Positions 1-64,000 of a stretch of 64,000 nucleotides of DNA are shown here, piece after piece. A program made the translations under genes and the position numbers. The notes under the pieces are model-generated. The model searched no databases. It was not told the origin of the DNA and worked only from the letters and a program-made list of their open reading frames with translations. The first letter of the stretch is position 1. Every line of letters starts with the position of its first letter. Location: NCBI RefSeq assembly GCF_029760915.1, contig NZ_CP121685.1, positions 248,001-312,000 on the forward strand, in the 5' to 3' direction. Source of the DNA: Olleya sp. YS. Its GTDB lineage: Bacteria; Bacteroidota; Bacteroidia; Flavobacteriales; Flavobacteriaceae.

Positions 1-383
1 TATTGTTTTTTAGCTGTAATTCGTCAGATAAAAAAGTAGTCTCAAAAGAATTATCAGCATCAATAGACGCTGGACAAACTGTCTACCAAAACTTTTGTTT
101 AAACTGTCATATGGCTAATGGAGAAGGTATAGAAAAAGTATATCCTCCCTTAGCAAATTCTGATTATTTAAAAAATAATTTAGAAGCCAGCATCAGAGCC
201 ACTAAATATGGCTTAAAAGGAAAAATAATAGTAAATGACAAAGTGTATAACAATGTAATGGCTCCAATGGGATTAAGTAATCAAGAAGTTGCTGATGTTA
301 TGAACTATATTTCAAACAGTTGGAACAATAAAAATAACTCACTAATAACTCCTGAACAAGTTTCAAAAATTCAACCTAAATAA
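1..383 (+). CDS. c-type cytochrome lipoprotein, 5' end outside window
   Basis: A small class I cytochrome c that would carry one covalently bound haem in the periplasm and pass electrons there. The haem-binding motif CLNCH lies near residue 32 of the visible part. A likely axial methionine sits in the VMAPMG stretch, followed by a typical C-terminal helix (EVADVMNYISNSW). The visible start LFFSC resembles the end of a lipoprotein signal peptide with the acylated Cys, so the true start codon should lie just before the window. A TTG at base 3 could be read as a start but would remove the signal sequence. About 46 bp separate it from udk. The electron partner cannot be told from sequence. Confidence 0.85.
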   Translation, partial: LFFSCNSSDKKVVSKELSASIDAGQTVYQNFCLNCHMANGEGIEKVYPPLANSDYLKNNLEASIRATKYGLKGKIIVNDKVYNNVMAPMGLSNQEVADVMNYISNSWNNKNNSLITPEQVSKIQPK

Positions 384-428
384 TACCGCTTAAATTCTTA
401 AATTTGGAGCAAAATCTAAACATTACAT

Positions 429-1037
429 ATGCTTATTATAGGAATAGCTGGAGGTACAGGTTGCGGTAAAACAACTGTTGTTAATCAAATTTTAAATCAA
501 TTACCTGAAGGAGAAGTTGGTGTCATTTCTCAAGATTCATATTACAAAGATACCACTCACCTATCTTATGACGAACGTGTTAAAATTAATTTTGACCATC
601 CACGCTCTATAGATTTTGAGTTATTAGAACAGCATTTAAAAGACCTAAAAGATGGTCAAACTATAGAACAGCCTGTATATTCGTTTGTTAAGCATAACAG
701 AACTGGTGACACCATTAAGACCATACCAAGAAAAGTGATGATTGTTGAAGGTATTTTAATACTGACGCATCCAGAATTAAGAGATATGTTTGATATTAAA
801 ATTTTTGTACATGCAGATAGTGACGAGCGTTTAATAAGACGATTAAAACGAGACATTACAGAGCGTGGACGTGATATAGACGAAGTGTTAACACGTTATC
901 AAAATACGTTAAAACCAATGCATCAACAATTTATAGAACCTATGAAAGAGTATGCAGACATTATTATACCTAACAATAAATATAATACTGTAGCGGTTGA
1001 TATTGTTAAGACTATTATTAACGAGAAGTTGCAATAA
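429..1037 (+). CDS. udk: uridine kinase
   Basis: Phosphorylates uridine and cytidine to UMP and CMP in pyrimidine salvage, in the cytoplasm. The 202-residue length fits the family. The Walker A motif GGTGCGKTT is at residues 8-16, followed by the substrate-site segments SQDSYYKD and FDHPRSIDF and the lid-like stretch RLIRRLKRDITERGRD. The stop codon overlaps the next start (TAATG at 1035-1039), so udk is translationally coupled to the divIC-like gene. It leads a compact plus-strand operon that continues through the methylmalonyl-CoA mutase genes. Nothing unusual is seen in the sequence. Confidence 0.95.
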   Translation: MLIIGIAGGTGCGKTTVVNQILNQLPEGEVGVISQDSYYKDTTHLSYDERVKINFDHPRSIDFELLEQHLKDLKDGQTIEQPVYSFVKHNRTGDTIKTIPRKVMIVEGILILTHPELRDMFDIKIFVHADSDERLIRRLKRDITERGRDIDEVLTRYQNTLKPMHQQFIEPMKEYADIIIPNNKYNTVAVDIVKTIINEKLQ

Positions 1038-1342
1038 TGAAAACAAAGTGGTACAAAAACGTTTATATTATTATCCTTATCATTTTTGGTATATGGATGA
1101 TTTTTTTTGATACCAATTCTTTAGTCAATCATCATGATGTTAATAAAGAAAAAAATAAGCTTGAAGAACAAAAAGACTATTACAAAACCCAAATCAATCA
1201 AGATAAAGAAGCTTACCAAGAGCTGAATAGCGATGAAGGATTAGAAACCTTTGCAAGAGAAAAATATTACATGAAAAAAGAAAACGAGGATATTTACATC
1301 ATCGAATATGAAGACAGCCTAAAGACCAACAATAATGAGTAA
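1037..1342 (+). CDS. septum formation initiator (FtsB/DivIC family)
   Basis: A small bitopic division protein expected to join the FtsL/FtsQ-type divisome subcomplex at the inner membrane. Residues 7-24 form one transmembrane helix, followed by a short Lys/Glu-rich coiled coil (about 35-62). The closing segment GLETFAREKYYMKKENEDIY is the family signature that follows the coiled coil. The length of 101 residues is typical. It overlaps udk by one base and the next gene by eight bases (ATGAGTAA), so the three are coupled. Whether it is the FtsB or the DivIC equivalent cannot be settled by sequence reading alone. Confidence 0.88.
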   Translation: MKTKWYKNVYIIILIIFGIWMIFFDTNSLVNHHDVNKEKNKLEEQKDYYKTQINQDKEAYQELNSDEGLETFAREKYYMKKENEDIYIIEYEDSLKTNNNE

Positions 1343-2651
1343 ATCACTTTTTTCTGCATTTGAAAACGTATCGTCTAAAGCTTGGAAACAAAAAATTCAA
1401 GTCGATTTAAAAGGTGCTGACTATAACGACACCTTAATTTGGAAAACTACCGAAGGTATTGACGTTAGACCATTTTATCATCAAGATGAGATAGACAACA
1501 CCTTCCTGATTCAACCTCAACAATGGTCAGTTGGGCAAATTATTTTTGTTCAAAACGAAACTGCTGCAAACCAAAAAGCAATTGATGCCATTCAAAGAGG
1601 TGCAGAAACCATTAAATTTATAATTCCTAACCCAGATATTTCTATTGAAAAAACGCTAGAAGCTATAGATTCTAACATTACAAATATTCAGTTAGAACTT
1701 CAATTTTTTGACCCACAATTTATTGACCAAGTGGCTCAAATTTCTGCGAAAGCACAACTTATAGTAGACCCAATAGGTCAATTAGCAGCTACAGGAAACT
1801 GGTTTAAAAACGAAGAACACACACTAGTTTTTGGTGAGTCGTTAACTATTAACACTACCACTTATCAAAACGCAGGCGCAACTAGCGTACAACAACTAGC
1901 GTATGGCTTAGCCCATTTAAACGAGTATCTAAATCGCGCAGAAGGTAAGTCTTTAAAGACTATTCATTTCAACGTGTCTGTTGGGACAAATTACTTTTTT
2001 GAAATTGCAAAACTCAGAGCGTTACGTGTGTTGTACAACACCTTAGCTTCAGAATACCAATGTGAAGCGCAATTGCATATTCATGCTATTCCAACCAAAC
2101 GCAACAAAACTATTTACGATTACAATACCAATATGTTGCGTACCACTACAGAATGTATGAGTGCTATTTTAGGTGGTGCCAATACCGTTTTTAATTTACC
2201 ATACGACGCCATTTACCATAAAGACAATGAGTTTGGAGAGCGTATTGCCAGAAATCAGTTATTAATCTTAAAACACGAAAGCTATTTTGACGCAGTCCAT
2301 AATGCATCAGACGGTAGTTATTATATAGAAACCCTAACCACGCAATTGTCAGAAAAAGCACTAGCTCTGTTTAAAGATATAGAAGCCAATGGAGGATTTA
2401 TTGCACAATTAAAAGCGGGAACCATTCAGAAAAAAATAAAAGAAAGCGCTAATAAAGAACAAGAGTTATTTAATAATGGTAAACTAACACTTTTAGGGAC
2501 TAACAAACACCCAAATAAAAATGACAAAATGAAACACGAGCTAGAACTGTTTCCGTTTGTTAAAATAAACCCTAGAAAAACCCTTATTCAACCTATTATT
2601 GAAAAACGATTAGCCGAAACAGTAGAACAAGATAGATTAAAAACCGAATAA
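1335..2651 (+). CDS. mutA: methylmalonyl-CoA mutase small (beta) subunit
   Basis: Non-catalytic partner of the adenosylcobalamin-dependent mutase that interconverts succinyl-CoA and methylmalonyl-CoA. The 438 residues form the TIM-barrel part of the family (MSKSLFSAFENVSSKAWKQK at the start, then a barrel with TTECMSAILGGANTVFNLPY and DGSYYIETLT). No C-terminal cobalamin-binding domain is present: the DxHxxG motif seen in the large subunit is missing and the protein ends soon after the barrel, far shorter than the 600-plus residues of classical MutA. The large subunit lies 1.3 kb downstream in the same operon, separated by two lipoprotein genes. Assignment to the small subunit is strong; the short form seems usual in this family of bacteria. 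Confidence 0.9.
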   Translation: MSKSLFSAFENVSSKAWKQKIQVDLKGADYNDTLIWKTTEGIDVRPFYHQDEIDNTFLIQPQQWSVGQIIFVQNETAANQKAIDAIQRGAETIKFIIPNPDISIEKTLEAIDSNITNIQLELQFFDPQFIDQVAQISAKAQLIVDPIGQLAATGNWFKNEEHTLVFGESLTINTTTYQNAGATSVQQLAYGLAHLNEYLNRAEGKSLKTIHFNVSVGTNYFFEIAKLRALRVLYNTLASEYQCEAQLHIHAIPTKRNKTIYDYNTNMLRTTTECMSAILGGANTVFNLPYDAIYHKDNEFGERIARNQLLILKHESYFDAVHNASDGSYYIETLTTQLSEKALALFKDIEANGGFIAQLKAGTIQKKIKESANKEQELFNNGKLTLLGTNKHPNKNDKMKHELELFPFVKINPRKTLIQPIIEKRLAETVEQDRLKTE

Positions 2652-2665
2652 ATATTTAGCAAATT

Positions 2666-3367
2666 ATGAACACACGTATTTTTAAAATTGTATTAGTAGT
2701 TATTTTAACAATAACTTTTAGTTGTAATAAAAACGAAGCAAAATTACCAGACTTTAAATACGCAGATCAACCTAAAGCGGTAGATTGTAAAACGGGTTAC
2801 GACGATGTATTAAACGAAGCATTATATGCTTTTGAAAATGATATAGTGAATAAATACGACCCAAAAACCAAAAACAAACTTAGAGCTTACAGAGCCTATA
2901 TTAGTAATGTTATTTCTAACAGAACTAATTTAGAGCAAACCGTAACAGCACATAGTAAAGCGCTTTATGATGTACTAAAAACTAAGCCTGAATTATGGGA
3001 TAACAATCATTTAAATTATAACAATGAAGCTGTTAAATGTATTATGGATAACATTAAAGACACCTCATTAAAACAAACTTTAAATGCTTTAGTGGAAAAC
3101 ACAGACAGTAATAGAATTTCAGAATTATTTTCTGCACCTTTAACAAGTAACACCTCATACTCTAGAGACACGTACTTAGCCACCTTTATAGCTTTAGATT
3201 TGTATTATTCTAAATTTAATAGTGTAGACTTTTCTACAGTAGATTTAACTGCAAACGAGCCTAAACCGCAACCTATAGATTTTAATAAAAAACCAGTACA
3301 AACTCCTGTATTACAGCCAAAACAACCACAACAAGAGATTGATCATACTGGACATAATCATGATTAA
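2666..3367 (+). CDS. lipoprotein of unknown function, His-rich tail
   Basis: I do not recognise a family. The N-terminus has a hydrophobic stretch followed by FSCNK, which is a convincing lipobox, so the mature protein should be membrane anchored and start at Cys20. The body is mostly helical and polar. The last third is Pro/Gln rich and ends in DHTGHNHD, a His/Asp tail that could bind a metal ion, which is an inference. It sits between the two methylmalonyl-CoA mutase subunit genes, 14 bp after the first. The placement may only reflect operon history, since a lipoprotein has no obvious role in a cytoplasmic enzyme. Confidence 0.75.
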   Translation: MNTRIFKIVLVVILTITFSCNKNEAKLPDFKYADQPKAVDCKTGYDDVLNEALYAFENDIVNKYDPKTKNKLRAYRAYISNVISNRTNLEQTVTAHSKALYDVLKTKPELWDNNHLNYNNEAVKCIMDNIKDTSLKQTLNALVENTDSNRISELFSAPLTSNTSYSRDTYLATFIALDLYYSKFNSVDFSTVDLTANEPKPQPIDFNKKPVQTPVLQPKQPQQEIDHTGHNHD

Positions 3368-3380
3368 TAACTGATGTGAT

Positions 3381-3998
3381 TTGAAAATTAAAATTTATCT
3401 AGTAGCTATAATTTTACTTTTACATTCTTGTAAGGATGAAAAGAAAGTCGAACAAAACATTGTAAAAGACAATCTTTTTGGTAAACATTATAATTTATCT
3501 AAAGACAACATAGATATATACTTACCAAATACATTACAACAGTATAGTGTAGATCAATATGAAAGTGTATTAGCATCAATTGAAGATTCAATAGCAAGAC
3601 AATCTGAACTACTACGCTTTAATATTTTGAAATTTTCAAAAAAGAACGTGTACTTTTTCAGAACACCAAATCACACAACAGATGTAACGGTTAAAATGAT
3701 GGACTACTACCCTTTTACCAAACAAGATTCAAAATACCTGTCCGCATTGTTATCACAATCGTGCAGAGAATCTTCAGAAGTAGCAAATAGTACATGTACA
3801 AAATTAAGGTCTGGATATTCTGGGACACCACAGACCAAAGCATTTATGGCTAAATTTAAGATAGATTCAGATAAAGAGCCTTCAAGTTTTGCTACAATCT
3901 ATGCAGTAAGTTCTAATTATAAATCGTTTATAATCACATTTCGTTCGTTATTAAACAGAAATTATAATAAATTTATTGAAAAAACTATCGTCAAATAA
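3381..3998 (+). CDS. lipoprotein of unknown function
   Basis: A 205-residue predicted lipoprotein: the first 17 residues end in LLLHSC, a lipobox. No domain is recognised. The start is probably the TTG at 3381, because the only nearby upstream ATG (3374) runs into a stop at once and the signal peptide begins here. Mature sequence includes two or three Cys ([14 protein letters not shown]) that could form a disulfide. Its stop overlaps the scpA start (TAATG at 3996-4000), so it is coupled to the mutase large subunit gene. Confidence 0.7.
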
Positions 3999-6121
3999 TG
4001 ACCAGAAAAAACCTTCAACATATCACCTTAACCGCTTCAGCTAAAAGCCAAAAGCCAAAAGCTACCAGCACTTTCTTAACTGCAGAAGACATTCCTGTCT
4101 CATCCAACTATTCTAAAGCAGATTTAAAAGACGTTGAGCATCTAGATTTTGTCGCAGGAATTGCTCCAAATCTTCGTGGTCCTTATAGTACTATGTATGT
4201 TAGAAGACCTTGGACCATACGTCAATATGCAGGATTTAGTACAGCTGAAGAAAGTAATGCGTTTTACAGACGTAACCTTGCTGCAGGACAAAAAGGATTA
4301 TCGGTTGCTTTCGATTTAGCCACACACAGAGGTTATGACTCCGATCACGAACGTGTGGTTGGCGATGTTGGAAAAGCTGGAGTTGCTATAGATAGTGTTG
4401 AAGACATGAAAGTGCTCTTCGACCAGATTCCGTTAGATAAAATGTCGGTGTCTATGACTATGAATGGTGCTGTGTTACCCATTATGGCATTTTACATTGT
4501 TGCAGCAGAAGAACAAGGTGTACAACCAGAACAGCTAGCGGGAACCATTCAAAATGATATTTTAAAGGAGTTTATGGTACGTAATACTTACATCTATCCG
4601 CCTACACCATCCATGAAAATTATATCTGATATTTTTGAATATACTAGTAAGAACATGCCAAAATTTAATAGTATTAGTATTTCAGGATACCATATGCAAG
4701 AAGCTGGTGCGACTTGCGATATCGAGTTAGCTTACACGCTTGCAGATGGTTTAGAATATATCAGAAAAGGACTAGATGCAGGCATGGATATAGACACTTT
4801 TGCACCAAGATTATCGTTTTTCTGGGCAATTGGGATGAACCATTTTATGGAAATTGCAAAAATGCGTGCAGCACGTATGTTATGGGCAAAATTAGTAAAA
4901 CAATTTAATCCAAAAAACCAAAAAAGTTTAGCCTTACGTACACATTGCCAAACTAGTGGATGGAGCTTAACAGAGCAAGACCCATTTAACAATGTAGCAC
5001 GTACCACTATTGAAGCTGCAGCTGCAGCGTTTGGTGGCACCCAAAGTTTACATACCAACGCGTTAGACGAAGCTATCGCGCTACCAACAGATTTTTCGGC
5101 ACGTATTGCACGTAACACACAAATATTTTTACAAGAAGAAACCCATATTACAAAAACGGTCGACCCTTGGGCAGGCAGTTATTATGTGGAAAAATTAACC
5201 CATGATATTGCTCAAAAAGCCTGGTCTTTAATTGAAGAAGTTGAAGCATTAGGAGGCATGACCAAAGCTATTGAAGCTGGTATCCCAAAACTACGTATAG
5301 AAGAAGCTGCAGCCCGAAAACAAGCACGTATCGATTCTGGACAAGACATTATTGTTGGAGTTAACAAATACGTATTGGAAGAGGAAGATGCTATCTCTAC
5401 TTTAGAAGTCGACAACCAAACCGTCCGTTTACAACAAATAGAAGGGTTAACAAAAATAAAAGCCCAACGTAACTCTAATAAAGTTAACCAAGCCTTAGCT
5501 AATTTAACCGAAGCTGCTAAGACAGGTCAAGAGAATCTATTATCTTTAGCAGTAGTAGCAGCAAGAGAACGCGCAACTTTAGGCGAAATTAGTGACGCTT
5601 TAGAAGCTGTTTTTGGACGTTATAAAGCACAAATCAAATCTTTTTCTGGCGTGTATAGTAAAGAAATTAAAAATGATAAATCGTTTGCAAAAGCCAAAGA
5701 GCTAGCAGACCAATTTGCAGAGCAAGAGGGTCGCAGACCACGTATTATGATTGCTAAAATGGGACAAGATGGTCACGACAGAGGTGCCAAAGTCGTCGCT
5801 ACTGGTTATGCAGACGTCGGTTTTGACGTCGATATTGGACCATTGTTCCAAACACCACAAGAAGCAGCTAAACAAGCAGTAGAAAACGACGTGCATATTT
5901 TAGGGGTTTCTAGTTTGGCAGCAGGACACAAAACCTTAGTCCCACAAGTCATTGAAGCACTTAAAAAGTATGGACGTGAAGACATCATGGTTATTGTTGG
6001 TGGTGTCATCCCAAAACAAGATTACCAATATTTATTTGATGCAGGCGCAGTTGCTGTCTTTGGTCCTGGAACCAAAATTAGCGATGCTGCTATTAAGATT
6101 TTGGAGATTTTGATTGATTAG
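3998..6121 (+). CDS. scpA: methylmalonyl-CoA mutase large (alpha) subunit
   Basis: Catalytic adenosylcobalamin-dependent subunit that rearranges methylmalonyl-CoA and succinyl-CoA, linking propionate and odd-chain or branched-chain breakdown to the TCA cycle. The TIM-barrel domain contains [18 protein letters not shown] near residue 70, including the conserved active-site Tyr, and [11 protein letters not shown]. The C-terminal cobalamin domain has the lower axial ligand motif DGHDRG near residue 590, then the Rossmann-like stretches GVSSLAAGH and VGGVIPKQD. At 707 residues it is full length. The last 196 bp are repeated about 2.3 kb downstream at 8227-8421 as a broken copy. Confidence 0.96.
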
Positions 6122-6240
6122 GTCATATGAAGGTAAGTGTTACATCCTAAATAAAAATGCAAAATCTATATATTAATTTTCTAATAAAAAAACCACTAAC
6201 ATCGTTTATTGACTGATATAAAAGACTACATGTTGAGCTT
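5926..6240 (+). repeat. direct repeat: first copy of scpA 3' end plus flank
   Basis: The 3' end of scpA (5926-6121) recurs at 8227-8421 with roughly eight substitutions and one deleted A. Similarity continues at a lower level past the stop codon, for example TTTTCT...ACTAACATCGTTT...GATATAAAA at 6175-6220 against 8478-8521. The pair flanks the AraC-type regulator and the CPBP protease gene. Confidence 0.85.
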
Positions 6241-6294
6241 AAAAAAAGTATTAAAACGTTATTATATCGCATACGTCATAAACAATTACGAAAA

Positions 6295-7410
6295 ATGAAT
6301 TTTATTTTAGGAATAGGTATTGGAATAAGTCTATTAGCAATTTTTCAACTGATGAAAGAAAAAAACGCTAAACTTATTTCTACCAAAATAGCTGTTTTAA
6401 TAAATATAGTTTGGATTGTTAGGCTTGCTTTTTTTCTGATTAAAGATTCTGAAATAGCTTTAAAATTTCCAATCTTATTGATGTTGGATCAAAACTTGCT
6501 ACTGTTGGACAGTGTCGTTTTATGGATGTATTCAAAATCTTTATTAAACACTGCTAAATTTAAAGTTAAAACACTTCTTAATTTTCTTCCCTTTATAATA
6601 GGATTTTTAATTTCTGTAGCTACTTACCTATCTGTTCCCAACGAATTAATTGTAGAGCAATACATTAAAATGAATAACAACATTAGTAGTAATAAATCTC
6701 TTTTTACAATAGATGTCTTAGTCCTTTTCTTAGTAATCATAATAATATCAATCATTTATTTTAGTAAGAGTATTGTAGAGATAAAAAAGTACAACAGTAT
6801 TCTCTATAATCATTTTTCTAGCTTAAAAAATATTAATGCCAATTGGATTTTAAAGTTTCATGGTCTGTGGATTTCTCTTTTTTTGATTCCAATAATTCTA
6901 TACTTTATTAATTATATGTATCCAATAATTAACATTAAAATCCTATTAAGTATTATGATTATAATTCAAGTCTTATTTTCATTTATTTTTAATTCAAATG
7001 TATTATCTCAAAACTATGTTAGAATACCTGAAAAAAGCAATATAAAACAAGACAACAAATCAATAAAGGAATTTGAAGAGCAAATAAGTAAGTTAAAAAA
7101 GACTCTAAATACAAATAAATACTATCAAGATGAGAATCTTTCGTTAGTTAAACTTTCAAGCTACCTAAATATCAAACCTACAGAATTAACTGAAATAATT
7201 AAATGTAGTGAGTTTGAAAATTTTTATGATTTGATTAATACATATAGAATAGAATCTATAAAAAAAGAACTCCTATCATCTACAGAACAAATTATGATTA
7301 TAGCCTACAATAATGGCTTTAATAGTAAATCTGCTTTTAACAGAATATTTAAAGATAAAATAGGACAAACGCCAAGTAATTATAGAAGTTTATATAAAAA
7401 TACGTCCTAA
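6295..7410 (+). CDS. AraC-family regulator with N-terminal membrane domain
   Basis: A transcription regulator of the membrane-anchored AraC type common in Bacteroidota. The first two thirds hold about seven hydrophobic helices (from MNFILGIGIGISLLAIF to ILLSIMIIIQVLFSFIF), which would span the inner membrane and may sense a signal. The C-terminal ~100 residues carry a double helix-turn-helix: LSLVKLSSYLNIKPTELTEI for the first, and IAYNNGFNSKSAFNRIFKDK with GQTPSNYR for the second. It is very AT-rich even for this genome. The neighbouring CPBP gene starts 70 bp downstream and may be its target. The pair lies between two copies of the scpA 3' end, so it was probably inserted here. Confidence 0.85.
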   Translation: MNFILGIGIGISLLAIFQLMKEKNAKLISTKIAVLINIVWIVRLAFFLIKDSEIALKFPILLMLDQNLLLLDSVVLWMYSKSLLNTAKFKVKTLLNFLPFIIGFLISVATYLSVPNELIVEQYIKMNNNISSNKSLFTIDVLVLFLVIIIISIIYFSKSIVEIKKYNSILYNHFSSLKNINANWILKFHGLWISLFLIPIILYFINYMYPIINIKILLSIMIIIQVLFSFIFNSNVLSQNYVRIPEKSNIKQDNKSIKEFEEQISKLKKTLNTNKYYQDENLSLVKLSSYLNIKPTELTEIIKCSEFENFYDLINTYRIESIKKELLSSTEQIMIIAYNNGFNSKSAFNRIFKDKIGQTPSNYRSLYKNTS

Positions 7411-7479
7411 TAATATTAAAAGGACTTCTATATCTTAGACTGCCACTACTTTTGATTCAAATTAAAATTTTACACTATT

Positions 7480-8169
7480 ATGAAAAAAGTTTGGCAAAAG
7501 ACACCTGCATTATTAAAAGCATTATTATTGAACATAGTTTTATTATATCCAATAGTAACTATTAATCAAATTATAATACAACTCAACCTTAAGTACTTTC
7601 CAAAGTATGGTATTAGTTTAATCCCTATTTTAATTATACTCTATTTATACTGGAAAGTTATCACTAAATGGAATCCATATATAAATAAAGACGATATTAA
7701 ATTAAGCTTTAAGTTTAACATTGTAAATATAAAAAACATTTTAATCGTTTTAGGTTTAGGTTTATTTACAGTAATAACTATATACTTTAGTTACATATTT
7801 TTTGATATAGACAACTCTCCTCAATTAGGATATATAAAATCATTTTCTAATAATAATATTATAACAGCTATTCCTCTTTTACTAGGATTAGCACTTACAG
7901 CTGGTATAGCAGAAGAAGTTACTTATAGAGGTTTTATACAGAATACTACACACAGAAAATACTCTAAAATTATTAGTTATTTAATTATTGGAATATTATT
8001 TTCAATAGCTCATTTTTTACCATTAGAATTAATAGCGCCATATATTTTAATTTCAATTGCGTATAGTTTTATTGCTGATAAACAGAAATCAACTGGATTG
8101 GTAATATTTACACATTTTCTATCTGATTTTGCATTGTTTTTATTGATTTATTTCAATGTAATATCATAG
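7480..8169 (+). CDS. CPBP-family intramembrane metalloprotease
   Basis: A polytopic membrane protein of the CAAX protease / bacteriocin-processing (CPBP, Abi) family. The catalytic motif EExxxR is present as EEVTYR at residues 145-150. The second and third conserved motifs follow as FSIAHF near 170 and FTHFLSDF near 210, giving the usual His residues. The 229 residues include about seven hydrophobic segments. Members process peptides, act in bacteriocin self-immunity, or trim lipid-modified tails; which applies here is unknown. It follows an AraC-type membrane regulator in the same direction, a pairing that suggests a signal-responsive module. Confidence 0.85.
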   Translation: MKKVWQKTPALLKALLLNIVLLYPIVTINQIIIQLNLKYFPKYGISLIPILIILYLYWKVITKWNPYINKDDIKLSFKFNIVNIKNILIVLGLGLFTVITIYFSYIFFDIDNSPQLGYIKSFSNNNIITAIPLLLGLALTAGIAEEVTYRGFIQNTTHRKYSKIISYLIIGILFSIAHFLPLELIAPYILISIAYSFIADKQKSTGLVIFTHFLSDFALFLLIYFNVIS

Positions 8170-8226
8170 TGGTATACTCTTTAAAAAAGTGTTATTAATT
8201 TATTATTACAGTTCTTTGGAGTTAAA

Positions 8227-8421
8227 ACACAGAACCTTAGTCCCACAAGTCATTGAGGAACTTAAAAGTACGGACGTGAAGATATTATGGTTATTGTTGG
8301 TGGTGTCATCCCAAAACAAGATTACCAATATTTATTTGATGCAGGCGCAGTTGCTGTCTTTGGACCTGGAACCAAAATTAGCGATGCTGCTATTAAGATT
8401 TTGGAGATTTTGATTGATTAG
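8227..8421 (+). pseudogene. broken duplicate of the scpA 3' end
   Basis: 195 bp closely match the last 196 bp of scpA. One A is missing from the AAAAAG run near 8262, which shifts the frame, and no start or upstream part of the gene is present, so it cannot make a cobalamin domain. The stop codon TAG (8419-8421) is kept. Most differences from scpA are at silent positions, so the copy either diverged only a little or came from a related strain's scpA. It marks the right-hand edge of the segment carrying the AraC and CPBP genes. Confidence 0.88.
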
Positions 8422-8529
8422 GGTTGCACATATAAGAATTACATTTTACATAAAATACGTAGTTCTACGTATTTGTTTTCTTACAATAAAGGACTAACTT
8501 CGTTTGATATTGATATAAAAACACTTGTA

Positions 8530-8546
8530 CTGAGCTTGTCGAAGTA
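8530..8546. repeat. short REP-like intergenic repeat
   Basis: CTGAGCTTGTCGAAGTA is a widespread Bacteroidota intergenic element that usually occurs with its complement as part of an imperfect palindrome. Related sequence is seen at 37116-37160 and 37232-37276 (CTTCGACTACGCTCAGCA) and weakly at 26252-26267. Confidence 0.6.
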
Positions 8547-8597
8547 TTGAGACGTTTTCATATCATGTAAGTTAGCTACAAGTTTAAAAATGAAAAA

Positions 8598-9002
8598 ATG
8601 ACAAAACAACAATTAGGAGGAACAAGGCATTCTTCACCATTAGGTGATGAAGTAAGCTATCCTTTAACAAATGATGAGTACTTTCTTATTAAAGAAAACC
8701 TTAACACGGATAAAATTAGCAATTTTGAAGCTATGCTTTTGTCACTAGGTATTTCTTCTTTGATCTCTTTTATTATTTTTTGCATGACAGGATCATTTGA
8801 AAATAAATCAGTCATTGAAGGCAAAGAAGTAATAGAACCAAATTATCAGCTAATAATTATAGTTATTATTTATGGTGCAGTTACTTTCGGGTCTGTTCTT
8901 GGTTTCATCTTTTTATTATTAAACAAAAAAAAATCAAAAAATATAATTGCGAGATTAGACAGTAAAATTACCAATCACCTAAATGAAGTTTCTGATGAGT
9001 AA
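8598..9002 (+). CDS. small two-helix membrane protein, unknown
   Basis: I do not recognise a family. The 134-residue protein has a polar N-terminal third, two transmembrane helices (about residues 43-61 and 85-108) separated by a short, Glu-rich loop, and a basic, polar tail (NKKKSKNIIARLDSKITNHL). This fits an inner-membrane protein with both ends in the cytoplasm. Its end overlaps the next gene by eight bases (ATGAGTAA), so the two form a coupled pair. The pair lies just downstream of the scpA remnant and ends at an intrinsic terminator, as expected of a small acquired module. Confidence 0.65.
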   Translation: MTKQQLGGTRHSSPLGDEVSYPLTNDEYFLIKENLNTDKISNFEAMLLSLGISSLISFIIFCMTGSFENKSVIEGKEVIEPNYQLIIIVIIYGAVTFGSVLGFIFLLLNKKKSKNIIARLDSKITNHLNEVSDE

Positions 9003-9297
9003 TGCATATTTAATAATTTTTGACGCAAATGATAAGGATTATAAAGATATCCTTATCGAAGAAATACGCAGTAATTTTGTTTCCAAGATAAATAATGAAA
9101 ACTCAATAATAATTTCTGTACCAGAAACTATGAATTCAAAGAAAATTTTTGAGAAAATAGAATCTGTAGTTGAAGAGAGTGTAACAACTGTGGTTGTACC
9201 ATTCAACTACTTTTATGGAAGATTAGACAATGAAGTATGGGATTGGTTAGAAGAAAAATTCCCAAATAAAGGAATTGCTCGTGAATCCGAAAACTAA
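8995..9297 (+). CDS. small alpha/beta protein, possibly ferredoxin-like fold
   Basis: About 100 residues; no family is recognised with confidence. The start at 8995 is preferred because it gives the common ATGAGTAA overlap with the upstream gene; an ATG at 8983 would add four residues. The sequence alternates strand and helix: AYLIIFDA, then DYKDILIEEIRS, IIISVPE, SKKIFEKIESVVEES, TTVVVPF and a Trp-rich end (VWDWLEEKF). This order is what a ferredoxin-like fold such as Cas2-like or SinR/VapD-like small proteins would show, but no catalytic residue can be assigned. It is coupled to a membrane protein, so it may act as its cytoplasmic partner. Confidence 0.6.
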   Translation: MSNAYLIIFDANDKDYKDILIEEIRSNFVSKINNENSIIISVPETMNSKKIFEKIESVVEESVTTVVVPFNYFYGRLDNEVWDWLEEKFPNKGIARESEN

Positions 9298-9447
9298 CAA
9301 CCAGTAGCTAACAAAGTATATAATTAATTGTTGTGGTCATTGCTAAATCGGAAAATCCTAGCAGATTTTCTTATGGTTTGTTATAGTTTATTATCTTTAA
9401 GCTAGACAACGCAACTAATAAACACAAGTACACGTTAAACGAAAACC

Positions 9448-9479
9448 AAAAATCAGTAATCCAACTACTGATTTTTTTT
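9448..9479 (+). terminator. intrinsic terminator after the 8598-9297 pair
   Basis: AAATCAGTA and TACTGATTT form a 9-bp stem around a 7-nt loop, followed by a run of T. The 150 bp before it contain no gene. They include CTAACAAAGTATATAATTAA and ACAACGCAACT, which resemble the tails that follow small accessory genes in this phylum. Confidence 0.8.
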
Positions 9480-9558
9480 GTGCAAGATTGTAATCCCATT
9501 CAACAAAACACGACTTATATCATATAAATATGTTATATTAATTTCTTTAATACACGCT

Positions 9559-10743
9559 ATGATTATGATAACTGTAAGACCTTTTAAACTTTGCACAACA
9601 CTTTTGTTGTTGGGCTTGTTTTTGGGTGTGCAGTCGTTTATCCTTGCCCAACAATCCTCAACATTTAAAACTACTACAAAAGATAGTTTAAAGACCAAAA
9701 AACTAAAAGCAATTGCTTTAGATGGTATTGATGGTCCTTATATAATTAATGACAAACTCTACAGAGTGACTGCGACTAACCAAGTAGTTACTTCTGTTAT
9801 TGACAAAGATTCTATTTTAGTTCAAGTAAACAACAAAGATAAAGATGCATTTTATGTGTCGTTACAGTCCGATTATACGTACCCAGAAACCAATTATACC
9901 CAACCTGACAACATGGTGGTTATCTCAGATATTGAAGGTAACTTTAATGCGTTTTCTAGCTTTTTAATAGCTAACAATATTATAGATAATAATTACAATT
10001 GGAGTTATGGTAATGGACAACTGGTTTTGGTTGGCGACTTTGTAGATAGAGGCAAAAACGTGACACAAGTCCTGTGGTTAATCTATAAATTAGACTATCA
10101 AGCTAGACAGCATAATGGACAACTTCATTTTATATTAGGTAATCATGAAATCTTAAACTTTTATGGCAACTACAAATACAATCATGGTAAATACATAAAA
10201 GTCGCCCAAGAGATTAGCCAAATAAAAAACAAAAAAGAGGCTGTTAAATACCTCTATTCTGAAGCTTCAGAATTAGGTAAATGGTTAGCCTCAAAAAACG
10301 TGATTGAAAAAATTGGGAACTATATTTTTGTACATGGTGGATTAAGTCCAGAGTTATTAGACTATCAATTAAGCTTGGAAGATATTAATAAATTATCGCG
10401 TTTAAGATATCATGACAAAAAGTATCCAAAAGACAAGACCCTAAACTTTTTATATGGTCCTAAAGGTCCGTTTTGGTACAGAGGTTTGGTGGTAGAACGA
10501 TCTAAATATAACAAGATAACAAGTCAAGACCTTGATGCTATTTTAAACTACTATGAAGCTACAAAAATAGTGATTGGTCACACACCTGTTACAGATGTTT
10601 CAACCGATTTTGAAGGTAAAATTATTAGAACAGACGTGTTACATGACACAGTTAAGTTTACCAATAAAACCAAAGGATTATTGATAGAAAATAACCAAGA
10701 ATTTGTTATTGATGCGATAGCAACAAAAATGGTGTTACAGTAG
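9559..10743 (+). CDS. exported metallophosphoesterase (PPP family)
   Basis: A phosphatase of the calcineurin-like PPP superfamily. All metal-site motifs are present in order: SDIEGNF, GDFVDRG, GNHE, VHGG and GHTPV, so a two-metal active site is expected. Residues 1-26 or so form a Sec signal peptide ending at ILAQQ, so the enzyme should act outside the cytoplasm. ATG at 9559 (or 9565) is chosen because earlier in-frame TTG would add a long polar stretch that spoils the signal peptide. The overall layout resembles Shewanella-like serine/threonine phosphatases. The natural substrate is unknown. It converges with the CotH-like gene, with three bases between the two stops. Confidence 0.85.
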   Translation: MIMITVRPFKLCTTLLLLGLFLGVQSFILAQQSSTFKTTTKDSLKTKKLKAIALDGIDGPYIINDKLYRVTATNQVVTSVIDKDSILVQVNNKDKDAFYVSLQSDYTYPETNYTQPDNMVVISDIEGNFNAFSSFLIANNIIDNNYNWSYGNGQLVLVGDFVDRGKNVTQVLWLIYKLDYQARQHNGQLHFILGNHEILNFYGNYKYNHGKYIKVAQEISQIKNKKEAVKYLYSEASELGKWLASKNVIEKIGNYIFVHGGLSPELLDYQLSLEDINKLSRLRYHDKKYPKDKTLNFLYGPKGPFWYRGLVVERSKYNKITSQDLDAILNYYEATKIVIGHTPVTDVSTDFEGKIIRTDVLHDTVKFTNKTKGLLIENNQEFVIDAIATKMVLQ

Positions 10744-10746
10744 TTA

Positions 10747-12186
10747 TTATAACGAATTAAAATAAGTATCTAAATGACTCATACGTTTATTAACCCAAGT
10801 GGTTAAGTAGGTGTAATGGTCTTGATTAGAGGTGTCGTTTAGCTTATTGATCCAGACTAATTGTTCGCGTTTATAGATGTTTTCTGTGGTAAATCTGTTG
10901 TAAATGGTTTCAATTTTAGACAACAAATTGTCATTACTAAACTGATTAGCTCTTAAAGCGGTCCATCTTTCTTTAAGCTTTTGGTTATAATTATTAGGGT
11001 TTAATTGTATTAATCTATTAAACAAGCCATTTCCTAAAATATCGTTGGTGTAATTTTCGCGTTTTCCATCCTGAATAATACCCATAACACCATCTAAATC
11101 CCAAGCCACAAAAAAATACGGTTCGCCAGTAGTGTACTTTCCTAAATAATAGTTTTTACCCAAATTATCGGTAGCTCTCACCACATTTATAAAAAGGTAA
11201 TAATCAATAACATTATCTATTTGCACATGCTTGTCTATGTTATTAATGAAGTCGTTATCAGATCCATTAACCACTAGATTAACAAAGTCTGAAAGGTTTT
11301 TCCAATCAGCTTCATAATCTATTAAAGGGTATTCTACCCTAAAACCAGCCCAATGCGGAAACAGGTTATTATACTTGGGTGCTTTAGTAAAATCTGGTCC
11401 ACCATCGTAAGAATTAGCTTTATACAATTCTCCATAAATCGTTTTTTTGTCGTGTTTTTTAAGCTTCAATTGCTTTCTATCTACAGATTCTGAAAACTGA
11501 TACAATCCATAATACTGGTTATTTTTAAAGACCTCAACATACTTGACCTCAAATCCACTTTTGGCTTTAGGTTCTTTATCTGCGTAATAAGGCTTATGGA
11601 CTTTGGTCCATAATTTTGTAGAGATATGAGAGCGCAAACGTAAAGGCTCGTTAAACATACCATCCAAAATCCAATCGTCGTCAGATCGCATCCCTTTAAA
11701 TTTTAGGTCTTTGCTATCTTTGGTAATACTATCTGTCCAAAACTCGATATCATAAGACTTTTTAGGAAAGGTTAGCGATAAATTTCCTCTGTGTCTCACT
11801 CCCATTAAACTTTTTTTGTATTCACCCTTATTGTAATAGGTAAAATATCCAGGAATTTTAGAAAATCGGTCTATTTTAGAGGTATCGATTGTAATATGAA
11901 TTAGTGGCAATTTTGTGATAAACAAGGTATAACTGTTTCCATTTGACACTTTATATTGATTGGTATAAGATAAGTTTGAAGAAGCGTCTTCAAGTGTATA
12001 AATCTTGTCAAATTTTAAACTGGTTATTGTTTTATGTGAAGAAACAATAGAATCTAAATTAGAAGTGTGCCAAACAATAATTTTATTGTTATCATCCACA
12101 CCAAAACTACCTTCTTCAGCAACAATATCTTGAGCATAAGTATGAACAAAGCAAATTAAAAGTAGTACCTGAATTATATGTTTCAT
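10747..12186 (-). CDS. exported CotH-like protein
   Basis: A secreted member of the CotH family, whose studied members are atypical protein kinases. A signal peptide (first 18 residues, ending HTYAQ) precedes an N-terminal region of about 110 residues. The CotH core follows: MGVRHRGNLSLTFPKKSYDI, MRSDDDWILDGMF, LYQFSESVDR and the acidic FVAWDLDGVMG motif that would hold the metal. Length is 479 residues. In Bacteroidota such proteins are often found among surface or cellulosome-like proteins. Its substrate is unknown. It is transcribed alone, away from parA. Confidence 0.82.
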   Translation of the reverse strand: MKHIIQVLLLICFVHTYAQDIVAEEGSFGVDDNNKIIVWHTSNLDSIVSSHKTITSLKFDKIYTLEDASSNLSYTNQYKVSNGNSYTLFITKLPLIHITIDTSKIDRFSKIPGYFTYYNKGEYKKSLMGVRHRGNLSLTFPKKSYDIEFWTDSITKDSKDLKFKGMRSDDDWILDGMFNEPLRLRSHISTKLWTKVHKPYYADKEPKAKSGFEVKYVEVFKNNQYYGLYQFSESVDRKQLKLKKHDKKTIYGELYKANSYDGGPDFTKAPKYNNLFPHWAGFRVEYPLIDYEADWKNLSDFVNLVVNGSDNDFINNIDKHVQIDNVIDYYLFINVVRATDNLGKNYYLGKYTTGEPYFFVAWDLDGVMGIIQDGKRENYTNDILGNGLFNRLIQLNPNNYNQKLKERWTALRANQFSNDNLLSKIETIYNRFTTENIYKREQLVWINKLNDTSNQDHYTYLTTWVNKRMSHLDTYFNSL

Positions 12187-12351
12187 TTAGTAGTATATGT
12201 AGATTCTTTTGGTAAAATAATGAATATATTTTGTATTCTGTTGTAGATGTTAAATTTTACTAATTTTAAGATTAAAGAACTGTTAACAACTAAGGTTTTT
12301 ATTCCTCATAAATAATTGTATTTTTACGCTTAATAAAACCAAATCAAATTA

Positions 12352-13116
12352 ATGGGTAAAATCATTGCAATTGCCAATCAAAAAGGTGGTGTAGGAAAAA
12401 CAACAACCTCAGTAAACTTAGCTGCTTCACTGGGTGTTTTAGAGAAAAAAGTGTTGCTAATTGATGCAGACCCACAAGCCAATGCAACGTCTGGTTTAGG
12501 CATAGATGTCGAGTCGGTAGACATAGGTACCTATCAATTATTAGAGCACACCAATAGTGCTAAACAAGCCATAGTTAAAACCGAAACACCAAACCTAGAT
12601 ATTATTCCTGCTCATATAGATTTGGTAGCTATAGAAATAGAATTGGTAGATAAAGATGAGCGAGAATATATGCTTAAAAAAGCATTACAAGACATAAAAA
12701 ACGATTACGATTTTATATTAATAGATTGTGCACCATCCTTAGGATTGTTAACGCTTAATGCCTTAACTGCTGCAGATGCAGTCATCATTCCAATCCAATG
12801 CGAATATTTTGCATTAGAAGGCTTAGGCAAATTATTAAACACCGTAAAAAGTGTACAAAAGGTTCATAATCCTGAATTAGATATTGAAGGCTTATTACTA
12901 ACCATGTACGATTCGCGTTTACGCTTATCTAACCAAGTGGTAGAAGAAGTACAAAAGCATTTTAACGATATGGTTTTTAAAACCATTATACAACGTAACG
13001 TTAAACTAAGTGAAGCACCAAGTTATGGCGAAAGCATTATAAATTATGATGCCTCTAGTAAAGGTGCTAGTAATTACTTAAGTTTAGCTAAAGAAATTAT
13101 TACAAAAAACTCCTAA
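12352..13116 (+). CDS. parA: chromosome partitioning ATPase ParA
   Basis: Deviant Walker A ATPase that, with ParB, segregates the chromosome origin. The motif KGGVGKTTT is at residues 10-18, the Walker B-like DFILIDCAPS near 120, and the signature DADPQANATSGLG near 40. At 254 residues it is the short chromosomal (Soj) type. parB starts four bases after its stop. The gene heads a plus-strand operon parA, parB, DUF5683, dapB, lepB. A partitioning pair here suggests the replication origin could be not far away, but no parS site was identified by eye. Confidence 0.95.
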   Translation: MGKIIAIANQKGGVGKTTTSVNLAASLGVLEKKVLLIDADPQANATSGLGIDVESVDIGTYQLLEHTNSAKQAIVKTETPNLDIIPAHIDLVAIEIELVDKDEREYMLKKALQDIKNDYDFILIDCAPSLGLLTLNALTAADAVIIPIQCEYFALEGLGKLLNTVKSVQKVHNPELDIEGLLLTMYDSRLRLSNQVVEEVQKHFNDMVFKTIIQRNVKLSEAPSYGESIINYDASSKGASNYLSLAKEIITKNS

Positions 13117-13119
13117 ATT

Positions 13120-14028
13120 ATGGCGAAAGCGACAAAGAAACAGGCTTTAGGACGTGGACTTTCAGCATTATTAAAAGATCCAGATAACGACATACAATCT
13201 GCAAAAGATAAAAACGCAGATAAAGTAATTGGTAACATTGTCGAATTAGATTTGAATTCGATAGAGATGAATCCGTTTCAACCACGTACCAATTTTAACG
13301 AAGAAACCCTTCGCGAATTGGCATCTTCTATAAAAGAATTAGGTGTTATTCAGCCTATAACAGTGCGTAAATTAGGGTTTGAAAAATATCAATTAGTCTC
13401 TGGTGAGCGTCGTTTTAGAGCCTCTAAATCAATTGGATTAGAAACCATTCCTGCATATATCAGGATTGCTAATGACCAAGAAAGCTTAGAGATGGCGTTA
13501 GTAGAAAATATACAACGTCAAGATTTAGATCCTATTGAAATTGCATTGTCATACCAACGTTTAATTGACGAAATCCAGTTAACTCAAGAGCAAATGAGCG
13601 AGCGTGTTGGTAAAAAACGTAGTACCATTGCTAACTATTTGCGTTTATTAAAGTTAGACCCAATTATACAAACAGGTATACGTGATGGATTTTTAACTAT
13701 GGGTCATGGTCGTGCGATTATTAATATTGAAAACCAAACCACTCAATTAGAGATTTACGAGAAAATTTTAAGCGAAAAACTATCTGTTAGAGCCACTGAA
13801 AATTTAGTACGTCACTACAACTCTACCAGTGAGGTAAAGGTACCAACTAAAAAAGAAACCGAAGAATTGCCAAAATATGTTAAAAAAGGCATCACTGCGT
13901 TTTCAGAATACTTTGGACATAAAATTGACGTTAAAGTATCCAGCAATGGTAAGGGAAAAATAACAATTCCGTTTCATTCTGAAGAAGATTTTAATCGAAT
14001 TAAAAAGCTAGTTCAAGGTGCTAAATAA
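13120..14028 (+). CDS. parB: chromosome partitioning protein ParB
   Basis: CTPase and DNA-binding clamp that loads at parS sites and spreads. The ParB/Srx core shows NPFQPRTNF near residue 50 and the CTP-binding GERRFRASK near 90. The helix-turn-helix domain follows (LTQEQMSERVGKKRSTIANY), then the HGRAI segment and a C-terminal dimerisation part. At 302 residues it is the usual length. It is coupled to parA and overlaps the next gene by 11 bases. Confidence 0.95.
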   Translation: MAKATKKQALGRGLSALLKDPDNDIQSAKDKNADKVIGNIVELDLNSIEMNPFQPRTNFNEETLRELASSIKELGVIQPITVRKLGFEKYQLVSGERRFRASKSIGLETIPAYIRIANDQESLEMALVENIQRQDLDPIEIALSYQRLIDEIQLTQEQMSERVGKKRSTIANYLRLLKLDPIIQTGIRDGFLTMGHGRAIINIENQTTQLEIYEKILSEKLSVRATENLVRHYNSTSEVKVPTKKETEELPKYVKKGITAFSEYFGHKIDVKVSSNGKGKITIPFHSEEDFNRIKKLVQGAK

Positions 14029-14665
14029 AGCCTCCATTTTTACTTTAATATGTTGTTTATTAAGTGCATTTAGTATCGCTCAAGACACAGAACCTGTAAA
14101 AGACACTGATACTACAGAGCAAATACAAGAGATTCCTAAAGTTTTAAAACAGAGACAACAAAAGATTAGTGACAAACCAGTCGTTATCGACTCAACTGTT
14201 TTAAAACCAACTAGAGCATACGACCCTTTGTCGCCTTCTCGCGCTGCATTTTATTCTGCCATATTACCAGGTTTAGGACAAGCCTACAATAAAAAGTATT
14301 GGAAAATACCTATAGTTTACGCAGCATTAGGAACAGGAATTTATTTTTATATTGATAACAATAAAGAATATAATCGTGCTAGAGATGCTTACAAAAGACG
14401 TTTAGCAGGTTTTAGTGATGACGAGTTTCAAGGTAGGTTAACTGACGATGGTTTAATTGAAGCGCAAAAAACCTTGAGACGAAACAAAGAGCTATCTTTA
14501 CTAATTACTGTTGGTATCTATGCACTAAATATAATAGATGCTAATGTCGATGCACATTTACTTCAATATAACATTAGCAACGATTTAAGTTTAAAACCAC
14601 ATTATAAAATAGAAGAATTTGATAATTTAGGTCGTGTGGGTTTAACTTTAAATTTTCAGTTTTAA
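14018..14665 (+). CDS. DUF5683 family exported/membrane protein
   Basis: A conserved Bacteroidota protein of unknown function, found between parB and dapB. The chosen GTG start at 14018 gives a good signal peptide (IFTLICCLLSAFSIAQD). The middle carries the family hallmark ALGLGQ-like segment FYSAILPGLGQAYNKKYWK, followed by a hydrophobic helix (IPIVYAALGTGIYFYI), and later a second hydrophobic stretch (LSLLITVGIYALNIIDANVD). This suggests a protein held in a membrane by one or two helices. No enzyme motif is seen. Confidence 0.8.
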   Translation: MLNKASIFTLICCLLSAFSIAQDTEPVKDTDTTEQIQEIPKVLKQRQQKISDKPVVIDSTVLKPTRAYDPLSPSRAAFYSAILPGLGQAYNKKYWKIPIVYAALGTGIYFYIDNNKEYNRARDAYKRRLAGFSDDEFQGRLTDDGLIEAQKTLRRNKELSLLITVGIYALNIIDANVDAHLLQYNISNDLSLKPHYKIEEFDNLGRVGLTLNFQF

Positions 14666-14675
14666 TAATAGATTT

Positions 14676-15377
14676 ATGAAAATCGCTTTACTAGGCTATG
14701 GTAAAATGGGAAAAGCAATAGAAGCTATTGCTATACAACGTGGTCATAATATCGTCATAAAAACCTCAGAGCAATCTGGTTATGACATTACTGATGCAGA
14801 CGTAGCTATAGACTTTAGCGTCCCTTCTGCAGCATTCAATAATATTTCAAACTGTCTTAATAATAAAGTTCCCGTCATTTCTGGAACTACGGGTTGGTTA
14901 GAACGATACAACGACGTAGTTTCGCTTTGCGAAAAACAAAAAGGAGCTTTTATATATGCGTCTAATTTTAGCTTAGGTGTAAATATCTTTTTTGAGCTAA
15001 ATAAAGTATTAGCTAAAATGATGGCAAAAGTTGACGATTACAACGTTGACATTGAAGAAATCCATCACACGCAAAAACTTGACGCACCTAGTGGTACTGC
15101 AATAACTTTGGCTGAAGGCATTATTAGTAACAACCAAGCCTATAAAGCTTGGAAGTTGGATAAGAGTGAAGACAAGACTGTACCAATAACCGCTAAACGT
15201 ATTCCAGAAGTACCAGGAACGCATACTATTACCTATAACAGTACTATAGAAACTATTAAAATAGAACATAAAGCACACAGCAGACAAGGTTTTGCTTTAG
15301 GAGCTGTTATTGCTGCAGAATGGTTAGTAGGTAAAACTGGGATATTCTCTATGAAAGATGTGTTAAATATTGGGTAA
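14676..15377 (+). CDS. dapB: 4-hydroxy-tetrahydrodipicolinate reductase
   Basis: NAD(P)H-dependent step of the diaminopimelate/lysine pathway, feeding peptidoglycan and lysine synthesis. The nucleotide-binding motif GYGKMGKAIE is at residues 7-16. The catalytic signature EIHHTQKLDAPSGTA lies near residue 130, containing the His pair and Lys. At 233 residues it is slightly shorter than the E. coli enzyme (273), as in other Bacteroidota. Eleven bases follow the DUF5683 gene and about 60 precede lepB. Confidence 0.95.
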   Translation: MKIALLGYGKMGKAIEAIAIQRGHNIVIKTSEQSGYDITDADVAIDFSVPSAAFNNISNCLNNKVPVISGTTGWLERYNDVVSLCEKQKGAFIYASNFSLGVNIFFELNKVLAKMMAKVDDYNVDIEEIHHTQKLDAPSGTAITLAEGIISNNQAYKAWKLDKSEDKTVPITAKRIPEVPGTHTITYNSTIETIKIEHKAHSRQGFALGAVIAAEWLVGKTGIFSMKDVLNIG

Positions 15378-15438
15378 CCTAAAAAAAAATGTTAACATTT
15401 GTACATATCAAAATAAACTACCTCATTAAAAATATATT

Positions 15439-17127
15439 ATGAACGGAACAAATTGGATTATCTTTTTCTTTGTTATTCAGTTTTTACACGGATTAGCAAC
15501 TTGGAAATTGTATGTAAAAGCAGGCAGAAAAGCTTGGGAAGCGTTTGTACCAGTTTATAACGCTGTTATATTAATGAAAATTATTAACAGACCTTGGTGG
15601 TGGACTATTCTTCTATTTTTACCTATTGTAAACCTAATTTTATTTCCTGTGATTTGGGTAGAAATAGCTAGAAGTTTTGGCAAAAACTCTGCTACAGACA
15701 CCTTTTTAGCTATTTTCACATTAGGGTTTTACAGTTTCTATTTAAATTATGTCGCTAAAGATATTCAGCATATCAAAGACAGAGATTTACATCCAAGAAC
15801 AGAATTAGGAGATTGGGTAAGTTCTATCTTATTTGCAGTTATTGCTGCTACTATAGTGCATACGTATATTATTCAACCCTTTGTTATACCAACATCTTCT
15901 CTAGAAAAAACCTTGTTAATTGGTGATTTTTTATTGGTTAGTAAAGTGCATTACGGTCCACGTACACCAGGAACAACGGTAGCGGTACCAATGATTCATG
16001 ATGCTATTCCTGGTACAACAACACCATCTTATCTTAAAAAACCGCAATTACCAATGTTTAGATTGCCAGCATTTGAGACCATAAAAAACAATGATATTGT
16101 GGTTTTCAATTGGCCTGTAGATACTTTGGTGGATATTAATAATCCTTATGGAGAAGTGCGTTACAAGCCTGTTGACAAAAAAACAAATTACGTTAAACGT
16201 TGTGTTGGTATACCTGGTGACACACTTACGGTTAAAGATGGTTATGTGTACATTAATGGTAAGAAAAACGAATTACCAGATCGTGCAAAGCTTCAGTATT
16301 TTTATTTAGTTGAAACTAAAAACCCACTATCTCAGAGCTTTATAAATCAATATAAGTTAACAGAATGGGGACAAGTAAAAAGCATTAGCACCAAGCAATG
16401 GAATAATGAAAAAGTACAAAATGTAATTAGAACTAATAATATTGCATTAGATGTTGTAAAACAAGATTCTATTAAAACTATTGTATTGGGTAATGTCGAT
16501 GAAAAACTGATGAAAATTATTGGTATGGATTACGACAGAAATGCGTTATATGCTAACCTAACCGATGAATTAGCTGAAACGATGCGTTCTGACCCATCAG
16601 TTACAAATGTCAAAAAAGATATTTCTTCAAGTAAAACCGAACAGTTATTTCCTAAATCTCCAGATTACACATGGAATAGAGACTTTTTTGGACCAATATA
16701 CATTCCAGAAGCTGGTCAAACGGTAAAATTAAATTTAGAAACTTTACCACTTTACAAGCGTATTATTACTGCTTATGAAGGTAATACACTAAAGGTTAAT
16801 GGTAATCAAATTATCATAAATGGTAACGTAACAGACTCGTATACGTTTACACAAGATTACTATTGGATGATGGGAGACAACAGACACAACTCGCAAGACG
16901 CAAGAATGTGGGGTTTTGTACCATTTAATCACGTAGTAGGTAAACCTGTTTTTATTTGGATGAGTTGGGATACTAATGGTGAAGGTATCAACAAAATACG
17001 TTGGAATCGACTATTTACAACTGTTGGTGGTAGCGGTAAACCTGTTTCTTATTTAATACCATTTTTAGTAATATTGGGTGCCATTATTGCTTTTAATAAA
17101 TTTAGAAAACGTAAGAAAGCTGCTTAA
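15439..17127 (+). CDS. lepB: signal peptidase I with N-terminal membrane domain
   Basis: Cleaves Sec and Tat signal peptides at the inner membrane. The catalytic Ser lies in PTSSLEKTL near residue 154, the general-base Lys in NYVKRCVGIPGD near residue 253, and the final conserved box is GDNRHNSQDARMWGFVP near 480. The 562 residues exceed the roughly 320 of E. coli LepB for two reasons. An N-terminal part of about 125 residues contains several extra membrane segments (WKLYVKAGRKAWEAFVPVYN region). A 200-residue insertion separates the Lys box from the final box. A last transmembrane helix and basic tail (KFRKRKKAA) end the protein. Both additions look native rather than fused by error. Confidence 0.93.
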   Translation: MNGTNWIIFFFVIQFLHGLATWKLYVKAGRKAWEAFVPVYNAVILMKIINRPWWWTILLFLPIVNLILFPVIWVEIARSFGKNSATDTFLAIFTLGFYSFYLNYVAKDIQHIKDRDLHPRTELGDWVSSILFAVIAATIVHTYIIQPFVIPTSSLEKTLLIGDFLLVSKVHYGPRTPGTTVAVPMIHDAIPGTTTPSYLKKPQLPMFRLPAFETIKNNDIVVFNWPVDTLVDINNPYGEVRYKPVDKKTNYVKRCVGIPGDTLTVKDGYVYINGKKNELPDRAKLQYFYLVETKNPLSQSFINQYKLTEWGQVKSISTKQWNNEKVQNVIRTNNIALDVVKQDSIKTIVLGNVDEKLMKIIGMDYDRNALYANLTDELAETMRSDPSVTNVKKDISSSKTEQLFPKSPDYTWNRDFFGPIYIPEAGQTVKLNLETLPLYKRIITAYEGNTLKVNGNQIIINGNVTDSYTFTQDYYWMMGDNRHNSQDARMWGFVPFNHVVGKPVFIWMSWDTNGEGINKIRWNRLFTTVGGSGKPVSYLIPFLVILGAIIAFNKFRKRKKAA

Positions 17128-17189
17128 GGGTTGATATGTATTTTGGTGATTTGGTTATTTGTTGATTTACTAAAACTTAAAAAAACAAC

Positions 17190-17552
17190 ATGTATACTTA
17201 TAGCTTCGAAAAATTGGAAGTTTGGATTGAGTTTAAAGAACTTTCAAAATCAATTTATGCATTAACTAAAAAATTTCCGTCTGATGAAAAATTTGGATTA
17301 ATTTCTCAATTAAGAAGAGCAAGTGTTTCTATTTGTTCTAATATAGCTGAGGGTTCAGCTAGAAAAACAAATAAAGACAAAGCACATTTTACAACTATGG
17401 CTTTTAGCTCTGCAGTGGAAGTTTTGAATCAGATTATAATTTCCTATGAGTTAAATTATATTAACTCTGAAAAATATTTTGCGCTAAGAAAATCTATAGA
17501 AAGTATAACAAATAAACTTAATGCGTTAAGAGCTTACCAAATCAACAAATAA
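17190..17552 (+). CDS. four-helix-bundle protein (S23/IVP family)
   Basis: A 120-residue all-helical protein of the 23S rRNA intervening-sequence (S23) family. Hallmarks are the start YSFEKLEVWIEFKELSKSIY, the stretch LISQLRRASVSICSNIAEGS and a helical end. Family members are common as free-standing genes in Bacteroidota, not only inside rRNA, and their function is not known. It sits between lepB and the wbqC-like gene with no partner of obvious relevance, so it is likely a scattered single-gene insertion. Confidence 0.85.
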   Translation: MYTYSFEKLEVWIEFKELSKSIYALTKKFPSDEKFGLISQLRRASVSICSNIAEGSARKTNKDKAHFTTMAFSSAVEVLNQIIISYELNYINSEKYFALRKSIESITNKLNALRAYQINK

Positions 17553-17564
17553 ACGCATTATCAA

Positions 17565-18191
17565 ATGAAGAAGATTCTACTCCATCCAACATACTTCCCT
17601 AGTATCGCGCAATGTGTAGCAATTGCTAATGCTGAAGAGTTAATTTTTGAAATGCATGACAACTTCCAAAAGCAAACGTATAGAAACAGAGCGTATATTT
17701 ATGGTGCTAATGGAAAATTACAATTAAGTGTTCCAATAATACATAGTCATAAAGAGCGACAGTTATACAGAGATGTCAAAATTAGTGACGTAGATAAATG
17801 GCAGCTAATACACTTGAAAAGTTTTGAAGCTGCTTATAGAACATCTCCATATTTTGAATTTTATGAAGACGACTTCCAGCCTCTTTTTAAATTAAAGTCA
17901 GAATTTATTTTTGACCATAATTTAAAGTGCTTTGAAGTCATTTCTGAGTTTTTGCAGTTAGACTTAAGTCCCAAGTTTACAAATACATTTGAAAAGACAC
18001 CATTAGACTTAAAAGATTATAGATATTTAGCCAATGCTAGACAGGAAAAAAATATAGTTTTAGACCCATACACACAAGTGTTTAATGATAAGCATGGCTA
18101 TATTAATAATCTGAGTGTTTTAGATTTATTATTTAATGAAGGAACTAATGCTCTAACCTATTTAGAATCTCAAACCCTACCTGATGTATAG
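17565..18191 (+). CDS. WbqC-like family protein
   Basis: 208 residues matching the WbqC family. The family start is clear: ILLHPTYFPSIAQCVAIANA, followed by NFQKQTYRNRAYIYGANG and the SFEAAYRTSPYFEFYEDDF segment. Members are linked to polysaccharide or glycolipid synthesis clusters in some bacteria, but the reaction is not established. Here it lies 13 bp after the four-helix-bundle gene and overlaps the DUF6122 gene by eight bases, so it is in the tail of the lepB operon. Confidence 0.82.
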   Translation: MKKILLHPTYFPSIAQCVAIANAEELIFEMHDNFQKQTYRNRAYIYGANGKLQLSVPIIHSHKERQLYRDVKISDVDKWQLIHLKSFEAAYRTSPYFEFYEDDFQPLFKLKSEFIFDHNLKCFEVISEFLQLDLSPKFTNTFEKTPLDLKDYRYLANARQEKNIVLDPYTQVFNDKHGYINNLSVLDLLFNEGTNALTYLESQTLPDV

Positions 18192-18498
18192 ACCATTAAT
18201 ACATTACGGAATTCACTTTGGGTTACCGCTTGTAATTGCGCTGCTATTTTTTAAAAAACAGTGGAAAAAAGCGACTTTAATAATGCTTTTGGGTATAATC
18301 ATTGATGTAGACCATTTACTAGCCACACCAGTATTTGCTCCAAACAGATGCAGTATCAACTTCCACCCTTTACATACTTATTATGCTTTAGCAGTTTACC
18401 TAGTATTGCTTATTCCAAACAAAACCAGACTTATTGGACTAGGATTAGTTATACACATTATTGCAGACATCACTGACTGTTATTTAATGAGTCATTAA
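18184..18498 (+). CDS. DUF6122 family membrane protein
   Basis: A 104-residue polytopic membrane protein. Hydrophobic segments run through most of it; the conserved pieces are HYGIHFGLPLVIALLFF, LLGIIIDVDHLLATPVF and a His-rich end (VIHIIADITDCYLMSH). The DVDH and HxxAD patterns recall metal-binding membrane enzymes such as the YdjM/DUF457 group, an inference only. Its end overlaps the converging nuclease gene by four bases. Confidence 0.72.
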   Translation: MYRPLIHYGIHFGLPLVIALLFFKKQWKKATLIMLLGIIIDVDHLLATPVFAPNRCSINFHPLHTYYALAVYLVLLIPNKTRLIGLGLVIHIIADITDCYLMSH

Positions 18499-19511
18499 AA
18501 AGAAATTCGAGCCATAATAGGATAATGGTCAGAATACTGAACATCATAAGTTTTAAAACTATTGATAGTGTAAGATTTATCAACTAATATAAAGTCTATT
18601 CTTAGCGGAAAAAATTTGAAGTTATATGTACGTCCAAAACCATTACCTTGTTGTTTAAATGCATCTATCATATCTGCTTTAATGGTTTTGTATACATAGG
18701 AAAACGCAGAGTTATTAAAATCACCAGAAATGATGACTTTATACGGACTACTATTTTTGTGTTTCAAAAATAGTTCAGCTTGACTTTGTTGTAATTTAAA
18801 GGTCTCTCCTATTCCGTTAATTAACTTTTCAGAATTTTCGGTAGTTAAACTTTGTACTCGTGGGTCGATGCGTAAAGATTGTAAATGCAAATTATACACT
18901 CTAATAGTATCGTTACCTTTAACTATATCCACAAATATGGCATTATTAGCAGTATTGGGAAACTCAATAGAACCTGAGTTAACTATAGGATATTGAGAAA
19001 AAATAGCTTGTCCTATTTTTGTTTTTTTTCCTTCTAATTTTTCGTATTTATATTTATAGAAAGAAAAGTCGATATCATCTTGTAAATGATACTCTTGTAA
19101 ACACAAGACTTTTGGATTTTCTTTTTTAACAAATTCTACTAATTTTTGGTCTATGTCTTTACTAGGAATCCATTCATATAAATTAAACAAACGCACATTA
19201 TAATTCATAATGGACAAGCTTTCTGTACCATCTTCCTCCCAGTTAGAAAATTTATATAACGATCCAAATAAAAAATAACCAATTGTAACGACAATAAGGG
19301 ATAATAGGAGTTGTTTTTTTATTTTAAACAACCAATACACAAAGAACAGTACGTTAAGTAATATTAAAAATGGCACACCTAAACTTAGTACAGATAGTGT
19401 AGCAAATGTCTTTGGTGGTATATTAGGTAATACGTAGGAAAGTAGTAACAAAAACGCTGCAATAGAGTTTATGAAGAAGATAATTTTTTCAAAAAACGTT
19501 AAGTTTTTCAT
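18495..19511 (-). CDS. membrane-anchored endonuclease/exonuclease/phosphatase family protein
   Basis: About 110 N-terminal residues hold three transmembrane helices; the rest is an EEP (DNase I-like) domain. Catalytic motifs are visible: MNYNVRLFN, CLQEYHL (the metal-binding Glu), YNLHLQSLR, SGDFNNS and the final SDHYPI with the catalytic His. Family members hydrolyse phosphodiester or phosphoester bonds in nucleic acids, inositol phosphates or lipids; the substrate here is unknown. It is the last gene of a minus-strand run from mutL and overlaps the rhomboid gene start by four bases. Confidence 0.85.
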   Translation of the reverse strand: MKNLTFFEKIIFFINSIAAFLLLLSYVLPNIPPKTFATLSVLSLGVPFLILLNVLFFVYWLFKIKKQLLLSLIVVTIGYFLFGSLYKFSNWEEDGTESLSIMNYNVRLFNLYEWIPSKDIDQKLVEFVKKENPKVLCLQEYHLQDDIDFSFYKYKYEKLEGKKTKIGQAIFSQYPIVNSGSIEFPNTANNAIFVDIVKGNDTIRVYNLHLQSLRIDPRVQSLTTENSEKLINGIGETFKLQQSQAELFLKHKNSSPYKVIISGDFNNSAFSYVYKTIKADMIDAFKQQGNGFGRTYNFKFFPLRIDFILVDKSYTINSFKTYDVQYSDHYPIMARISF

Positions 19512-20368
19512 TTCCCTGCTTTAAATAAAAATTCCTTTTCGTCTTTAGATAGACTATCGTAACCACTTTTACTTATTTTATCTAATATAGCATCAATTTT
19601 TTTCTGATTATTTAGTTGGTTAAACTCTTCTTTTTTATAGCCAGCAACGTTACCCTTTTGTTTGTGTACGGTTTTCATTTTAGGCGTTTTGCTAGCTTTA
19701 AATAGGCTAGTCATCCAATCCATAAACCGACCAAAACCAGTACCAATATCATGTCCCATAGCTAATTGTTTTGCATAGATAAAACCTAAAGCTGCTCCAC
19801 CTAAATGTGCTAAATTACCACCAGCATTATTTCCTCCAATAATATTTAGAACGTCAAAACCAATCAACACTGCACCTATCCACCATAACTTCAAATTAAA
19901 CGTAAAAAATCTAATATCCTTGTCTGGCATATAAGCACATAAAAATATTAGTATAGCTCTTACACCAGCAGAAGCACCAAGTAAATATGCAGAAGTGGCG
20001 AACACTTTGGGTATAACATTATATCCAAATAAAAAGGCTAATCCACCAGCAATAATACCCATAAAATAGATGTTTAAAGCCATTTTTGGATTGAATAAAT
20101 TTAACATGATTCTACCTAAAAAGTACAACCAAAGCATATTAAACAAGACATGAAACAAATCAAAATGCAAAAAACCATATGTAATAATAGTCCATGGTTT
20201 GTACAAAAAATCGTAAAAATCACTTGGTAAATGTAACCACTTAAAAACTCCAGGAACAAAACGTCTAAAAATTACAGCAAATAAAAAAACAACACTATTA
20301 ATAGCTATTATTTTTTCTAAGACATTTAGCCTTGCATATTTATATTTTAATTGTTCTATCTGATTCAT
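19508..20368 (-). CDS. rhomboid-family intramembrane serine protease
   Basis: A six-helix rhomboid core of about 200 residues followed by a soluble tail. The catalytic Ser lies in LLGASAGVRAI and the His in NLAHLGGAALGFIYA. HFDLFHVLFNMLWLYFLG is the conserved L1/TM2 region with the HxxxN pattern. The tail (residues 215-286) is polar and Lys-rich. It is adjacent to a second rhomboid gene of similar order, an arrangement often seen next to mutL in this family. Note GASAG in place of the usual GxSG, with the Ser kept. Confidence 0.88.
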   Translation of the reverse strand: MNQIEQLKYKYARLNVLEKIIAINSVVFLFAVIFRRFVPGVFKWLHLPSDFYDFLYKPWTIITYGFLHFDLFHVLFNMLWLYFLGRIMLNLFNPKMALNIYFMGIIAGGLAFLFGYNVIPKVFATSAYLLGASAGVRAILIFLCAYMPDKDIRFFTFNLKLWWIGAVLIGFDVLNIIGGNNAGGNLAHLGGAALGFIYAKQLAMGHDIGTGFGRFMDWMTSLFKASKTPKMKTVHKQKGNVAGYKKEEFNQLNNQKKIDAILDKISKSGYDSLSKDEKEFLFKAGK

Positions 20369-21121
20369 TTATTGATCCCAACGGTATTTGTTCATGCTAT
20401 TTTTTTTCCAGTACCACATAATAATAAAACCAATAATTGCACCACCAACGTGAGCCAAATAAGCAGTATTGCTTGGGCTGAAAAACGATTGTCCTGTAAA
20501 CGCAGAAATAACATCTAAAATTATAATTCCTGGTATAAAGTATTTTGCTTTAATAGGAATTGGTAATAATATCAGCATTAATTCTGCATTAGGATTCATT
20601 AATCCAAAAGCAGCTAAAATACCCATAATACAACCTGAAGCTCCAACCATTGAGCTATTATATGCATTATAAGCATCTTGTAAACTAATAATTAATTCTG
20701 AAGAAACACCATTTAAAATTTTACCAGTATCCATCATATATTTTATCTGATTTGTTGATAAACCAGATTCTAAAGCTTGATTATAAGCTGGAAAATAATC
20801 CCAATAATAACCAGCTAACTGGAACAATACAGCTCCTATTCCTGCAGAAAAATAAATGAACAAAAACTTATTACGTCCCAAACGTTGTTCTACAGGTGAA
20901 CCAAACATCCATAGCGCAAACATATTAAATAGTAAGTGTGTAAATCCACCATGCATAAACATATGAGTTACCACTTGCCAAGGTTTAAAAGTATCACTAG
21001 CAGGAAAATGCATAGCGAATAAATCGTAAAACAGACGTCCATCTCCAACAGTTATAGTACCCACAAACATGATTATATTTATTATAATCAAATGCTTTAC
21101 CGTATCTGTTATTCTCATCAT
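20369..21121 (-). CDS. rhomboid-family intramembrane serine protease
   Basis: Second rhomboid protease, 250 residues. MFMHGGFTHLLFNMFALWMF gives the conserved His/Asn region, GASGCIMGILAAFG the catalytic Ser, and AHVGGAIIGFIIMWYWKK the catalytic His. There is a roughly 60-residue insertion between the second and third conserved helices (YWDYFPAYNQ to LQDAYNAYNS). It starts three bases after mutL and ends directly before the next rhomboid gene, so all are co-transcribed. Substrates are unknown. Confidence 0.88.
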   Translation of the reverse strand: MMRITDTVKHLIIINIIMFVGTITVGDGRLFYDLFAMHFPASDTFKPWQVVTHMFMHGGFTHLLFNMFALWMFGSPVEQRLGRNKFLFIYFSAGIGAVLFQLAGYYWDYFPAYNQALESGLSTNQIKYMMDTGKILNGVSSELIISLQDAYNAYNSSMVGASGCIMGILAAFGLMNPNAELMLILLPIPIKAKYFIPGIIILDVISAFTGQSFFSPSNTAYLAHVGGAIIGFIIMWYWKKNSMNKYRWDQ

Positions 21122-21124
21122 AGT

Positions 21125-22969
21125 TTACATAAATTTTTTATCTAACTCATCCACAGTCATGGTGATAAATGTGGTTTTATTAGTAGGTGACACATTAGGT
21201 TCCTTACAGGCAAATAAACGATTTACTAAATGTTCTTGCTCTGGGTTGGTTAATGTTTGTCCTGTTTTTATTGCTAAGCTTTTCGCCATAGATTTTGCTA
21301 ACAAATCTGTAGCCGAAAAATTACTATCTGGCACTTCGTTTTCTACATCACTAATCAATTGCTCTAAAATAATAGACACTTCACTTTCTGGAACATTTAC
21401 TGGTACTCCAGTAATTTGAACGGTTTCATCTTTTATAGATTGAAATATAAAGCCTGTAGATTCTAAATCTTCTTTTAATTGATCAATTAATGCTATTTCT
21501 TGCTTAGAAAAATGTAACTCTAACGGAAAAAGTAACTGTTGACTCACACCTTCCTTAATAGTAATGTGTTGCAAAAATTCTTCATACAACACACGTTGAT
21601 GTGCACGATGTTGGTCAATAACTAACATACCAGACTTTATGGTACTAATAATAAATTTGTTGTTAAGCTGATATGTGGTTTGCTTTTGCTCGACATCTTG
21701 TTCATTTTTGAAAATAGATTCATTTTCTGGCTCGCTTTCAAAATGTACTTCACTAAAATCTGTATGTGTTTTAGTACCTTTAGATTCTAAACCTACATAC
21801 AAACTTTCCCAATTAGCGCCTACGTCTTTTTTATAAGTTTGAGTATTTCTGGTCTTTGATGTTTCGTCTTTAAACGGATTAAAACTTTGATCGACCTCTA
21901 TGGTTGGTGTTCCTTTTTGTTGATAGCTATAAGGCGTATCTAAATTGGCATCACGCTCAAAATCCAACACAGGTGCTATATTAAATTGTCCTAGACTATG
22001 CTTAACAGATGAACGTAGAATGGCATAAAGCGTATGCTCGTCATCAAACTTAATTTCTGTTTTTGTTGGATGAATATTGATATCGATACTTTGTGGATTA
22101 ACCGTTAAATTTAAATAATAACTTGGTTGTGCACCATCTTTTAATAAACCTTCAAACGCCGAGTTAATAGCATGGTTTAAATACGCACTTTTAATAAAAC
22201 GGTTATTAACAAAGAAAAACTGCTCGTTTCTAGATTTTTTAGCGAATTCTGGTTTACCTACAAATCCAGAAATGGTTAAGACTTCGGTTTCTTCCTCGAC
22301 AGGAACTAGTTTTTCGTTGGTTTTGGTTCCAAAAATATTGACAATACGTTGTCTGTAATTACTAACTGGTAAATTAAAAGTTTCGCTTCCATTAGTAAAC
22401 ATAGAAAATCCGATACTTGGATGCGCTAATGCTACACGATGAAACTCGTCAATAATATGACGTAACTCAACAGAATTAGACTTTAAAAAATTACGTCTAG
22501 CAGGAATATTAAAAAAAAGGTGTTTAACAGATATTGAGGTACCTTTTGGTGTTACAACCACTTCTTGAGATTTAACCTCACTACCTTCAATAACTAGTTC
22601 TGTACCTAAGTCTTGTTGGTCCTGTTTTGTTTTTAGCTCCACATGTGCGATAGCTGCAATACTTGCTAAAGCTTCACCTCTAAAACCTTTAGTGTGTAAT
22701 TGAAATAAATCGTCTGCTGTGCGTATTTTGGAGGTGGCATGACGCTCAAAACTTAATCTCGCGTCAGTGGTACTCATCCCTTTTCCGTTATCAATAACTT
22801 GAATTAAGGTTTTTCCAGCGTCTTTAATTATAAGTTTTATGGTAGTTGCTTCAGCATCAATAGCATTTTCTAACAGCTCTTTTACAACTGAAGCTGGACG
22901 TTGCACGACCTCTCCTGCTGCAATCTGGTTAGCAACGTGATCTGGTAACAATTGAATGATATCTGCCAT
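21125..22969 (-). CDS. mutL: DNA mismatch repair protein MutL
   Basis: Links MutS mismatch recognition to downstream repair. The GHKL ATPase motifs are all present near the N-terminus: ELLENAIDAEA, DNGKGMS, HATSKI and TKGFRGEALASIAAIA. A linker of variable sequence (about residues 345-430) separates it from the C-terminal dimerisation domain. The C-terminal end has no clear DQHA(X)2E(X)4E endonuclease box; it shows VIDQHRAHQRVLYEEFL, which does contain DQHRAHQRVLYE, close to that endonuclease motif, so nicking activity is plausible. At 614 residues the length is normal. Confidence 0.95.
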   Translation of the reverse strand: MADIIQLLPDHVANQIAAGEVVQRPASVVKELLENAIDAEATTIKLIIKDAGKTLIQVIDNGKGMSTTDARLSFERHATSKIRTADDLFQLHTKGFRGEALASIAAIAHVELKTKQDQQDLGTELVIEGSEVKSQEVVVTPKGTSISVKHLFFNIPARRNFLKSNSVELRHIIDEFHRVALAHPSIGFSMFTNGSETFNLPVSNYRQRIVNIFGTKTNEKLVPVEEETEVLTISGFVGKPEFAKKSRNEQFFFVNNRFIKSAYLNHAINSAFEGLLKDGAQPSYYLNLTVNPQSIDINIHPTKTEIKFDDEHTLYAILRSSVKHSLGQFNIAPVLDFERDANLDTPYSYQQKGTPTIEVDQSFNPFKDETSKTRNTQTYKKDVGANWESLYVGLESKGTKTHTDFSEVHFESEPENESIFKNEQDVEQKQTTYQLNNKFIISTIKSGMLVIDQHRAHQRVLYEEFLQHITIKEGVSQQLLFPLELHFSKQEIALIDQLKEDLESTGFIFQSIKDETVQITGVPVNVPESEVSIILEQLISDVENEVPDSNFSATDLLAKSMAKSLAIKTGQTLTNPEQEHLVNRLFACKEPNVSPTNKTTFITMTVDELDKKFM

Positions 22970-22973
22970 ACGA

Positions 22974-23255
22974 TTAGTTAGGGAAGAATATGGATAAATC
23001 GAATCCTATAAGCAAGAAAAATAAAAACACTAGAATAGCTACAATCAATAAAATACGTCGATTGGCTTCTCTATCTGGATTGCTTTTTAGTTCGTTTAAA
23101 GCATTATTAAATTTACCTTTTAAGCCAGGATTTTCACCTACAGTGGTTCTGTGTTCATCAAATTTATGTTTGATTTCAAACGGATTACCTTCACCTTTGT
23201 AAAATCTAGGTGTGTAATCGAATCTTTTATTTTTTCTTCTAGACAGAAATCCCAT
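22974..23255 (-). CDS. small membrane protein, paralogue of the next upstream gene
   Basis: 93 residues: a basic start (RRKNKRFDYTPRFYKG), a polar middle, and one C-terminal transmembrane helix (about 69-88). The start resembles that of the 72-residue protein encoded just upstream (QKKNKKFNYQTRFSKD), so the two appear related by duplication. No function is known to me. Such small proteins next to mutL and ribH have sometimes been labelled riboflavin synthase subunits by neighbourhood, which the sequence does not support. Confidence 0.7.
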   Translation of the reverse strand: MGFLSRRKNKRFDYTPRFYKGEGNPFEIKHKFDEHRTTVGENPGLKGKFNNALNELKSNPDREANRRILLIVAILVFLFFLLIGFDLSIFFPN

Positions 23256-23265
23256 AACTTATGGT

Positions 23266-23484
23266 CTATTTAATTTTTGTTTCTAAGTAATACATTAAAA
23301 TGGCTAATAATGCTAACACGCCTAAAAGCAGAAATAAAGTATAATTTTTTCTGTTACTGGACGTTGTTCTTCTAGCATCATTCCAACTAGAGTTCATGCT
23401 TTCTTTAAGCTTTGTAGCAGAATTGTTGTCTTTAGAAAAGCGTGTTTGGTAATTGAACTTTTTATTTTTCTTCTGAGTGAACAA
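23266..23484 (-). CDS. small single-helix membrane protein
   Basis: 72 residues, with a basic and aromatic start (FTQKKNKKFNYQTRFS), a Ser/Asn-rich middle and a C-terminal helix LFLLLGVLALLAILMYYL. This is a tail-anchored or bitopic topology. It is a shorter relative of the downstream 93-residue protein, ten bases away. No family function is recognised. Confidence 0.65.
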   Translation of the reverse strand: MFTQKKNKKFNYQTRFSKDNNSATKLKESMNSSWNDARRTTSSNRKNYTLFLLLGVLALLAILMYYLETKIK

Positions 23485-23533
23485 ACTAGAATAGTTTTAA
23501 TATATAATCTACTCAAAAATACTGAAAATACTA

Positions 23534-23550
23534 CAGAACCTTAGGTTCTG
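23534..23550. repeat. perfect inverted repeat between ribH and the small membrane genes
   Basis: CAGAACCT and AGGTTCTG are separated by one base. There is no T-run on either side, so it is a poor terminator. It could be an operator or a repeat remnant. The rest of the 23485-23658 gap shows nothing clear. Confidence 0.45.
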
Positions 23551-23658
23551 AATGCTAAAAATTGTTAACAAGTTGTATCGACCAGTAAGTTATTGTTTTG
23601 AAATAACAAGTAGCAGAATAAAACGATAAACCAATTACTAAATTCTAAACACTAATTT

Positions 23659-24138
23659 TTAAGCGTTTCTACGTAATTCAGCCATTTTTAAAGCTGCAAC
23701 AGCTGCTTCCACACCTTTATTACCGTGTTTTCCACCAGAACGATCAATTGCTTGTTGCATCGTGTTATCTGTTAATACACAGAAAATGACTGGAGTTTCA
23801 CGAGTAATATTTAAATCTTTAATACCCTGTGCTACAGCCTCACAAACAAAATCAAAATGCTTGGTTTCGCCTTGAATTACGCTACCAATTGCAATAACAG
23901 CGTTAACCATTTGCTCTTGCATTTTTTTACAACCGTAAATCAACTCGTAACTTCCTGGCACATCCCAAACCACAATGTTATCTGGTTTTACTCCATGTTC
24001 TAAAAGCGTGTTTTTTGCGCCTTCTAATAAGCCTTGGGTGATGTTATCGTTCCATTCTGAAACAACAATCCCAAACCGAAATTGCTTTCCGTTTGGGATT
24101 GATGCTTTATCGTATGCTGATAAATTTGTTGTAGCCAT
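23659..24138 (-). CDS. ribH: 6,7-dimethyl-8-ribityllumazine synthase
   Basis: Condenses the ribitylamino-uracil with dihydroxybutanone phosphate in riboflavin synthesis. Motifs include [15 protein letters not shown] near residue 30, the substrate-binding [12 protein letters not shown], the catalytic-loop segment [17 protein letters not shown] with the conserved His, and GVLTDNT-like [17 protein letters not shown]. Length (159 residues) is typical of a subunit that forms pentamers or capsids. It lies four bases downstream of the TPR protein gene. No FMN riboswitch is visible upstream. Confidence 0.95.
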
Positions 24139-24141
24139 AGT

Positions 24142-24912
24142 CTAGTTTGACATTGCTTGTGCTTTTCCAATAAACACTTCAACTTGAGTAGCTTCTGGTG
24201 ATTTTGGATAGTTATCTTTTATTTTATTAAATAAGTCTAATGCTTTTGATGCTTGACCTAAATTTAAAGCAGTAACACCAGCTTTAAATAAGTAGGTTGG
24301 TGCTGTAAAGTCGTTTTGACGTAAGTTAGCAGCTTCTGTGTAATACTTTAAAGCATCTTCAGCTTGATTTAATTGTATAAATGCGTCGCCAATTGCGCCT
24401 TTAGCCATAGGTGCTAAAGCTTCGTCATCACTTTTAAATTTATCTAAATAAGCAATAGCTTGCTCGTAATTTTTAATGTTTAAGTAAGCCATTCCTGCAT
24501 AATAATTAGCAAGGTTTCCAGCTTGAGTCCCACTATACTGATCAGCAATATCTGTCATCCCTAATTTACCTTCTCCTCCAGATAAGGCTAAATTGTATAG
24601 AGAGTCTTGACCAGATGAAGCAGTAACTGCTTCGTTAAAAAACTTTTGAGCTTGGTACATCTCATTCATAGCTTCACTTTGTTTAGGCTTAGCTATAAAT
24701 TGCTGGTATCCTAAATATGCTAAAGCTAATCCAGCTACGACACCAATAACTATAAAAATATTTTTCTGATTTTTTTCTACAAACTCTTCTGCTTTGTTAG
24801 CAGATTCATCTAAGGTATTAAAAACTTCTGCTGTTGCCGAGTTTTCTTCTACTTCAATTTCCTTTTCTACTTTTGTTTTTGGTTTGTATCCTCTTTTCTT
24901 GTAAGTCGCCAT
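24142..24912 (-). CDS. membrane-anchored tetratricopeptide repeat protein
   Basis: A TPR protein resembling YfgM/YbgF-like periplasmic proteins. The start at 24912 (MATYKKRGYKPK) is preferred over an ATG seven codons earlier, since this basic start is usual for the family in flavobacteria. A single transmembrane helix (IFIVIGVVAGLALAYLGY) follows an acidic cytoplasmic segment of about 50 residues. Several TPR units fill the rest, for example NLANYYAGMAYLNIKNYEQA and AEDALKYYTEAANLRQN. It probably holds envelope proteins or chaperones together. It is co-transcribed with ribH and divergent from recF. Confidence 0.82.
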   Translation of the reverse strand: MATYKKRGYKPKTKVEKEIEVEENSATAEVFNTLDESANKAEEFVEKNQKNIFIVIGVVAGLALAYLGYQQFIAKPKQSEAMNEMYQAQKFFNEAVTASSGQDSLYNLALSGGEGKLGMTDIADQYSGTQAGNLANYYAGMAYLNIKNYEQAIAYLDKFKSDDEALAPMAKGAIGDAFIQLNQAEDALKYYTEAANLRQNDFTAPTYLFKAGVTALNLGQASKALDLFNKIKDNYPKSPEATQVEVFIGKAQAMSN

Positions 24913-25045
24913 GTTCGTTTTATTAATGCGCACAAAAATATAATTTTTCTTTATAAATAAAAGGTTATTATTTGATAATTTTCAATAATTTGCACATCCT
25001 TATCAGGCTATTCTTAATAAAGCACATTCTTTTAGCACTAATTCT

Positions 25046-26125
25046 ATGATTTTAAAGTCTTTATCGCTTTTAAACTATAAAAATTTTGACTCCAAAACCT
25101 TCTCGTTTAACGAGACTATAAATTGTTTGGTAGGCAATAATGGTGTAGGAAAAACTAATGTGCTGGATGCAATTTATCATTTATCCTTTGGTAAAAGCTA
25201 TTTTAATCCAGTAGCCAAACAAAACATCAAATACGACCAAGATTTTTTTGTAATCAATGGTGAGTATGACAAAGACCAAAAGACAGAAAACATAGTAGTT
25301 AGCTTAAAAAAAGGACAGAAAAAAATTATCAAGCGTAATAGTAAAGTTTATGATAAATTTAGTGACCACATTGGCTTTTTACCGTTGGTAATTATTAGTC
25401 CAGCAGATAGAGATTTAATTACAGAAGGTAGTGATACTAGACGTAAATTTATAGATGGTGTGATCAGCCAAAGTGATAAAAGCTACTTAAGCAGTTTGAT
25501 TAACTACAACAAAATCCTGTCTCAACGCAACTCGTTGCTAAAATATTTTGCGGTAAATCACACCTATAATAAAGATACTATTGATGTTTACAATCAGCAA
25601 TTACAACAATACGGATCAGAGATTTTTGAAAAACGAAAATCATTTTTAGACAATTTCATCCCTTTATTTAAAGCACGCTACAAAGCAATAAGTAATAATA
25701 ATGAAGACGTGTCCTTAAATTATAAAAGCGATTTATTTGAAGATGATTTAGTCACACTTCTAAATCAATCTATTAATAAAGACAAGGCACTTCAATACAC
25801 AAGTGTTGGGATACATAAAGACGATTTAGAGTTTAATATTGGTGATTATCCTATTAAAAAATTTGGAAGTCAAGGACAGCAAAAATCGTTTTTAATTGCC
25901 TTAAAACTGGCTCAATTTGATAGTATTAAAGCTATTAGTGGAGATAATCCCATTTTACTTTTAGATGATATTTTTGATAAGTTAGACGAAACACGTGTGG
26001 CACAAATTATAAAATTGGTGAATGATGAAAATTTTGGACAAATTTTTATTAGTGATACACATGCAGAACGCACTGAAAATGCAGTAAAACAAGTGCATCA
26101 ATCTTATGAAATATTTAAACTGTAG
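25046..26125 (+). CDS. recF: DNA repair protein RecF
   Basis: SMC-like ATPase that helps RecO/RecR load RecA at gaps. Walker A is GNNGVGKTN at about residues 30-38, the signature motif is [18 protein letters not shown] near 275, and the Walker B region is [15 protein letters not shown] near 305. At 359 residues it is full length. It is not next to dnaA/dnaN here, unlike in many bacteria. A 156-bp gap containing a weak REP-like sequence (26252-26267) follows it. Confidence 0.95.
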
Positions 26126-26281
26126 AGTTGAAAGTATTTAAAGTTTAAAGTTTATAAAGTTGCTTACTCGGACTTGTTATTGTTAGTAAAACGAAGCAAT
26201 CTGTTTAAAAATAGAATTATTAATTAAAAAGAAAATCCACTGGAGTTTATATTAAGCGCAGTCGAAATACGGAAACTGAAG

Positions 26282-26692
26282 ATGAAAAAACTATACTACA
26301 TACTACTCATCTTAATAGTAAGTTGTACTAAAAATCCAAAAGATTTTAAACAACACATTACTGGATATTGGGAAATTAAAGAAGTGACACTAAATGATGG
26401 CACTAAAAAACAATACAATTTTAACAATACTATTGATTATATTGAAATTAATGACACTACAGGATTTAGAAAAAAGATGAAACCTAACTTAGATGGAACA
26501 TTTCAAACCTCAAATAATTTAGAACGCTTTACTGTAAAAGTTGAGAATGACAGTTTAAACTTATATTACAAAACACCTTTTTCTAATTGGAAAGAAACCA
26601 TTTTACATGCTAATAACAATCAATTACAAGTTATAAATAAGAATAAAGACTTATATTTATATCAACGCTACACACCTATTACCTTAGACTAA
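26282..26692 (+). CDS. lipoprotein, lipocalin-like
   Basis: 136 residues with a lipobox (LLILIVSCTK), so the mature protein starts at about Cys15. The remainder reads as beta strands around the motif ITGYWEIKEVTLNDGTKKQY, which is the start of lipocalin-like domains (DUF-type 'lipocalin-like domain' families in Bacteroidota). The ligand is unknown. Its stop overlaps the DciA-like gene start by one base (TAATG). Confidence 0.72.
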   Translation: MKKLYYILLILIVSCTKNPKDFKQHITGYWEIKEVTLNDGTKKQYNFNNTIDYIEINDTTGFRKKMKPNLDGTFQTSNNLERFTVKVENDSLNLYYKTPFSNWKETILHANNNQLQVINKNKDLYLYQRYTPITLD

Positions 26693-26988
26693 TGCCAAAA
26701 CGCAATAACACCATATTAAATATTTCTGATGCTTTAAAAGATTTTGTAACCGAAAACAATTTAGAGAAAGGATTAGACAAAGTCAATGTTAGAGAGGCTT
26801 GGGCTAAACTTATGGGAAATGGTATAAACAATTATACCACAGCAATAGAATTAAAACGAGATACGCTTTACATACAACTTAGCTCTAGCGCTTTAAGAGA
26901 AGAGTTAAGTTATGGTAACCAAAAAATAATAGCCTTATTAAACGAAGAGTTGGGTAAAGAGATTATTAAAAAACTGGTTTTAAGGTAA
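26692..26988 (+). CDS. DUF721 (DciA-like) protein
   Basis: 98 residues of the DUF721 family. Members related to DciA help load the replicative helicase DnaB in bacteria without DnaC. Family features are the start LNISDALKDFVTENNLEKGL, the central VREAWAKLMGNGINNYT, LYIQLSSSALREELSYGNQ and the end EELGKEIIKKLVLR. Position near recF and parA/parB fits a role in replication or repair. The helicase-loading role is inferred from the family. Confidence 0.82.
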   Translation: MPKRNNTILNISDALKDFVTENNLEKGLDKVNVREAWAKLMGNGINNYTTAIELKRDTLYIQLSSSALREELSYGNQKIIALLNEELGKEIIKKLVLR

Positions 26989-27062
26989 TTGAAAAAAATT
27001 CAACAATGCGAATATTTTTTTGAAATATTTTAAAAATAATGTTCAGTTAACATTATATATTC

Positions 27063-27070
27063 TATCTTTG
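27063..27070 (+). promoter_or_regulatory. -7 promoter box for the first cold-shock gene
   Basis: TATCTTTG matches the Bacteroidota sigma-A -7 consensus TAnnTTTG. Transcription would start near 27077, giving a leader of about 24 bases before the ATG at 27101. Confidence 0.6.
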
Positions 27071-27100
27071 AAACTATTATTAACAAATTTTTTTATTACA

Positions 27101-27292
27101 ATGGCTCAAGGCACAGTAAAATTTTTCAATGATTCAAAAGGATTCGGTTTTATAACTGAAGAAGGATCAGACAAAGACCATTTCGTACACATCTCTGGAC
27201 TTATCGACGAAGTTCGTGAAGGAGATACTGTAGAATTCGACTTACAAGAAGGAAGAAAAGGTATGAACGCAGTAAATGTAAAAGTAGTATAA
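27101..27292 (+). CDS. cold shock protein
   Basis: A 63-residue CspA-type single OB-fold that binds single-stranded RNA or DNA. The RNP1 motif KGFGFITEEG and RNP2 motif DHFVHISGL are intact. The start at 27101 is preferred over an earlier in-frame ATG (27020), because the promoter box 27063-27070 lies inside that longer frame and CspA proteins begin at this point. A strong hairpin terminator follows. A second copy, about 85% identical at protein level, lies 170 bp downstream. Confidence 0.93.
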   Translation: MAQGTVKFFNDSKGFGFITEEGSDKDHFVHISGLIDEVREGDTVEFDLQEGRKGMNAVNVKVV

Positions 27293-27318
27293 TTATATAT
27301 TTTCTATTTCAATCTTTA

Positions 27319-27357
27319 CACAAAAGCCTTTCCATATGGAAAGGCTTTTTTTGTGTC
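27319..27357 (+). terminator. intrinsic terminator of the first cold-shock gene
   Basis: AAAAGCCTTTCC and GGAAAGGCTTTT flank an ATAT loop, with outer ACACAAAA/TTTTGTGT pairing and a T-run. It separates the two cold-shock genes into independent units. Confidence 0.88.
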
Positions 27358-27393
27358 AAAACGTAATTAATTGAAAATAAACCAAATAAATAG

Positions 27394-27423
27394 CTTGTAT
27401 TAAATTTAATGGCACCATCTTTG
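27394..27423 (+). promoter_or_regulatory. promoter of the second cold-shock gene
   Basis: A TTG at 27394-27396 and CATCTTTG at 27416-27423, about 19 bases apart, fit the -33 TTG / -7 TAnnTTTG promoter of this phylum with one mismatch. The ATG is at 27460. Confidence 0.55.
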
Positions 27424-27459
27424 CAACCAATTAAATAATTAATATTAAATTTTATTACA

Positions 27460-27651
27460 ATGAGTAAAGGCACAGTAAAATTCTTCAATGACTCTAAAGG
27501 TTTTGGTTTCATAACAGAAGAAGGTGTAGACAAAGACCATTTTGTACACATTTCAGGATTAATCGACGAAGTCCGTGAGGGTGACGAAGTAGAATTCGAC
27601 TTACAAGAAGGTAAAAAAGGATTAAACGCAGTTAACGTTAAAGTAATTTAA
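27460..27651 (+). CDS. cold shock protein
   Basis: A second 63-residue CspA-type protein with KGFGFITEEG and DHFVHISGL. It differs from the first at few positions (SKG for AQG at the start, GVD for GSD, DEV for DTV, KKGLNAVNVKVI at the end). The two genes form a tandem pair with separate promoters and terminators, which would allow different temperature or growth-phase control. Confidence 0.93.
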   Translation: MSKGTVKFFNDSKGFGFITEEGVDKDHFVHISGLIDEVREGDEVEFDLQEGKKGLNAVNVKVI

Positions 27652-27675
27652 CAACTACCATATATCTTTAAAAGT

Positions 27676-27703
27676 AAAAGCCTCTCCAATTGGAGAGGCT
27701 TTT
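27676..27703 (+). terminator. intrinsic terminator of the second cold-shock gene
   Basis: AAAAGCCTCTCC and GGAGAGGCTTTT flank a short AATT loop, with T-rich sequence after it. Confidence 0.85.
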
Positions 27704-27729
27704 CTTATTTGATAACATTTGTAAACTAA

Positions 27730-27757
27730 AAAAATCCAGCTAAACGCTGGATTTTTT
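27730..27757 (-). terminator. intrinsic terminator of ndk
   Basis: AAAAATCCAGC and GCTGGATTTTT flank a TAAAC loop, 20 bases past the ndk stop. A-runs and T-runs on both sides would let it work in both directions. Confidence 0.85.
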
Positions 27758-27778
27758 AATTCTATAATTGTTTTAAGC

Positions 27779-28198
27779 TTAAAACATCTCGCGTCCAGAA
27801 AAATGGAAAGCACCTTCAATAGCTGCATTCTCATCGCTATCACTTCCGTGTACTGCATTTTCTCCTATAGAAGCTGCATATAATTTACGGATAGTCCCTT
27901 CTGCTGCATCTGCAGGATTAGTTGCACCAATTAGGGTTCTAAAATCCTCAACTGCGTTTTCTTTTTCTAAAATTGCTGCAACAATAGGACCACGTGTCAT
28001 ATACTCTACCAACTCACCAAAAAATGGTCTTTCGTTATGTATCGCGTAAAATGCTTCAGCATCTTGCTTAGTCATGTGTGTTAATTTCATTGCAACGATT
28101 CTAAAACCTGAAGCGTTAATTTTTTCTAAGATTGCGCCAATATGCCCTTTTTCAACAGAGTCAGGCTTAAGCATTGTAAATGTTCTGTTAGTTGCCAT
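27779..28198 (-). CDS. ndk: nucleoside diphosphate kinase
   Basis: Moves phosphate from ATP to nucleoside diphosphates through a phospho-histidine. The active-site His is in [15 protein letters not shown] near residue 117; the start [20 protein letters not shown] and the [18 protein letters not shown] stretch are the family's nucleotide-site segments. At 139 residues it is normal. It is divergent from nrnA. Confidence 0.96.
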
Positions 28199-28275
28199 TT
28201 TTTAATTTTATATTATCTAATTCATTTAAAAAACAAGCCTTATTACTTTTCTAAAAAGCGCTTGTTAATTTTGTG

Positions 28276-28283
28276 CAAAAGTA
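28276..28283 (-). promoter_or_regulatory. -7 promoter box for ndk
   Basis: Read on the minus strand, TACTTTTG fits TAnnTTTG exactly and would start an RNA near 28269, about 70 bases before the ndk ATG. Confidence 0.55.
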
Positions 28284-28342
28284 AGGTATTTATTAAGAAA
28301 AACAATATTATCCATTATTAAAAATTTGTATATTCGTCTGCT

Positions 28343-29362
28343 ATGAAAACACAAGAAATTTCAGAATTAAAAACACTGCTAAATTCGCCTAAAAAAATTG
28401 TAATAGTTAGCCATAAAAATCCAGATGGAGATGCTATTGGCTCTAGTTTAGCGTTGTTTCATTACCTAACAAAAACTAACCATTTAGCTACTGTTATTGT
28501 ACCAAATGACTATCCAGATTTTCTAAAATGGATACCAGGTCAGGATTTAATTTTAAAATATGAATCTCAGCAGGAAGATTGCAATCAAAAATTAGAGGAA
28601 GCAGATCTTATTTTTGCTTTAGACTTTAATGCGTTTCATAGAACAGGAAACATGGAAACTGTTTTAACTAACAATACAGCATTGAAAATAATGATTGATC
28701 ACCATCAACAACCTGATGGATTTGCCAAATACACTTATAGTGATGTTAGTATGAGCTCTACCTGTGAGATGGTTTATAATTTTATTGACTATTTAGATGG
28801 TTTAAAAATCATCGATAGCAATATTGCAACTGCCATTTACGTTGGTATCATGACAGATACTGGATCTTTTAGATTTAGATCAACCACAAGTGCAACCCAT
28901 AGGATAATTGCTAGTTTAATAGATAAAGGTGCAGATAATACCATGATACATAATCAAGTGTACGACACCAATAGCTACAACCGATTGCAACTATTAGGTT
29001 GTGCGCTAAGTAATCTAAAAGTTGTACCAGATTCTAGAGCTGCATATATCACTTTATCGCAACAAGAGTTACAGCAGTTTGATTATAAAAAAGGAGATAC
29101 AGAAGGATTTGTAAATTACGCCTTATCATTAAACAACGTCGTTTTGGCAGCTATTTTTATTGAAGATTTGCAGCAAGGCATTATTAAAATTTCATTACGA
29201 TCTAAAGGTGATTTTTCTGTAAATGAAATGTCAAGAGCGCACTTTGAAGGAGGAGGACACACCAATGCTGCAGGAGGAAAAAGTGACACGACTTTAGATA
29301 AAACCGTTGAAAAATTTATTAGTATATTACCACAATACAACATTGCATTACATGAAGCATAA
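28343..29362 (+). CDS. DHH-family phosphoesterase (NrnA-like)
   Basis: A bifunctional oligoribonuclease / pAp-phosphatase type DHH/DHHA1 enzyme of 339 residues. Metal motifs are SHKNPDGDAIGSS (residues 22-34), ALDFNAF, IDHHQQP near 120 and GIMTDTGSFRF near 170. The C-terminal DHHA1 domain ends with GGGHTNAAGG. It would finish RNA decay by clearing short oligonucleotides, and may clear 3'-phosphoadenosine 5'-phosphate. Its last bases overlap the gldI start. The pairing of this gene with gldI is usual in gliding flavobacteria. Confidence 0.9.
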   Translation: MKTQEISELKTLLNSPKKIVIVSHKNPDGDAIGSSLALFHYLTKTNHLATVIVPNDYPDFLKWIPGQDLILKYESQQEDCNQKLEEADLIFALDFNAFHRTGNMETVLTNNTALKIMIDHHQQPDGFAKYTYSDVSMSSTCEMVYNFIDYLDGLKIIDSNIATAIYVGIMTDTGSFRFRSTTSATHRIIASLIDKGADNTMIHNQVYDTNSYNRLQLLGCALSNLKVVPDSRAAYITLSQQELQQFDYKKGDTEGFVNYALSLNNVVLAAIFIEDLQQGIIKISLRSKGDFSVNEMSRAHFEGGGHTNAAGGKSDTTLDKTVEKFISILPQYNIALHEA

Positions 29363-29894
29363 CCTAATTATATTAATAATATTATTAACCACAGTTTTTG
29401 GTTGTAAAACACCTGAAGCCCGTAAACCTGTTTCTGTAAATTCTGGGTCTTTTATAAATGAATCTGTTGAACGCAACAAAGCATTAAACCAAAAAGAAAC
29501 AGAGGTTATTGAAGCTATTATGGCTAAGCAACCAGAAAAAAATTATCAAACCTCAGGTAACGGTTTTTGGTATTATTATAATACTAAAGTTGAAGATAGT
29601 ACAGCTACACCAGAGTTTGGTGACCTAGTAACGTTTGATTATAACGTCAAAGACCTTAAAGGAAACACTATTTACACTAAAGAAGAACTTCAAACACAAC
29701 ACTATGCAATGGACCAACAAGAGTTGTTTAGTGGACTTCGTGAAGGCTTAAAATTAATGCAAGCTGGCGAAACTGCTACATTTATTTTTCCATCTCAAAA
29801 AGCTTATGGTTATTATGGTGATGAAAATAAAATAGGAACCAACATTCCAATAATTTGTGAAGTTTCTGTACATTCGATAACCCAAAAAGAATAG
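29352..29894 (+). CDS. gldI: gliding motility lipoprotein GldI (FKBP-type isomerase)
   Basis: A lipoprotein with an FKBP-like prolyl isomerase domain needed for gliding and type IX secretion in Flavobacterium johnsoniae. ATG at 29352 is chosen since it begins a clean signal peptide ending LLTTVFGCKTPEARK; an upstream in-frame ATG lies inside nrnA. The FKBP part includes FGDLVTFDYNVKDLKGN, FSGLREGLKLMQAGETATFI and AYGYYGD. It overlaps nrnA by 11 bases and precedes another isomerase gene by 21. This is one sign that the cell has gliding or T9SS machinery. Confidence 0.88.
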   Translation: MKHNLIILIILLTTVFGCKTPEARKPVSVNSGSFINESVERNKALNQKETEVIEAIMAKQPEKNYQTSGNGFWYYYNTKVEDSTATPEFGDLVTFDYNVKDLKGNTIYTKEELQTQHYAMDQQELFSGLREGLKLMQAGETATFIFPSQKAYGYYGDENKIGTNIPIICEVSVHSITQKE

Positions 29895-29915
29895 AAATAA
29901 ACCCAATTTAATACA

Positions 29916-31133
29916 ATGAATAATTTAATTAACACAATGAAATTAATAATTATTGCACTTATGGTAAGCCTTTCAAGCACGTCTTGCCAAGATAAATACC
30001 CAGATTTAGAAGACGGATTATATGCCGAAATTGTAACCAATTACGGAACTATGGTTGCCAAATTGTATTACGATAAAGTACCAGTAACCGTTGCCAATTT
30101 TGTTGGTTTAGCCGAAGGAACACACCCAAAGTTAGCAGACACCTTAAAAGGAAAACCATTTTATAATGGAGTAATTTTTCATCGAGTAATGGACAAATTT
30201 ATGATCCAAGGTGGTGACCCAACTGGAACAGGTATGGGTAGTGCAGGTTTTAAGTTTTATAGCGAGTTTGACCCATCATTAAGTCACAATAAAGCAGGAA
30301 TTTTATCTATGGCTAATTCAGGTGGTGTTAACACTAATGGAAGTCAGTTTTTTATAACCGAAGTCCCAAGAACAAATCTAGATGCCTTTTTAGCAGATGG
30401 TAGTTTAAAAAATTGTAATGCACCAAGAACTAGTTGTCACCCAGTATTTGGAGAATTGGTATTAGGATTAGATGTACAAGACACCATTTCTAATGTGCCT
30501 GTTGCTGGACCAAGAGGGACGACACCTGTAGACGATGTTGTGATGCAACAAGTTAATATTATCCGTAAAGGAAAAGACGCTAAAGCATTTGATGCAGCAA
30601 AAGTATTTACAGAGCAAGAACCGTTACTACCAAAAAAATTAGAAGATCTAAAAGCAGAAATGCAAGAAAAAATGAAAGCTCAAGCTAAAGAAGCAGCTGA
30701 TAAGTTTATTAAAGACAATATTGATAAAAAAGGGGAAGTAAAAGAGTTTTCAACTGGATTAGTAATGATTTTAGATGCTAAACCAAATGGTGTTACACCA
30801 AAAGCATCAGACAGAGTGTTAATAGATTGTACTGGTTATTTAGAAAACGGAACATTTTTCTGGACAACAAAAGCAGAAGATGCTAAAAAAGCAAACCAAT
30901 ACAATGAAGATGCAGACAAGCAAGGTGCTTATAAACCGTTTGGTATGCCTTATAACGAATCTGCTACTTTAGTACCAGGATTTAGAGAAGCGATGTTAAA
31001 TATGGATATTGGTGACAAAGCCAGAATATTTGTACCAAGTTATTTAGGTTATGGTGCATCTGGTAATGGACCAATTCCACCAAACGCTAATATCATTTTT
31101 GATTTAGAATTGGTTGGATTGGAGAAAAAATAG
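29916..31133 (+). CDS. cyclophilin-FKBP fusion peptidyl-prolyl isomerase, lipoprotein
   Basis: Two different isomerase domains in one exported protein. A lipobox (SLSSTSCQDK) lies near residue 24; ATG at 29937 would give a tidier signal peptide than 29916. The cyclophilin domain (about 30-220) has FHRVMDKFMIQGGDPTGTG and NGSQFFITEVP. A Lys/Glu helical linker (about 225-285) joins it to an FKBP domain (about 285-405) with VLIDCTGYLENGTFFWTT, VPGFREAMLNMDIGDKARIF and GYGASGNGPIPPNANIIFDL. It follows gldI in one unit, so folding of secreted or surface proteins is a likely job. Confidence 0.88.
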   Translation: MNNLINTMKLIIIALMVSLSSTSCQDKYPDLEDGLYAEIVTNYGTMVAKLYYDKVPVTVANFVGLAEGTHPKLADTLKGKPFYNGVIFHRVMDKFMIQGGDPTGTGMGSAGFKFYSEFDPSLSHNKAGILSMANSGGVNTNGSQFFITEVPRTNLDAFLADGSLKNCNAPRTSCHPVFGELVLGLDVQDTISNVPVAGPRGTTPVDDVVMQQVNIIRKGKDAKAFDAAKVFTEQEPLLPKKLEDLKAEMQEKMKAQAKEAADKFIKDNIDKKGEVKEFSTGLVMILDAKPNGVTPKASDRVLIDCTGYLENGTFFWTTKAEDAKKANQYNEDADKQGAYKPFGMPYNESATLVPGFREAMLNMDIGDKARIFVPSYLGYGASGNGPIPPNANIIFDLELVGLEKK

Positions 31134-31156
31134 AATACAATAAATATAAATACATT

Positions 31157-31182
31157 AAAAGCACTCTTCGGAGTGCTTTTTT
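31157..31182 (+). terminator. intrinsic terminator after the isomerase operon
   Basis: AAAAGCACTC, a TTCG tetraloop and GAGTGCTTTTTT. UUCG loops are very stable. Confidence 0.9.
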
Positions 31183-31336
31183 GATTTAAATACTTTGAGT
31201 TTTAGTTTAGTTTCTAAAATGTCAAGTGTGCTTTATAATTAATTCATTCATAATAGTATTATTTGTTATAACTTAAAAAGTACACTCCAAAAAATTTCAT
31301 AACTTTCCAGTCAACTAACTTAAAATTTACAACCTT

Positions 31337-31708
31337 ATGAAATTAGGAGCCTTCTCAATAAGCCTTGCAGTTAAAGATTTAAATACCTCTAAAGCTTTTT
31401 ACGAAAAATTAGGGTTTAGCGTATTTGCTGGACAACCAGAAAAAAATTATCTAATTATGAAAAATGGGAATTCCCTAGTAGGATTATTTCAAGGGATGTT
31501 TGACAATAATATTTTAACTTTTAATCCTGGTTGGGATGAAAGTGCTAATAAATTAGAAGATTTTGATGATGTTAGAAGCATCCAAAAACATTTAAAGCAA
31601 TACAACGTCCCTTTTATAACAGAAGCTGATGAGAACACCACTGGTCCTGCTAGTTTTGTGGTTTTGGATCCAGATGGAAATGCTATTTTAATAGATCAGC
31701 ATGTATAA
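31337..31708 (+). CDS. VOC (glyoxalase/bleomycin-resistance) family protein
   Basis: A 123-residue vicinal-oxygen-chelate protein built of two beta-alpha-beta-beta-beta units. The first starts GAFSISLAVKDLNTSKAFYEKLGF; the second ends FVVLDPDGNAILIDQHV. The usual metal His at the first position is replaced (SISLAV has no His), so it may be a binding protein or use a reduced metal site. Substrate unknown. It is a single gene with its own leader. Confidence 0.82.
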   Translation: MKLGAFSISLAVKDLNTSKAFYEKLGFSVFAGQPEKNYLIMKNGNSLVGLFQGMFDNNILTFNPGWDESANKLEDFDDVRSIQKHLKQYNVPFITEADENTTGPASFVVLDPDGNAILIDQHV

Positions 31709-31723
31709 AGTAGCTAATTGCTA

Positions 31724-32389
31724 CTACTCTACAGGAAAATCAAAATATTGATTACGGAAAGGTTCACCTCTTAATGTAAAGTGCCACCACTCTTGCGGAT
31801 AATTTCTAAAACCATTAGTCAACATCACCTTTTGTAATAATTGTCTGTTAGCTTGTTGCTGTTTACTTAGATTTTTATTGTCAACCCAAGATTCTGTACC
31901 AAAAAAGTCATAAGGTGTTCCCATATCCAACTCTTCTCCAGTTTCAAGATTTATAATAGTTAAATCTAAAGTACTACCACTACTGTGTCTAGATTTAGAA
32001 GCAATATAACCCTCTTTAAATAGATTTTTCTTTTGCACATTAGGATAATAGTCTTGTTTTTTTAGGGTATCGTTAACTTGTTTAGCCCAACGCACAAAAT
32101 GGTCAACTGCTCGTTGTGGTCTGTAAGCATCATAAATTTTTAATCCTAACCCTTGTTTTTTTAGTGTATCTTGTACCTTTTGTAAAGCTTTAGCAGCTTG
32201 AGTTGTCATAATAACCACTTCTTTATTGTAACCATCTATCTGCTGTCCCACAAAATTATTGTCGTTACAATATCTTAATTCCACAGCTAAGTCATCAATA
32301 ATATCCTGAGCATAAACAAAACCTTCACGTAATTGTGCAGTGCAAATGATTGTAAAAAATGTTAGTAAAAGTGCTAGACTAAACTTCAT
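31724..32389 (-). CDS. D-alanyl-D-alanine dipeptidase (VanX/DdpX family)
   Basis: An M15D zinc peptidase that cuts D-Ala-D-Ala, here probably for peptidoglycan turnover rather than drug resistance. A signal peptide ends near TIICTAQLR. The zinc and catalytic residues are in SRHSSGSTLDLTII near residue 135 and in the PQEWWHFTLRGEP segment near 200; the family's YDAYRPQRAV segment sits near 80. At 221 residues it has the normal size. No vanA/vanH genes are present, so glycopeptide resistance is not suggested. Confidence 0.88.
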   Translation of the reverse strand: MKFSLALLLTFFTIICTAQLREGFVYAQDIIDDLAVELRYCNDNNFVGQQIDGYNKEVVIMTTQAAKALQKVQDTLKKQGLGLKIYDAYRPQRAVDHFVRWAKQVNDTLKKQDYYPNVQKKNLFKEGYIASKSRHSSGSTLDLTIINLETGEELDMGTPYDFFGTESWVDNKNLSKQQQANRQLLQKVMLTNGFRNYPQEWWHFTLRGEPFRNQYFDFPVE

Positions 32390-32442
32390 GATTAATTATT
32401 TATAGGCTAAATTTAAAAAATAAAAATCAACTAAAGATTGTC

Positions 32443-33036
32443 ATGCTATTTAATGAAGAAATAAAGCTGAATTTACCAGATGCAGAAATAAGCTACTTTC
32501 CAAACTTTTTTAATCAAGAAGAAGCAAATCAGTTTTATAAAGTGTTATTAAATGACATCCCTTGGCAACAAGATGATATAACAATTTTTGGAAAAACCTA
32601 CGCACAGCCTAGACTAACTGCTTTGTTAGCAGATAATAACAAACCCTACAGCTATTCTAATATAACCATGCATCCACACGTATTTGATTCCGCTTTAAAC
32701 GAAATAAAAAAACGAGTAGAGCAACACGTTGGAATAACTTTTACCACATGTCTTGCAAATTTATACAGAGATGGACAAGATAGTAACGGTTGGCATGCAG
32801 ATAACGAAAAAGAATTAGGTAAAAATCCAACAATAGCTTCGGTAAGCTTTGGTGAGGCTAGGTATTTTAATTTAAAACACAGACATAACAAAAATCTAAA
32901 ACAAAAACTATTGCTAGAGCATGGTAGTCTATTATTAATGAAAGGCGAAACACAACACCACTGGTTACATCAAATTGCAAAAACTAAAAAAGTAGTGAAA
33001 CCAAGAATTAATTTAACGTTTAGAATCATTAAATAA
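32443..33036 (+). CDS. alkB: AlkB-like 2-oxoglutarate dioxygenase
   Basis: Fe(II)/2-oxoglutarate enzyme that removes alkyl groups from damaged bases. The iron ligands are His and Asp in NGWHADNEKELG near residue 110 and His in QHHWLHQI near 168; the 2-oxoglutarate-binding Arg pair is in KPRINLTFRII at the end. At 197 residues it is the compact ALKBH2/3-like form. It is a lone gene, divergent from the dipeptidase. Repair role comes from the family. Confidence 0.88.
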   Translation: MLFNEEIKLNLPDAEISYFPNFFNQEEANQFYKVLLNDIPWQQDDITIFGKTYAQPRLTALLADNNKPYSYSNITMHPHVFDSALNEIKKRVEQHVGITFTTCLANLYRDGQDSNGWHADNEKELGKNPTIASVSFGEARYFNLKHRHNKNLKQKLLLEHGSLLLMKGETQHHWLHQIAKTKKVVKPRINLTFRIIK

Positions 33037-33235
33037 GGATAAAACATTAGGTATTAACTGTAAATAAGTGGATGAGATTCCGTTTAAAGTCAGAGATTTT
33101 AAAACCAACAAACTTTTATACGGACTGCATGCTTTAAAAATTTTAAAGATGGGATCCCAACTGTTGTTGGGATTTATGTGACCAACAAGCTATAATTCGC
33201 GCTTTGCGCTTTTAAAGCTTGGGTCTTACAAACAT

Positions 33236-33266
33236 AAAAGCCAAGGTCCCTCAACCTTGGCTTTTT
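33236..33266. terminator. hairpin terminator in the alkB-hydrolase gap
   Basis: AAAAGCCAAGGT and ACCTTGGCTTTTT flank a CCCTCA loop. The whole 33037-33603 gap lacks a gene. It also contains GGATCCCAAC..GTTGGGATT and TTCGCGCTTTGCGCTTTT, palindromic bits common as intergenic repeats in this group. The terminator lies 200 bp past alkB and may end alkB or an unseen short RNA. Confidence 0.7.
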
Positions 33267-33564
33267 GCTATTTGGCATCTTTTGTATTAGGTTAGATTTA
33301 GGGTCTCTATATCAACTTAATGGATGCAAATATTAATTAATTAATCCATTGAACTAAAAAGTATGTAATTCTTAGTACGTGTCAAACATAAAACTTATTC
33401 TTATAGTTTGCGATAAAAAACATTATAAATCGATGAAATGCATAAAATTTTAACATTTATCGATTAAAATATACTAACTATCGTTTAAAAACACTTTTTT
33501 AGCACACTATTTTTTTAATTTGCTTAAAAAATTAAATGTAAATTTGAACGTTATAAATAAAGTT

Positions 33565-33580
33565 TTGGCACTTAATTTGA
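33565..33580 (+). promoter_or_regulatory. sigma-54-like promoter before the hydrolase gene
   Basis: TTGGCAC at 33565-33571 and TTGA at 33577-33580 give GG-N10-GA, close to the sigma-54 pattern TGGCAC-N5-TTGC. The predicted start is near 33592, 12 bases before the ATG. Two further boxes of this kind lie 1.1 kb away on the other strand (34679-34695 and 34871-34888). Confidence 0.6.
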
Positions 33581-33603
33581 ATACTTAGTATAAATTTTTT
33601 TAT

Positions 33604-34530
33604 ATGAAAACCTATCTTTTAGTTCTACTCACTTTGTGTTCTGTTTCTGCAATTGCTCAAGAACAGGACTATTCATCTCAAGACTTAGTCATTAATAAAC
33701 ATATAGAAGGTACTTTATTGCTTCCCAATAATAAAGATAAACCCAATCTAGCTATTATAATTGCTGGATCTGGACCGACAGATAGAAACGGAAATCAGAA
33801 TTTTTTAAAAAGTAATACCCTAAAAAAACTAGCTATTGGTTTAACCAATAATAATATTGCAACTTTTAGATACGATAAGCGCATTGTAAAACAAATACGA
33901 GAAAACAACGTAGACAAAGACATTATGTTTGACGACTTTGTTACTGATGCTACATCTGTCATAGACTATTTTAAACTGCAAGGCAAGTATAATAAAATAT
34001 TTATCGTTGGGCATAGTCAAGGTAGCCTGGTTGGCATGCTTGCAGCAAAAGATAGAGCTGATGGTTTTATATCCTTAGCTGGAGCTGGCCAAACTATAGA
34101 TAATGTTATTTTAGAACAAGTCGAAAAAACTGCTCCTCAATTTACTGAAGATACCAAACGTGTGTTTAAAATTTTAAAAGAAGGAAAAACAACTACAGAT
34201 TACCCTATAGCTTTATCATCAATTTTTAACTTAGACGTTCAAAAATTTATAATGAATTGGATGACCTATAATCCAGTAGAAATAATGAAAACTTTAGATA
34301 TGCCTTCATTAATCATTAACGGAACCAAGGACTTACAAGTTAGCGAAGCTGAAGCTACGCTTTTAAAAGACGCATCACCTAAAGCAGAATTAAAAATTAT
34401 TGAAAATATGAATCATGTGCTAGTGACTATTCTAGGTGATGATCTAGAAAACTCAAAATCTTATAACGAGTCACAAAGACCTTTAGCATCAGAGCTTATT
34501 GATAGCATAGTTTTGTTTATCAACAAATAA
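33604..34530 (+). CDS. exported alpha/beta hydrolase
   Basis: A 308-residue serine hydrolase with a signal peptide (first 18 residues, ending AIAQEQ). The oxyanion region is IIAGSGPTDRNGNQNFL near residue 53, the nucleophile elbow GHSQGSLVG near 138, the acid in NGTKDLQVSEAE near 240 and the His in MNHVL near 273. This matches the group of exported or periplasmic esterase/peptidase-like hydrolases (S9-like, 'alpha/beta hydrolase family'). The substrate is unknown. A sigma-54-like promoter lies just upstream, so its expression may depend on RpoN and an enhancer-binding protein. Confidence 0.85.
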   Translation: MKTYLLVLLTLCSVSAIAQEQDYSSQDLVINKHIEGTLLLPNNKDKPNLAIIIAGSGPTDRNGNQNFLKSNTLKKLAIGLTNNNIATFRYDKRIVKQIRENNVDKDIMFDDFVTDATSVIDYFKLQGKYNKIFIVGHSQGSLVGMLAAKDRADGFISLAGAGQTIDNVILEQVEKTAPQFTEDTKRVFKILKEGKTTTDYPIALSSIFNLDVQKFIMNWMTYNPVEIMKTLDMPSLIINGTKDLQVSEAEATLLKDASPKAELKIIENMNHVLVTILGDDLENSKSYNESQRPLASELIDSIVLFINK

Positions 34531-34552
34531 TCAAACAACCCTATATAAAACA

Positions 34553-34667
34553 GAAAAAGCATCCTAAAAGGATGCTTTTTCATACTAACCAACCAAAAAT
34601 ATGATAATTACCACTCGTTTCTATTAGGTAACCACACCTAGAAAGAAAGTCATCATAAGTAATTACA
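34553..34667 (-). ncRNA. candidate sigma-54-driven small RNA, copy 1
   Basis: Predicted RNA of about 115 nt from near 34667 down to the terminator at 34581-34553 (GAAAAAGCATCC, TAAAA loop, GGATGCTTTTTC). It aligns end to end with copy 2 (34747-34860). Conserved: UAUGAUGACUU near the 5' end, a hairpin capped by AGGUGUGGUUACCU, then UUUGGUUGGUUAGUAUG just before the terminator. The outer hairpin arms UUUCUA and UAGAAA pair here, while copy 2 has UUUUA and UAAAA, so pairing is kept although bases differ. No coding potential of note. No known family is recognised. Confidence 0.7.
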
Positions 34668-34678
34668 CTTTCTATATT

Positions 34679-34695
34679 ACAATTGTCGTGCCAAA
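34679..34695 (-). promoter_or_regulatory. sigma-54-like promoter of sRNA copy 1
   Basis: On the minus strand TTTGGCACGACAATTGTAA contains TGGCACG-N4-TTGT. The -24 GG and -12 G are ten bases apart, and only the final C of the consensus TTGC differs. It is the best -24/-12 match I see in the window. Confidence 0.7.
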
Positions 34696-34746
34696 TCACT
34701 GATAATTACACGTTTAAATGTTAAAAAAACACTAAAATTATTAATA

Positions 34747-34860
34747 GAAAAAGCACCCAAAAAAAGGGTGCTTTTTCATACTAACCAACCAAATGTAATC
34801 ATTACTCGTTTTAGTTAAGGTAACCACACCTTGTATTAAAAGTCATCATAATTGATTACA
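34747..34860 (-). ncRNA. candidate sigma-54-driven small RNA, copy 2
   Basis: Predicted RNA of about 114 nt ending in GAAAAAGCACCC, an A7 loop (T7 in the plus-read hairpin) and GGGTGCTTTTTC (34777-34747). The same order of elements as copy 1: UUAUGAUGACUUUU, a hairpin with inner stem AAGGU/ACCUU and outer stem UUUUA/UAAAA around GUGGUU, a possible 5'-3' pairing of GUAAUC with GAUUAC, and UUUGGUUGGUUAGUAUG. The 3' terminator is strong in both directions. The two copies are about 190 bp apart and share promoter type, so a tandem duplication is clear. Confidence 0.7.
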
Positions 34861-34870
34861 CACTATACAA

Positions 34871-34888
34871 ATCAATTCTTGTGCCAAA
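34871..34888 (-). promoter_or_regulatory. sigma-54-like promoter of sRNA copy 2
   Basis: On the minus strand TTTGGCACAAGAATTGAT has TGGCAC-N5-TTGA, with GG and GA ten bases apart. The predicted start is near 34860. Confidence 0.65.
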
Positions 34889-34952
34889 CTTTATTTTTAA
34901 ACCTTTTGTTAACCATTTTATTTGATTATTTTGCGATAAATAAACTAACATT

Positions 34953-36260
34953 ATGAGTGAACCACTATTTACTAACGACACCGTTATTTTTGGCGTATTG
35001 ATGCTAGCTTTAGGTTTGATTTTTTATACCGAATCATTAAAAGGTGGCTTTTGGGAAAAATTTTATAAGATTGTTCCAGGTCTATTTATGGCGTATATGC
35101 TACCAGCAGTATTAACAACCATTGGATTAATTGCTCCAGAATGGGAAACTACTACTGATACTGGAGAAGTTATTAAACATAAAACCAATTTGTATTATGT
35201 GGCTAGTCGTTACTTACTACCTGCTGCTTTAGTATTAATGACCTTAAGTATTGACCTAAAAGCTGTTTTTAATTTAGGATGGCGTGCTTTAGTTATGTTT
35301 TTTACAGGAACAATTGGGATTGTCATTGGTGGTCCAATTGCCATATTATTAATTTCTATTTTCTCTCCAGAAACTGTTGGTGGAGCTGGTCCAGATGCTG
35401 TTTGGAGAGGCTTGTCCACACTAGCAGGAAGTTGGATTGGTGGTGGAGCCAATCAAACTGCTATGCTAGAAATTTTTGAATATAATCAAGCAGAATACGG
35501 TAAAATGGTTTTTGTCGATATAGTCGTAGCTAACATTTGGATGGCACTTTTATTAATAGGAATTGGAAAACGTACCAAGATTAATAAATGGCTAAAAGCA
35601 GATACGTCTTCTATAGAAGAACTAAAAGAAAAAGTCTCTACTTTTTCTGAAAGTGTAAAACGCAATCCGTCACTTACAGATTTAATGATTTTAGGAGCTA
35701 TTGGTTTTGGAACAGTAAGTATTGCACATTTAGGTGCTAATTTTTTAGCTCCATTTTTTGGCGAAGTGGTCTCTAATATAGAATCACCAACTTGGAAAAA
35801 CACACTTACTTTTTTAGATAGTACTTTTTTCTGGATGATTAGTATTGCTACTGTAATTGCAATAGTGCTATCCTTTACAAAAGCACGAAACTACGAAGGT
35901 GCTGGAGCTAGTAAATTTGGAAGCGTTTTTATCTATATTTTAGTTGCAACCATCGGAATGAAAATAAACATTGCCTCAATTTTTGACAATTTAGGTTTAA
36001 TAGCTGTTGGATTAGTCTGGATGACAATTCATGCTATACTTTTAATAGGTGTCGCTAAATTAATTAAAGCACCTTATTTCTTTTTAGCTGTTGGAAGTCA
36101 AGCCAATGTTGGTGGTGCAGCATCTGCTCCAATTGTAGCGTCTGCATTTCATCCTTCTCTAGCAACGGTTGGTGTCCTTTTAGCAGTTGTTGGATATGCT
36201 GTAGGGACTTTAGCCGCAATTGGTTGTACTATTTTAATGCAATTAGCTGCAGGAGGTTAG
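34953..36260 (+). CDS. DUF819 family membrane protein
   Basis: A 435-residue integral membrane protein with about 11 hydrophobic segments. DUF819 proteins resemble transporters; their substrate is not established. Typical pieces are TNDTVIFGVLMLALGLIFYT at the start, the inner repeat GSWIGGGANQTAMLEIF near 155 and its counterpart AVGSQANVGGAASAPIVASA near 380. The two Gly/Asn-rich re-entrant-like segments point to an inverted-repeat fold. It starts 63 bp from the predicted sRNA promoter on the other strand and is followed by a lipoprotein gene. Confidence 0.85.
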   Translation: MSEPLFTNDTVIFGVLMLALGLIFYTESLKGGFWEKFYKIVPGLFMAYMLPAVLTTIGLIAPEWETTTDTGEVIKHKTNLYYVASRYLLPAALVLMTLSIDLKAVFNLGWRALVMFFTGTIGIVIGGPIAILLISIFSPETVGGAGPDAVWRGLSTLAGSWIGGGANQTAMLEIFEYNQAEYGKMVFVDIVVANIWMALLLIGIGKRTKINKWLKADTSSIEELKEKVSTFSESVKRNPSLTDLMILGAIGFGTVSIAHLGANFLAPFFGEVVSNIESPTWKNTLTFLDSTFFWMISIATVIAIVLSFTKARNYEGAGASKFGSVFIYILVATIGMKINIASIFDNLGLIAVGLVWMTIHAILLIGVAKLIKAPYFFLAVGSQANVGGAASAPIVASAFHPSLATVGVLLAVVGYAVGTLAAIGCTILMQLAAGG

Positions 36261-36312
36261 TATTTTTGTGATATTTATTTGATATTTGCCCACGCTTAAA
36301 AACAAGTTTTAA

Positions 36313-37014
36313 ATGAAAAAAATTATTGCATTATTAATCTTAGTTTCTCTATTTTCTTGTAGAACTGATGCTGATAAACTAACAGTTAAAGGTACAGTTA
36401 AAGGATTAAAAAAAGGAACCATATATTTAAAGAAAATAGAAGATACTTTATTAGTTACTGTAGATTCTATTAGTATTAACGGTTCACCAGATTTTACTTT
36501 ACAATCAGATATTGAAGAACCTGAGATGTTTTATTTGTACTTAAATAAAAATACTAAAGAAGATGAACGTATTTCATTTTTTGCTGATAAAGGATTAACA
36601 GAAATTAATACGACACTTAAAAACTTTGCTTATGATGCTAAAATCAAAGGATCAAAACAGCACGAAACTTTAGAAGAATATTTAGCAATGATTGGTAAGT
36701 TTAACAATAAAAATCTAGAGCTAACAAAACAAATGTTGGAAGCTGCCAGAGATAACGATAGCTTAAAATTAAAACAGACAGAAACTGCTTTAAATAACTT
36801 TACAAAACGCAAGTACTTGTTTACTGCCAATTTTGCAGTTAATCATAAAGATAGCGAGGTGTCTCCTTATTTAGCACTTTCAGAAATTTATGATGCTAAT
36901 ATCAAATACCTTGATACCATTAATAACGTATTAAGTCCAAAAATTAAAGCTTCAAAGTATGGTAAAGCTTTAGAAAAATATATTTCTAAAATTAAAGAAG
37001 AAGAAAAACAGTAG
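36313..37014 (+). CDS. DUF4369-type lipoprotein
   Basis: 233 residues with a lipobox (LVSLFSCRTD). The first domain, KLTVKGTVKGLKKGTIYLKK onward, is the DUF4369 beta domain often found at the start of Bacteroidota thioredoxin-like lipoproteins. Here the thioredoxin CxxC domain is absent; the rest (about residues 110-233) is helical and charged. It may be a truncated or partner form. It lies 52 bp after the DUF819 gene, probably in the same unit, and ends at a strong terminator. Confidence 0.78.
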   Translation: MKKIIALLILVSLFSCRTDADKLTVKGTVKGLKKGTIYLKKIEDTLLVTVDSISINGSPDFTLQSDIEEPEMFYLYLNKNTKEDERISFFADKGLTEINTTLKNFAYDAKIKGSKQHETLEEYLAMIGKFNNKNLELTKQMLEAARDNDSLKLKQTETALNNFTKRKYLFTANFAVNHKDSEVSPYLALSEIYDANIKYLDTINNVLSPKIKASKYGKALEKYISKIKEEEKQ

Positions 37015-37040
37015 TAATCTACTAAATCTATAAAATAACA

Positions 37041-37072
37041 AAAAAGCCATTTAATTACTTAAATGGCTTTTT
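37041..37072 (+). terminator. intrinsic terminator after the DUF4369 gene
   Basis: AAAAAGCCATTTAA and TTAAATGGCTTTTT form a perfect 14-bp stem with a TTAC loop; works on both strands. Confidence 0.9.
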
Positions 37073-37088
37073 ATTTATATTTATCTCA

Positions 37089-37320
37089 ACTTAGAGAAGC
37101 TTCTAAGAGCCGATGGAGGGACTTACTTCGACTTCGCTCAGCATAAACTTCTCGTCCCTCAATTTTTAATTAATATTAATTTTTTGAAATAAAAAAGCCT
37201 CTCTACTTAGAGAAGCTTCTAAGAGCCGATGGAGGGACTTACTTCGACTACGCTCAGCATAAACTTCTCGTCCCTCAATTTTTAATTAATGCTGATTTTT
37301 TGAAATAAAAAAGCCTCTCT
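37089..37320. repeat. two tandem 116-bp copies of the tRNA-Thr 3' end and terminator
   Basis: Units begin at 37089 and 37205, and the first 34 or so bases recur a third time at 37321, exactly 116 bp further, at the intact tRNA. Each unit carries the tRNA's last 15 bases (minus strand), the downstream terminator hairpin, then a REP-like palindrome (GAGGGAC..CTTCGACTACGCTCAGC..GTCCCTC). The two full units differ at only a few bases (for example CTTCGACTT/CTTCGACTA, ATTAAT/GCTGAT). Confidence 0.9.
37191..37218 (-). terminator. duplicated tRNA terminator hairpin
   Basis: Minus strand AAGCTTCTCT, AAGT loop, AGAGAGGCTT, T-run. It is identical to the hairpin at 37307-37334 and would act as a second stop. 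Confidence 0.75.
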
Positions 37321-37334
37321 ACTTAGAGAAGCTT
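37307..37334 (-). terminator. intrinsic terminator of tRNA-Thr
   Basis: Minus strand AAGCTTCTCT, AAGT loop, AGAGAGGCTT followed by T-run, five bases past the tRNA 3' end. Confidence 0.88.
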
Positions 37335-37339
37335 CTAAG

Positions 37340-37413
37340 AGCCGATGGAGGGACTCGAACCCACGACCTGCTGATTACAAATCAGCTGCTCTAGCCAGCT
37401 GAGCTACATCGGC
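37340..37413 (-). tRNA. tRNA-Thr (anticodon UGU)
   Basis: On the minus strand a full cloverleaf: acceptor arms GCCGATG and CATCGGC, a D-arm GCTCAGCTGGCTAGAGC, an anticodon arm GCTGA-TTTGTAA-TCAGC with anticodon TGT, and a T-arm GTGGG-TTCGAGT-CCCTC. The T-stem has one T/T mismatch, probably native. The discriminator base is T. CCA is not encoded. The 3' end is the part copied in the 116-bp repeats. Confidence 0.96.
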
Positions 37414-37471
37414 AAAAAGAGTTGGCAAATATAATTCTGAAAATTAAATATGCAAACTCTTTTTCGTAGGA

Positions 37472-37741
37472 TTATCCTAACTTATTGATTCTGTCAATTA
37501 ATGCACGACCTTTATCCTCAAGCTCTTGTTTAATTGCATTAAAATGTGCTTTTTTATTCTCTACATCTCTAGCATTAGTCTTAGCTATCAAATCGTCAAA
37601 GGTATCAATTGCATCATCTATAATTGCTTCACTTTTTTTAGTATCCTTATCTGTGTTTGAATATTCCCAAACATAAACTGCTTCAATAATATCTCCTAAA
37701 ACATAATTAATGTCTTTTTTTAGGTCTCTTTTATTTGCCAT
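37472..37741 (-). CDS. small soluble helical protein, unknown
   Basis: 89 residues, mostly charged and helical, with no signal peptide or membrane helix (for example VLGDIIEAVYVWEYSNTDKD and IDTFDDLIAKTNARDVENKK). I do not recognise the family with confidence; small helical proteins of this kind are common in flavobacterial genomes. It precedes the tRNA on the same strand with about 60 bp between. Confidence 0.7.
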   Translation of the reverse strand: MANKRDLKKDINYVLGDIIEAVYVWEYSNTDKDTKKSEAIIDDAIDTFDDLIAKTNARDVENKKAHFNAIKQELEDKGRALIDRINKLG

Positions 37742-37836
37742 AATATTAAAATTTATTTAGCTGCAAAGCTACATATAAAGTTCCAAATTAGAACTATTTA
37801 TAAGCATTTTAAAGCCTTTATTTTAATTGATTGAGG

Positions 37837-38247
37837 TTATTTACCAGAATAACTAACAAAGTTTCTTGGTGTCTCATAAAGAGTTACTTCTAAGTCTAAA
37901 TTAGGTTCTAATTTAGCCTTAATTTTATTGTAGATAACAACTACTATGTTTTCTGCGGTAGGATTTAAATGTTTAAATTCTTCTACTTCGACATTAAGAT
38001 TTTTATGATCAAAAGCGTCCTCTACTTCTGCTTTAATAATATCTTTTAATATTTTGACATCTATTACATACCCTGTTTCTTGATCTATATCTCCTGTAAC
38101 ACTTGCTATTAACTCATAGTTGTGACCATGATAGTTAGGGTTATTACACTTCCCAAAGATTTTATCATTTTTTTCAAAAGACCAATCCTTTCTATATAAT
38201 CTATGCGCTGCATTAAAATGTGCTTTTCTGTTTACTGTTACTCTCAT
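37837..38247 (-). CDS. queD: 6-carboxytetrahydropterin synthase / PTPS family
   Basis: Zinc enzyme of queuosine precursor (preQ0) or tetrahydropterin synthesis. The zinc His residues are in HFNAAHRLYR near residue 8 and NYHGHNYEL near 39-43. The Cys of FGKCNNPNYHG fits the QueD catalytic site. Further motifs are the DHKNLN segment near 80 and PTAENIVV. The last residues (YETPRNFVSY) match family ends. Its start overlaps idi by four bases. No queC/queE neighbours in view, so QueD is preferred but a PTPS role is possible. Confidence 0.85.
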   Translation of the reverse strand: MRVTVNRKAHFNAAHRLYRKDWSFEKNDKIFGKCNNPNYHGHNYELIASVTGDIDQETGYVIDVKILKDIIKAEVEDAFDHKNLNVEVEEFKHLNPTAENIVVVIYNKIKAKLEPNLDLEVTLYETPRNFVSYSGK

Positions 38248-38768
38248 GATTGGATATTTATAAAATCGTAGAACTTATCAAAAATTATTTTAAACCAGGC
38301 AGTATATAGTTCTGGTTGGGTTTCTATATCTGTCTTAACATCTTCTAATAGCATCCATTTCCAAGCTTCTACTTCGTCTTTATTAATAATTGGCTCATCT
38401 TGGTAGTAACCAACCATAATATGGTCTAATTCATGCTCTGTTAGGCCATTATCAAATGGTGCTTTGTATATAAATGAGGTTTTTTCTTCTAAATCTGTAA
38501 CAAAACCCATTTCTTCTTGTAAACGTCTAGTACCAGCTTCTATATTGGTTTCTCCATCACGTTGATGACTACAACATGTGTTAGTCCATAATCCTGGAGA
38601 ATGATATTTACTTAATGCTCTTTGTTGAAGCATTAACTCATTTTTATCATTGAAAACAAAAACTGAAAAAGCGCGATGCAATACTGCTTTTTCGTGTGCT
38701 TCCATTTTTGGCATTAAACCTATTTGCTCATCAAACTGATTGACTAAAATTACTTTTTCTTCTTCCAT
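38244..38768 (-). CDS. idi: isopentenyl-diphosphate delta-isomerase, type I
   Basis: Converts isopentenyl diphosphate to dimethylallyl diphosphate in isoprenoid synthesis. A Nudix-type fold with the active-site Cys and metal site in TNTCCSHQRDGE near residue 63, VLHRAFSVFVFN before it and the Nudix-like EEMGF segment (RRLQEEMGFV). The Glu-rich DEVEAWKWM segment near 130 completes the site. At 174 residues it is the bacterial length. It forms a pair with queD. Confidence 0.92.
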   Translation of the reverse strand: MEEEKVILVNQFDEQIGLMPKMEAHEKAVLHRAFSVFVFNDKNELMLQQRALSKYHSPGLWTNTCCSHQRDGETNIEAGTRRLQEEMGFVTDLEEKTSFIYKAPFDNGLTEHELDHIMVGYYQDEPIINKDEVEAWKWMLLEDVKTDIETQPELYTAWFKIIFDKFYDFINIQS

Positions 38769-38836
38769 TAATTCTTATTAATACACAAAGTTAAGGATTA
38801 GACTTTTGGTAATTTTTGTTTTAAGTTAATTTTAAT

Positions 38837-38867
38837 AAAAAAGCATCTCTAATAGAGATGCTTTTTT
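38837..38867. terminator. intrinsic terminator between the OmpA-like gene and idi
   Basis: AAAAAGCATCTCT, AAT loop, AGAGATGCTTTTTT, 19 bp past the OmpA-like stop; ends the adhesin locus. Confidence 0.88.
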
Positions 38868-38885
38868 ATTAAATACCAATTAATA

Positions 38886-40799
38886 TTATCTATTAATAAC
38901 TATAAAGTTACTTCTTCTATTCCAATCGTGCTCGTCTTCTGAACATTTTACTCCATTACTACATCTATTAACTAACATAGTTTCACCATATCCTCGACCT
39001 TCTAACCTATCTGGAGATATGCCTCCTTTTTCAATAATATATTGTTTTGTTGAAACATTTCTTCTGTTAGATAAAGCCCAATTGTAATCGTCTGATGCTC
39101 TAGAGTCTGTATGCGATTGAACATCAATTCTGATAGTTGGGTATTTTTTCATGTAATTAATGACCTTCCATAACTCAACTTCTGCGTCAGGTCTAATGTT
39201 AGACTTATCAAAATCAAAATAAATTGGATTTAAATCTAATACTTCTACTAAATCTCTACCAACATCTGCTGGCTTGGTAGTTTCTGGAGTTAAGTTAAGC
39301 TTTAAGACCACATCTTCCCTCTTGCTAGGATTAACAACAAAAGTTTGATCTGATTGAATGAAACCATCCTTAGATGCAATGATATTATATTTTTGCTTAG
39401 TACATGGTCCTTCATAACTAAAAGATCCATTTTGATCTGAAGTTAGGTTTTGGACTTCAATTCCTTTTTCATTTATAACTACTACACTTGCATAAGGTAT
39501 TATGGCATTAGTATTTTTATTTACTGTAGTACCAGAAACTAACTGTGTACAGAATGATCTAGAAAATCTGTAGATGTCATCATCTCCTTTTCCGTTATAT
39601 CTGTTGGACGTTAAATATCCTTCATTTGAGAATTCGTCTATAATAAATTCAAAATCATCTCTGGAACTGTTGATAGGCTTACCTAGATTAGTAACCGTCT
39701 GTGTTACATCATCTAACTTAGTCATGAAAACATCTAATCCACCTAATCCTTGGTGACCATCTGAAGAAAAATATAAAGTTCCATTGTTACTAATGTAAGG
39801 GAAATTTTCTCTACCCTCTGTATTTATTTTACTTCCTAAATTTACTGGATCTCCATAGCTACCATCTTCTAAAATATCTACATAGTAGATGTCTGATTTA
39901 CCTTGTGTTCCTGGCATATCACTTGCAAAGTATAATCTAGATTCATCTAAGTTTAATGCAGGATGCGCAACATTATAATCATCATTGTTGAATGGCATAC
40001 TCGTAATATTTGTCCAAGCACCATTTATAAACTCTGCTTTAAAAATCTTCAATCCATTAACTTTCTCGTCACTTTTTCTAACTTTTCCTTTATAGTAGTT
40101 GTTTCTAGTAAAATACATTGTGTTACCGTCTTGAGTAAACGTAGTTGATGACTCGTGAAACTTAGTATTTAAAGTAGAAGAAAATGGTTTTGCAGTGTTA
40201 TCTTCATTACTTATAAAATATAAATCTAAGAATGGCTGTTCATTCCATTTATAAAGCTTACCATCACCTCTGGATGATGCAAATACTATCCCATCCTTAT
40301 AAAAAGAAGTTCCAAAATCTGAAAAACGTGAGTTAAAATCTAAGTTTTCTAATTCAAAATCTCCAGAAAGTGCCTCTATGGTTTCAAGGTAATTTGGTGA
40401 TTTTGAAAATAGGATGGCTCTAGAATCTTCTGGTTTTAAAGTTGCAAATTTTTTCATATTTGCATTAGCACGTTCATAGTCACCTATCGCCTTTAAACTC
40501 ATTGCATATCTGTAGTAATATTCATATTCAACAACAGCGTCTAGTTTAAAGAGCTCTCCATACCATTTTGAAGCTTCTTCCATCTGCGTATTAAAATAAT
40601 ATGCATTAGCTAATTTTTTATAAACTTCTGGTGTTTTATTACCGTTTTCAACCAATTTTAATAATTCCTTGGTTGTAGCTACATATGATAAATTATCATA
40701 TTTTTTTTCGGCACTACTACTTATACCATCCTTTTGAGAAAAAGAAACATTAAATGTCAGTATAGTAATTAAAGTAGAAAGTATAAATCTATTTTTCAT
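38886..40799 (-). CDS. OmpA-family outer membrane protein with TPR and PD40 repeats
   Basis: The C-terminal OmpA domain (FDFDKSNIRPDAEVELWK, then VQSHTDSRASDDYNWALSNR and GYGE) should bind peptidoglycan. Before it come an N-terminal TPR region (residues 45-140), several WD40-like PD40 repeats forming a propeller (for example SRLYFASDMPGTQGKSDIYY and GTLYFSSDGHQGLGGLDVFM), and a carboxypeptidase-regulatory-like domain (about 420-500). Signal peptide MKNRFILSTLITILTFNVSFSQ; ATG at 40799 preferred over one 15 bp earlier. It is the last gene of the adhesin, PorP/SprF, OmpA set, a known T9SS-linked layout, 19 bp after the SprF-like gene. Confidence 0.88.
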   Translation of the reverse strand: MKNRFILSTLITILTFNVSFSQKDGISSSAEKKYDNLSYVATTKELLKLVENGNKTPEVYKKLANAYYFNTQMEEASKWYGELFKLDAVVEYEYYYRYAMSLKAIGDYERANANMKKFATLKPEDSRAILFSKSPNYLETIEALSGDFELENLDFNSRFSDFGTSFYKDGIVFASSRGDGKLYKWNEQPFLDLYFISNEDNTAKPFSSTLNTKFHESSTTFTQDGNTMYFTRNNYYKGKVRKSDEKVNGLKIFKAEFINGAWTNITSMPFNNDDYNVAHPALNLDESRLYFASDMPGTQGKSDIYYVDILEDGSYGDPVNLGSKINTEGRENFPYISNNGTLYFSSDGHQGLGGLDVFMTKLDDVTQTVTNLGKPINSSRDDFEFIIDEFSNEGYLTSNRYNGKGDDDIYRFSRSFCTQLVSGTTVNKNTNAIIPYASVVVINEKGIEVQNLTSDQNGSFSYEGPCTKQKYNIIASKDGFIQSDQTFVVNPSKREDVVLKLNLTPETTKPADVGRDLVEVLDLNPIYFDFDKSNIRPDAEVELWKVINYMKKYPTIRIDVQSHTDSRASDDYNWALSNRRNVSTKQYIIEKGGISPDRLEGRGYGETMLVNRCSNGVKCSEDEHDWNRRSNFIVINR

Positions 40800-40817
40800 A
40801 ATTATTATTGTCAATTA

Positions 40818-41750
40818 TTAGAAGAATCTTGGTGATAATATTTTAGAAATATCTCTTGGTTCAAACCTCAGAAAAACCTCAAAAGATCCTGCATCAAATT
40901 TGGTTTGCCCTAAATCTGTTACTTCTCTATCGTAAGCAAGTCCTAATAGAAAACTGTCAGATATTTGGTATCCAAATAATCCACTAACAGCAGCATCCCA
41001 ACGATATGCTAGACCAAATGTAAATTTTTCATTAAATAATGCATTTAATGTTAAATCTGCTTGTAATGGTGCTCCTGTAACTGCTTTAACCAAAAATGCT
41101 GGTTTAAGTTTAATATCGGTATCTAAGTCAAAAACATAACCACCAATTAAGTATGCATTCATTCTTTCTTTAGCTTGTGATAAAGAAGACTCATCAAAAT
41201 GAGTAGTTTCTAATAAGTTTGGAACAGATAAACCTAAATACCATCTATCTGCTTGACGATAATAAATACCAGCTCCAACATTGGGAGAAAACTTATTTTC
41301 AATGTCTGATTGTAATAATGCGTCTCCGTTGTTATATTGACTAAGTTCAGAATATCGTATATCTAGCAAATGCCCACCACCTTTTAAACCTAAAGATAAC
41401 CTACCTTCTTCAGACGTATGTATTGTATAAGAAAAATCAATATCTACATAAGTTTCTTGAGTTGGACCAATTCTATCATTTATTACCGATAGACCTAAAC
41501 CTACTTTATTCTCTCCTCCTAAAGGGGAATGAATATTAAAAGTACCTGTATCTGGCGCACCATCCAATCCTACCCATTGGGTACGATATAATAATAGTGC
41601 ACTTAAACCATCTCTTTGACCTGCATAAGCTGGGTTTACACTCATAGTATTATACATGTACTGAGTGTATTGTGCATCTTGTTGAGCAGACACATCTACT
41701 AAGCTTATAGAACTTATTAGAACGACTAAAATTAAAATTTTATTTCTCAT
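40818..41750 (-). CDS. type IX secretion membrane protein, PorP/SprF family
   Basis: An outer-membrane beta-barrel-like protein of 310 residues. A signal peptide ends VDVSAQQ. The family start QDAQYTQYMYNTMSVNPAYA is clear, followed by GLSALLLYRTQWVGLDGAP and barrel strands up to the end FLRFEPRDISKILSPRFF. SprF in F. johnsoniae is needed for export and attachment of SprB, which is encoded just upstream of it. Here it also directly follows a giant adhesin, so it is the likely specific partner. About 70 bp with a hairpin lie between them. Confidence 0.9.
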   Translation of the reverse strand: MRNKILILVVLISSISLVDVSAQQDAQYTQYMYNTMSVNPAYAGQRDGLSALLLYRTQWVGLDGAPDTGTFNIHSPLGGENKVGLGLSVINDRIGPTQETYVDIDFSYTIHTSEEGRLSLGLKGGGHLLDIRYSELSQYNNGDALLQSDIENKFSPNVGAGIYYRQADRWYLGLSVPNLLETTHFDESSLSQAKERMNAYLIGGYVFDLDTDIKLKPAFLVKAVTGAPLQADLTLNALFNEKFTFGLAYRWDAAVSGLFGYQISDSFLLGLAYDREVTDLGQTKFDAGSFEVFLRFEPRDISKILSPRFF

Positions 41751-41781
41751 TATAAATAAAGGTATAATTATATTTTTAATT

Positions 41782-41807
41782 AGAGATAGCCTTTTCAGGC
41801 TATCTCT
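41782..41807. other. stem-loop between the giant adhesin and the SprF-like gene
   Basis: AGAGATAGCC, TTTTCA, GGCTATCTCT: a 10-bp perfect stem without a proper T-run on the minus strand. It may set an intra-operon step-down or protect RNA ends rather than stop all transcripts. Confidence 0.6.
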
Positions 41808-41820
41808 TTCTTATAGATTA

Positions 41821-44800
41821 TTAACGTTGAATATATAAATATCCAGCTCTTGATTTAGTTTCTCCATCTTTATTGTATTCAACAATATAGAAGTAGGTAC
41901 CTACTGGTAATTGTTTTTCAACTTCAACGTTTACTCTTCCATTAGATTCACCTGTAAAGAAGTTACCATTTTGAGCATAACCTTTAGTTTCAAACACTAT
42001 TACTCCCCATCTGTTATAAATCTTAACAGTGTTTTCAGGATATAATTCTATGTTTCTTATTACAAACACATCATTATCACCATCTCCGTTAGGCGTTACT
42101 GCATTGAAAATTTCTAAATCATCTTCAGAAGGTGAAGCATTATTTACATCTAAATAATCAGGTAAACCATCTCCATCACTATCTACTGCATCACCACCAA
42201 ATCCAATTCCATCCATATTTGGATCTGGATACTCATCTTCTGTTAAAATTCCGTCGTTATCATCGTCAGTATCTAAATAATCTGGAATACCATCTCCATC
42301 TGTATCATCATTTGTTGGATCATTATCTCCTGTAGGATTAACGTCTCCATCTGAAACATCAACATCTCCATAATCTTCGTTAATAGTATCTACTCCGTCA
42401 TTATCATCATCAGGATCTAACCAGTTTGGCATTCCATCTCCATCTGTATCGCCAAACGGGAATTCGACTCCATTTGGTACATTATCAAAATCACAATCTC
42501 CTGCTAACCATTCTGCCGATTGAGGAACAGTAGTACTAGATGTAATAAAGTCACATGGATCTAATGGATCTGTATTATCATCTAATTCAGTTCCGTTAAT
42601 TACTCCATCACCATCGCAATCTAATGCTTCCCATGCTGGGGAAACTGAATCATCGTCTTGGCTTGCAGTTAAGAAATCACATGGATCTAATGGATCTGTT
42701 CCATCAGTAATTTCTTGTCCATTAGTTACTCCATCACCATCACAGTCTGCTGCTAAGTATAAAACATCTGGTGTCAACGTAACATCTGATATAATGAAAT
42801 CACACGGATCGTTCGGATCTGTTGGTGCCTCTCCATCTGGTGGTGTTAATTCATCGCCATTTGTTACTCCGTCACCATCACAGTCTGCTGCTAAGAACGC
42901 TGCATCTGGTGTTAACGTTATATCTGATGTAATGAAATCACACGGATCGTTCGGATCTGTTGGTGCCTCTCCATCTGGTGGTGTTAATTCATCGCCATTT
43001 GTTACTCCGTCACCATCACAGTCTGCTGCTAAGAACGCTGCATCTGGTGTTAACGTTATATCTGATGTAATGAAATCACACGGATCGTTTGGATCTGTTG
43101 GTGCCTCTCCATCTGGTGGTGTTAATTCATCGCCATTTGTTACTCCGTCACCATCACAGTCTGCTGCTAAGAACGCTGCATCTGGTGTTAACGTTATATC
43201 TGATGTAATGAAATCACACGGATCGTTTGGATCTGTTGGTGCCTCTCCATCTGGTGGTGTTAATTCATCGCCATTTGTTACTCCGTCACCATCACAGTCT
43301 GCTGCTAAGAACGCTGCATCTGGTGTTAACGTTATATCTGATGTAATGAAATCACACGGATCGTTTGGATCTGTTGGTGCCTCTCCATCTGGTGGTGTTA
43401 ATTCATCGCCATTTGTTACTCCGTCACCATCACAGTCTGCTGCTAAGAACGCTGCATCTGGTGTTAACGTTATATCTGATGTAATGAAATCACACGGATC
43501 GTTTGGATCTGTTGGTGCCTCTCCATCTGGTGGTGTTAATTCATCACCATTTGTTACTCCGTCACCATCACAGTCTGCTGCTAAGAACGCTGCATCTGGT
43601 GTTAACGTTATATCTGATGTAATGAAATCACACGGATCGTTTGGATCTGTTGGTGCCTCTCCATCTGGTGGTGTTAATTCATCACCATTTGTTACTCCGT
43701 CACCATCACAGTCTGCTGCTAAGAACGCTGCATCTGGTGTTAACGTTATATCTGATGTAATGAAATCACACGGATCTTTTGGATCTGTTGGTGCCTCTCC
43801 ATCTGGTGGTGTTAATTCATCACCATTTGTTACTCCGTCACCATCACAGTCTGCTGCTAAGAACGCTGCATCTGGTGTTAACGTTATATCTGATGTAATG
43901 AAATCACACGGATCGTTTGGATCTGTTGGTGTCTCTCCATCTGGTGGTGTTAATTCATCACCATTTGTTACTCCGTCACCATCACAGTCTGCTGCTAAGA
44001 ACGCTGCATCTGGTGTTAACGTTATATCTGATGTAATGAAATCACACGGATCGTTTGGATCTGTTGGTGCCTCTCCATCTGGTGGTGTTAATTCATCACC
44101 ATTTGTTACTCCGTCACCATCACAGTCTGCTGCTAAGAACGCTGCATCTGGTGTTAACGTTATATCTGATGTAATGAAATCACACGGATCGTTTGGATCT
44201 GTTGGTGCCTCTCCATCTGGTGGTGTTAATTCATCACCATTTGTTACTCCGTCACCATCACAGTCTGCTGCTAAGAACGCTGCATCTGGTGTTAACGTTA
44301 TATCTGATGTAATGAAATCACACGGATCGTTTGGATCTGTTGGTGCCTCTCCATCTGGTGGTGTTAATTCATCACCATTTGTTACTCCGTCACCATCACA
44401 GTCTGCTGCTAAGAACGCTGCATCTGGTGTTAACGTTATATCTGATGTAATGAAATCACACGGATCGTTTGGATCTGTTGGTGCCTCTCCATCTGGTGGT
44501 GTTAATTCATCACCATTTGTTACTCCGTCACCATCACAGTCTGCTGCTAAGAACGCTGCATCTGGTGTTAACGTTATATCTGATGTAATGAAATCACACG
44601 GATCGTTTGGATCTGTTGGTGCCTCTCCATCTGGTGGTGTTAATTCATCACCATTTGTTACTCCGTCACCATCACAGTCTGCTGCTAAGAACGCTGCATC
44701 TGGTGTTAACGTTATATCTGATGTAATGAAATCACACGGATCGTTTGGATCTGTTGGTGTCTCTCCATCTGGTGGTGTTAATTCATCACCATTTGTTACT

Positions 44801-47800
44801 CCGTCACCATCACAGTCTGCTGCTAAGAACGCTGCATCTGGTGTTAACGTTATATCTGATGTAATGAAATCACACGGATCGTTTGGATCTGTTGGTGCCT
44901 CTCCATCTGGTGGTGTTAATTCATCACCATTTGTTACTCCGTCACCATCACAGTCTGCTGCTAAGAACGCTGCATCTGGTGTTAACGTTATATCTGATGT
45001 AATGAAATCACACGGATCGTTTGGATCTGTTGGTGCCTCTCCATCTGGTGGTGTTAATTCATCACCATTTGTTACTCCGTCACCATCACAGTCTGCTGCT
45101 AAGAACGCTGCATCTGGTGTTAACGTTATATCTGATGTAATGAAATCACACGGATCGTTTGGATCTGTTGGTGCCTCTCCATCTGGTGGTGTTAATTCAT
45201 CACCATTTGTTACTCCGTCACCATCACAGTCTGCTGCTAAGAACGCTGCATCTGGTGTTAACGTTATATCTGATGTAATGAAATCACACGGATCGTTTGG
45301 ATCTGTTGGTGTCTCTCCATCTGGTGGTGTTAATTCATCACCATTTGTTACTCCGTCACCATCACAGTCTGCTGCTAAGAACGCTGCATCTGGTGTTAAC
45401 GTTATATCTGATGTAATGAAATCACACGGATCGTTTGGATCTGTTGGTGCCTCTCCATCTGGTGGTGTTAATTCATCACCATTTGTTACTCCGTCACCAT
45501 CACAGTCTGCTGCTAAATCAGAAAGACAGTCTTGTATCGTTACCGTTCCGCTTGGGTCTGTGTTTACTGTATTACCACTGGTTACCGTTCCGTCTACTGT
45601 GAAATCTTCATCGCCTTCTGCGATATTATCATCTGTAATTGGAATACTAACATCTACACTTGTACTTCCTGCTGGAATCGTTACTGTAGTGGTTGTCGTT
45701 GTATAATCTGATGTACCTGCGGTTCCACTTGTCGTTACAATATCTATTACCGTATCTACTGAACTTGGCGTGTTGATGGTTACTGGTACTGTTGCGGTAC
45801 CATCACCTTCGTCTACTGTCACGTCACCTATGGTTACCGTTACTGGATCGTTATCTGTAATCGTTACCGTTCCGCTTGGATCCGTATTGTTAGTGTTACC
45901 ACTGGTTACCGTTCCATCTACTGTAAAGTCCTCTGTTGGCTCGCCAATGTTATCATCCGTTATTGGAATACTAACATCTACTGATGTGCTGCCTGCTGGA
46001 ATCGTTACTGTAGTGGTGGTCGTTGTATAATCTGATGTACCTGCAGTTCCACTTGTCGTGACAATATCTATTACTGTATCTACTGAACTTGGTGTGCTTA
46101 AGGTTACTGGTACTGTTGCGGTACCATCGCCTTCGTCTACTGTCACATCGCCTATGGTTACTGTTACTGAATCGTTATCTGTAATCGTTACCGTTCCGCT
46201 TGGGTCTGTGTTTACTGTATTACCACTGGTTACCGTTCCGTCTACTGTGAAATCTTCATCGCCTTCTGCGATATTATCATCTGTAATTGGAATACTAACA
46301 TCTACACTTGTACTTCCTGCTGGAATCGTTACTGTAGTGGTTGTCGTGGTATAATCTGATGTGCCTGCGGTTCCACTTGTTGTTACAATATCTATTACCG
46401 TATCTACTGAACTTGGCGTGTCGATGGTTACTGGTACTGTTGCTGTACCATCGCCTTCGTCTACTGTCACATCACCTATGGTTACCGTTACTGGATCATT
46501 ATCCGTAATGGTTACCGTTCCGCTTGGATCCGTATTGTTAGTGTTACCACTGGTTACCGTTCCATCTACTGTAAAGTCCTCTGTTGGCTCGCCAATGTTA
46601 TCATCCGTTATTGGAATACTAACATCTACTGATGTGCTGCCTGCTGGAATCGTTACTGTAGTGGTTGTCGTTGTATAATCTGATGTACCTGCGGTTCCTG
46701 AGGTAGTTACAATATCTATGACTGTATCTACTGAACTTGGTGTGCTTAAGGTTACTGGTACTGTTGCGGTACCATCGCCTTCGTCTACTGTCACATCGCC
46801 TATGGTTACTGTTACTGAATCGTTATCTGTAATCGTTACCGTTCCGCTTGGGTCTGTGTTTACTGTATTACCACTGGTTACCGTTCCGTCTACTGTGAAA
46901 TCTTCATCGCCTTCTGCGATATTATCATCTGTAATTGGAATACTAACATCTACACTTGTACTTCCTGCTGGAATCGTTACTGTAGTGGTTGTCGTGGTAT
47001 AATCTGATGTGCCTGCGGTTCCTGAGGTAGTTACAATATCTATTACCGTATCTACTGAACTTGGCGTGTCGATGGTTACTGGTACTGTTGCTGTACCATC
47101 GCCTTCGTCTACTGTCACATCACCTATGGTTACCGTTACTGGATCATTATCCGTAATGGTTACCGTTCCGCTTGGATCCGTATTGTTAGTGTTACCACTG
47201 GTTACCGTTCCATCTACTGTAAAGTCCTCTGTTGGCTCGCCAATGTTATCATCCGTTATTGGAATACTAACATCTACTGATGTGCTGCCTGCTGGAATCG
47301 TTACTGTAGTGGTTGTCGTTGTATAATCTGATGTACCTGCGGTTCCTGAGGTAGTTACAATATCTATGACTGTATCTACTGAACTTGGTGTGCTTAAGGT
47401 TACTGGTACTGTTGCGGTACCATCGCCTTCGTCTACTGTCACATCGCCTATGGTTACTGTTACTGAATCGTTATCTGTAATCGTTACCGTTCCGCTTGGG
47501 TCTGTGTTTACTGTATTACCACTGGTTACCGTTCCGTCTACTGTGAAATCTTCTGGTCCTTCTGCAATAGCATCATCTGTAATTGGAATACTAACATCTA
47601 CACTTGTACTTCCTGCTGGAATCGTTACTGTAGTGGTTGTCGTGGTATAATCTGATGTGCCTGCGGTTCCACTTGTTGTTACAATATCTATTACCGTATC
47701 TACTGAACTTGGCGTGTCGATGGTTACTGGTACTGTTGCTGTACCATCGCCTTCGTCTACTGTCACATCACCTATGGTTACCGTTACTGGATCATTATCC

Positions 47801-50800
47801 GTAATGGTTACCGTTCCGCTTGGATCCGTATTGTTAGTGTTACCACTGGTTACCGTTCCATCTACTGTAAAGTCCTCTGTTGGCTCGCCAATGTTATCAT
47901 CCGTTATTGGAATACTAACATCTACTGATGTGCTGCCTGCTGGAATCGTTACTGTAGTGGTTGTCGTTGTATAATCTGATGTACCTGCGGTTCCACTTGT
48001 CGTGACAATATCTATTACTGTATCTACTGAACTTGGTGTGCTTAAGGTTACTGGTACTGTTGCGGTACCATCGCCTTCGTCTACTGTCACATCGCCTATG
48101 GTTACTGTTACTGAATCGTTATCTGTAATCGTTACCGTTCCGCTTGGGTCTGTGTTTACTGTATTACCACTGGTTACCGTTCCGTCTACTGTGAAATCTT
48201 CTGGTCCTTCTGCAATAGCATCATCTGTAATTGGAATACTAACATCTACACTTGTACTTCCTGCTGGAATGGTTACCGTAGTGGTTGTCGTGGTATAATC
48301 TGATGTGCCTGCGGTTCCTGAGGTAGTTACAATATCTATTACCGTATCTACTGAACTTGGCGTGTCGATGGTTACTGGTACTGTTGCTGTACCATCGCCT
48401 TCGTCTACTGTCACATCACCTATGGTTACCGTTACTGGATCATTATCCGTAATGGTTACCGTTCCGCTTGGATCCGTATTGTTAGTGTTACCACTGGTTA
48501 CCGTTCCATCTACTGTAAAGTCCTCTGTTGGCTCGCCAATGTTATCATCCGTTATTGGAATACTAACATCTACTGATGTGCTGCCTGCTGGAATCGTTAC
48601 TGTAGTGGTTGTCGTTGTATAATCTGATGTACCTGCGGTTCCTGAGGTAGTTACAATATCTATGACTGTATCTACTGAACTTGGTGTGCTTAAGGTTACT
48701 GGTACTGTTGCGGTACCATCGCCTTCGTCTACTGTCACATCGCCTATGGTTACTGTTACTGAATCGTTATCTGTAATCGTTACCGTTCCGCTTGGGTCTG
48801 TGTTTACTGTATTACCACTGGTTACCGTTCCGTCTACTGTGAAATCTTCATCGCCTTCTGCGATATTATCATCTGTAATTGGAATACTAACATCTACACT
48901 TGTACTTCCTGCTGGAATCGTTACTGTAGTGGTTGTCGTGGTATAATCTGATGTGCCTGCGGTTCCACTTGTTGTTACAATATCTATTACCGTATCTACT
49001 GAACTTGGCGTGTCGATGGTTACTGGTACTGTTGCTGTACCATCGCCTTCGTCTACTGTCACATCACCTATGGTTACCGTTACTGGATCATTATCCGTAA
49101 TGGTTACCGTTCCGCTTGGATCCGTATTGTTAGTGTTACCACTGGTTACCGTTCCATCTACTGTAAAGTCCTCTGTTGGCTCGCCAATGTTATCATCCGT
49201 TATTGGAATACTAACATCTACTGATGTGCTGCCTGCTGGAATCGTTACTGTAGTGGTTGTCGTTGTATAATCTGATGTACCTGCGGTTCCTGAGGTAGTT
49301 ACAATATCTATGACTGTATCTACTGAACTTGGTGTGCTTAAGGTTACTGGTACTGTTGCGGTACCATCGCCTTCGTCTACTGTCACATCGCCTATGGTTA
49401 CTGTTACTGAATCGTTATCTGTAATCGTTACCGTTCCGCTTGGGTCTGTGTTTACTGTATTACCACTGGTTACCGTTCCGTCTACTGTGAAATCTTCATC
49501 GCCTTCTGCGATATTATCATCTGTAATTGGAATACTAACATCTACACTTGTACTTCCTGCTGGAATGGTTACCGTAGTGGTTGTCGTGGTATAATCTGAT
49601 GTGCCTGCGGTTCCTGAGGTAGTTACAATATCTATTACCGTATCTACTGAACTTGGCGTGTCGATGGTTACTGGTACTGTTGCGGTACCATCGCCTTCGT
49701 CTACTGTCACATCACCTATGGTTACCGTTACTGGATCATTATCCGTAATGGTTACCGTTCCGCTTGGATCCGTATTGTTAGTGTTACCACTGGTTACCGT
49801 TCCATCTACTGTAAAGTCCTCTGTTGGCTCGCCAATGTTATCATCCGTTATTGGAATACTAACATCTACTGATGTGCTGCCTGCTGGAATCGTTACTGTA
49901 GTGGTCGTCGTGGTATAATCTGATGTACCTGCGGTTCCTGAGGTAGTTACAATATCTATTACTGTATCTACTGAACTTGGTGTGCTTAAGGTTACTGGTA
50001 CTGTTGCGGTACCATCGCCTTCGTCTACTGTCACATCGCCTATGGTTACTGTTACTGAATCGTTATCTGTAATCGTTACCGTTCCGCTTGGGTCTGTGTT
50101 TACTGTATTACCACTGGTTACCGTTCCGTCTACTGTGAAATCTTCTGGTCCTTCTGCAATAGCATCATCTGTAATTGGAATACTAACATCTACACTTGTA
50201 CTTCCTGCTGGAATCGTTACTGTAGTGGTTGTCGTGGTATAATCTGATGTGCCTGCGGTTCCACTTGTTGTTACAATATCTATTACCGTATCTACTGAAC
50301 TTGGCGTGTCGATGGTTACTGGTACTGTTGCTGTACCATCGCCTTCGTCTACTGTCACATCACCTATGGTTACCGTTACTGGATCATTATCCGTAATGGT
50401 TACCGTTCCGCTTGGATCCGTATTGTTAGTGTTACCACTGGTTACGGTTCCATCTACTGTAAAGTCCTCTGTTGGCTCGCCAATGTTATCATCCGTTATT
50501 GGAATACTAACATCTACTGATGTGCTGCCTGCTGGAATCGTTACTGTAGTGGTTGTCGTTGTATAATCTGATGTACCTGCGGTTCCTGAGGTAGTTACAA
50601 TATCTATGACTGTATCTACTGAACTTGGTGTGCTTAAGGTTACTGGTACTGTTGCGGTACCATCGCCTTCGTCTACTGTCACATCGCCTATGGTTACTGT
50701 TACTGAATCGTTATCTGTAATCGTTACCGTTCCGCTTGGGTCTGTGTTTACTGTATTACCACTGGTTACCGTTCCGTCTACTGTGAAATCTTCATCGCCT

Positions 50801-53800
50801 TCTGCGATATTATCATCTGTAATTGGAATACTAACATCTACACTTGTACTTCCTGCTGGAATCGTTACTGTAGTGGTTGTCGTGGTATAATCTGATGTGC
50901 CTGCGGTTCCTGAGGTAGTTACAATATCTATTACCGTATCTACTGAACTTGGCGTGTCGATGGTTACTGGTACTGTTGCTGTACCATCGCCTTCGTCTAC
51001 TGTCACATCACCTATGGTTACCGTTACTGGATCATTATCCGTAATGGTTACCGTTCCGCTTGGATCCGTATTGTTAGTGTTACCACTGGTTACCGTTCCA
51101 TCTACTGTAAAGTCCTCTGTTGGCTCGCCAATGTTATCATCCGTTATTGGAATACTAACATCTACTGATGTGCTGCCTGCTGGAATCGTTACTGTAGTGG
51201 TTGTCGTTGTATAATCTGATGTACCTGCGGTTCCTGAGGTAGTTACAATATCTATTACTGTATCTACTGAACTTGGTGTGCTTAAGGTTACTGGTACTGT
51301 TGCGGTACCATCGCCTTCGTCTACTGTCACATCGCCTATGGTTACTGTTACTGAATCGTTATCTGTAATCGTTACCGTTCCGCTTGGGTCTGTGTTTACT
51401 GTATTACCACTGGTTACCGTTCCGTCTACTGTGAAATCTTCTGGTCCTTCTGCAATAGCATCATCTGTAATTGGAATACTAACATCTACACTTGTACTTC
51501 CTGCTGGAATCGTTACTGTAGTGGTTGTCGTGGTATAATCTGATGTGCCTGCGGTTCCACTTGTTGTTACAATATCTATTACCGTATCTACTGAACTTGG
51601 CGTGTCGATGGTTACTGGTACTGTTGCTGTACCATCGCCTTCGTCTACTGTCACATCACCTATGGTTACCGTTACTGGATCATTATCCGTAATGGTTACC
51701 GTTCCGCTTGGATCCGTATTGTTAGTGTTACCACTGGTTACGGTTCCATCTACTGTAAAGTCCTCTGTTGGCTCGCCAATGTTATCATCCGTTATTGGAA
51801 TACTAACATCTACTGATGTGCTGCCTGCTGGAATCGTTACTGTAGTGGTTGTCGTTGTATAATCTGATGTACCTGCGGTTCCTGAGGTAGTTACAATATC
51901 TATGACTGTATCTACTGAACTTGGTGTGCTTAAGGTTACTGGTACTGTTGCGGTACCATCGCCTTCGTCTACTGTCACATCGCCTATGGTTACTGTTACT
52001 GAATCGTTATCTGTAATCGTTACCGTTCCGCTTGGGTCTGTGTTTACTGTATTACCACTGGTTACCGTTCCGTCTACTGTGAAATCTTCATCGCCTTCTG
52101 CGATATTATCATCTGTAATTGGAATACTAACATCTACACTTGTACTTCCTGCTGGAATCGTTACTGTAGTGGTTGTCGTGGTATAATCTGATGTGCCTGC
52201 GGTTCCTGAGGTAGTTACAATATCTATTACCGTATCTACTGAACTTGGCGTGTCGATGGTTACTGGTACTGTTGCTGTACCATCGCCTTCGTCTACTGTC
52301 ACATCACCTATGGTTACCGTTACTGGATCATTATCCGTAATGGTTACCGTTCCGCTTGGATCCGTATTGTTAGTGTTACCACTGGTTACCGTTCCATCTA
52401 CTGTAAAGTCCTCTGTTGGCTCGCCAATGTTATCATCCGTTATTGGAATACTAACATCTACTGATGTGCTGCCTGCTGGAATCGTTACTGTAGTGGTTGT
52501 CGTTGTATAATCTGATGTACCTGCGGTTCCTGAGGTAGTTACAATATCTATGACTGTATCTACTGAACTTGGTGTGCTTAAGGTTACTGGTACTGTTGCG
52601 GTACCATCGCCTTCGTCTACTGTCACATCGCCTATGGTTACTGTTACTGAATCGTTATCTGTAATCGTTACCGTTCCGCTTGGGTCTGTGTTTACTGTAT
52701 TACCACTGGTTACCGTTCCGTCTACTGTGAAATCTTCTGGTCCTTCTGCAATAGCATCATCTGTAATTGGAATACTAACATCTACACTTGTACTTCCTGC
52801 TGGAATGGTTACCGTAGTGGTTGTCGTGGTATAATCTGATGTGCCTGCGGTTCCTGAGGTAGTTACAATATCTATTACCGTATCTACTGAACTTGGCGTG
52901 TCGATGGTTACTGGTACTGTTGCGGTACCATCGCCTTCGTCTACTGTCACATCACCTATGGTTACCGTTACTGGATCATTATCCGTAATGGTTACCGTTC
53001 CGCTTGGATCCGTATTGTTAGTGTTACCACTGGTTACCGTTCCATCTACTGTAAAGTCCTCTGTTGGCTCGCCAATGTTATCATCCGTTATTGGAATACT
53101 AACATCTACTGATGTGCTGCCTGCTGGAATCGTTACTGTAGTGGTCGTCGTGGTATAATCTGATGTACCTGCGGTTCCTGAGGTAGTTACAATATCTATT
53201 ACTGTATCTACTGAACTTGGTGTGCTTAAGGTTACTGGTACTGTTGCGGTACCATCGCCTTCGTCTACTGTCACATCGCCTATGGTTACTGTTACTGAAT
53301 CGTTATCTGTAATCGTTACCGTTCCGCTTGGGTCTGTGTTTACTGTATTACCACTGGTTACCGTTCCGTCTACTGTGAAATCTTCTGGTCCTTCTGCAAT
53401 AGCATCATCTGTAATTGGAATACTAACATCTACACTTGTACTTCCTGCTGGAATCGTTACTGTAGTGGTTGTCGTGGTATAATCTGATGTGCCTGCGGTT
53501 CCACTTGTTGTTACAATATCTATTACCGTATCTACTGAACTTGGCGTGTCGATGGTTACTGGTACTGTTGCTGTACCATCGCCTTCGTCTACTGTCACAT
53601 CACCTATGGTTACCGTTACTGGATCATTATCCGTAATGGTTACCGTTCCGCTTGGATCCGTATTGTTAGTGTTACCACTGGTTACGGTTCCATCTACTGT
53701 AAAGTCCTCTGTTGGCTCGCCAATGTTATCATCCGTTATTGGAATACTAACATCTACTGATGTGCTGCCTGCTGGAATCGTTACTGTAGTGGTTGTCGTT

Positions 53801-56800
53801 GTATAATCTGATGTACCTGCGGTTCCTGAGGTAGTTACAATATCTATGACTGTATCTACTGAACTTGGTGTGCTTAAGGTTACTGGTACTGTTGCGGTAC
53901 CATCGCCTTCGTCTACTGTCACATCGCCTATGGTTACTGTTACTGAATCGTTATCTGTAATCGTTACCGTTCCGCTTGGGTCTGTGTTTACTGTATTACC
54001 ACTGGTTACCGTTCCGTCTACTGTGAAATCTTCATCGCCTTCTGCGATATTATCATCTGTAATTGGAATACTAACATCTACACTTGTACTTCCTGCTGGA
54101 ATCGTTACTGTAGTGGTTGTCGTGGTATAATCTGATGTGCCTGCGGTTCCTGAGGTAGTTACAATATCTATTACCGTATCTACTGAACTTGGCGTGTCGA
54201 TGGTTACTGGTACTGTTGCTGTACCATCGCCTTCGTCTACTGTCACATCACCTATGGTTACCGTTACTGGATCATTATCCGTAATGGTTACCGTTCCGCT
54301 TGGATCCGTATTGTTAGTGTTACCACTGGTTACCGTTCCATCTACTGTAAAGTCCTCTGTTGGCTCGCCAATGTTATCATCCGTTATTGGAATACTAACA
54401 TCTACTGATGTGCTGCCTGCTGGAATCGTTACTGTAGTGGTTGTCGTTGTATAATCTGATGTACCTGCGGTTCCTGAGGTAGTTACAATATCTATGACTG
54501 TATCTACTGAACTTGGTGTGCTTAAGGTTACTGGTACTGTTGCGGTACCATCGCCTTCGTCTACTGTCACATCGCCTATGGTTACTGTTACTGAATCGTT
54601 ATCTGTAATCGTTACCGTTCCGCTTGGGTCTGTGTTTACTGTATTACCACTGGTTACCGTTCCGTCTACTGTGAAATCTTCTGGTCCTTCTGCAATAGCA
54701 TCATCTGTAATTGGAATACTAACATCTACACTTGTACTTCCTGCTGGAATCGTTACTGTAGTGGTTGTCGTGGTATAATCTGATGTGCCTGCGGTTCCAC
54801 TTGTTGTTACAATATCTATTACCGTATCTACTGAACTTGGCGTGTCGATGGTTACTGGTACTGTTGCTGTACCATCGCCTTCGTCTACTGTCACATCACC
54901 TATGGTTACCGTTACTGGATCATTATCCGTAATGGTTACCGTTCCGCTTGGATCCGTATTGTTAGTGTTACCACTGGTTACGGTTCCATCTACTGTAAAG
55001 TCCTCTGTTGGCTCGCCAATGTTATCATCCGTTATTGGAATACTAACATCTACTGATGTGCTGCCTGCTGGAATCGTTACTGTAGTGGTTGTCGTTGTAT
55101 AATCTGATGTACCTGCGGTTCCTGAGGTAGTTACAATATCTATGACTGTATCTACTGAACTTGGTGTGCTTAAGGTTACTGGTACTGTTGCGGTACCATC
55201 GCCTTCGTCTACTGTCACATCGCCTATGGTTACTGTTACTGAATCGTTATCTGTAATCGTTACCGTTCCGCTTGGGTCTGTGTTTACTGTATTACCACTG
55301 GTTACCGTTCCGTCTACTGTGAAATCTTCATCGCCTTCTGCGATATTATCATCTGTAATTGGAATACTAACATCTACACTTGTACTTCCTGCTGGAATCG
55401 TTACTGTAGTGGTTGTCGTGGTATAATCTGATGTGCCTGCGGTTCCTGAGGTAGTTACAATATCTATTACCGTATCTACTGAACTTGGCGTGTCGATGGT
55501 TACTGGTACTGTTGCTGTACCATCGCCTTCGTCTACTGTCACATCACCTATGGTTACCGTTACTGGATCATTATCCGTAATGGTTACCGTTCCGCTTGGA
55601 TCCGTATTGTTAGTGTTACCACTGGTTACCGTTCCATCTACTGTAAAGTCCTCTGTTGGCTCGCCAATGTTATCATCCGTTATTGGAATACTAACATCTA
55701 CTGATGTGCTGCCTGCTGGAATCGTTACTGTAGTGGTTGTCGTTGTATAATCTGATGTACCTGCGGTTCCTGAGGTAGTTACAATATCTATGACTGTATC
55801 TACTGAACTTGGTGTGCTTAAGGTTACTGGTACTGTTGCGGTACCATCGCCTTCGTCTACTGTCACATCGCCTATGGTTACTGTTACTGAATCGTTATCT
55901 GTAATCGTTACCGTTCCGCTTGGGTCTGTGTTTACTGTATTACCACTGGTTACCGTTCCGTCTACTGTGAAATCTTCTGGTCCTTCTGCAATAGCATCAT
56001 CTGTAATTGGAATACTAACATCTACACTTGTACTTCCTGCTGGAATCGTTACTGTAGTGGTTGTCGTGGTATAATCTGATGTGCCTGCGGTTCCACTTGT
56101 TGTTACAATATCTATTACCGTATCTACTGAACTTGGCGTGTCGATGGTTACTGGTACTGTTGCTGTACCATCGCCTTCGTCTACTGTCACATCACCTATG
56201 GTTACCGTTACTGGATCATTATCCGTAATGGTTACCGTTCCGCTTGGATCCGTATTGTTAGTGTTACCACTGGTTACCGTTCCATCTACTGTAAAGTCCT
56301 CTGTTGGCTCGCCAATGTTATCATCCGTTATTGGAATACTAACATCTACTGATGTGCTGCCTGCTGGAATCGTTACTGTAGTGGTTGTCGTTGTATAATC
56401 TGATGTACCTGCGGTTCCACTTGTCGTGACAATATCTATTACTGTATCTACTGCGCTGACCGCATCAATAGTTACTGGAACGGTTGCGGTACCATCGCCT
56501 TCGTCTACTGTGACGTCACCTATGGTAATATTAACTAAACAAGAGTTTATAGTATCACTCGTAACAGCTGCAGTTGTTGCTTGCTGGTAAGAATTCATAC
56601 TAGTATCCTCTGGAACACCATTAGCATCAACTTGTCCTTCGTCTGCATCTGCAAGATTATCACTTGTTGTCAAATCTGATTGAACAAAAGTTCCTGCTGC
56701 TTCAACAGCATCTGGACAACCATCATTATCACTGTCTGTGTCTAAATAGTCTGGGGTATTATCACCATCAGAATCTGTACTTTGGCATGCAGAAAGAATA

Positions 56801-58425
56801 AATTCTATACCATCAGTACCTGTTCCAAATAATCCGCCTTGTACAAACTCGACAGTAAATGTTGAAATTTCACCATTAATCTGCATTGTTCCCGCAGCAG
56901 TACCATCTGAATCATTTTGTGTACTTTCTGGAGTGTGACCAGGGTCAGCTGGAGTATTTATTCCAGCATCAGATGCTGTATTTGAAGTCGTGAAAAAATC
57001 GTCTGTTCCTGTTAATTCAGTCCAAGTGAGACCTCCTTGAAGTGTTACTATTGCTCCATTTTGAGTAGTAACACCATCCGTACCACCTAATCTGTCTAGG
57101 TGGACAATTGGATTAGTCACTAATACTGGATTACCCAAGGAATCTACATAGTTTACAGTAAGCGTGCTTCCCCAAACAAATGAACTTTCTAAAGAAGGAG
57201 CATTAGCTAAACTTTCTGTCCAAAACGATTGATTGGTAAAATTACCCGAAGCAAAATTAATCACATTTGTGGTAGTTATCTCTGCAATAATCCCATTACC
57301 AAAATCATAAGAAGCTGAAGTACCACCTGTAATAGTCCAAGCTCCTGATAATACTTGAGTTGCACATTTACCCTCGTCTGCATCTAAAATACCATCATTA
57401 TCATTATCTAAATCAGTACCATCATCTATGCCATCTCCATCTGTATCTGGTAAAACAGTTACAGTTACAGTTGCAGTATCACAATTAGTTGAATTGGCAG
57501 TTTCACATATTTGATATTCTAATGTATAAGTTCCTGCTGGAACACTAGACGTAACATTTACTGCTCCAGTTGATGTATTTAAAGATACTCCTGGATTAGT
57601 AGTACTTAATTGTGTTAATGTTACTCCACCAGCTCCAATTGTAGGCTGACTTGTATTTAAAATATCATTTGCTAATACATTTGAAACTACTACACCACCA
57701 ACACCTTCGGTTACATTATTACCACTATCATCATTTGCATTAATAAAAAAATTTATTCCTGTAAAAACCCACTCTAATTGATCTGCTCCATTAGGACTTC
57801 CTGTTGCCTGAGTTGTATTTATAACAATTGTAGAGTAACCACCTTGCAATTCTAAACTTCCAGCAGCAGTCCCATCAGTAGGAGGACCACATTCAGGAGC
57901 ATTAGTTGTAGTTCCATTACTTCTTCTAACGGTAGTTGTTGTAGACTCAAAATGAACATCATTTTCAGAAAGTTCAATCCAAGTTCCACTTGCCAAAGTA
58001 TAAAGAGGTGAATTAGCAGTTGTACCTGAAGCACCTCCTAGACGGTCTAAATGTATTATAGGGTTTCCTATTGTTACTAAATTATTAGATGTAGGGCCAT
58101 CATAAAATCCTATAGTAACTGATCCAGCAGTTGGAGTAGCTGCCCTAACTCTTAATGATGCATTGTTATCTACTGCAGCATCAGAATAAGAACCAGCACA
58201 AGCCATTGTCTCTGTACCAATAATTGACCAATTGTTAAGATTTGTTACTCTTACATAAACACTTCCTGCTTGCGCTTGCCACTCTCCACTAGGTCCTGAT
58301 TGAGACCAAGTACCAGTTATTTGAGCTAAAGAAACTGTAGTTGTTGTTAATAAGAAAATAATCGTGAATAATACTTTAAGACATGCTACTTTTTTATTGA
58401 GCACTGATAGAGTAGAGATTTTCAT
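41821..58425 (-). CDS. giant SprB-like surface adhesin with Calx-beta and calcium-binding repeats
   Basis: A 5534-residue secreted protein. In order: signal peptide (ending VSLAQ, about residue 35); a first N-terminal domain (36-230); an Ig/cadherin-like domain with VLANDILNT (231-330); a calcium-binding segment DTDGDGIDDGTDLDNDNDG; a second copy of the N-terminal-type domain (about 359-555, sharing HLDRLGG and DGTAAG); another calcium-binding segment; 34 Calx-beta repeats of 108 residues (about 633-4298); 20 thrombospondin-type-3-like repeats of 46 residues, each with two Cys and DCDGDGVTNGDE (about 4304-5223); diverged repeats; and a gliding-type C-terminal sorting domain (NAVTPNGDGDND to the end GYLYIQR). 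The CHU_C end marks T9SS export. Downstream SprF-like and OmpA-like genes fit a SprB-type system for adhesion or gliding. The gene is visibly less AT-rich than its neighbours. Copy numbers depend on correct assembly. Confidence 0.93.
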   Translation of the reverse strand: MKISTLSVLNKKVACLKVLFTIIFLLTTTTVSLAQITGTWSQSGPSGEWQAQAGSVYVRVTNLNNWSIIGTETMACAGSYSDAAVDNNASLRVRAATPTAGSVTIGFYDGPTSNNLVTIGNPIIHLDRLGGASGTTANSPLYTLASGTWIELSENDVHFESTTTTVRRSNGTTTNAPECGPPTDGTAAGSLELQGGYSTIVINTTQATGSPNGADQLEWVFTGINFFINANDDSGNNVTEGVGGVVVSNVLANDILNTSQPTIGAGGVTLTQLSTTNPGVSLNTSTGAVNVTSSVPAGTYTLEYQICETANSTNCDTATVTVTVLPDTDGDGIDDGTDLDNDNDGILDADEGKCATQVLSGAWTITGGTSASYDFGNGIIAEITTTNVINFASGNFTNQSFWTESLANAPSLESSFVWGSTLTVNYVDSLGNPVLVTNPIVHLDRLGGTDGVTTQNGAIVTLQGGLTWTELTGTDDFFTTSNTASDAGINTPADPGHTPESTQNDSDGTAAGTMQINGEISTFTVEFVQGGLFGTGTDGIEFILSACQSTDSDGDNTPDYLDTDSDNDGCPDAVEAAGTFVQSDLTTSDNLADADEGQVDANGVPEDTSMNSYQQATTAAVTSDTINSCLVNITIGDVTVDEGDGTATVPVTIDAVSAVDTVIDIVTTSGTAGTSDYTTTTTTVTIPAGSTSVDVSIPITDDNIGEPTEDFTVDGTVTSGNTNNTDPSGTVTITDNDPVTVTIGDVTVDEGDGTATVPVTIDTPSSVDTVIDIVTTSGTAGTSDYTTTTTTVTIPAGSTSVDVSIPITDDAIAEGPEDFTVDGTVTSGNTVNTDPSGTVTITDNDSVTVTIGDVTVDEGDGTATVPVTLSTPSSVDTVIDIVTTSGTAGTSDYTTTTTTVTIPAGSTSVDVSIPITDDNIGEPTEDFTVDGTVTSGNTNNTDPSGTVTITDNDPVTVTIGDVTVDEGDGTATVPVTIDTPSSVDTVIDIVTTSGTAGTSDYTTTTTTVTIPAGSTSVDVSIPITDDNIAEGDEDFTVDGTVTSGNTVNTDPSGTVTITDNDSVTVTIGDVTVDEGDGTATVPVTLSTPSSVDTVIDIVTTSGTAGTSDYTTTTTTVTIPAGSTSVDVSIPITDDNIGEPTEDFTVDGTVTSGNTNNTDPSGTVTITDNDPVTVTIGDVTVDEGDGTATVPVTIDTPSSVDTVIDIVTTSGTAGTSDYTTTTTTVTIPAGSTSVDVSIPITDDAIAEGPEDFTVDGTVTSGNTVNTDPSGTVTITDNDSVTVTIGDVTVDEGDGTATVPVTLSTPSSVDTVIDIVTTSGTAGTSDYTTTTTTVTIPAGSTSVDVSIPITDDNIGEPTEDFTVDGTVTSGNTNNTDPSGTVTITDNDPVTVTIGDVTVDEGDGTATVPVTIDTPSSVDTVIDIVTTSGTAGTSDYTTTTTTVTIPAGSTSVDVSIPITDDNIAEGDEDFTVDGTVTSGNTVNTDPSGTVTITDNDSVTVTIGDVTVDEGDGTATVPVTLSTPSSVDTVIDIVTTSGTAGTSDYTTTTTTVTIPAGSTSVDVSIPITDDNIGEPTEDFTVDGTVTSGNTNNTDPSGTVTITDNDPVTVTIGDVTVDEGDGTATVPVTIDTPSSVDTVIDIVTTSGTAGTSDYTTTTTTVTIPAGSTSVDVSIPITDDAIAEGPEDFTVDGTVTSGNTVNTDPSGTVTITDNDSVTVTIGDVTVDEGDGTATVPVTLSTPSSVDTVIDIVTTSGTAGTSDYTTTTTTVTIPAGSTSVDVSIPITDDNIGEPTEDFTVDGTVTSGNTNNTDPSGTVTITDNDPVTVTIGDVTVDEGDGTATVPVTIDTPSSVDTVIDIVTTSGTAGTSDYTTTTTTVTIPAGSTSVDVSIPITDDAIAEGPEDFTVDGTVTSGNTVNTDPSGTVTITDNDSVTVTIGDVTVDEGDGTATVPVTLSTPSSVDTVIDIVTTSGTAGTSDYTTTTTTVTIPAGSTSVDVSIPITDDNIGEPTEDFTVDGTVTSGNTNNTDPSGTVTITDNDPVTVTIGDVTVDEGDGTATVPVTIDTPSSVDTVIDIVTTSGTAGTSDYTTTTTTVTIPAGSTSVDVSIPITDDNIAEGDEDFTVDGTVTSGNTVNTDPSGTVTITDNDSVTVTIGDVTVDEGDGTATVPVTLSTPSSVDTVIDIVTTSGTAGTSDYTTTTTTVTIPAGSTSVDVSIPITDDNIGEPTEDFTVDGTVTSGNTNNTDPSGTVTITDNDPVTVTIGDVTVDEGDGTATVPVTIDTPSSVDTVIDIVTTSGTAGTSDYTTTTTTVTIPAGSTSVDVSIPITDDAIAEGPEDFTVDGTVTSGNTVNTDPSGTVTITDNDSVTVTIGDVTVDEGDGTATVPVTLSTPSSVDTVIDIVTTSGTAGTSDYTTTTTTVTIPAGSTSVDVSIPITDDNIGEPTEDFTVDGTVTSGNTNNTDPSGTVTITDNDPVTVTIGDVTVDEGDGTATVPVTIDTPSSVDTVIDIVTTSGTAGTSDYTTTTTTVTIPAGSTSVDVSIPITDDNIAEGDEDFTVDGTVTSGNTVNTDPSGTVTITDNDSVTVTIGDVTVDEGDGTATVPVTLSTPSSVDTVIDIVTTSGTAGTSDYTTTTTTVTIPAGSTSVDVSIPITDDNIGEPTEDFTVDGTVTSGNTNNTDPSGTVTITDNDPVTVTIGDVTVDEGDGTATVPVTIDTPSSVDTVIDIVTTSGTAGTSDYTTTTTTVTIPAGSTSVDVSIPITDDAIAEGPEDFTVDGTVTSGNTVNTDPSGTVTITDNDSVTVTIGDVTVDEGDGTATVPVTLSTPSSVDTVIDIVTTSGTAGTSDYTTTTTTVTIPAGSTSVDVSIPITDDNIGEPTEDFTVDGTVTSGNTNNTDPSGTVTITDNDPVTVTIGDVTVDEGDGTATVPVTIDTPSSVDTVIDIVTTSGTAGTSDYTTTTTTVTIPAGSTSVDVSIPITDDNIAEGDEDFTVDGTVTSGNTVNTDPSGTVTITDNDSVTVTIGDVTVDEGDGTATVPVTLSTPSSVDTVIDIVTTSGTAGTSDYTTTTTTVTIPAGSTSVDVSIPITDDNIGEPTEDFTVDGTVTSGNTNNTDPSGTVTITDNDPVTVTIGDVTVDEGDGTATVPVTIDTPSSVDTVIDIVTTSGTAGTSDYTTTTTTVTIPAGSTSVDVSIPITDDNIAEGDEDFTVDGTVTSGNTVNTDPSGTVTITDNDSVTVTIGDVTVDEGDGTATVPVTLSTPSSVDTVIDIVTTSGTAGTSDYTTTTTTVTIPAGSTSVDVSIPITDDNIGEPTEDFTVDGTVTSGNTNNTDPSGTVTITDNDPVTVTIGDVTVDEGDGTATVPVTIDTPSSVDTVIDIVTTSGTAGTSDYTTTTTTVTIPAGSTSVDVSIPITDDAIAEGPEDFTVDGTVTSGNTVNTDPSGTVTITDNDSVTVTIGDVTVDEGDGTATVPVTLSTPSSVDTVIDIVTTSGTAGTSDYTTTTTTVTIPAGSTSVDVSIPITDDNIGEPTEDFTVDGTVTSGNTNNTDPSGTVTITDNDPVTVTIGDVTVDEGDGTATVPVTIDTPSSVDTVIDIVTTSGTAGTSDYTTTTTTVTIPAGSTSVDVSIPITDDAIAEGPEDFTVDGTVTSGNTVNTDPSGTVTITDNDSVTVTIGDVTVDEGDGTATVPVTLSTPSSVDTVIDIVTTSGTAGTSDYTTTTTTVTIPAGSTSVDVSIPITDDNIGEPTEDFTVDGTVTSGNTNNTDPSGTVTITDNDPVTVTIGDVTVDEGDGTATVPVTIDTPSSVDTVIDIVTTSGTAGTSDYTTTTTTVTIPAGSTSVDVSIPITDDNIAEGDEDFTVDGTVTSGNTVNTDPSGTVTITDNDSVTVTIGDVTVDEGDGTATVPVTLSTPSSVDTVIDIVTTSGTAGTSDYTTTTTTVTIPAGSTSVDVSIPITDDNIGEPTEDFTVDGTVTSGNTNNTDPSGTVTITDNDPVTVTIGDVTVDEGDGTATVPVTIDTPSSVDTVIDIVTTSGTAGTSDYTTTTTTVTIPAGSTSVDVSIPITDDNIAEGDEDFTVDGTVTSGNTVNTDPSGTVTITDNDSVTVTIGDVTVDEGDGTATVPVTLSTPSSVDTVIDIVTTSGTAGTSDYTTTTTTVTIPAGSTSVDVSIPITDDNIGEPTEDFTVDGTVTSGNTNNTDPSGTVTITDNDPVTVTIGDVTVDEGDGTATVPVTINTPSSVDTVIDIVTTSGTAGTSDYTTTTTTVTIPAGSTSVDVSIPITDDNIAEGDEDFTVDGTVTSGNTVNTDPSGTVTIQDCLSDLAADCDGDGVTNGDELTPPDGEAPTDPNDPCDFITSDITLTPDAAFLAADCDGDGVTNGDELTPPDGETPTDPNDPCDFITSDITLTPDAAFLAADCDGDGVTNGDELTPPDGEAPTDPNDPCDFITSDITLTPDAAFLAADCDGDGVTNGDELTPPDGEAPTDPNDPCDFITSDITLTPDAAFLAADCDGDGVTNGDELTPPDGEAPTDPNDPCDFITSDITLTPDAAFLAADCDGDGVTNGDELTPPDGETPTDPNDPCDFITSDITLTPDAAFLAADCDGDGVTNGDELTPPDGEAPTDPNDPCDFITSDITLTPDAAFLAADCDGDGVTNGDELTPPDGEAPTDPNDPCDFITSDITLTPDAAFLAADCDGDGVTNGDELTPPDGEAPTDPNDPCDFITSDITLTPDAAFLAADCDGDGVTNGDELTPPDGEAPTDPNDPCDFITSDITLTPDAAFLAADCDGDGVTNGDELTPPDGEAPTDPNDPCDFITSDITLTPDAAFLAADCDGDGVTNGDELTPPDGETPTDPNDPCDFITSDITLTPDAAFLAADCDGDGVTNGDELTPPDGEAPTDPKDPCDFITSDITLTPDAAFLAADCDGDGVTNGDELTPPDGEAPTDPNDPCDFITSDITLTPDAAFLAADCDGDGVTNGDELTPPDGEAPTDPNDPCDFITSDITLTPDAAFLAADCDGDGVTNGDELTPPDGEAPTDPNDPCDFITSDITLTPDAAFLAADCDGDGVTNGDELTPPDGEAPTDPNDPCDFITSDITLTPDAAFLAADCDGDGVTNGDELTPPDGEAPTDPNDPCDFITSDITLTPDAAFLAADCDGDGVTNGDELTPPDGEAPTDPNDPCDFITSDITLTPDAAFLAADCDGDGVTNGDELTPPDGEAPTDPNDPCDFIISDVTLTPDVLYLAADCDGDGVTNGQEITDGTDPLDPCDFLTASQDDDSVSPAWEALDCDGDGVINGTELDDNTDPLDPCDFITSSTTVPQSAEWLAGDCDFDNVPNGVEFPFGDTDGDGMPNWLDPDDDNDGVDTINEDYGDVDVSDGDVNPTGDNDPTNDDTDGDGIPDYLDTDDDNDGILTEDEYPDPNMDGIGFGGDAVDSDGDGLPDYLDVNNASPSEDDLEIFNAVTPNGDGDNDVFVIRNIELYPENTVKIYNRWGVIVFETKGYAQNGNFFTGESNGRVNVEVEKQLPVGTYFYIVEYNKDGETKSRAGYLYIQR
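42757..45516 (-). repeat. 20 tandem 138-bp calcium-binding repeats
   Basis: Twenty in-frame 46-residue units, almost identical. In protein order, units 2, 6 and 12 have GET in place of GEA, unit 13 has PKD for PND, and the last unit is diverged (IISDVTLTPDVLY). At the C-terminal edge the DNA codes differ first (GTTCGG in the last two, TCATCGCC in the last five), the normal pattern of an array that grows and homogenises from inside. Asp-rich DxDGDG loops should bind calcium. Confidence 0.92.
45531..56529 (-). repeat. 34 tandem Calx-beta repeats (17 dimers of 648 bp)
   Basis: Each repeat is 324 bp, coding 108 residues with TIGDVTVDEGDGTATVPVT at the start and TVTIPAGSTSVDVSIPITDD in the middle. 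Odd repeats have GEPTED, even ones AEGPED or AEGDED, so the real unit is 648 bp. Even-repeat types in protein order are P D P D P P D P D P D D P P D D D. The first and last repeats are the most diverged. Confidence 0.93.
49601..56080 (-). repeat. recent 3240-bp internal block duplication
   Basis: 49601-52840 and 52841-56080 are five dimers each and agree at all diagnostic sites compared except one: TCTATTACTG near 51255 against TCTATGACTG near 54495. Shared rare markers exactly 3240 bp apart include GGTTACGGTTCC (near 50451/53691 and 51741/54981), GGAATGGTTACC (49564/52804) and GTGGTCGTCGTGG (near 49900/53140). Confidence 0.85.
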
Positions 58426-58480
58426 ATTGTTGATGGGTAAAATTATTTTATATTCAATTAATTTGGGTTATATCTACAAT

Positions 58481-58498
58481 GTGTGGTTTTAACCACAC
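58481..58498 (-). promoter_or_regulatory. perfect palindrome in the adhesin leader
   Basis: GTGTGGTT, TT, AACCACAC lies 56 bp before the adhesin start. It could be an operator or an RNA hairpin. Upstream on the minus strand, TTTTGTGAC and TACATTTT about 20 bp apart (58570-58605) loosely fit a -33/-7 promoter that would place the palindrome in the transcript leader. The rest of 58426-58819 is AT-rich with no gene. Confidence 0.55.
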
Positions 58499-58797
58499 TT
58501 AACTACGAATGTAAAAACTTACAAACTTTTTTATTTCACTTCTACGCTGAAAGGTGTTAATTTTCGTTAAAATGTATATTTAGTCGTTTAATGTCACAAA
58601 AGTGAATTAACTTATTTTATAGAAATTTATTCAAAATCAATTTGTAATCATAGATAAAATGCAAATATAATCGCTTAAATGCTATTTACAAAAGTTTTGA
58701 AAGAAATTACTTAACATTTATTTAAAGCGATTGTTTTATAACTACTTACGATAAAAAATTACAAGAGGTTTTATTTACAGATTAATATACATACGTT

Positions 58798-58805
58798 TAT
58801 ATTTG
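58798..58805 (+). promoter_or_regulatory. -7 promoter box for prfC
   Basis: TATATTTG fits TAnnTTTG exactly, 15 bases before the ATG, predicting a very short leader. Confidence 0.6.
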
Positions 58806-58819
58806 CACAAATTGACAAA

Positions 58820-60409
58820 ATGAAGTTTTTAGACGAAATACAAAGAAGAAGAACATTTGGTATTATATCTCACCCAGATGCAGGTAAAACAACACTTACA
58901 GAAAAACTATTACTTTTTGGAGGTGCAATTACTGAAGCTGGTGCTGTAAAAAGTAATAAAATAAAAAAAGGTGCTACTAGCGATTTTATGGAGATTGAGC
59001 GCCAACGTGGAATCTCTGTTGCAACTTCTGTATTGGCTTTTGAATATAATGGCATCAAAATAAATATTTTAGATACTCCTGGACACAAAGATTTTGCAGA
59101 AGACACCTTTAGAACTTTAACTGCTGTAGATAGTGTAATTGTTGTTATAGACGTTGCAAAAGGAGTTGAGGAGCAGACAGAAAAATTGGTAGAAGTCTGT
59201 CGTATGCGCAACATACCTATGATTGTTTTTATTAATAAAATGGATAGGGAAGGTAAAGATGCGTTTGAATTGTTAGATGAAATAGAACAGAAACTCAAAC
59301 TAACAGTTACTCCTTTAAGTTTTCCTATAGGTATGGGCTATGACTTTAAAGGCATTTATAACATTTGGGAGAAAAATATTAATTTGTTTAGTGGAGATAG
59401 CAGAAAAAATATTGAAGAAACTATAGAAATTAGTGATTTAAATTCTAATGAATTAAATGAATTAGTTGGTAACAAAGCTGCAGAAACTTTACGTGAAGAA
59501 TTAGAATTAGTTGAGGGTATTTATCCAACGTTTAACAATGAAGAGTATTTAAAAGGAACTTTACAACCTGTGTTTTTTGGTTCAGCTTTAAATAGTTTTG
59601 GAGTTAGAGAATTATTAGATTGTTTTGTTGAAATAGCTCCAAAACCAAGAGCTAAACAAAGTGAGGAACGTTTAGTTAAACCAGATGAAGATAAATTTTC
59701 TGGTTTTGTATTTAAAATTCATGCTAATATGGATCCAAACCATAGAAACAGATTGGCTTTTGTTAAAATAGTTTCGGGTCAATTCAAGCGAAACACACCA
59801 TATTTACATGTTAGACATAATAAAAAGGTGAAATTTTCAAGTCCTAATGCTTTTTTTGCAGAGAAAAAAGAAATTGTAGATGTTTCCTATCCAGGTGATA
59901 TTGTTGGATTACAAGATACTGGAACCTTTAAAATTGGTGATACACTAACAGAAGGCGAAGTACTTAATTATAAAGGAATCCCAAGTTTTTCACCTGAACA
60001 TTTTAGATATATCAATAATGCAGATCCATTAAAATCTAAACAATTATTTAAAGGTATAGATCAATTAATGGATGAGGGAGTAGCCCAATTATTTACTTTA
60101 GAGCTAAATGGTAGAAAAGTTATTGGAACAGTAGGCGCCTTGCAATATGAAGTTATTCAATACAGATTAGAGCATGAATATGGTGCAAAATGTACATATG
60201 AAAATTTGAATGTGCATAAAGCTTGTTGGGTAGATCCAGAAGACAAAAAAAATGAGGAGTTCAAGGAATTTTTAAGAGTAAAACAACGTTTTTTAGCCAA
60301 AGACAAAAGAGGACAATTGGTGTTTTTAGCAGATTCTGCTTTTTCTTTACAGATGACAGAGCAAAAATATCCAAGTATTAAATTTCATTACGTTTCTGAA
60401 TTTGAATAA
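58820..60409 (+). CDS. prfC: peptide chain release factor 3
   Basis: GTPase that removes RF1/RF2 from the ribosome after peptide release. G1 is HPDAGKTTLTEKLLLFGG near residue 18, G3 is DTPGHKDF near 84, and G4 NKMDREG near 138. The RF3-specific C-terminal part has QLFTLELNGRKVIGTVGALQ and ends KFHYVSEFE. At 529 residues it is full length. It is a single gene with its own promoter and a strong terminator. Confidence 0.96.
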   Translation: MKFLDEIQRRRTFGIISHPDAGKTTLTEKLLLFGGAITEAGAVKSNKIKKGATSDFMEIERQRGISVATSVLAFEYNGIKINILDTPGHKDFAEDTFRTLTAVDSVIVVIDVAKGVEEQTEKLVEVCRMRNIPMIVFINKMDREGKDAFELLDEIEQKLKLTVTPLSFPIGMGYDFKGIYNIWEKNINLFSGDSRKNIEETIEISDLNSNELNELVGNKAAETLREELELVEGIYPTFNNEEYLKGTLQPVFFGSALNSFGVRELLDCFVEIAPKPRAKQSEERLVKPDEDKFSGFVFKIHANMDPNHRNRLAFVKIVSGQFKRNTPYLHVRHNKKVKFSSPNAFFAEKKEIVDVSYPGDIVGLQDTGTFKIGDTLTEGEVLNYKGIPSFSPEHFRYINNADPLKSKQLFKGIDQLMDEGVAQLFTLELNGRKVIGTVGALQYEVIQYRLEHEYGAKCTYENLNVHKACWVDPEDKKNEEFKEFLRVKQRFLAKDKRGQLVFLADSAFSLQMTEQKYPSIKFHYVSEFE

Positions 60410-60591
60410 ACCAAAATTTATTTTAAAGCGATTTAAGAGCGTTTTACTATTTAGTATGCAGAAATACATTACCTAAATTTTTAAATTCATATTTATCATA
60501 TTAAATAAAGTAATATTTTTTAAAACTATAAGTAATACTTATAACAAACACTAAATATTATAATAATATATTATAGTTGTTGTTCTTCATA

Positions 60592-60627
60592 AAAAAACCT
60601 TTTTACAAATTTGTAAAAAGGTTTTTT
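60592..60627 (+). terminator. intrinsic terminator after prfC
   Basis: AAAAAACCTTTTTACAAA and TTTGTAAAAAGGTTTTTT form a perfect 18-bp palindrome, 180 bp after the prfC stop. Confidence 0.85.
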
Positions 60628-60648
60628 AGTTAAACTTTAAAATTATAC

Positions 60649-60849
60649 CTAATCAGTCGATCCAAAATTCAAAAGAATAGGAGATTGCTCAAAAAAATAT
60701 TTTGAGCACCTACTAAAATCAAATTTTATATTGTTATTTAAATAATTAAGCTTGACCTGTAAGCCAATATTTAATGGTATAGGAGGTTGCCCAAAAAAAT
60801 ATTTTGAGCACCTCTACTAAAATCAAATTTTATATTGTTATTTAAATAA
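60649..60849 (-). repeat. two tandem copies of the DUF3467 gene 3' end
   Basis: The gene's last codons plus about 85 bp of 3' flank recur twice (markers ATAGGAG at 60677, 60779 and, in the gene, 60884; spacing 102 and 105 bp). Each copy has a hairpin TGCTCAAAA..TTTTGAGCA (60686-60708; variant at 60788-60810). The first copy is the more diverged. Confidence 0.85.
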
Positions 60850-61170
60850 TTAAGCTTGACCTGTAGGTCCAAAATTTAATGGTATAGGAGGTTGCTCATA
60901 ATCTTTGATTTCACCATGTGCTTTTTCGAATCGTTTTACATTTTCGCCTAAAGCTTTTAACAATCGCTTTGCATGTTGAGGCGTCAAAATAATTCTAGAC
61001 TTTACTTTACTTTTTGGTGTACCAGGCATTATACTAACAAAATCTACTACAAATTCCGAAACGGAATGATTGATTATTGCCAAGTTAGAATAAGTGCCTT
61101 CAGCAACTTTTTCGTCTAACTCTATATTTATTTGTCCTTGCTTTGGTTTATTATCTTTATTATCTGCCAT
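60850..61170 (-). CDS. DUF3467 family protein
   Basis: A 106-residue cytoplasmic protein. Family traits are INIELDEKVAEGTYSNLAII, SEFVVDFVSIMPGTPKSKVK and SRIILTPQHAKRLLKALGEN. Its role is unknown, but the family is often placed next to rpoC in Bacteroidota, as here (about 90 bp downstream of rpoC with a terminator between). Its 3' end has been copied twice downstream; the intact gene is not interrupted. Confidence 0.85.
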   Translation of the reverse strand: MADNKDNKPKQGQINIELDEKVAEGTYSNLAIINHSVSEFVVDFVSIMPGTPKSKVKSRIILTPQHAKRLLKALGENVKRFEKAHGEIKDYEQPPIPLNFGPTGQA

Positions 61171-61187
61171 AATTATTTTGTTTTAAA

Positions 61188-61220
61188 TAAAGAATCCTGC
61201 AATAGTGCAGGATTCTTTTA
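61188..61220 (-). terminator. intrinsic terminator after rpoC
   Basis: AAAGAATCCTGCA, ATAG, TGCAGGATTCTTTT, about 40 bp past the rpoC stop. Confidence 0.88.
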
Positions 61221-61261
61221 ATTATTCAATAAGAATTATATTTATAACTTAAACTATACAA

Positions 61262-64000
61262 TTAGTTATAGTTAACTTCTTGTTTAGCTTTCATCATTTG
61301 ATCAAATTCTTCTTTAGATCCTACTATGATGCTCTCGTAAGCACGCATTCCTGTTCCTGCTGGAATACGGTGTCCTACAATAACGTTTTCTTTAAGACCT
61401 TCTAAAGTATCTACCTTACCAGCTACTGCTGCTTCGTTTAATACCTTTGTAGTTTCTTGGAAAGACGCTGCAGAGATAAACGATTTAGTTTGTAAAGAAG
61501 CTCTTGTAATACCTTGTAAGATTGGCGTTGCTGTTGCTGGTTGCGCGTCTCTTGCTACTACAAGTTTTTTATCTTCACGACGTAAGATTGAGTTTTCATC
61601 TCTTAATTGGAAAGCAGAAATAATCTGTCCTTCTTTTAAATTAGTAGATTCTCCAGCATCTTCAACTACTTTCATTCCGAAAATTTCGTCATTTTCTTGA
61701 ATGAAATCAGATTTATGAACTAGTTGGTCTTCTAAGAAGATTGTATCTCCAGAATCAATAATTCTTACCTTACGCATCATTTGTCTTACAACAACCTCAA
61801 AGTGCTTATCATTAATTTTCACACCCTGTAAACGATATACTTCCTGTACTTCGTTTACTAAATATTGTTGTACCGCAGATGGACCTTTAATATTTAAGAT
61901 ATCGTTTGGAGTTACTGAACCATCAGATAAAGGCATACCAGCTTTAATAAAGTCGTTTTCTTGTACCAAAATCTGGTTAGATAACTTCACTAAATACTTT
62001 TTAACTTCACCTAATTTAGACTCAACAATAATCTCGCGATTACCTCTTTTTATTTTACCAAATGACACTACACCATCAATTGCACTAACAACCGCTGGGT
62101 TAGAAGGATTACGTGCTTCGAATAACTCTGTTACACGTGGTAAACCTCCTGTAATATCACCTGCTTTTGCAGATTTACGAGGAATTTTAACTAAGATTTT
62201 TCCAACCTTAATTTTTTCTCCGTCGTCAATCATAATGTGCGCACCTACTGGTAAGTTGTAAGAACGAATTGCTTCACCTTTAGCATCCTCCACAATAAGT
62301 GTTGGTATTAATTTTTTGTTTCTTGATTCAGAAATCACTTTTTCTTGGAACCCTGTTTGCTCATCAATCTCTACTTGATAAGTAACCCCTTGTTCAATAT
62401 TTTCATATCTTACTTTTCCAGCAAATTCTGAAATAATTACACCGTTGTATGGATCCCAAGAACAAACTACATCTCCTGCTTTTAGTTTATCTCCATTTTT
62501 AACAAAAATATGAGAACCATAAGGAATGTTATTTGTACTTAAAGTAATACCTGTTTTCTTATCAACTAATTTAAGCTCTGAAGTACGAGAGATTACAACA
62601 TCTACTGCTTTACCATCGTTATCAGTACCTTTAACCGTTTTTAAGTCTTCAATTTCGGCAATTCCATCGAACTTAACAGCTAATTTATTTTCTTCAGAAA
62701 TGTTACCTGCAATACCACCTACGTGGAATGTACGAAGTGTTAACTGTGTACCAGGCTCTCCAATAGATTGCGCTGCTACTACACCAACTGCTTCACCACG
62801 TTGTACCATTTTATTAGTGGCTAAGTTACGTCCGTAACATTGTGCACAAATACCTTTTTTAGCTTCACATGATAATGGTGAACGTACTTCTACAGCTTCT
62901 ACTGGTGAATTTTGAATTCTTGCAGCAACTTCTTCATTAATTAATTGCCCAGCTTCTACTAGAACTTCTTCAGTTAATGGATTGTAGACATCATTTAATG
63001 AAACTCTACCTACAATTCTTTCTGCTAAATCTTCAACAACTTCGTCATTCTTTTTAAGTGCTGTTACTTCTACACCTCTTAAAGTACCACAGTCTTCACT
63101 GTTTACAATAACATCTTGAGATACATCTACTAAACGACGTGTTAAGTATCCTGCATCTGCAGTTTTAAGTGCTGTATCGGCAAGTCCTTTACGTGCTCCG
63201 TGAGTTGAGATAAAGTATTCTAAAATTGAAAGTCCTTCTTTAAAGTTAGAAAGAATTGGGTTTTCAATAATTTCTCCACCACCTGCATTAGATTTTTTAG
63301 GCTTTGCCATTAATCCACGCATACCTGTTAACTGACGAATCTGTTCTTTAGATCCACGAGCTCCAGAATCAAGCATCATATATACCGAGTTGAATCCTTG
63401 TTGATCTTCTCTAATACGCTTCATTGACAATTCTGTCAATTCTGCATTGGTAGAAGTCCAGATATCAATAACTTGGTTATAACGTTCGTTGTTAGTAATC
63501 AATCCCATGTTATAGTTACCAGTAATACCATCGACCTTAGCATTTGCTGCATCAATCATAGATTGTTTTTCTGGTGGAATAATAATATCTCCTAAACTAA
63601 ATGATAACCCTCCTCTAAATGCGAAATTATACCCTAAAGTTTTTATTTCATCTAAGAAAGCAGCAGTTTCTGGTACACTAGTTACTTTAAGGATATTACC
63701 AATAATATCTCTTAAAGATTTTTTAGTTAATACTTGGTTAATATAACCTGCTGCAGCTGGAACTTTTTCATTAAATAGTACACGTCCTACTGTTGTTTCA
63801 ATAATCTGTGGTACTAATTCTCCAGCCTCGTTAAAGTCCATTGTTCTAACTTTAATTCCTGCGTTTAATTCTACTCGTTTTTCGTTGTAAGCTATTGTTA
63901 CTTCTTCTGCCGAATAGAAAGTTAAACCTTCACCTTTTACTGGCACCTCTTTAGTAGATAATCTGTGCTTAGTCATATAATATAGACCAAGTACCATATC
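61262..64000 (-). CDS. rpoC: RNA polymerase beta' subunit, C-terminal part (5' end outside window)
   Basis: Only the last ~912 residues are visible. The coding frame runs past base 64000, since the preceding codon (GAT) makes [11 protein letters not shown], a known internal rpoC sequence. Visible parts include the trigger-loop region [18 protein letters not shown], the second zinc site ([19 protein letters not shown]) and the downstream HVGGIAGN and [17 protein letters not shown]-like segments (here [20 protein letters not shown]). It ends with KAKQEVNYN. This is the catalytic core subunit of the transcription machinery. Confidence 0.97.

Follow-up and report, generated by a model that had tools for sequence, protein, structure and literature searches.

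The window, that is the whole stretch of 64,000 nucleotides from Olleya sp. YS that was analysed, contains two tandem units on its minus strand, which lie between a convergent gene of an alpha/beta hydrolase and a divergent gene of a DUF819 membrane protein. Each unit harbors a -24/-12 box of the sigma-54 type, a covarying fold, the loop GUGGUU, the tail GGUUGGUUAGU and a terminator, and the predicted sRNA is 113-114 nt long. The features are as follows:

33565-33579, plus strand: sigma-54 box TTGGCACTTAATTTG, about 25 nt before the hydrolase gene (sequence match)
33604-34530, plus strand: convergent alpha/beta hydrolase (Pfam), whose cluster is a common neighbour of the sigma-54 form (100 of 192 loci)
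34554-34580, minus strand: copy B, intrinsic terminator (sequence and fold)
34584-34594, minus strand: copy B, tail GGUUGGUUAGU (last three bases predicted to be paired in this copy)
34627-34638, minus strand: copy B, hairpin GGUGUGGUUACC with loop GUGGUU (alignment and covariation)
34554-34667, minus strand: sRNA copy B, predicted transcript (+1 inferred from the box)
34680-34694, minus strand: copy B, sigma-54 -24/-12 promoter TTGGCACGACAATTG (sequence match)
34748-34776, minus strand: copy A, intrinsic terminator (sequence and fold)
34780-34790, minus strand: copy A, exposed tail GGUUGGUUAGU (unpaired probability 0.69-0.93; near-invariant in the alignment)
34819-34830, minus strand: copy A, hairpin GGUGUGGUUACC with loop GUGGUU (alignment and covariation)
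34748-34860, minus strand: sRNA copy A, predicted transcript (+1 inferred 12 nt past the -12 position)
34873-34887, minus strand: copy A, sigma-54 -24/-12 promoter TTGGCACAAGAATTG (sequence match)
34953-36260, plus strand: divergent DUF819 membrane protein upstream of copy A (Pfam domain search)

The original prediction had placed a sigma-54-type box before each of the units and an intrinsic terminator at their ends, and both kinds of element are present. Three sigma-54 boxes were found in the window compared to 0.13 expected, and none of 100 shuffles reached three. The third box precedes the hydrolase gene; it was observed in 5 of the 11 Olleya loci scanned (the window and four others), and the notion that it is a wider trait was rejected, as only 2 of 75 cases outside Olleya had it, one of them at a misplaced start. 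The hairpin GGTGTGGTTACC, which was claimed to be shared by the two units, is indeed identical in copies A and B. The tail GGTTGGTTAGT is the same in both copies as well: it occurs twice in the window (0.03 expected), and no further copy of it was found there. The fold energies (z = -4.0 for copy A and -3.4 for copy B) are better than those of all 200 dinucleotide shuffles in both cases, which is in line with the claim of structured RNAs. At the gathering threshold of Rfam the only match in the window was a tRNA elsewhere, and a scan of positions 34500-34950 at E <=10 resulted in 23 matches that were all under the gathering scores (best E 0.074). The units thus match no Rfam family. Qrr, to which no relation in sequence had been seen, is absent from both sets of matches; its model is presumably a part of the Rfam library that was scanned.

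The locus was found at the same place in all nine other Olleya genomes searched, with 2-4 tandem copies in each, and every one of the 26 copies in 10 genomes has a box by the loose pattern. Among the first 20 loci outside the genus the tail was present in 17, and all of these 17 have the box. A model built on the 3' module alone (R1), of which the promoter box is not a part, was searched against 395 genomes of the family. For the sample, 90 of the best loci were taken, which cover 57 genus codes; it represents strong members rather than all members, and five of these loci (L043, L052, L055, L057 and L061) had also served to train R1. There were 101 matches at E <=1e-6 in these 90 loci of 57 genera, and the strict box TTGGCAY-N5-TTG lies within 160 nt upstream of 95 of them and the loose box of 98, compared to 20 and 333 of 20000 random stretches, respectively. 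Winogradskyella, Algibacter, Tamlana, Psychroserpens, Lacinutrix, Kordia, Formosa, Bizionia, Mesonia, Salinimicrobium and others are among the matches listed (80 loci listed out of 118 stretches). Weak R1 matches (E <=0.01), seen in 382 of the 395 genomes, were excluded from the counts because many of them are plain terminators, as judged by a sample from the window's own genome. Beyond the family, R1 (E <=1e-6) matched 7 of 196 genomes of the order and a second model, R2 (E <=1e-4), matched 3 of 149 genomes of the class, all of them within Flavobacteriaceae; three of the seven order-level matches (genus code g147) are the tail at the 3' end of an mRNA and not the RNA. The filters were strict, and therefore distant forms may be missed. 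Additionally, rows were dropped as duplicate or terminator matches (L002, L003), as terminator only (L028, L031, L032), as chance matches in other phyla (L165, L191) and as 3'-end tails or ambiguous cases (L397, L403, L405-L407, L409-L411). Judged by its sequence, the RNA belongs to a conserved structured family that is widespread in Flavobacteriaceae and has no Rfam match.

We describe a member as a loop-and-tail RNA when it has a hairpin with a GURRUU loop, a UUGGUURGUUA strand and a terminator, in this order. The window copies and the 36-row alignment fit this description, and in a part of the sigma-54 set the loop is altered or missing: among 187 distinct sigma-54-boxed segments 141 have the GURRUUA loop, 21 have only the GUUAC core and 25 have neither, that is about a quarter of the sigma-54 units are without the loop. 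Some middle copies of arrays (L067, 1664-1715; L082, 2891-2942, minus strand) kept the RNA and lost the sigma-54 box.

The stems of the two units had been described as compensatory, and the data on the relatives agree: 39 related copies pair in 93.2% of the cells at helix 1, 91.6% at helix 2 and 98.7% at the hairpin. The alignments were made per class; a whole-unit alignment had put the 3' arm wrongly. The paired cells amount to 94.2% in the Olleya-like class (39 sequences), 91.9% in the GAGUGG class (54 sequences) and 93.9% in the class of the sigma-A form introduced below (25 sequences), with covariation scores of 0.357, 0.161 and 0.214 vs 0.171, 0.109 and 0.134 in shuffled alignments; none of the 500 shuffles was as high in any class. 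These shuffles ignore relatedness, and slid controls, which keep it, were clearly lower. By weaker measures, changes on both sides of a pair were matched by 10 of 500 shuffles in the Olleya-like class and further pair types by 7 of 500 in the GAGUGG class, in which one pair of the outer stem is broken in 24 of 54 sequences. RNAalifold on mixed alignments recovered only the terminator.

The original prediction could not see that a homologous RNA resides at another locus and with a sigma-A-type box in other genera. It was found in the Flavobacterium-like genus g147, which by inference is probably Flavobacterium (249 genomes searched, 28 loci examined), and in 20 further genera, that makes 21 genus codes. 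The finds outside g147 come from 20 of 40 genomes that were picked for having no strong R1 match; two of the 40 (G011 and G124) held the sigma-54 form instead. A housekeeping box TAnnTTTG precedes this sigma-A form in all 28 loci of g147 and in 17 of the 20 others, and by one common rule it is present in 44 of 47 sigma-A loci compared to 1 of 90 sigma-54-form units. In 46 of 48 loci the RNA is followed by a DUF3108 gene in the same orientation, an HPPD-like gene stands ahead of the RNA in 43 rows of its cluster (in Pfam the HPPD model itself is just below the cut-off for this gene), and tryptophan dioxygenase comes after DUF3108 in 42.

The original interpretation as tandem structured small RNAs is supported as far as sequence can show, with expression inferred only. 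The boxes, the fold, the covariation, the conservation, the similarity of the two forms and their different loci are observed in silico; transcription, sigma-54 dependence, relocation and function are inferred. The evidence leans, by a modest measure, to the reading that these are tandem genes for one non-coding sRNA, which would be controlled by sigma-54 with an enhancer-binding protein (EBP), would be derived from an older RNA with a housekeeping promoter and would act by base pairing. According to it, sigma-54 RNA polymerase and the EBP would transcribe both tandem genes, so that the RNA would be made upon a stress signal, in a dose set by the copy number. Two segments of the RNA, the GUGGUU loop and, next to the terminator, the tail UUGGUUGGUUA, would be exposed without pairing, and these would pair with C/A-rich segments of several mRNAs and in this way alter their translation or stability. 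Pairing is proposed because loop and tail are what is both conserved and unpaired in the two window copies. Action in trans by base pairing is most likely, though it is inferred and no target was found: complements of the tail (ACYAACCAAM) occur 96 times in the window's own genome and the reversed control 101 times, thus without enrichment. In 20 stretches around chosen sites only the clpB-like one turned out to be the tail beside a terminator, and the rest lie mostly in open frames.

The full tail with the 3' module does occur elsewhere in the same genome, directly behind a ClpB-like gene (E 9e-7, no box seen upstream), and the next matches of the module there (E 1e-6 and weaker) are terminators with a partial tail or none. 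Two genera have the tail TTGGTTGGTTAGTT with a terminator immediately after a ClpB-like gene (G000:C1:2955889-2955953, which is L306, and L405), with no box seen upstream in either; ClpB was named by reading and not by Pfam. It is possible that the tail behind this gene marks an RNA derived from the 3' UTR. Since the tail occurs without the hairpin at the clpB-like 3' end and the 3' ends of other mRNAs, and also in RNAs with a sigma-54 box that map to a third locus next to uvrA, it may be a 3'-end element rather than a seed. A general terminator motif was considered and rejected: only 1 of 11 occurrences of TGGTTRGTTA elsewhere in a 1.02 Mb pool has a terminator next to it, compared to 0 of 66 for shuffled motifs. 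The motif is thus not general in this pool, yet some 3' ends in other genomes carry it as well.

One could argue that the GGUU units of loop and tail are instead the sites of an RNA-binding protein, which the RNA would sequester or which would protect its 3' end. Loop and tail both contain the GGUU core, whereas the stems vary, the tail is common to clpB-like 3' ends in two genera and to other RNAs, the complements of the tail are not enriched, and tandem copies would increase the dose of such a decoy. Decoy RNAs of the CsrB/RsmZ type repeat a short motif in loop and strand, as the window RNA does, but the motif of the latter is GGUU and not GGA. However, each RNA offers only one stem-loop site and one strand, and no partner protein is known. 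Thus we regard the decoy as possible and rather unlikely.

The favoured reading of a pairing sRNA also implies that the sigma-54 form is derived. In a tree of DUF3108 (68 rows) the genomes with the sigma-54 form fall into a single clade of 21 rows (SH-aLRT 99) that lies among those with the sigma-A form, with G011 standing alone, and the form changes only 2 times compared to a shuffled mean of 18.8. This is a quick tree with a midpoint root, and the direction from sigma-A to sigma-54 rests on that root. The copy of G011 adjoins a lipA-like gene and combines a sigma-54 box with a hairpin of the sigma-A type (L404); being separate and having such a hairpin, it makes a second switch possible. In 22 genomes with the sigma-54 form no tail was found in the gap between HPPD and DUF3108. 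Since a homologous RNA with a sigma-A box exists at another locus, the tandem sigma-54 layout looks derived, and what the window holds is probably an older RNA that has been moved, given a new promoter and amplified, with the relocation inferred.

The two forms could also be separate RNAs that share the terminator-side tail, or old paralogues of which one was kept per clade. Their loci and promoters differ, a quarter of the sigma-54 units has no loop, and in G016 and G138 the sigma-A form exists alongside a sigma-54-boxed RNA that has the tail without the hairpin (L442, L444), so that neither promoter type strictly excludes the other and the tail is common to several RNAs. Such tail-only sigma-54 RNAs stand directly before the same secreted-protein-like gene in L442, L444, L148/L159 of Salinimicrobium, L193 and L195 of Mesonia, and a uvrA-like gene is located upstream in L442; G032, for its part, has three dispersed sigma-A copies (L399, L440, L441). 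On the other hand, a model of the sigma-A form that excludes tail and terminator (R3) still finds the sigma-54 form: of its 65 matches at E <=5 across 460 kb of sigma-54 loci, 53 coincide with the RNA (49 loci) and 12 lie elsewhere or on the opposite strand, though single scores were modest (best E 0.00086). Moreover, GAGUGGUUAC is found verbatim in both forms, the order and spacing of the elements agree between them, and L404 unites the sigma-54 box with the sigma-A-type hairpin. We therefore hold this alternative to be distinctly unlikely, although old paralogues with clade-wise loss are still possible. Derivation from the older RNA could be carried further. It could be that the old RNA moved in the Olleya-Winogradskyella-Algibacter branch and exchanged its housekeeping promoter for a sigma-54 one, that it kept loop and tail and was multiplied in tandem in some genera, that its regulon would have turned from constitutive to signal-gated, and that a GGUU-specific partner, as yet undescribed, would recognise loop and tail as well as the clpB 3' UTR and the sigma-54 RNAs that have the tail only; as a whole this remains speculative and is unlikely to hold.

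It is very unlikely that the RNA is a cis element, namely a leader or attenuator of the downstream gene. The position of the sigma-A form 5' of DUF3108 would suit this role, but the gene that follows the units points towards them in the window, as it does in at least 137 of 192 sigma-54 loci, and DUF3108 has a sigma-54 box of its own (TTGG[CA]AY-N5-TTG), which follows the RNA and its terminator in 34 of 48 sigma-A loci (background 60 of 20000) and precedes DUF3108 in 22 of 22 genomes with the sigma-54 form (the set of L416-L437, L326 and L388). The units are read as stand-alone genes because the next downstream gene runs the opposite way. A short mRNA for a small protein can hardly be maintained: ATGATG and short frames (MMTFNTRCGYLN and MMTFFLGVVT, each up to a stop) do exist in the copies, against the claim of no open frame, but these frames read the conserved hairpin differently in the two copies and hence share no peptide, the gaps do not come in threes and the stem changes are compensatory.

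The 192 sigma-54 loci are partly redundant, and counts over them are not independent because some genomes enter twice. Their downstream neighbours are hydrolase (100, mostly convergent), AlkB-like (89) and dipeptidase-like (117) genes, and upstream there are divergent SPFH-like (73) and DUF4369-like (83) genes and one unnamed cluster (83). The names of these clusters rest on similarity and reading, and the domains of the window's own genes on Pfam. The RNA is single in 170 of these loci, double in 14, triple in 3 and quadruple in 5.

The Qrr sRNAs of Vibrio, which are activated by LuxO and pair in an Hfq-dependent manner, are encoded in several near-identical copies under sigma-54 promoters and have stem-loops with an intrinsic terminator. 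The window units resemble them in the -24/-12 promoters, the multiple copies, the stem-loops and the terminator and differ in that they have no Qrr match in Rfam, stand in tandem at one locus and belong to a different phylum. In the same phylum, FopS/GibS of Bacteroides are multi-copy paralogous sRNAs with a terminator, and FopS has 14 copies, sigma-ABfr promoters, a seed near the 5' end and a deposited Rfam model, as far as the available part of that report goes (PMC11697453). The window RNA is likewise a paralogous multi-copy sRNA of Bacteroidota with a terminator; in contrast to FopS as described in that part, it has sigma-54 boxes, a tandem layout, a conserved loop and 3' tail, and no Rfam match (PMC11697453). 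TAnnTTTG of the sigma-ABfr type lies 12-45 nt before the loop in only 1 of 90 sigma-54-form units, which were selected by their sigma-54 box, and the deposited FopS/GibS model, provided that release 15 contains it, gave no gathering match.

According to the accessible portion of a study on Flavobacterium psychrophilum, chaperone, gliding and envelope genes of this species have sigma-54 promoters, as does a single RNA, the putative regulatory RNA Rfp36 (SM4 promoter), and the deletion of Rfp18, a genus-conserved structured sRNA, lowers two metalloprotease mRNAs (PMC9723704). Rfp36 resembles the window units in its sigma-54 promoter and Rfp18 resembles the window RNA as a conserved structured sRNA. 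Both may be relatives of it, and the sigma-A form may correspond to Rfp18 or a different Rfp, but no sequence comparison stands behind either notion. The genes with sigma-54 promoters in that excerpt make a stress role plausible, though it is a borrowed one (PMC9723704). The open literature on flavobacterial sRNA, sigma-54/RpoN and Rfam, supplements excluded, yielded no description of the window RNA family, which agrees with the statement that no family of this layout was known; the passages of PMC5069720 that were consulted likewise contain nothing on it. Candidate sRNAs of F. columnare without an Rfam match have been reported in what is accessible of PMC5395568, thus expression of the sigma-A form may already be tabulated.

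Few sRNAs of Flavobacteriaceae are characterised, and a covarying RNA with 57 sigma-54 and 21 sigma-A genus codes gives a handle on RNA regulation in this large marine family. The exchange of the sigma factor, with the old gap recognisable but empty, would amount to nature's own experiment on the input change of an sRNA. A possibly rewired RNA regulator becomes testable in this way, as relatives keep the ordinary promoter and the Olleya branch has the sigma-54 one, sometimes in multiple copies.

A gene with the sigma-54 DNA-binding domain was found in 394 of the 395 family genomes searched, including the window's own, and the sigma-54 form is therefore not explained by a gain of the factor. 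Two clear EBPs are encoded in the window's genome. The first is a REC-AAA protein of 387 aa (L033, 1081-2244) with no HTH match in Pfam, which may work without a binding site; the second is an AAA-Fis protein that adjoins an LptE-like gene (LptE by reading). The search for an upstream activating site revealed only motifs tied to neighbour genes, for example TGATATCA beside SPFH-like genes. The palindrome-rich motif TGATATTAAAATGATATCATAAAGATAT precedes divergent SPFH-like genes (e.g. L013, L025 and L109). Elsewhere in the window, positions 41821-58425 of the minus strand encode a highly repetitive surface-type protein of 5534 aa, with PorP-like and OmpA-like genes (named by reading) after it.
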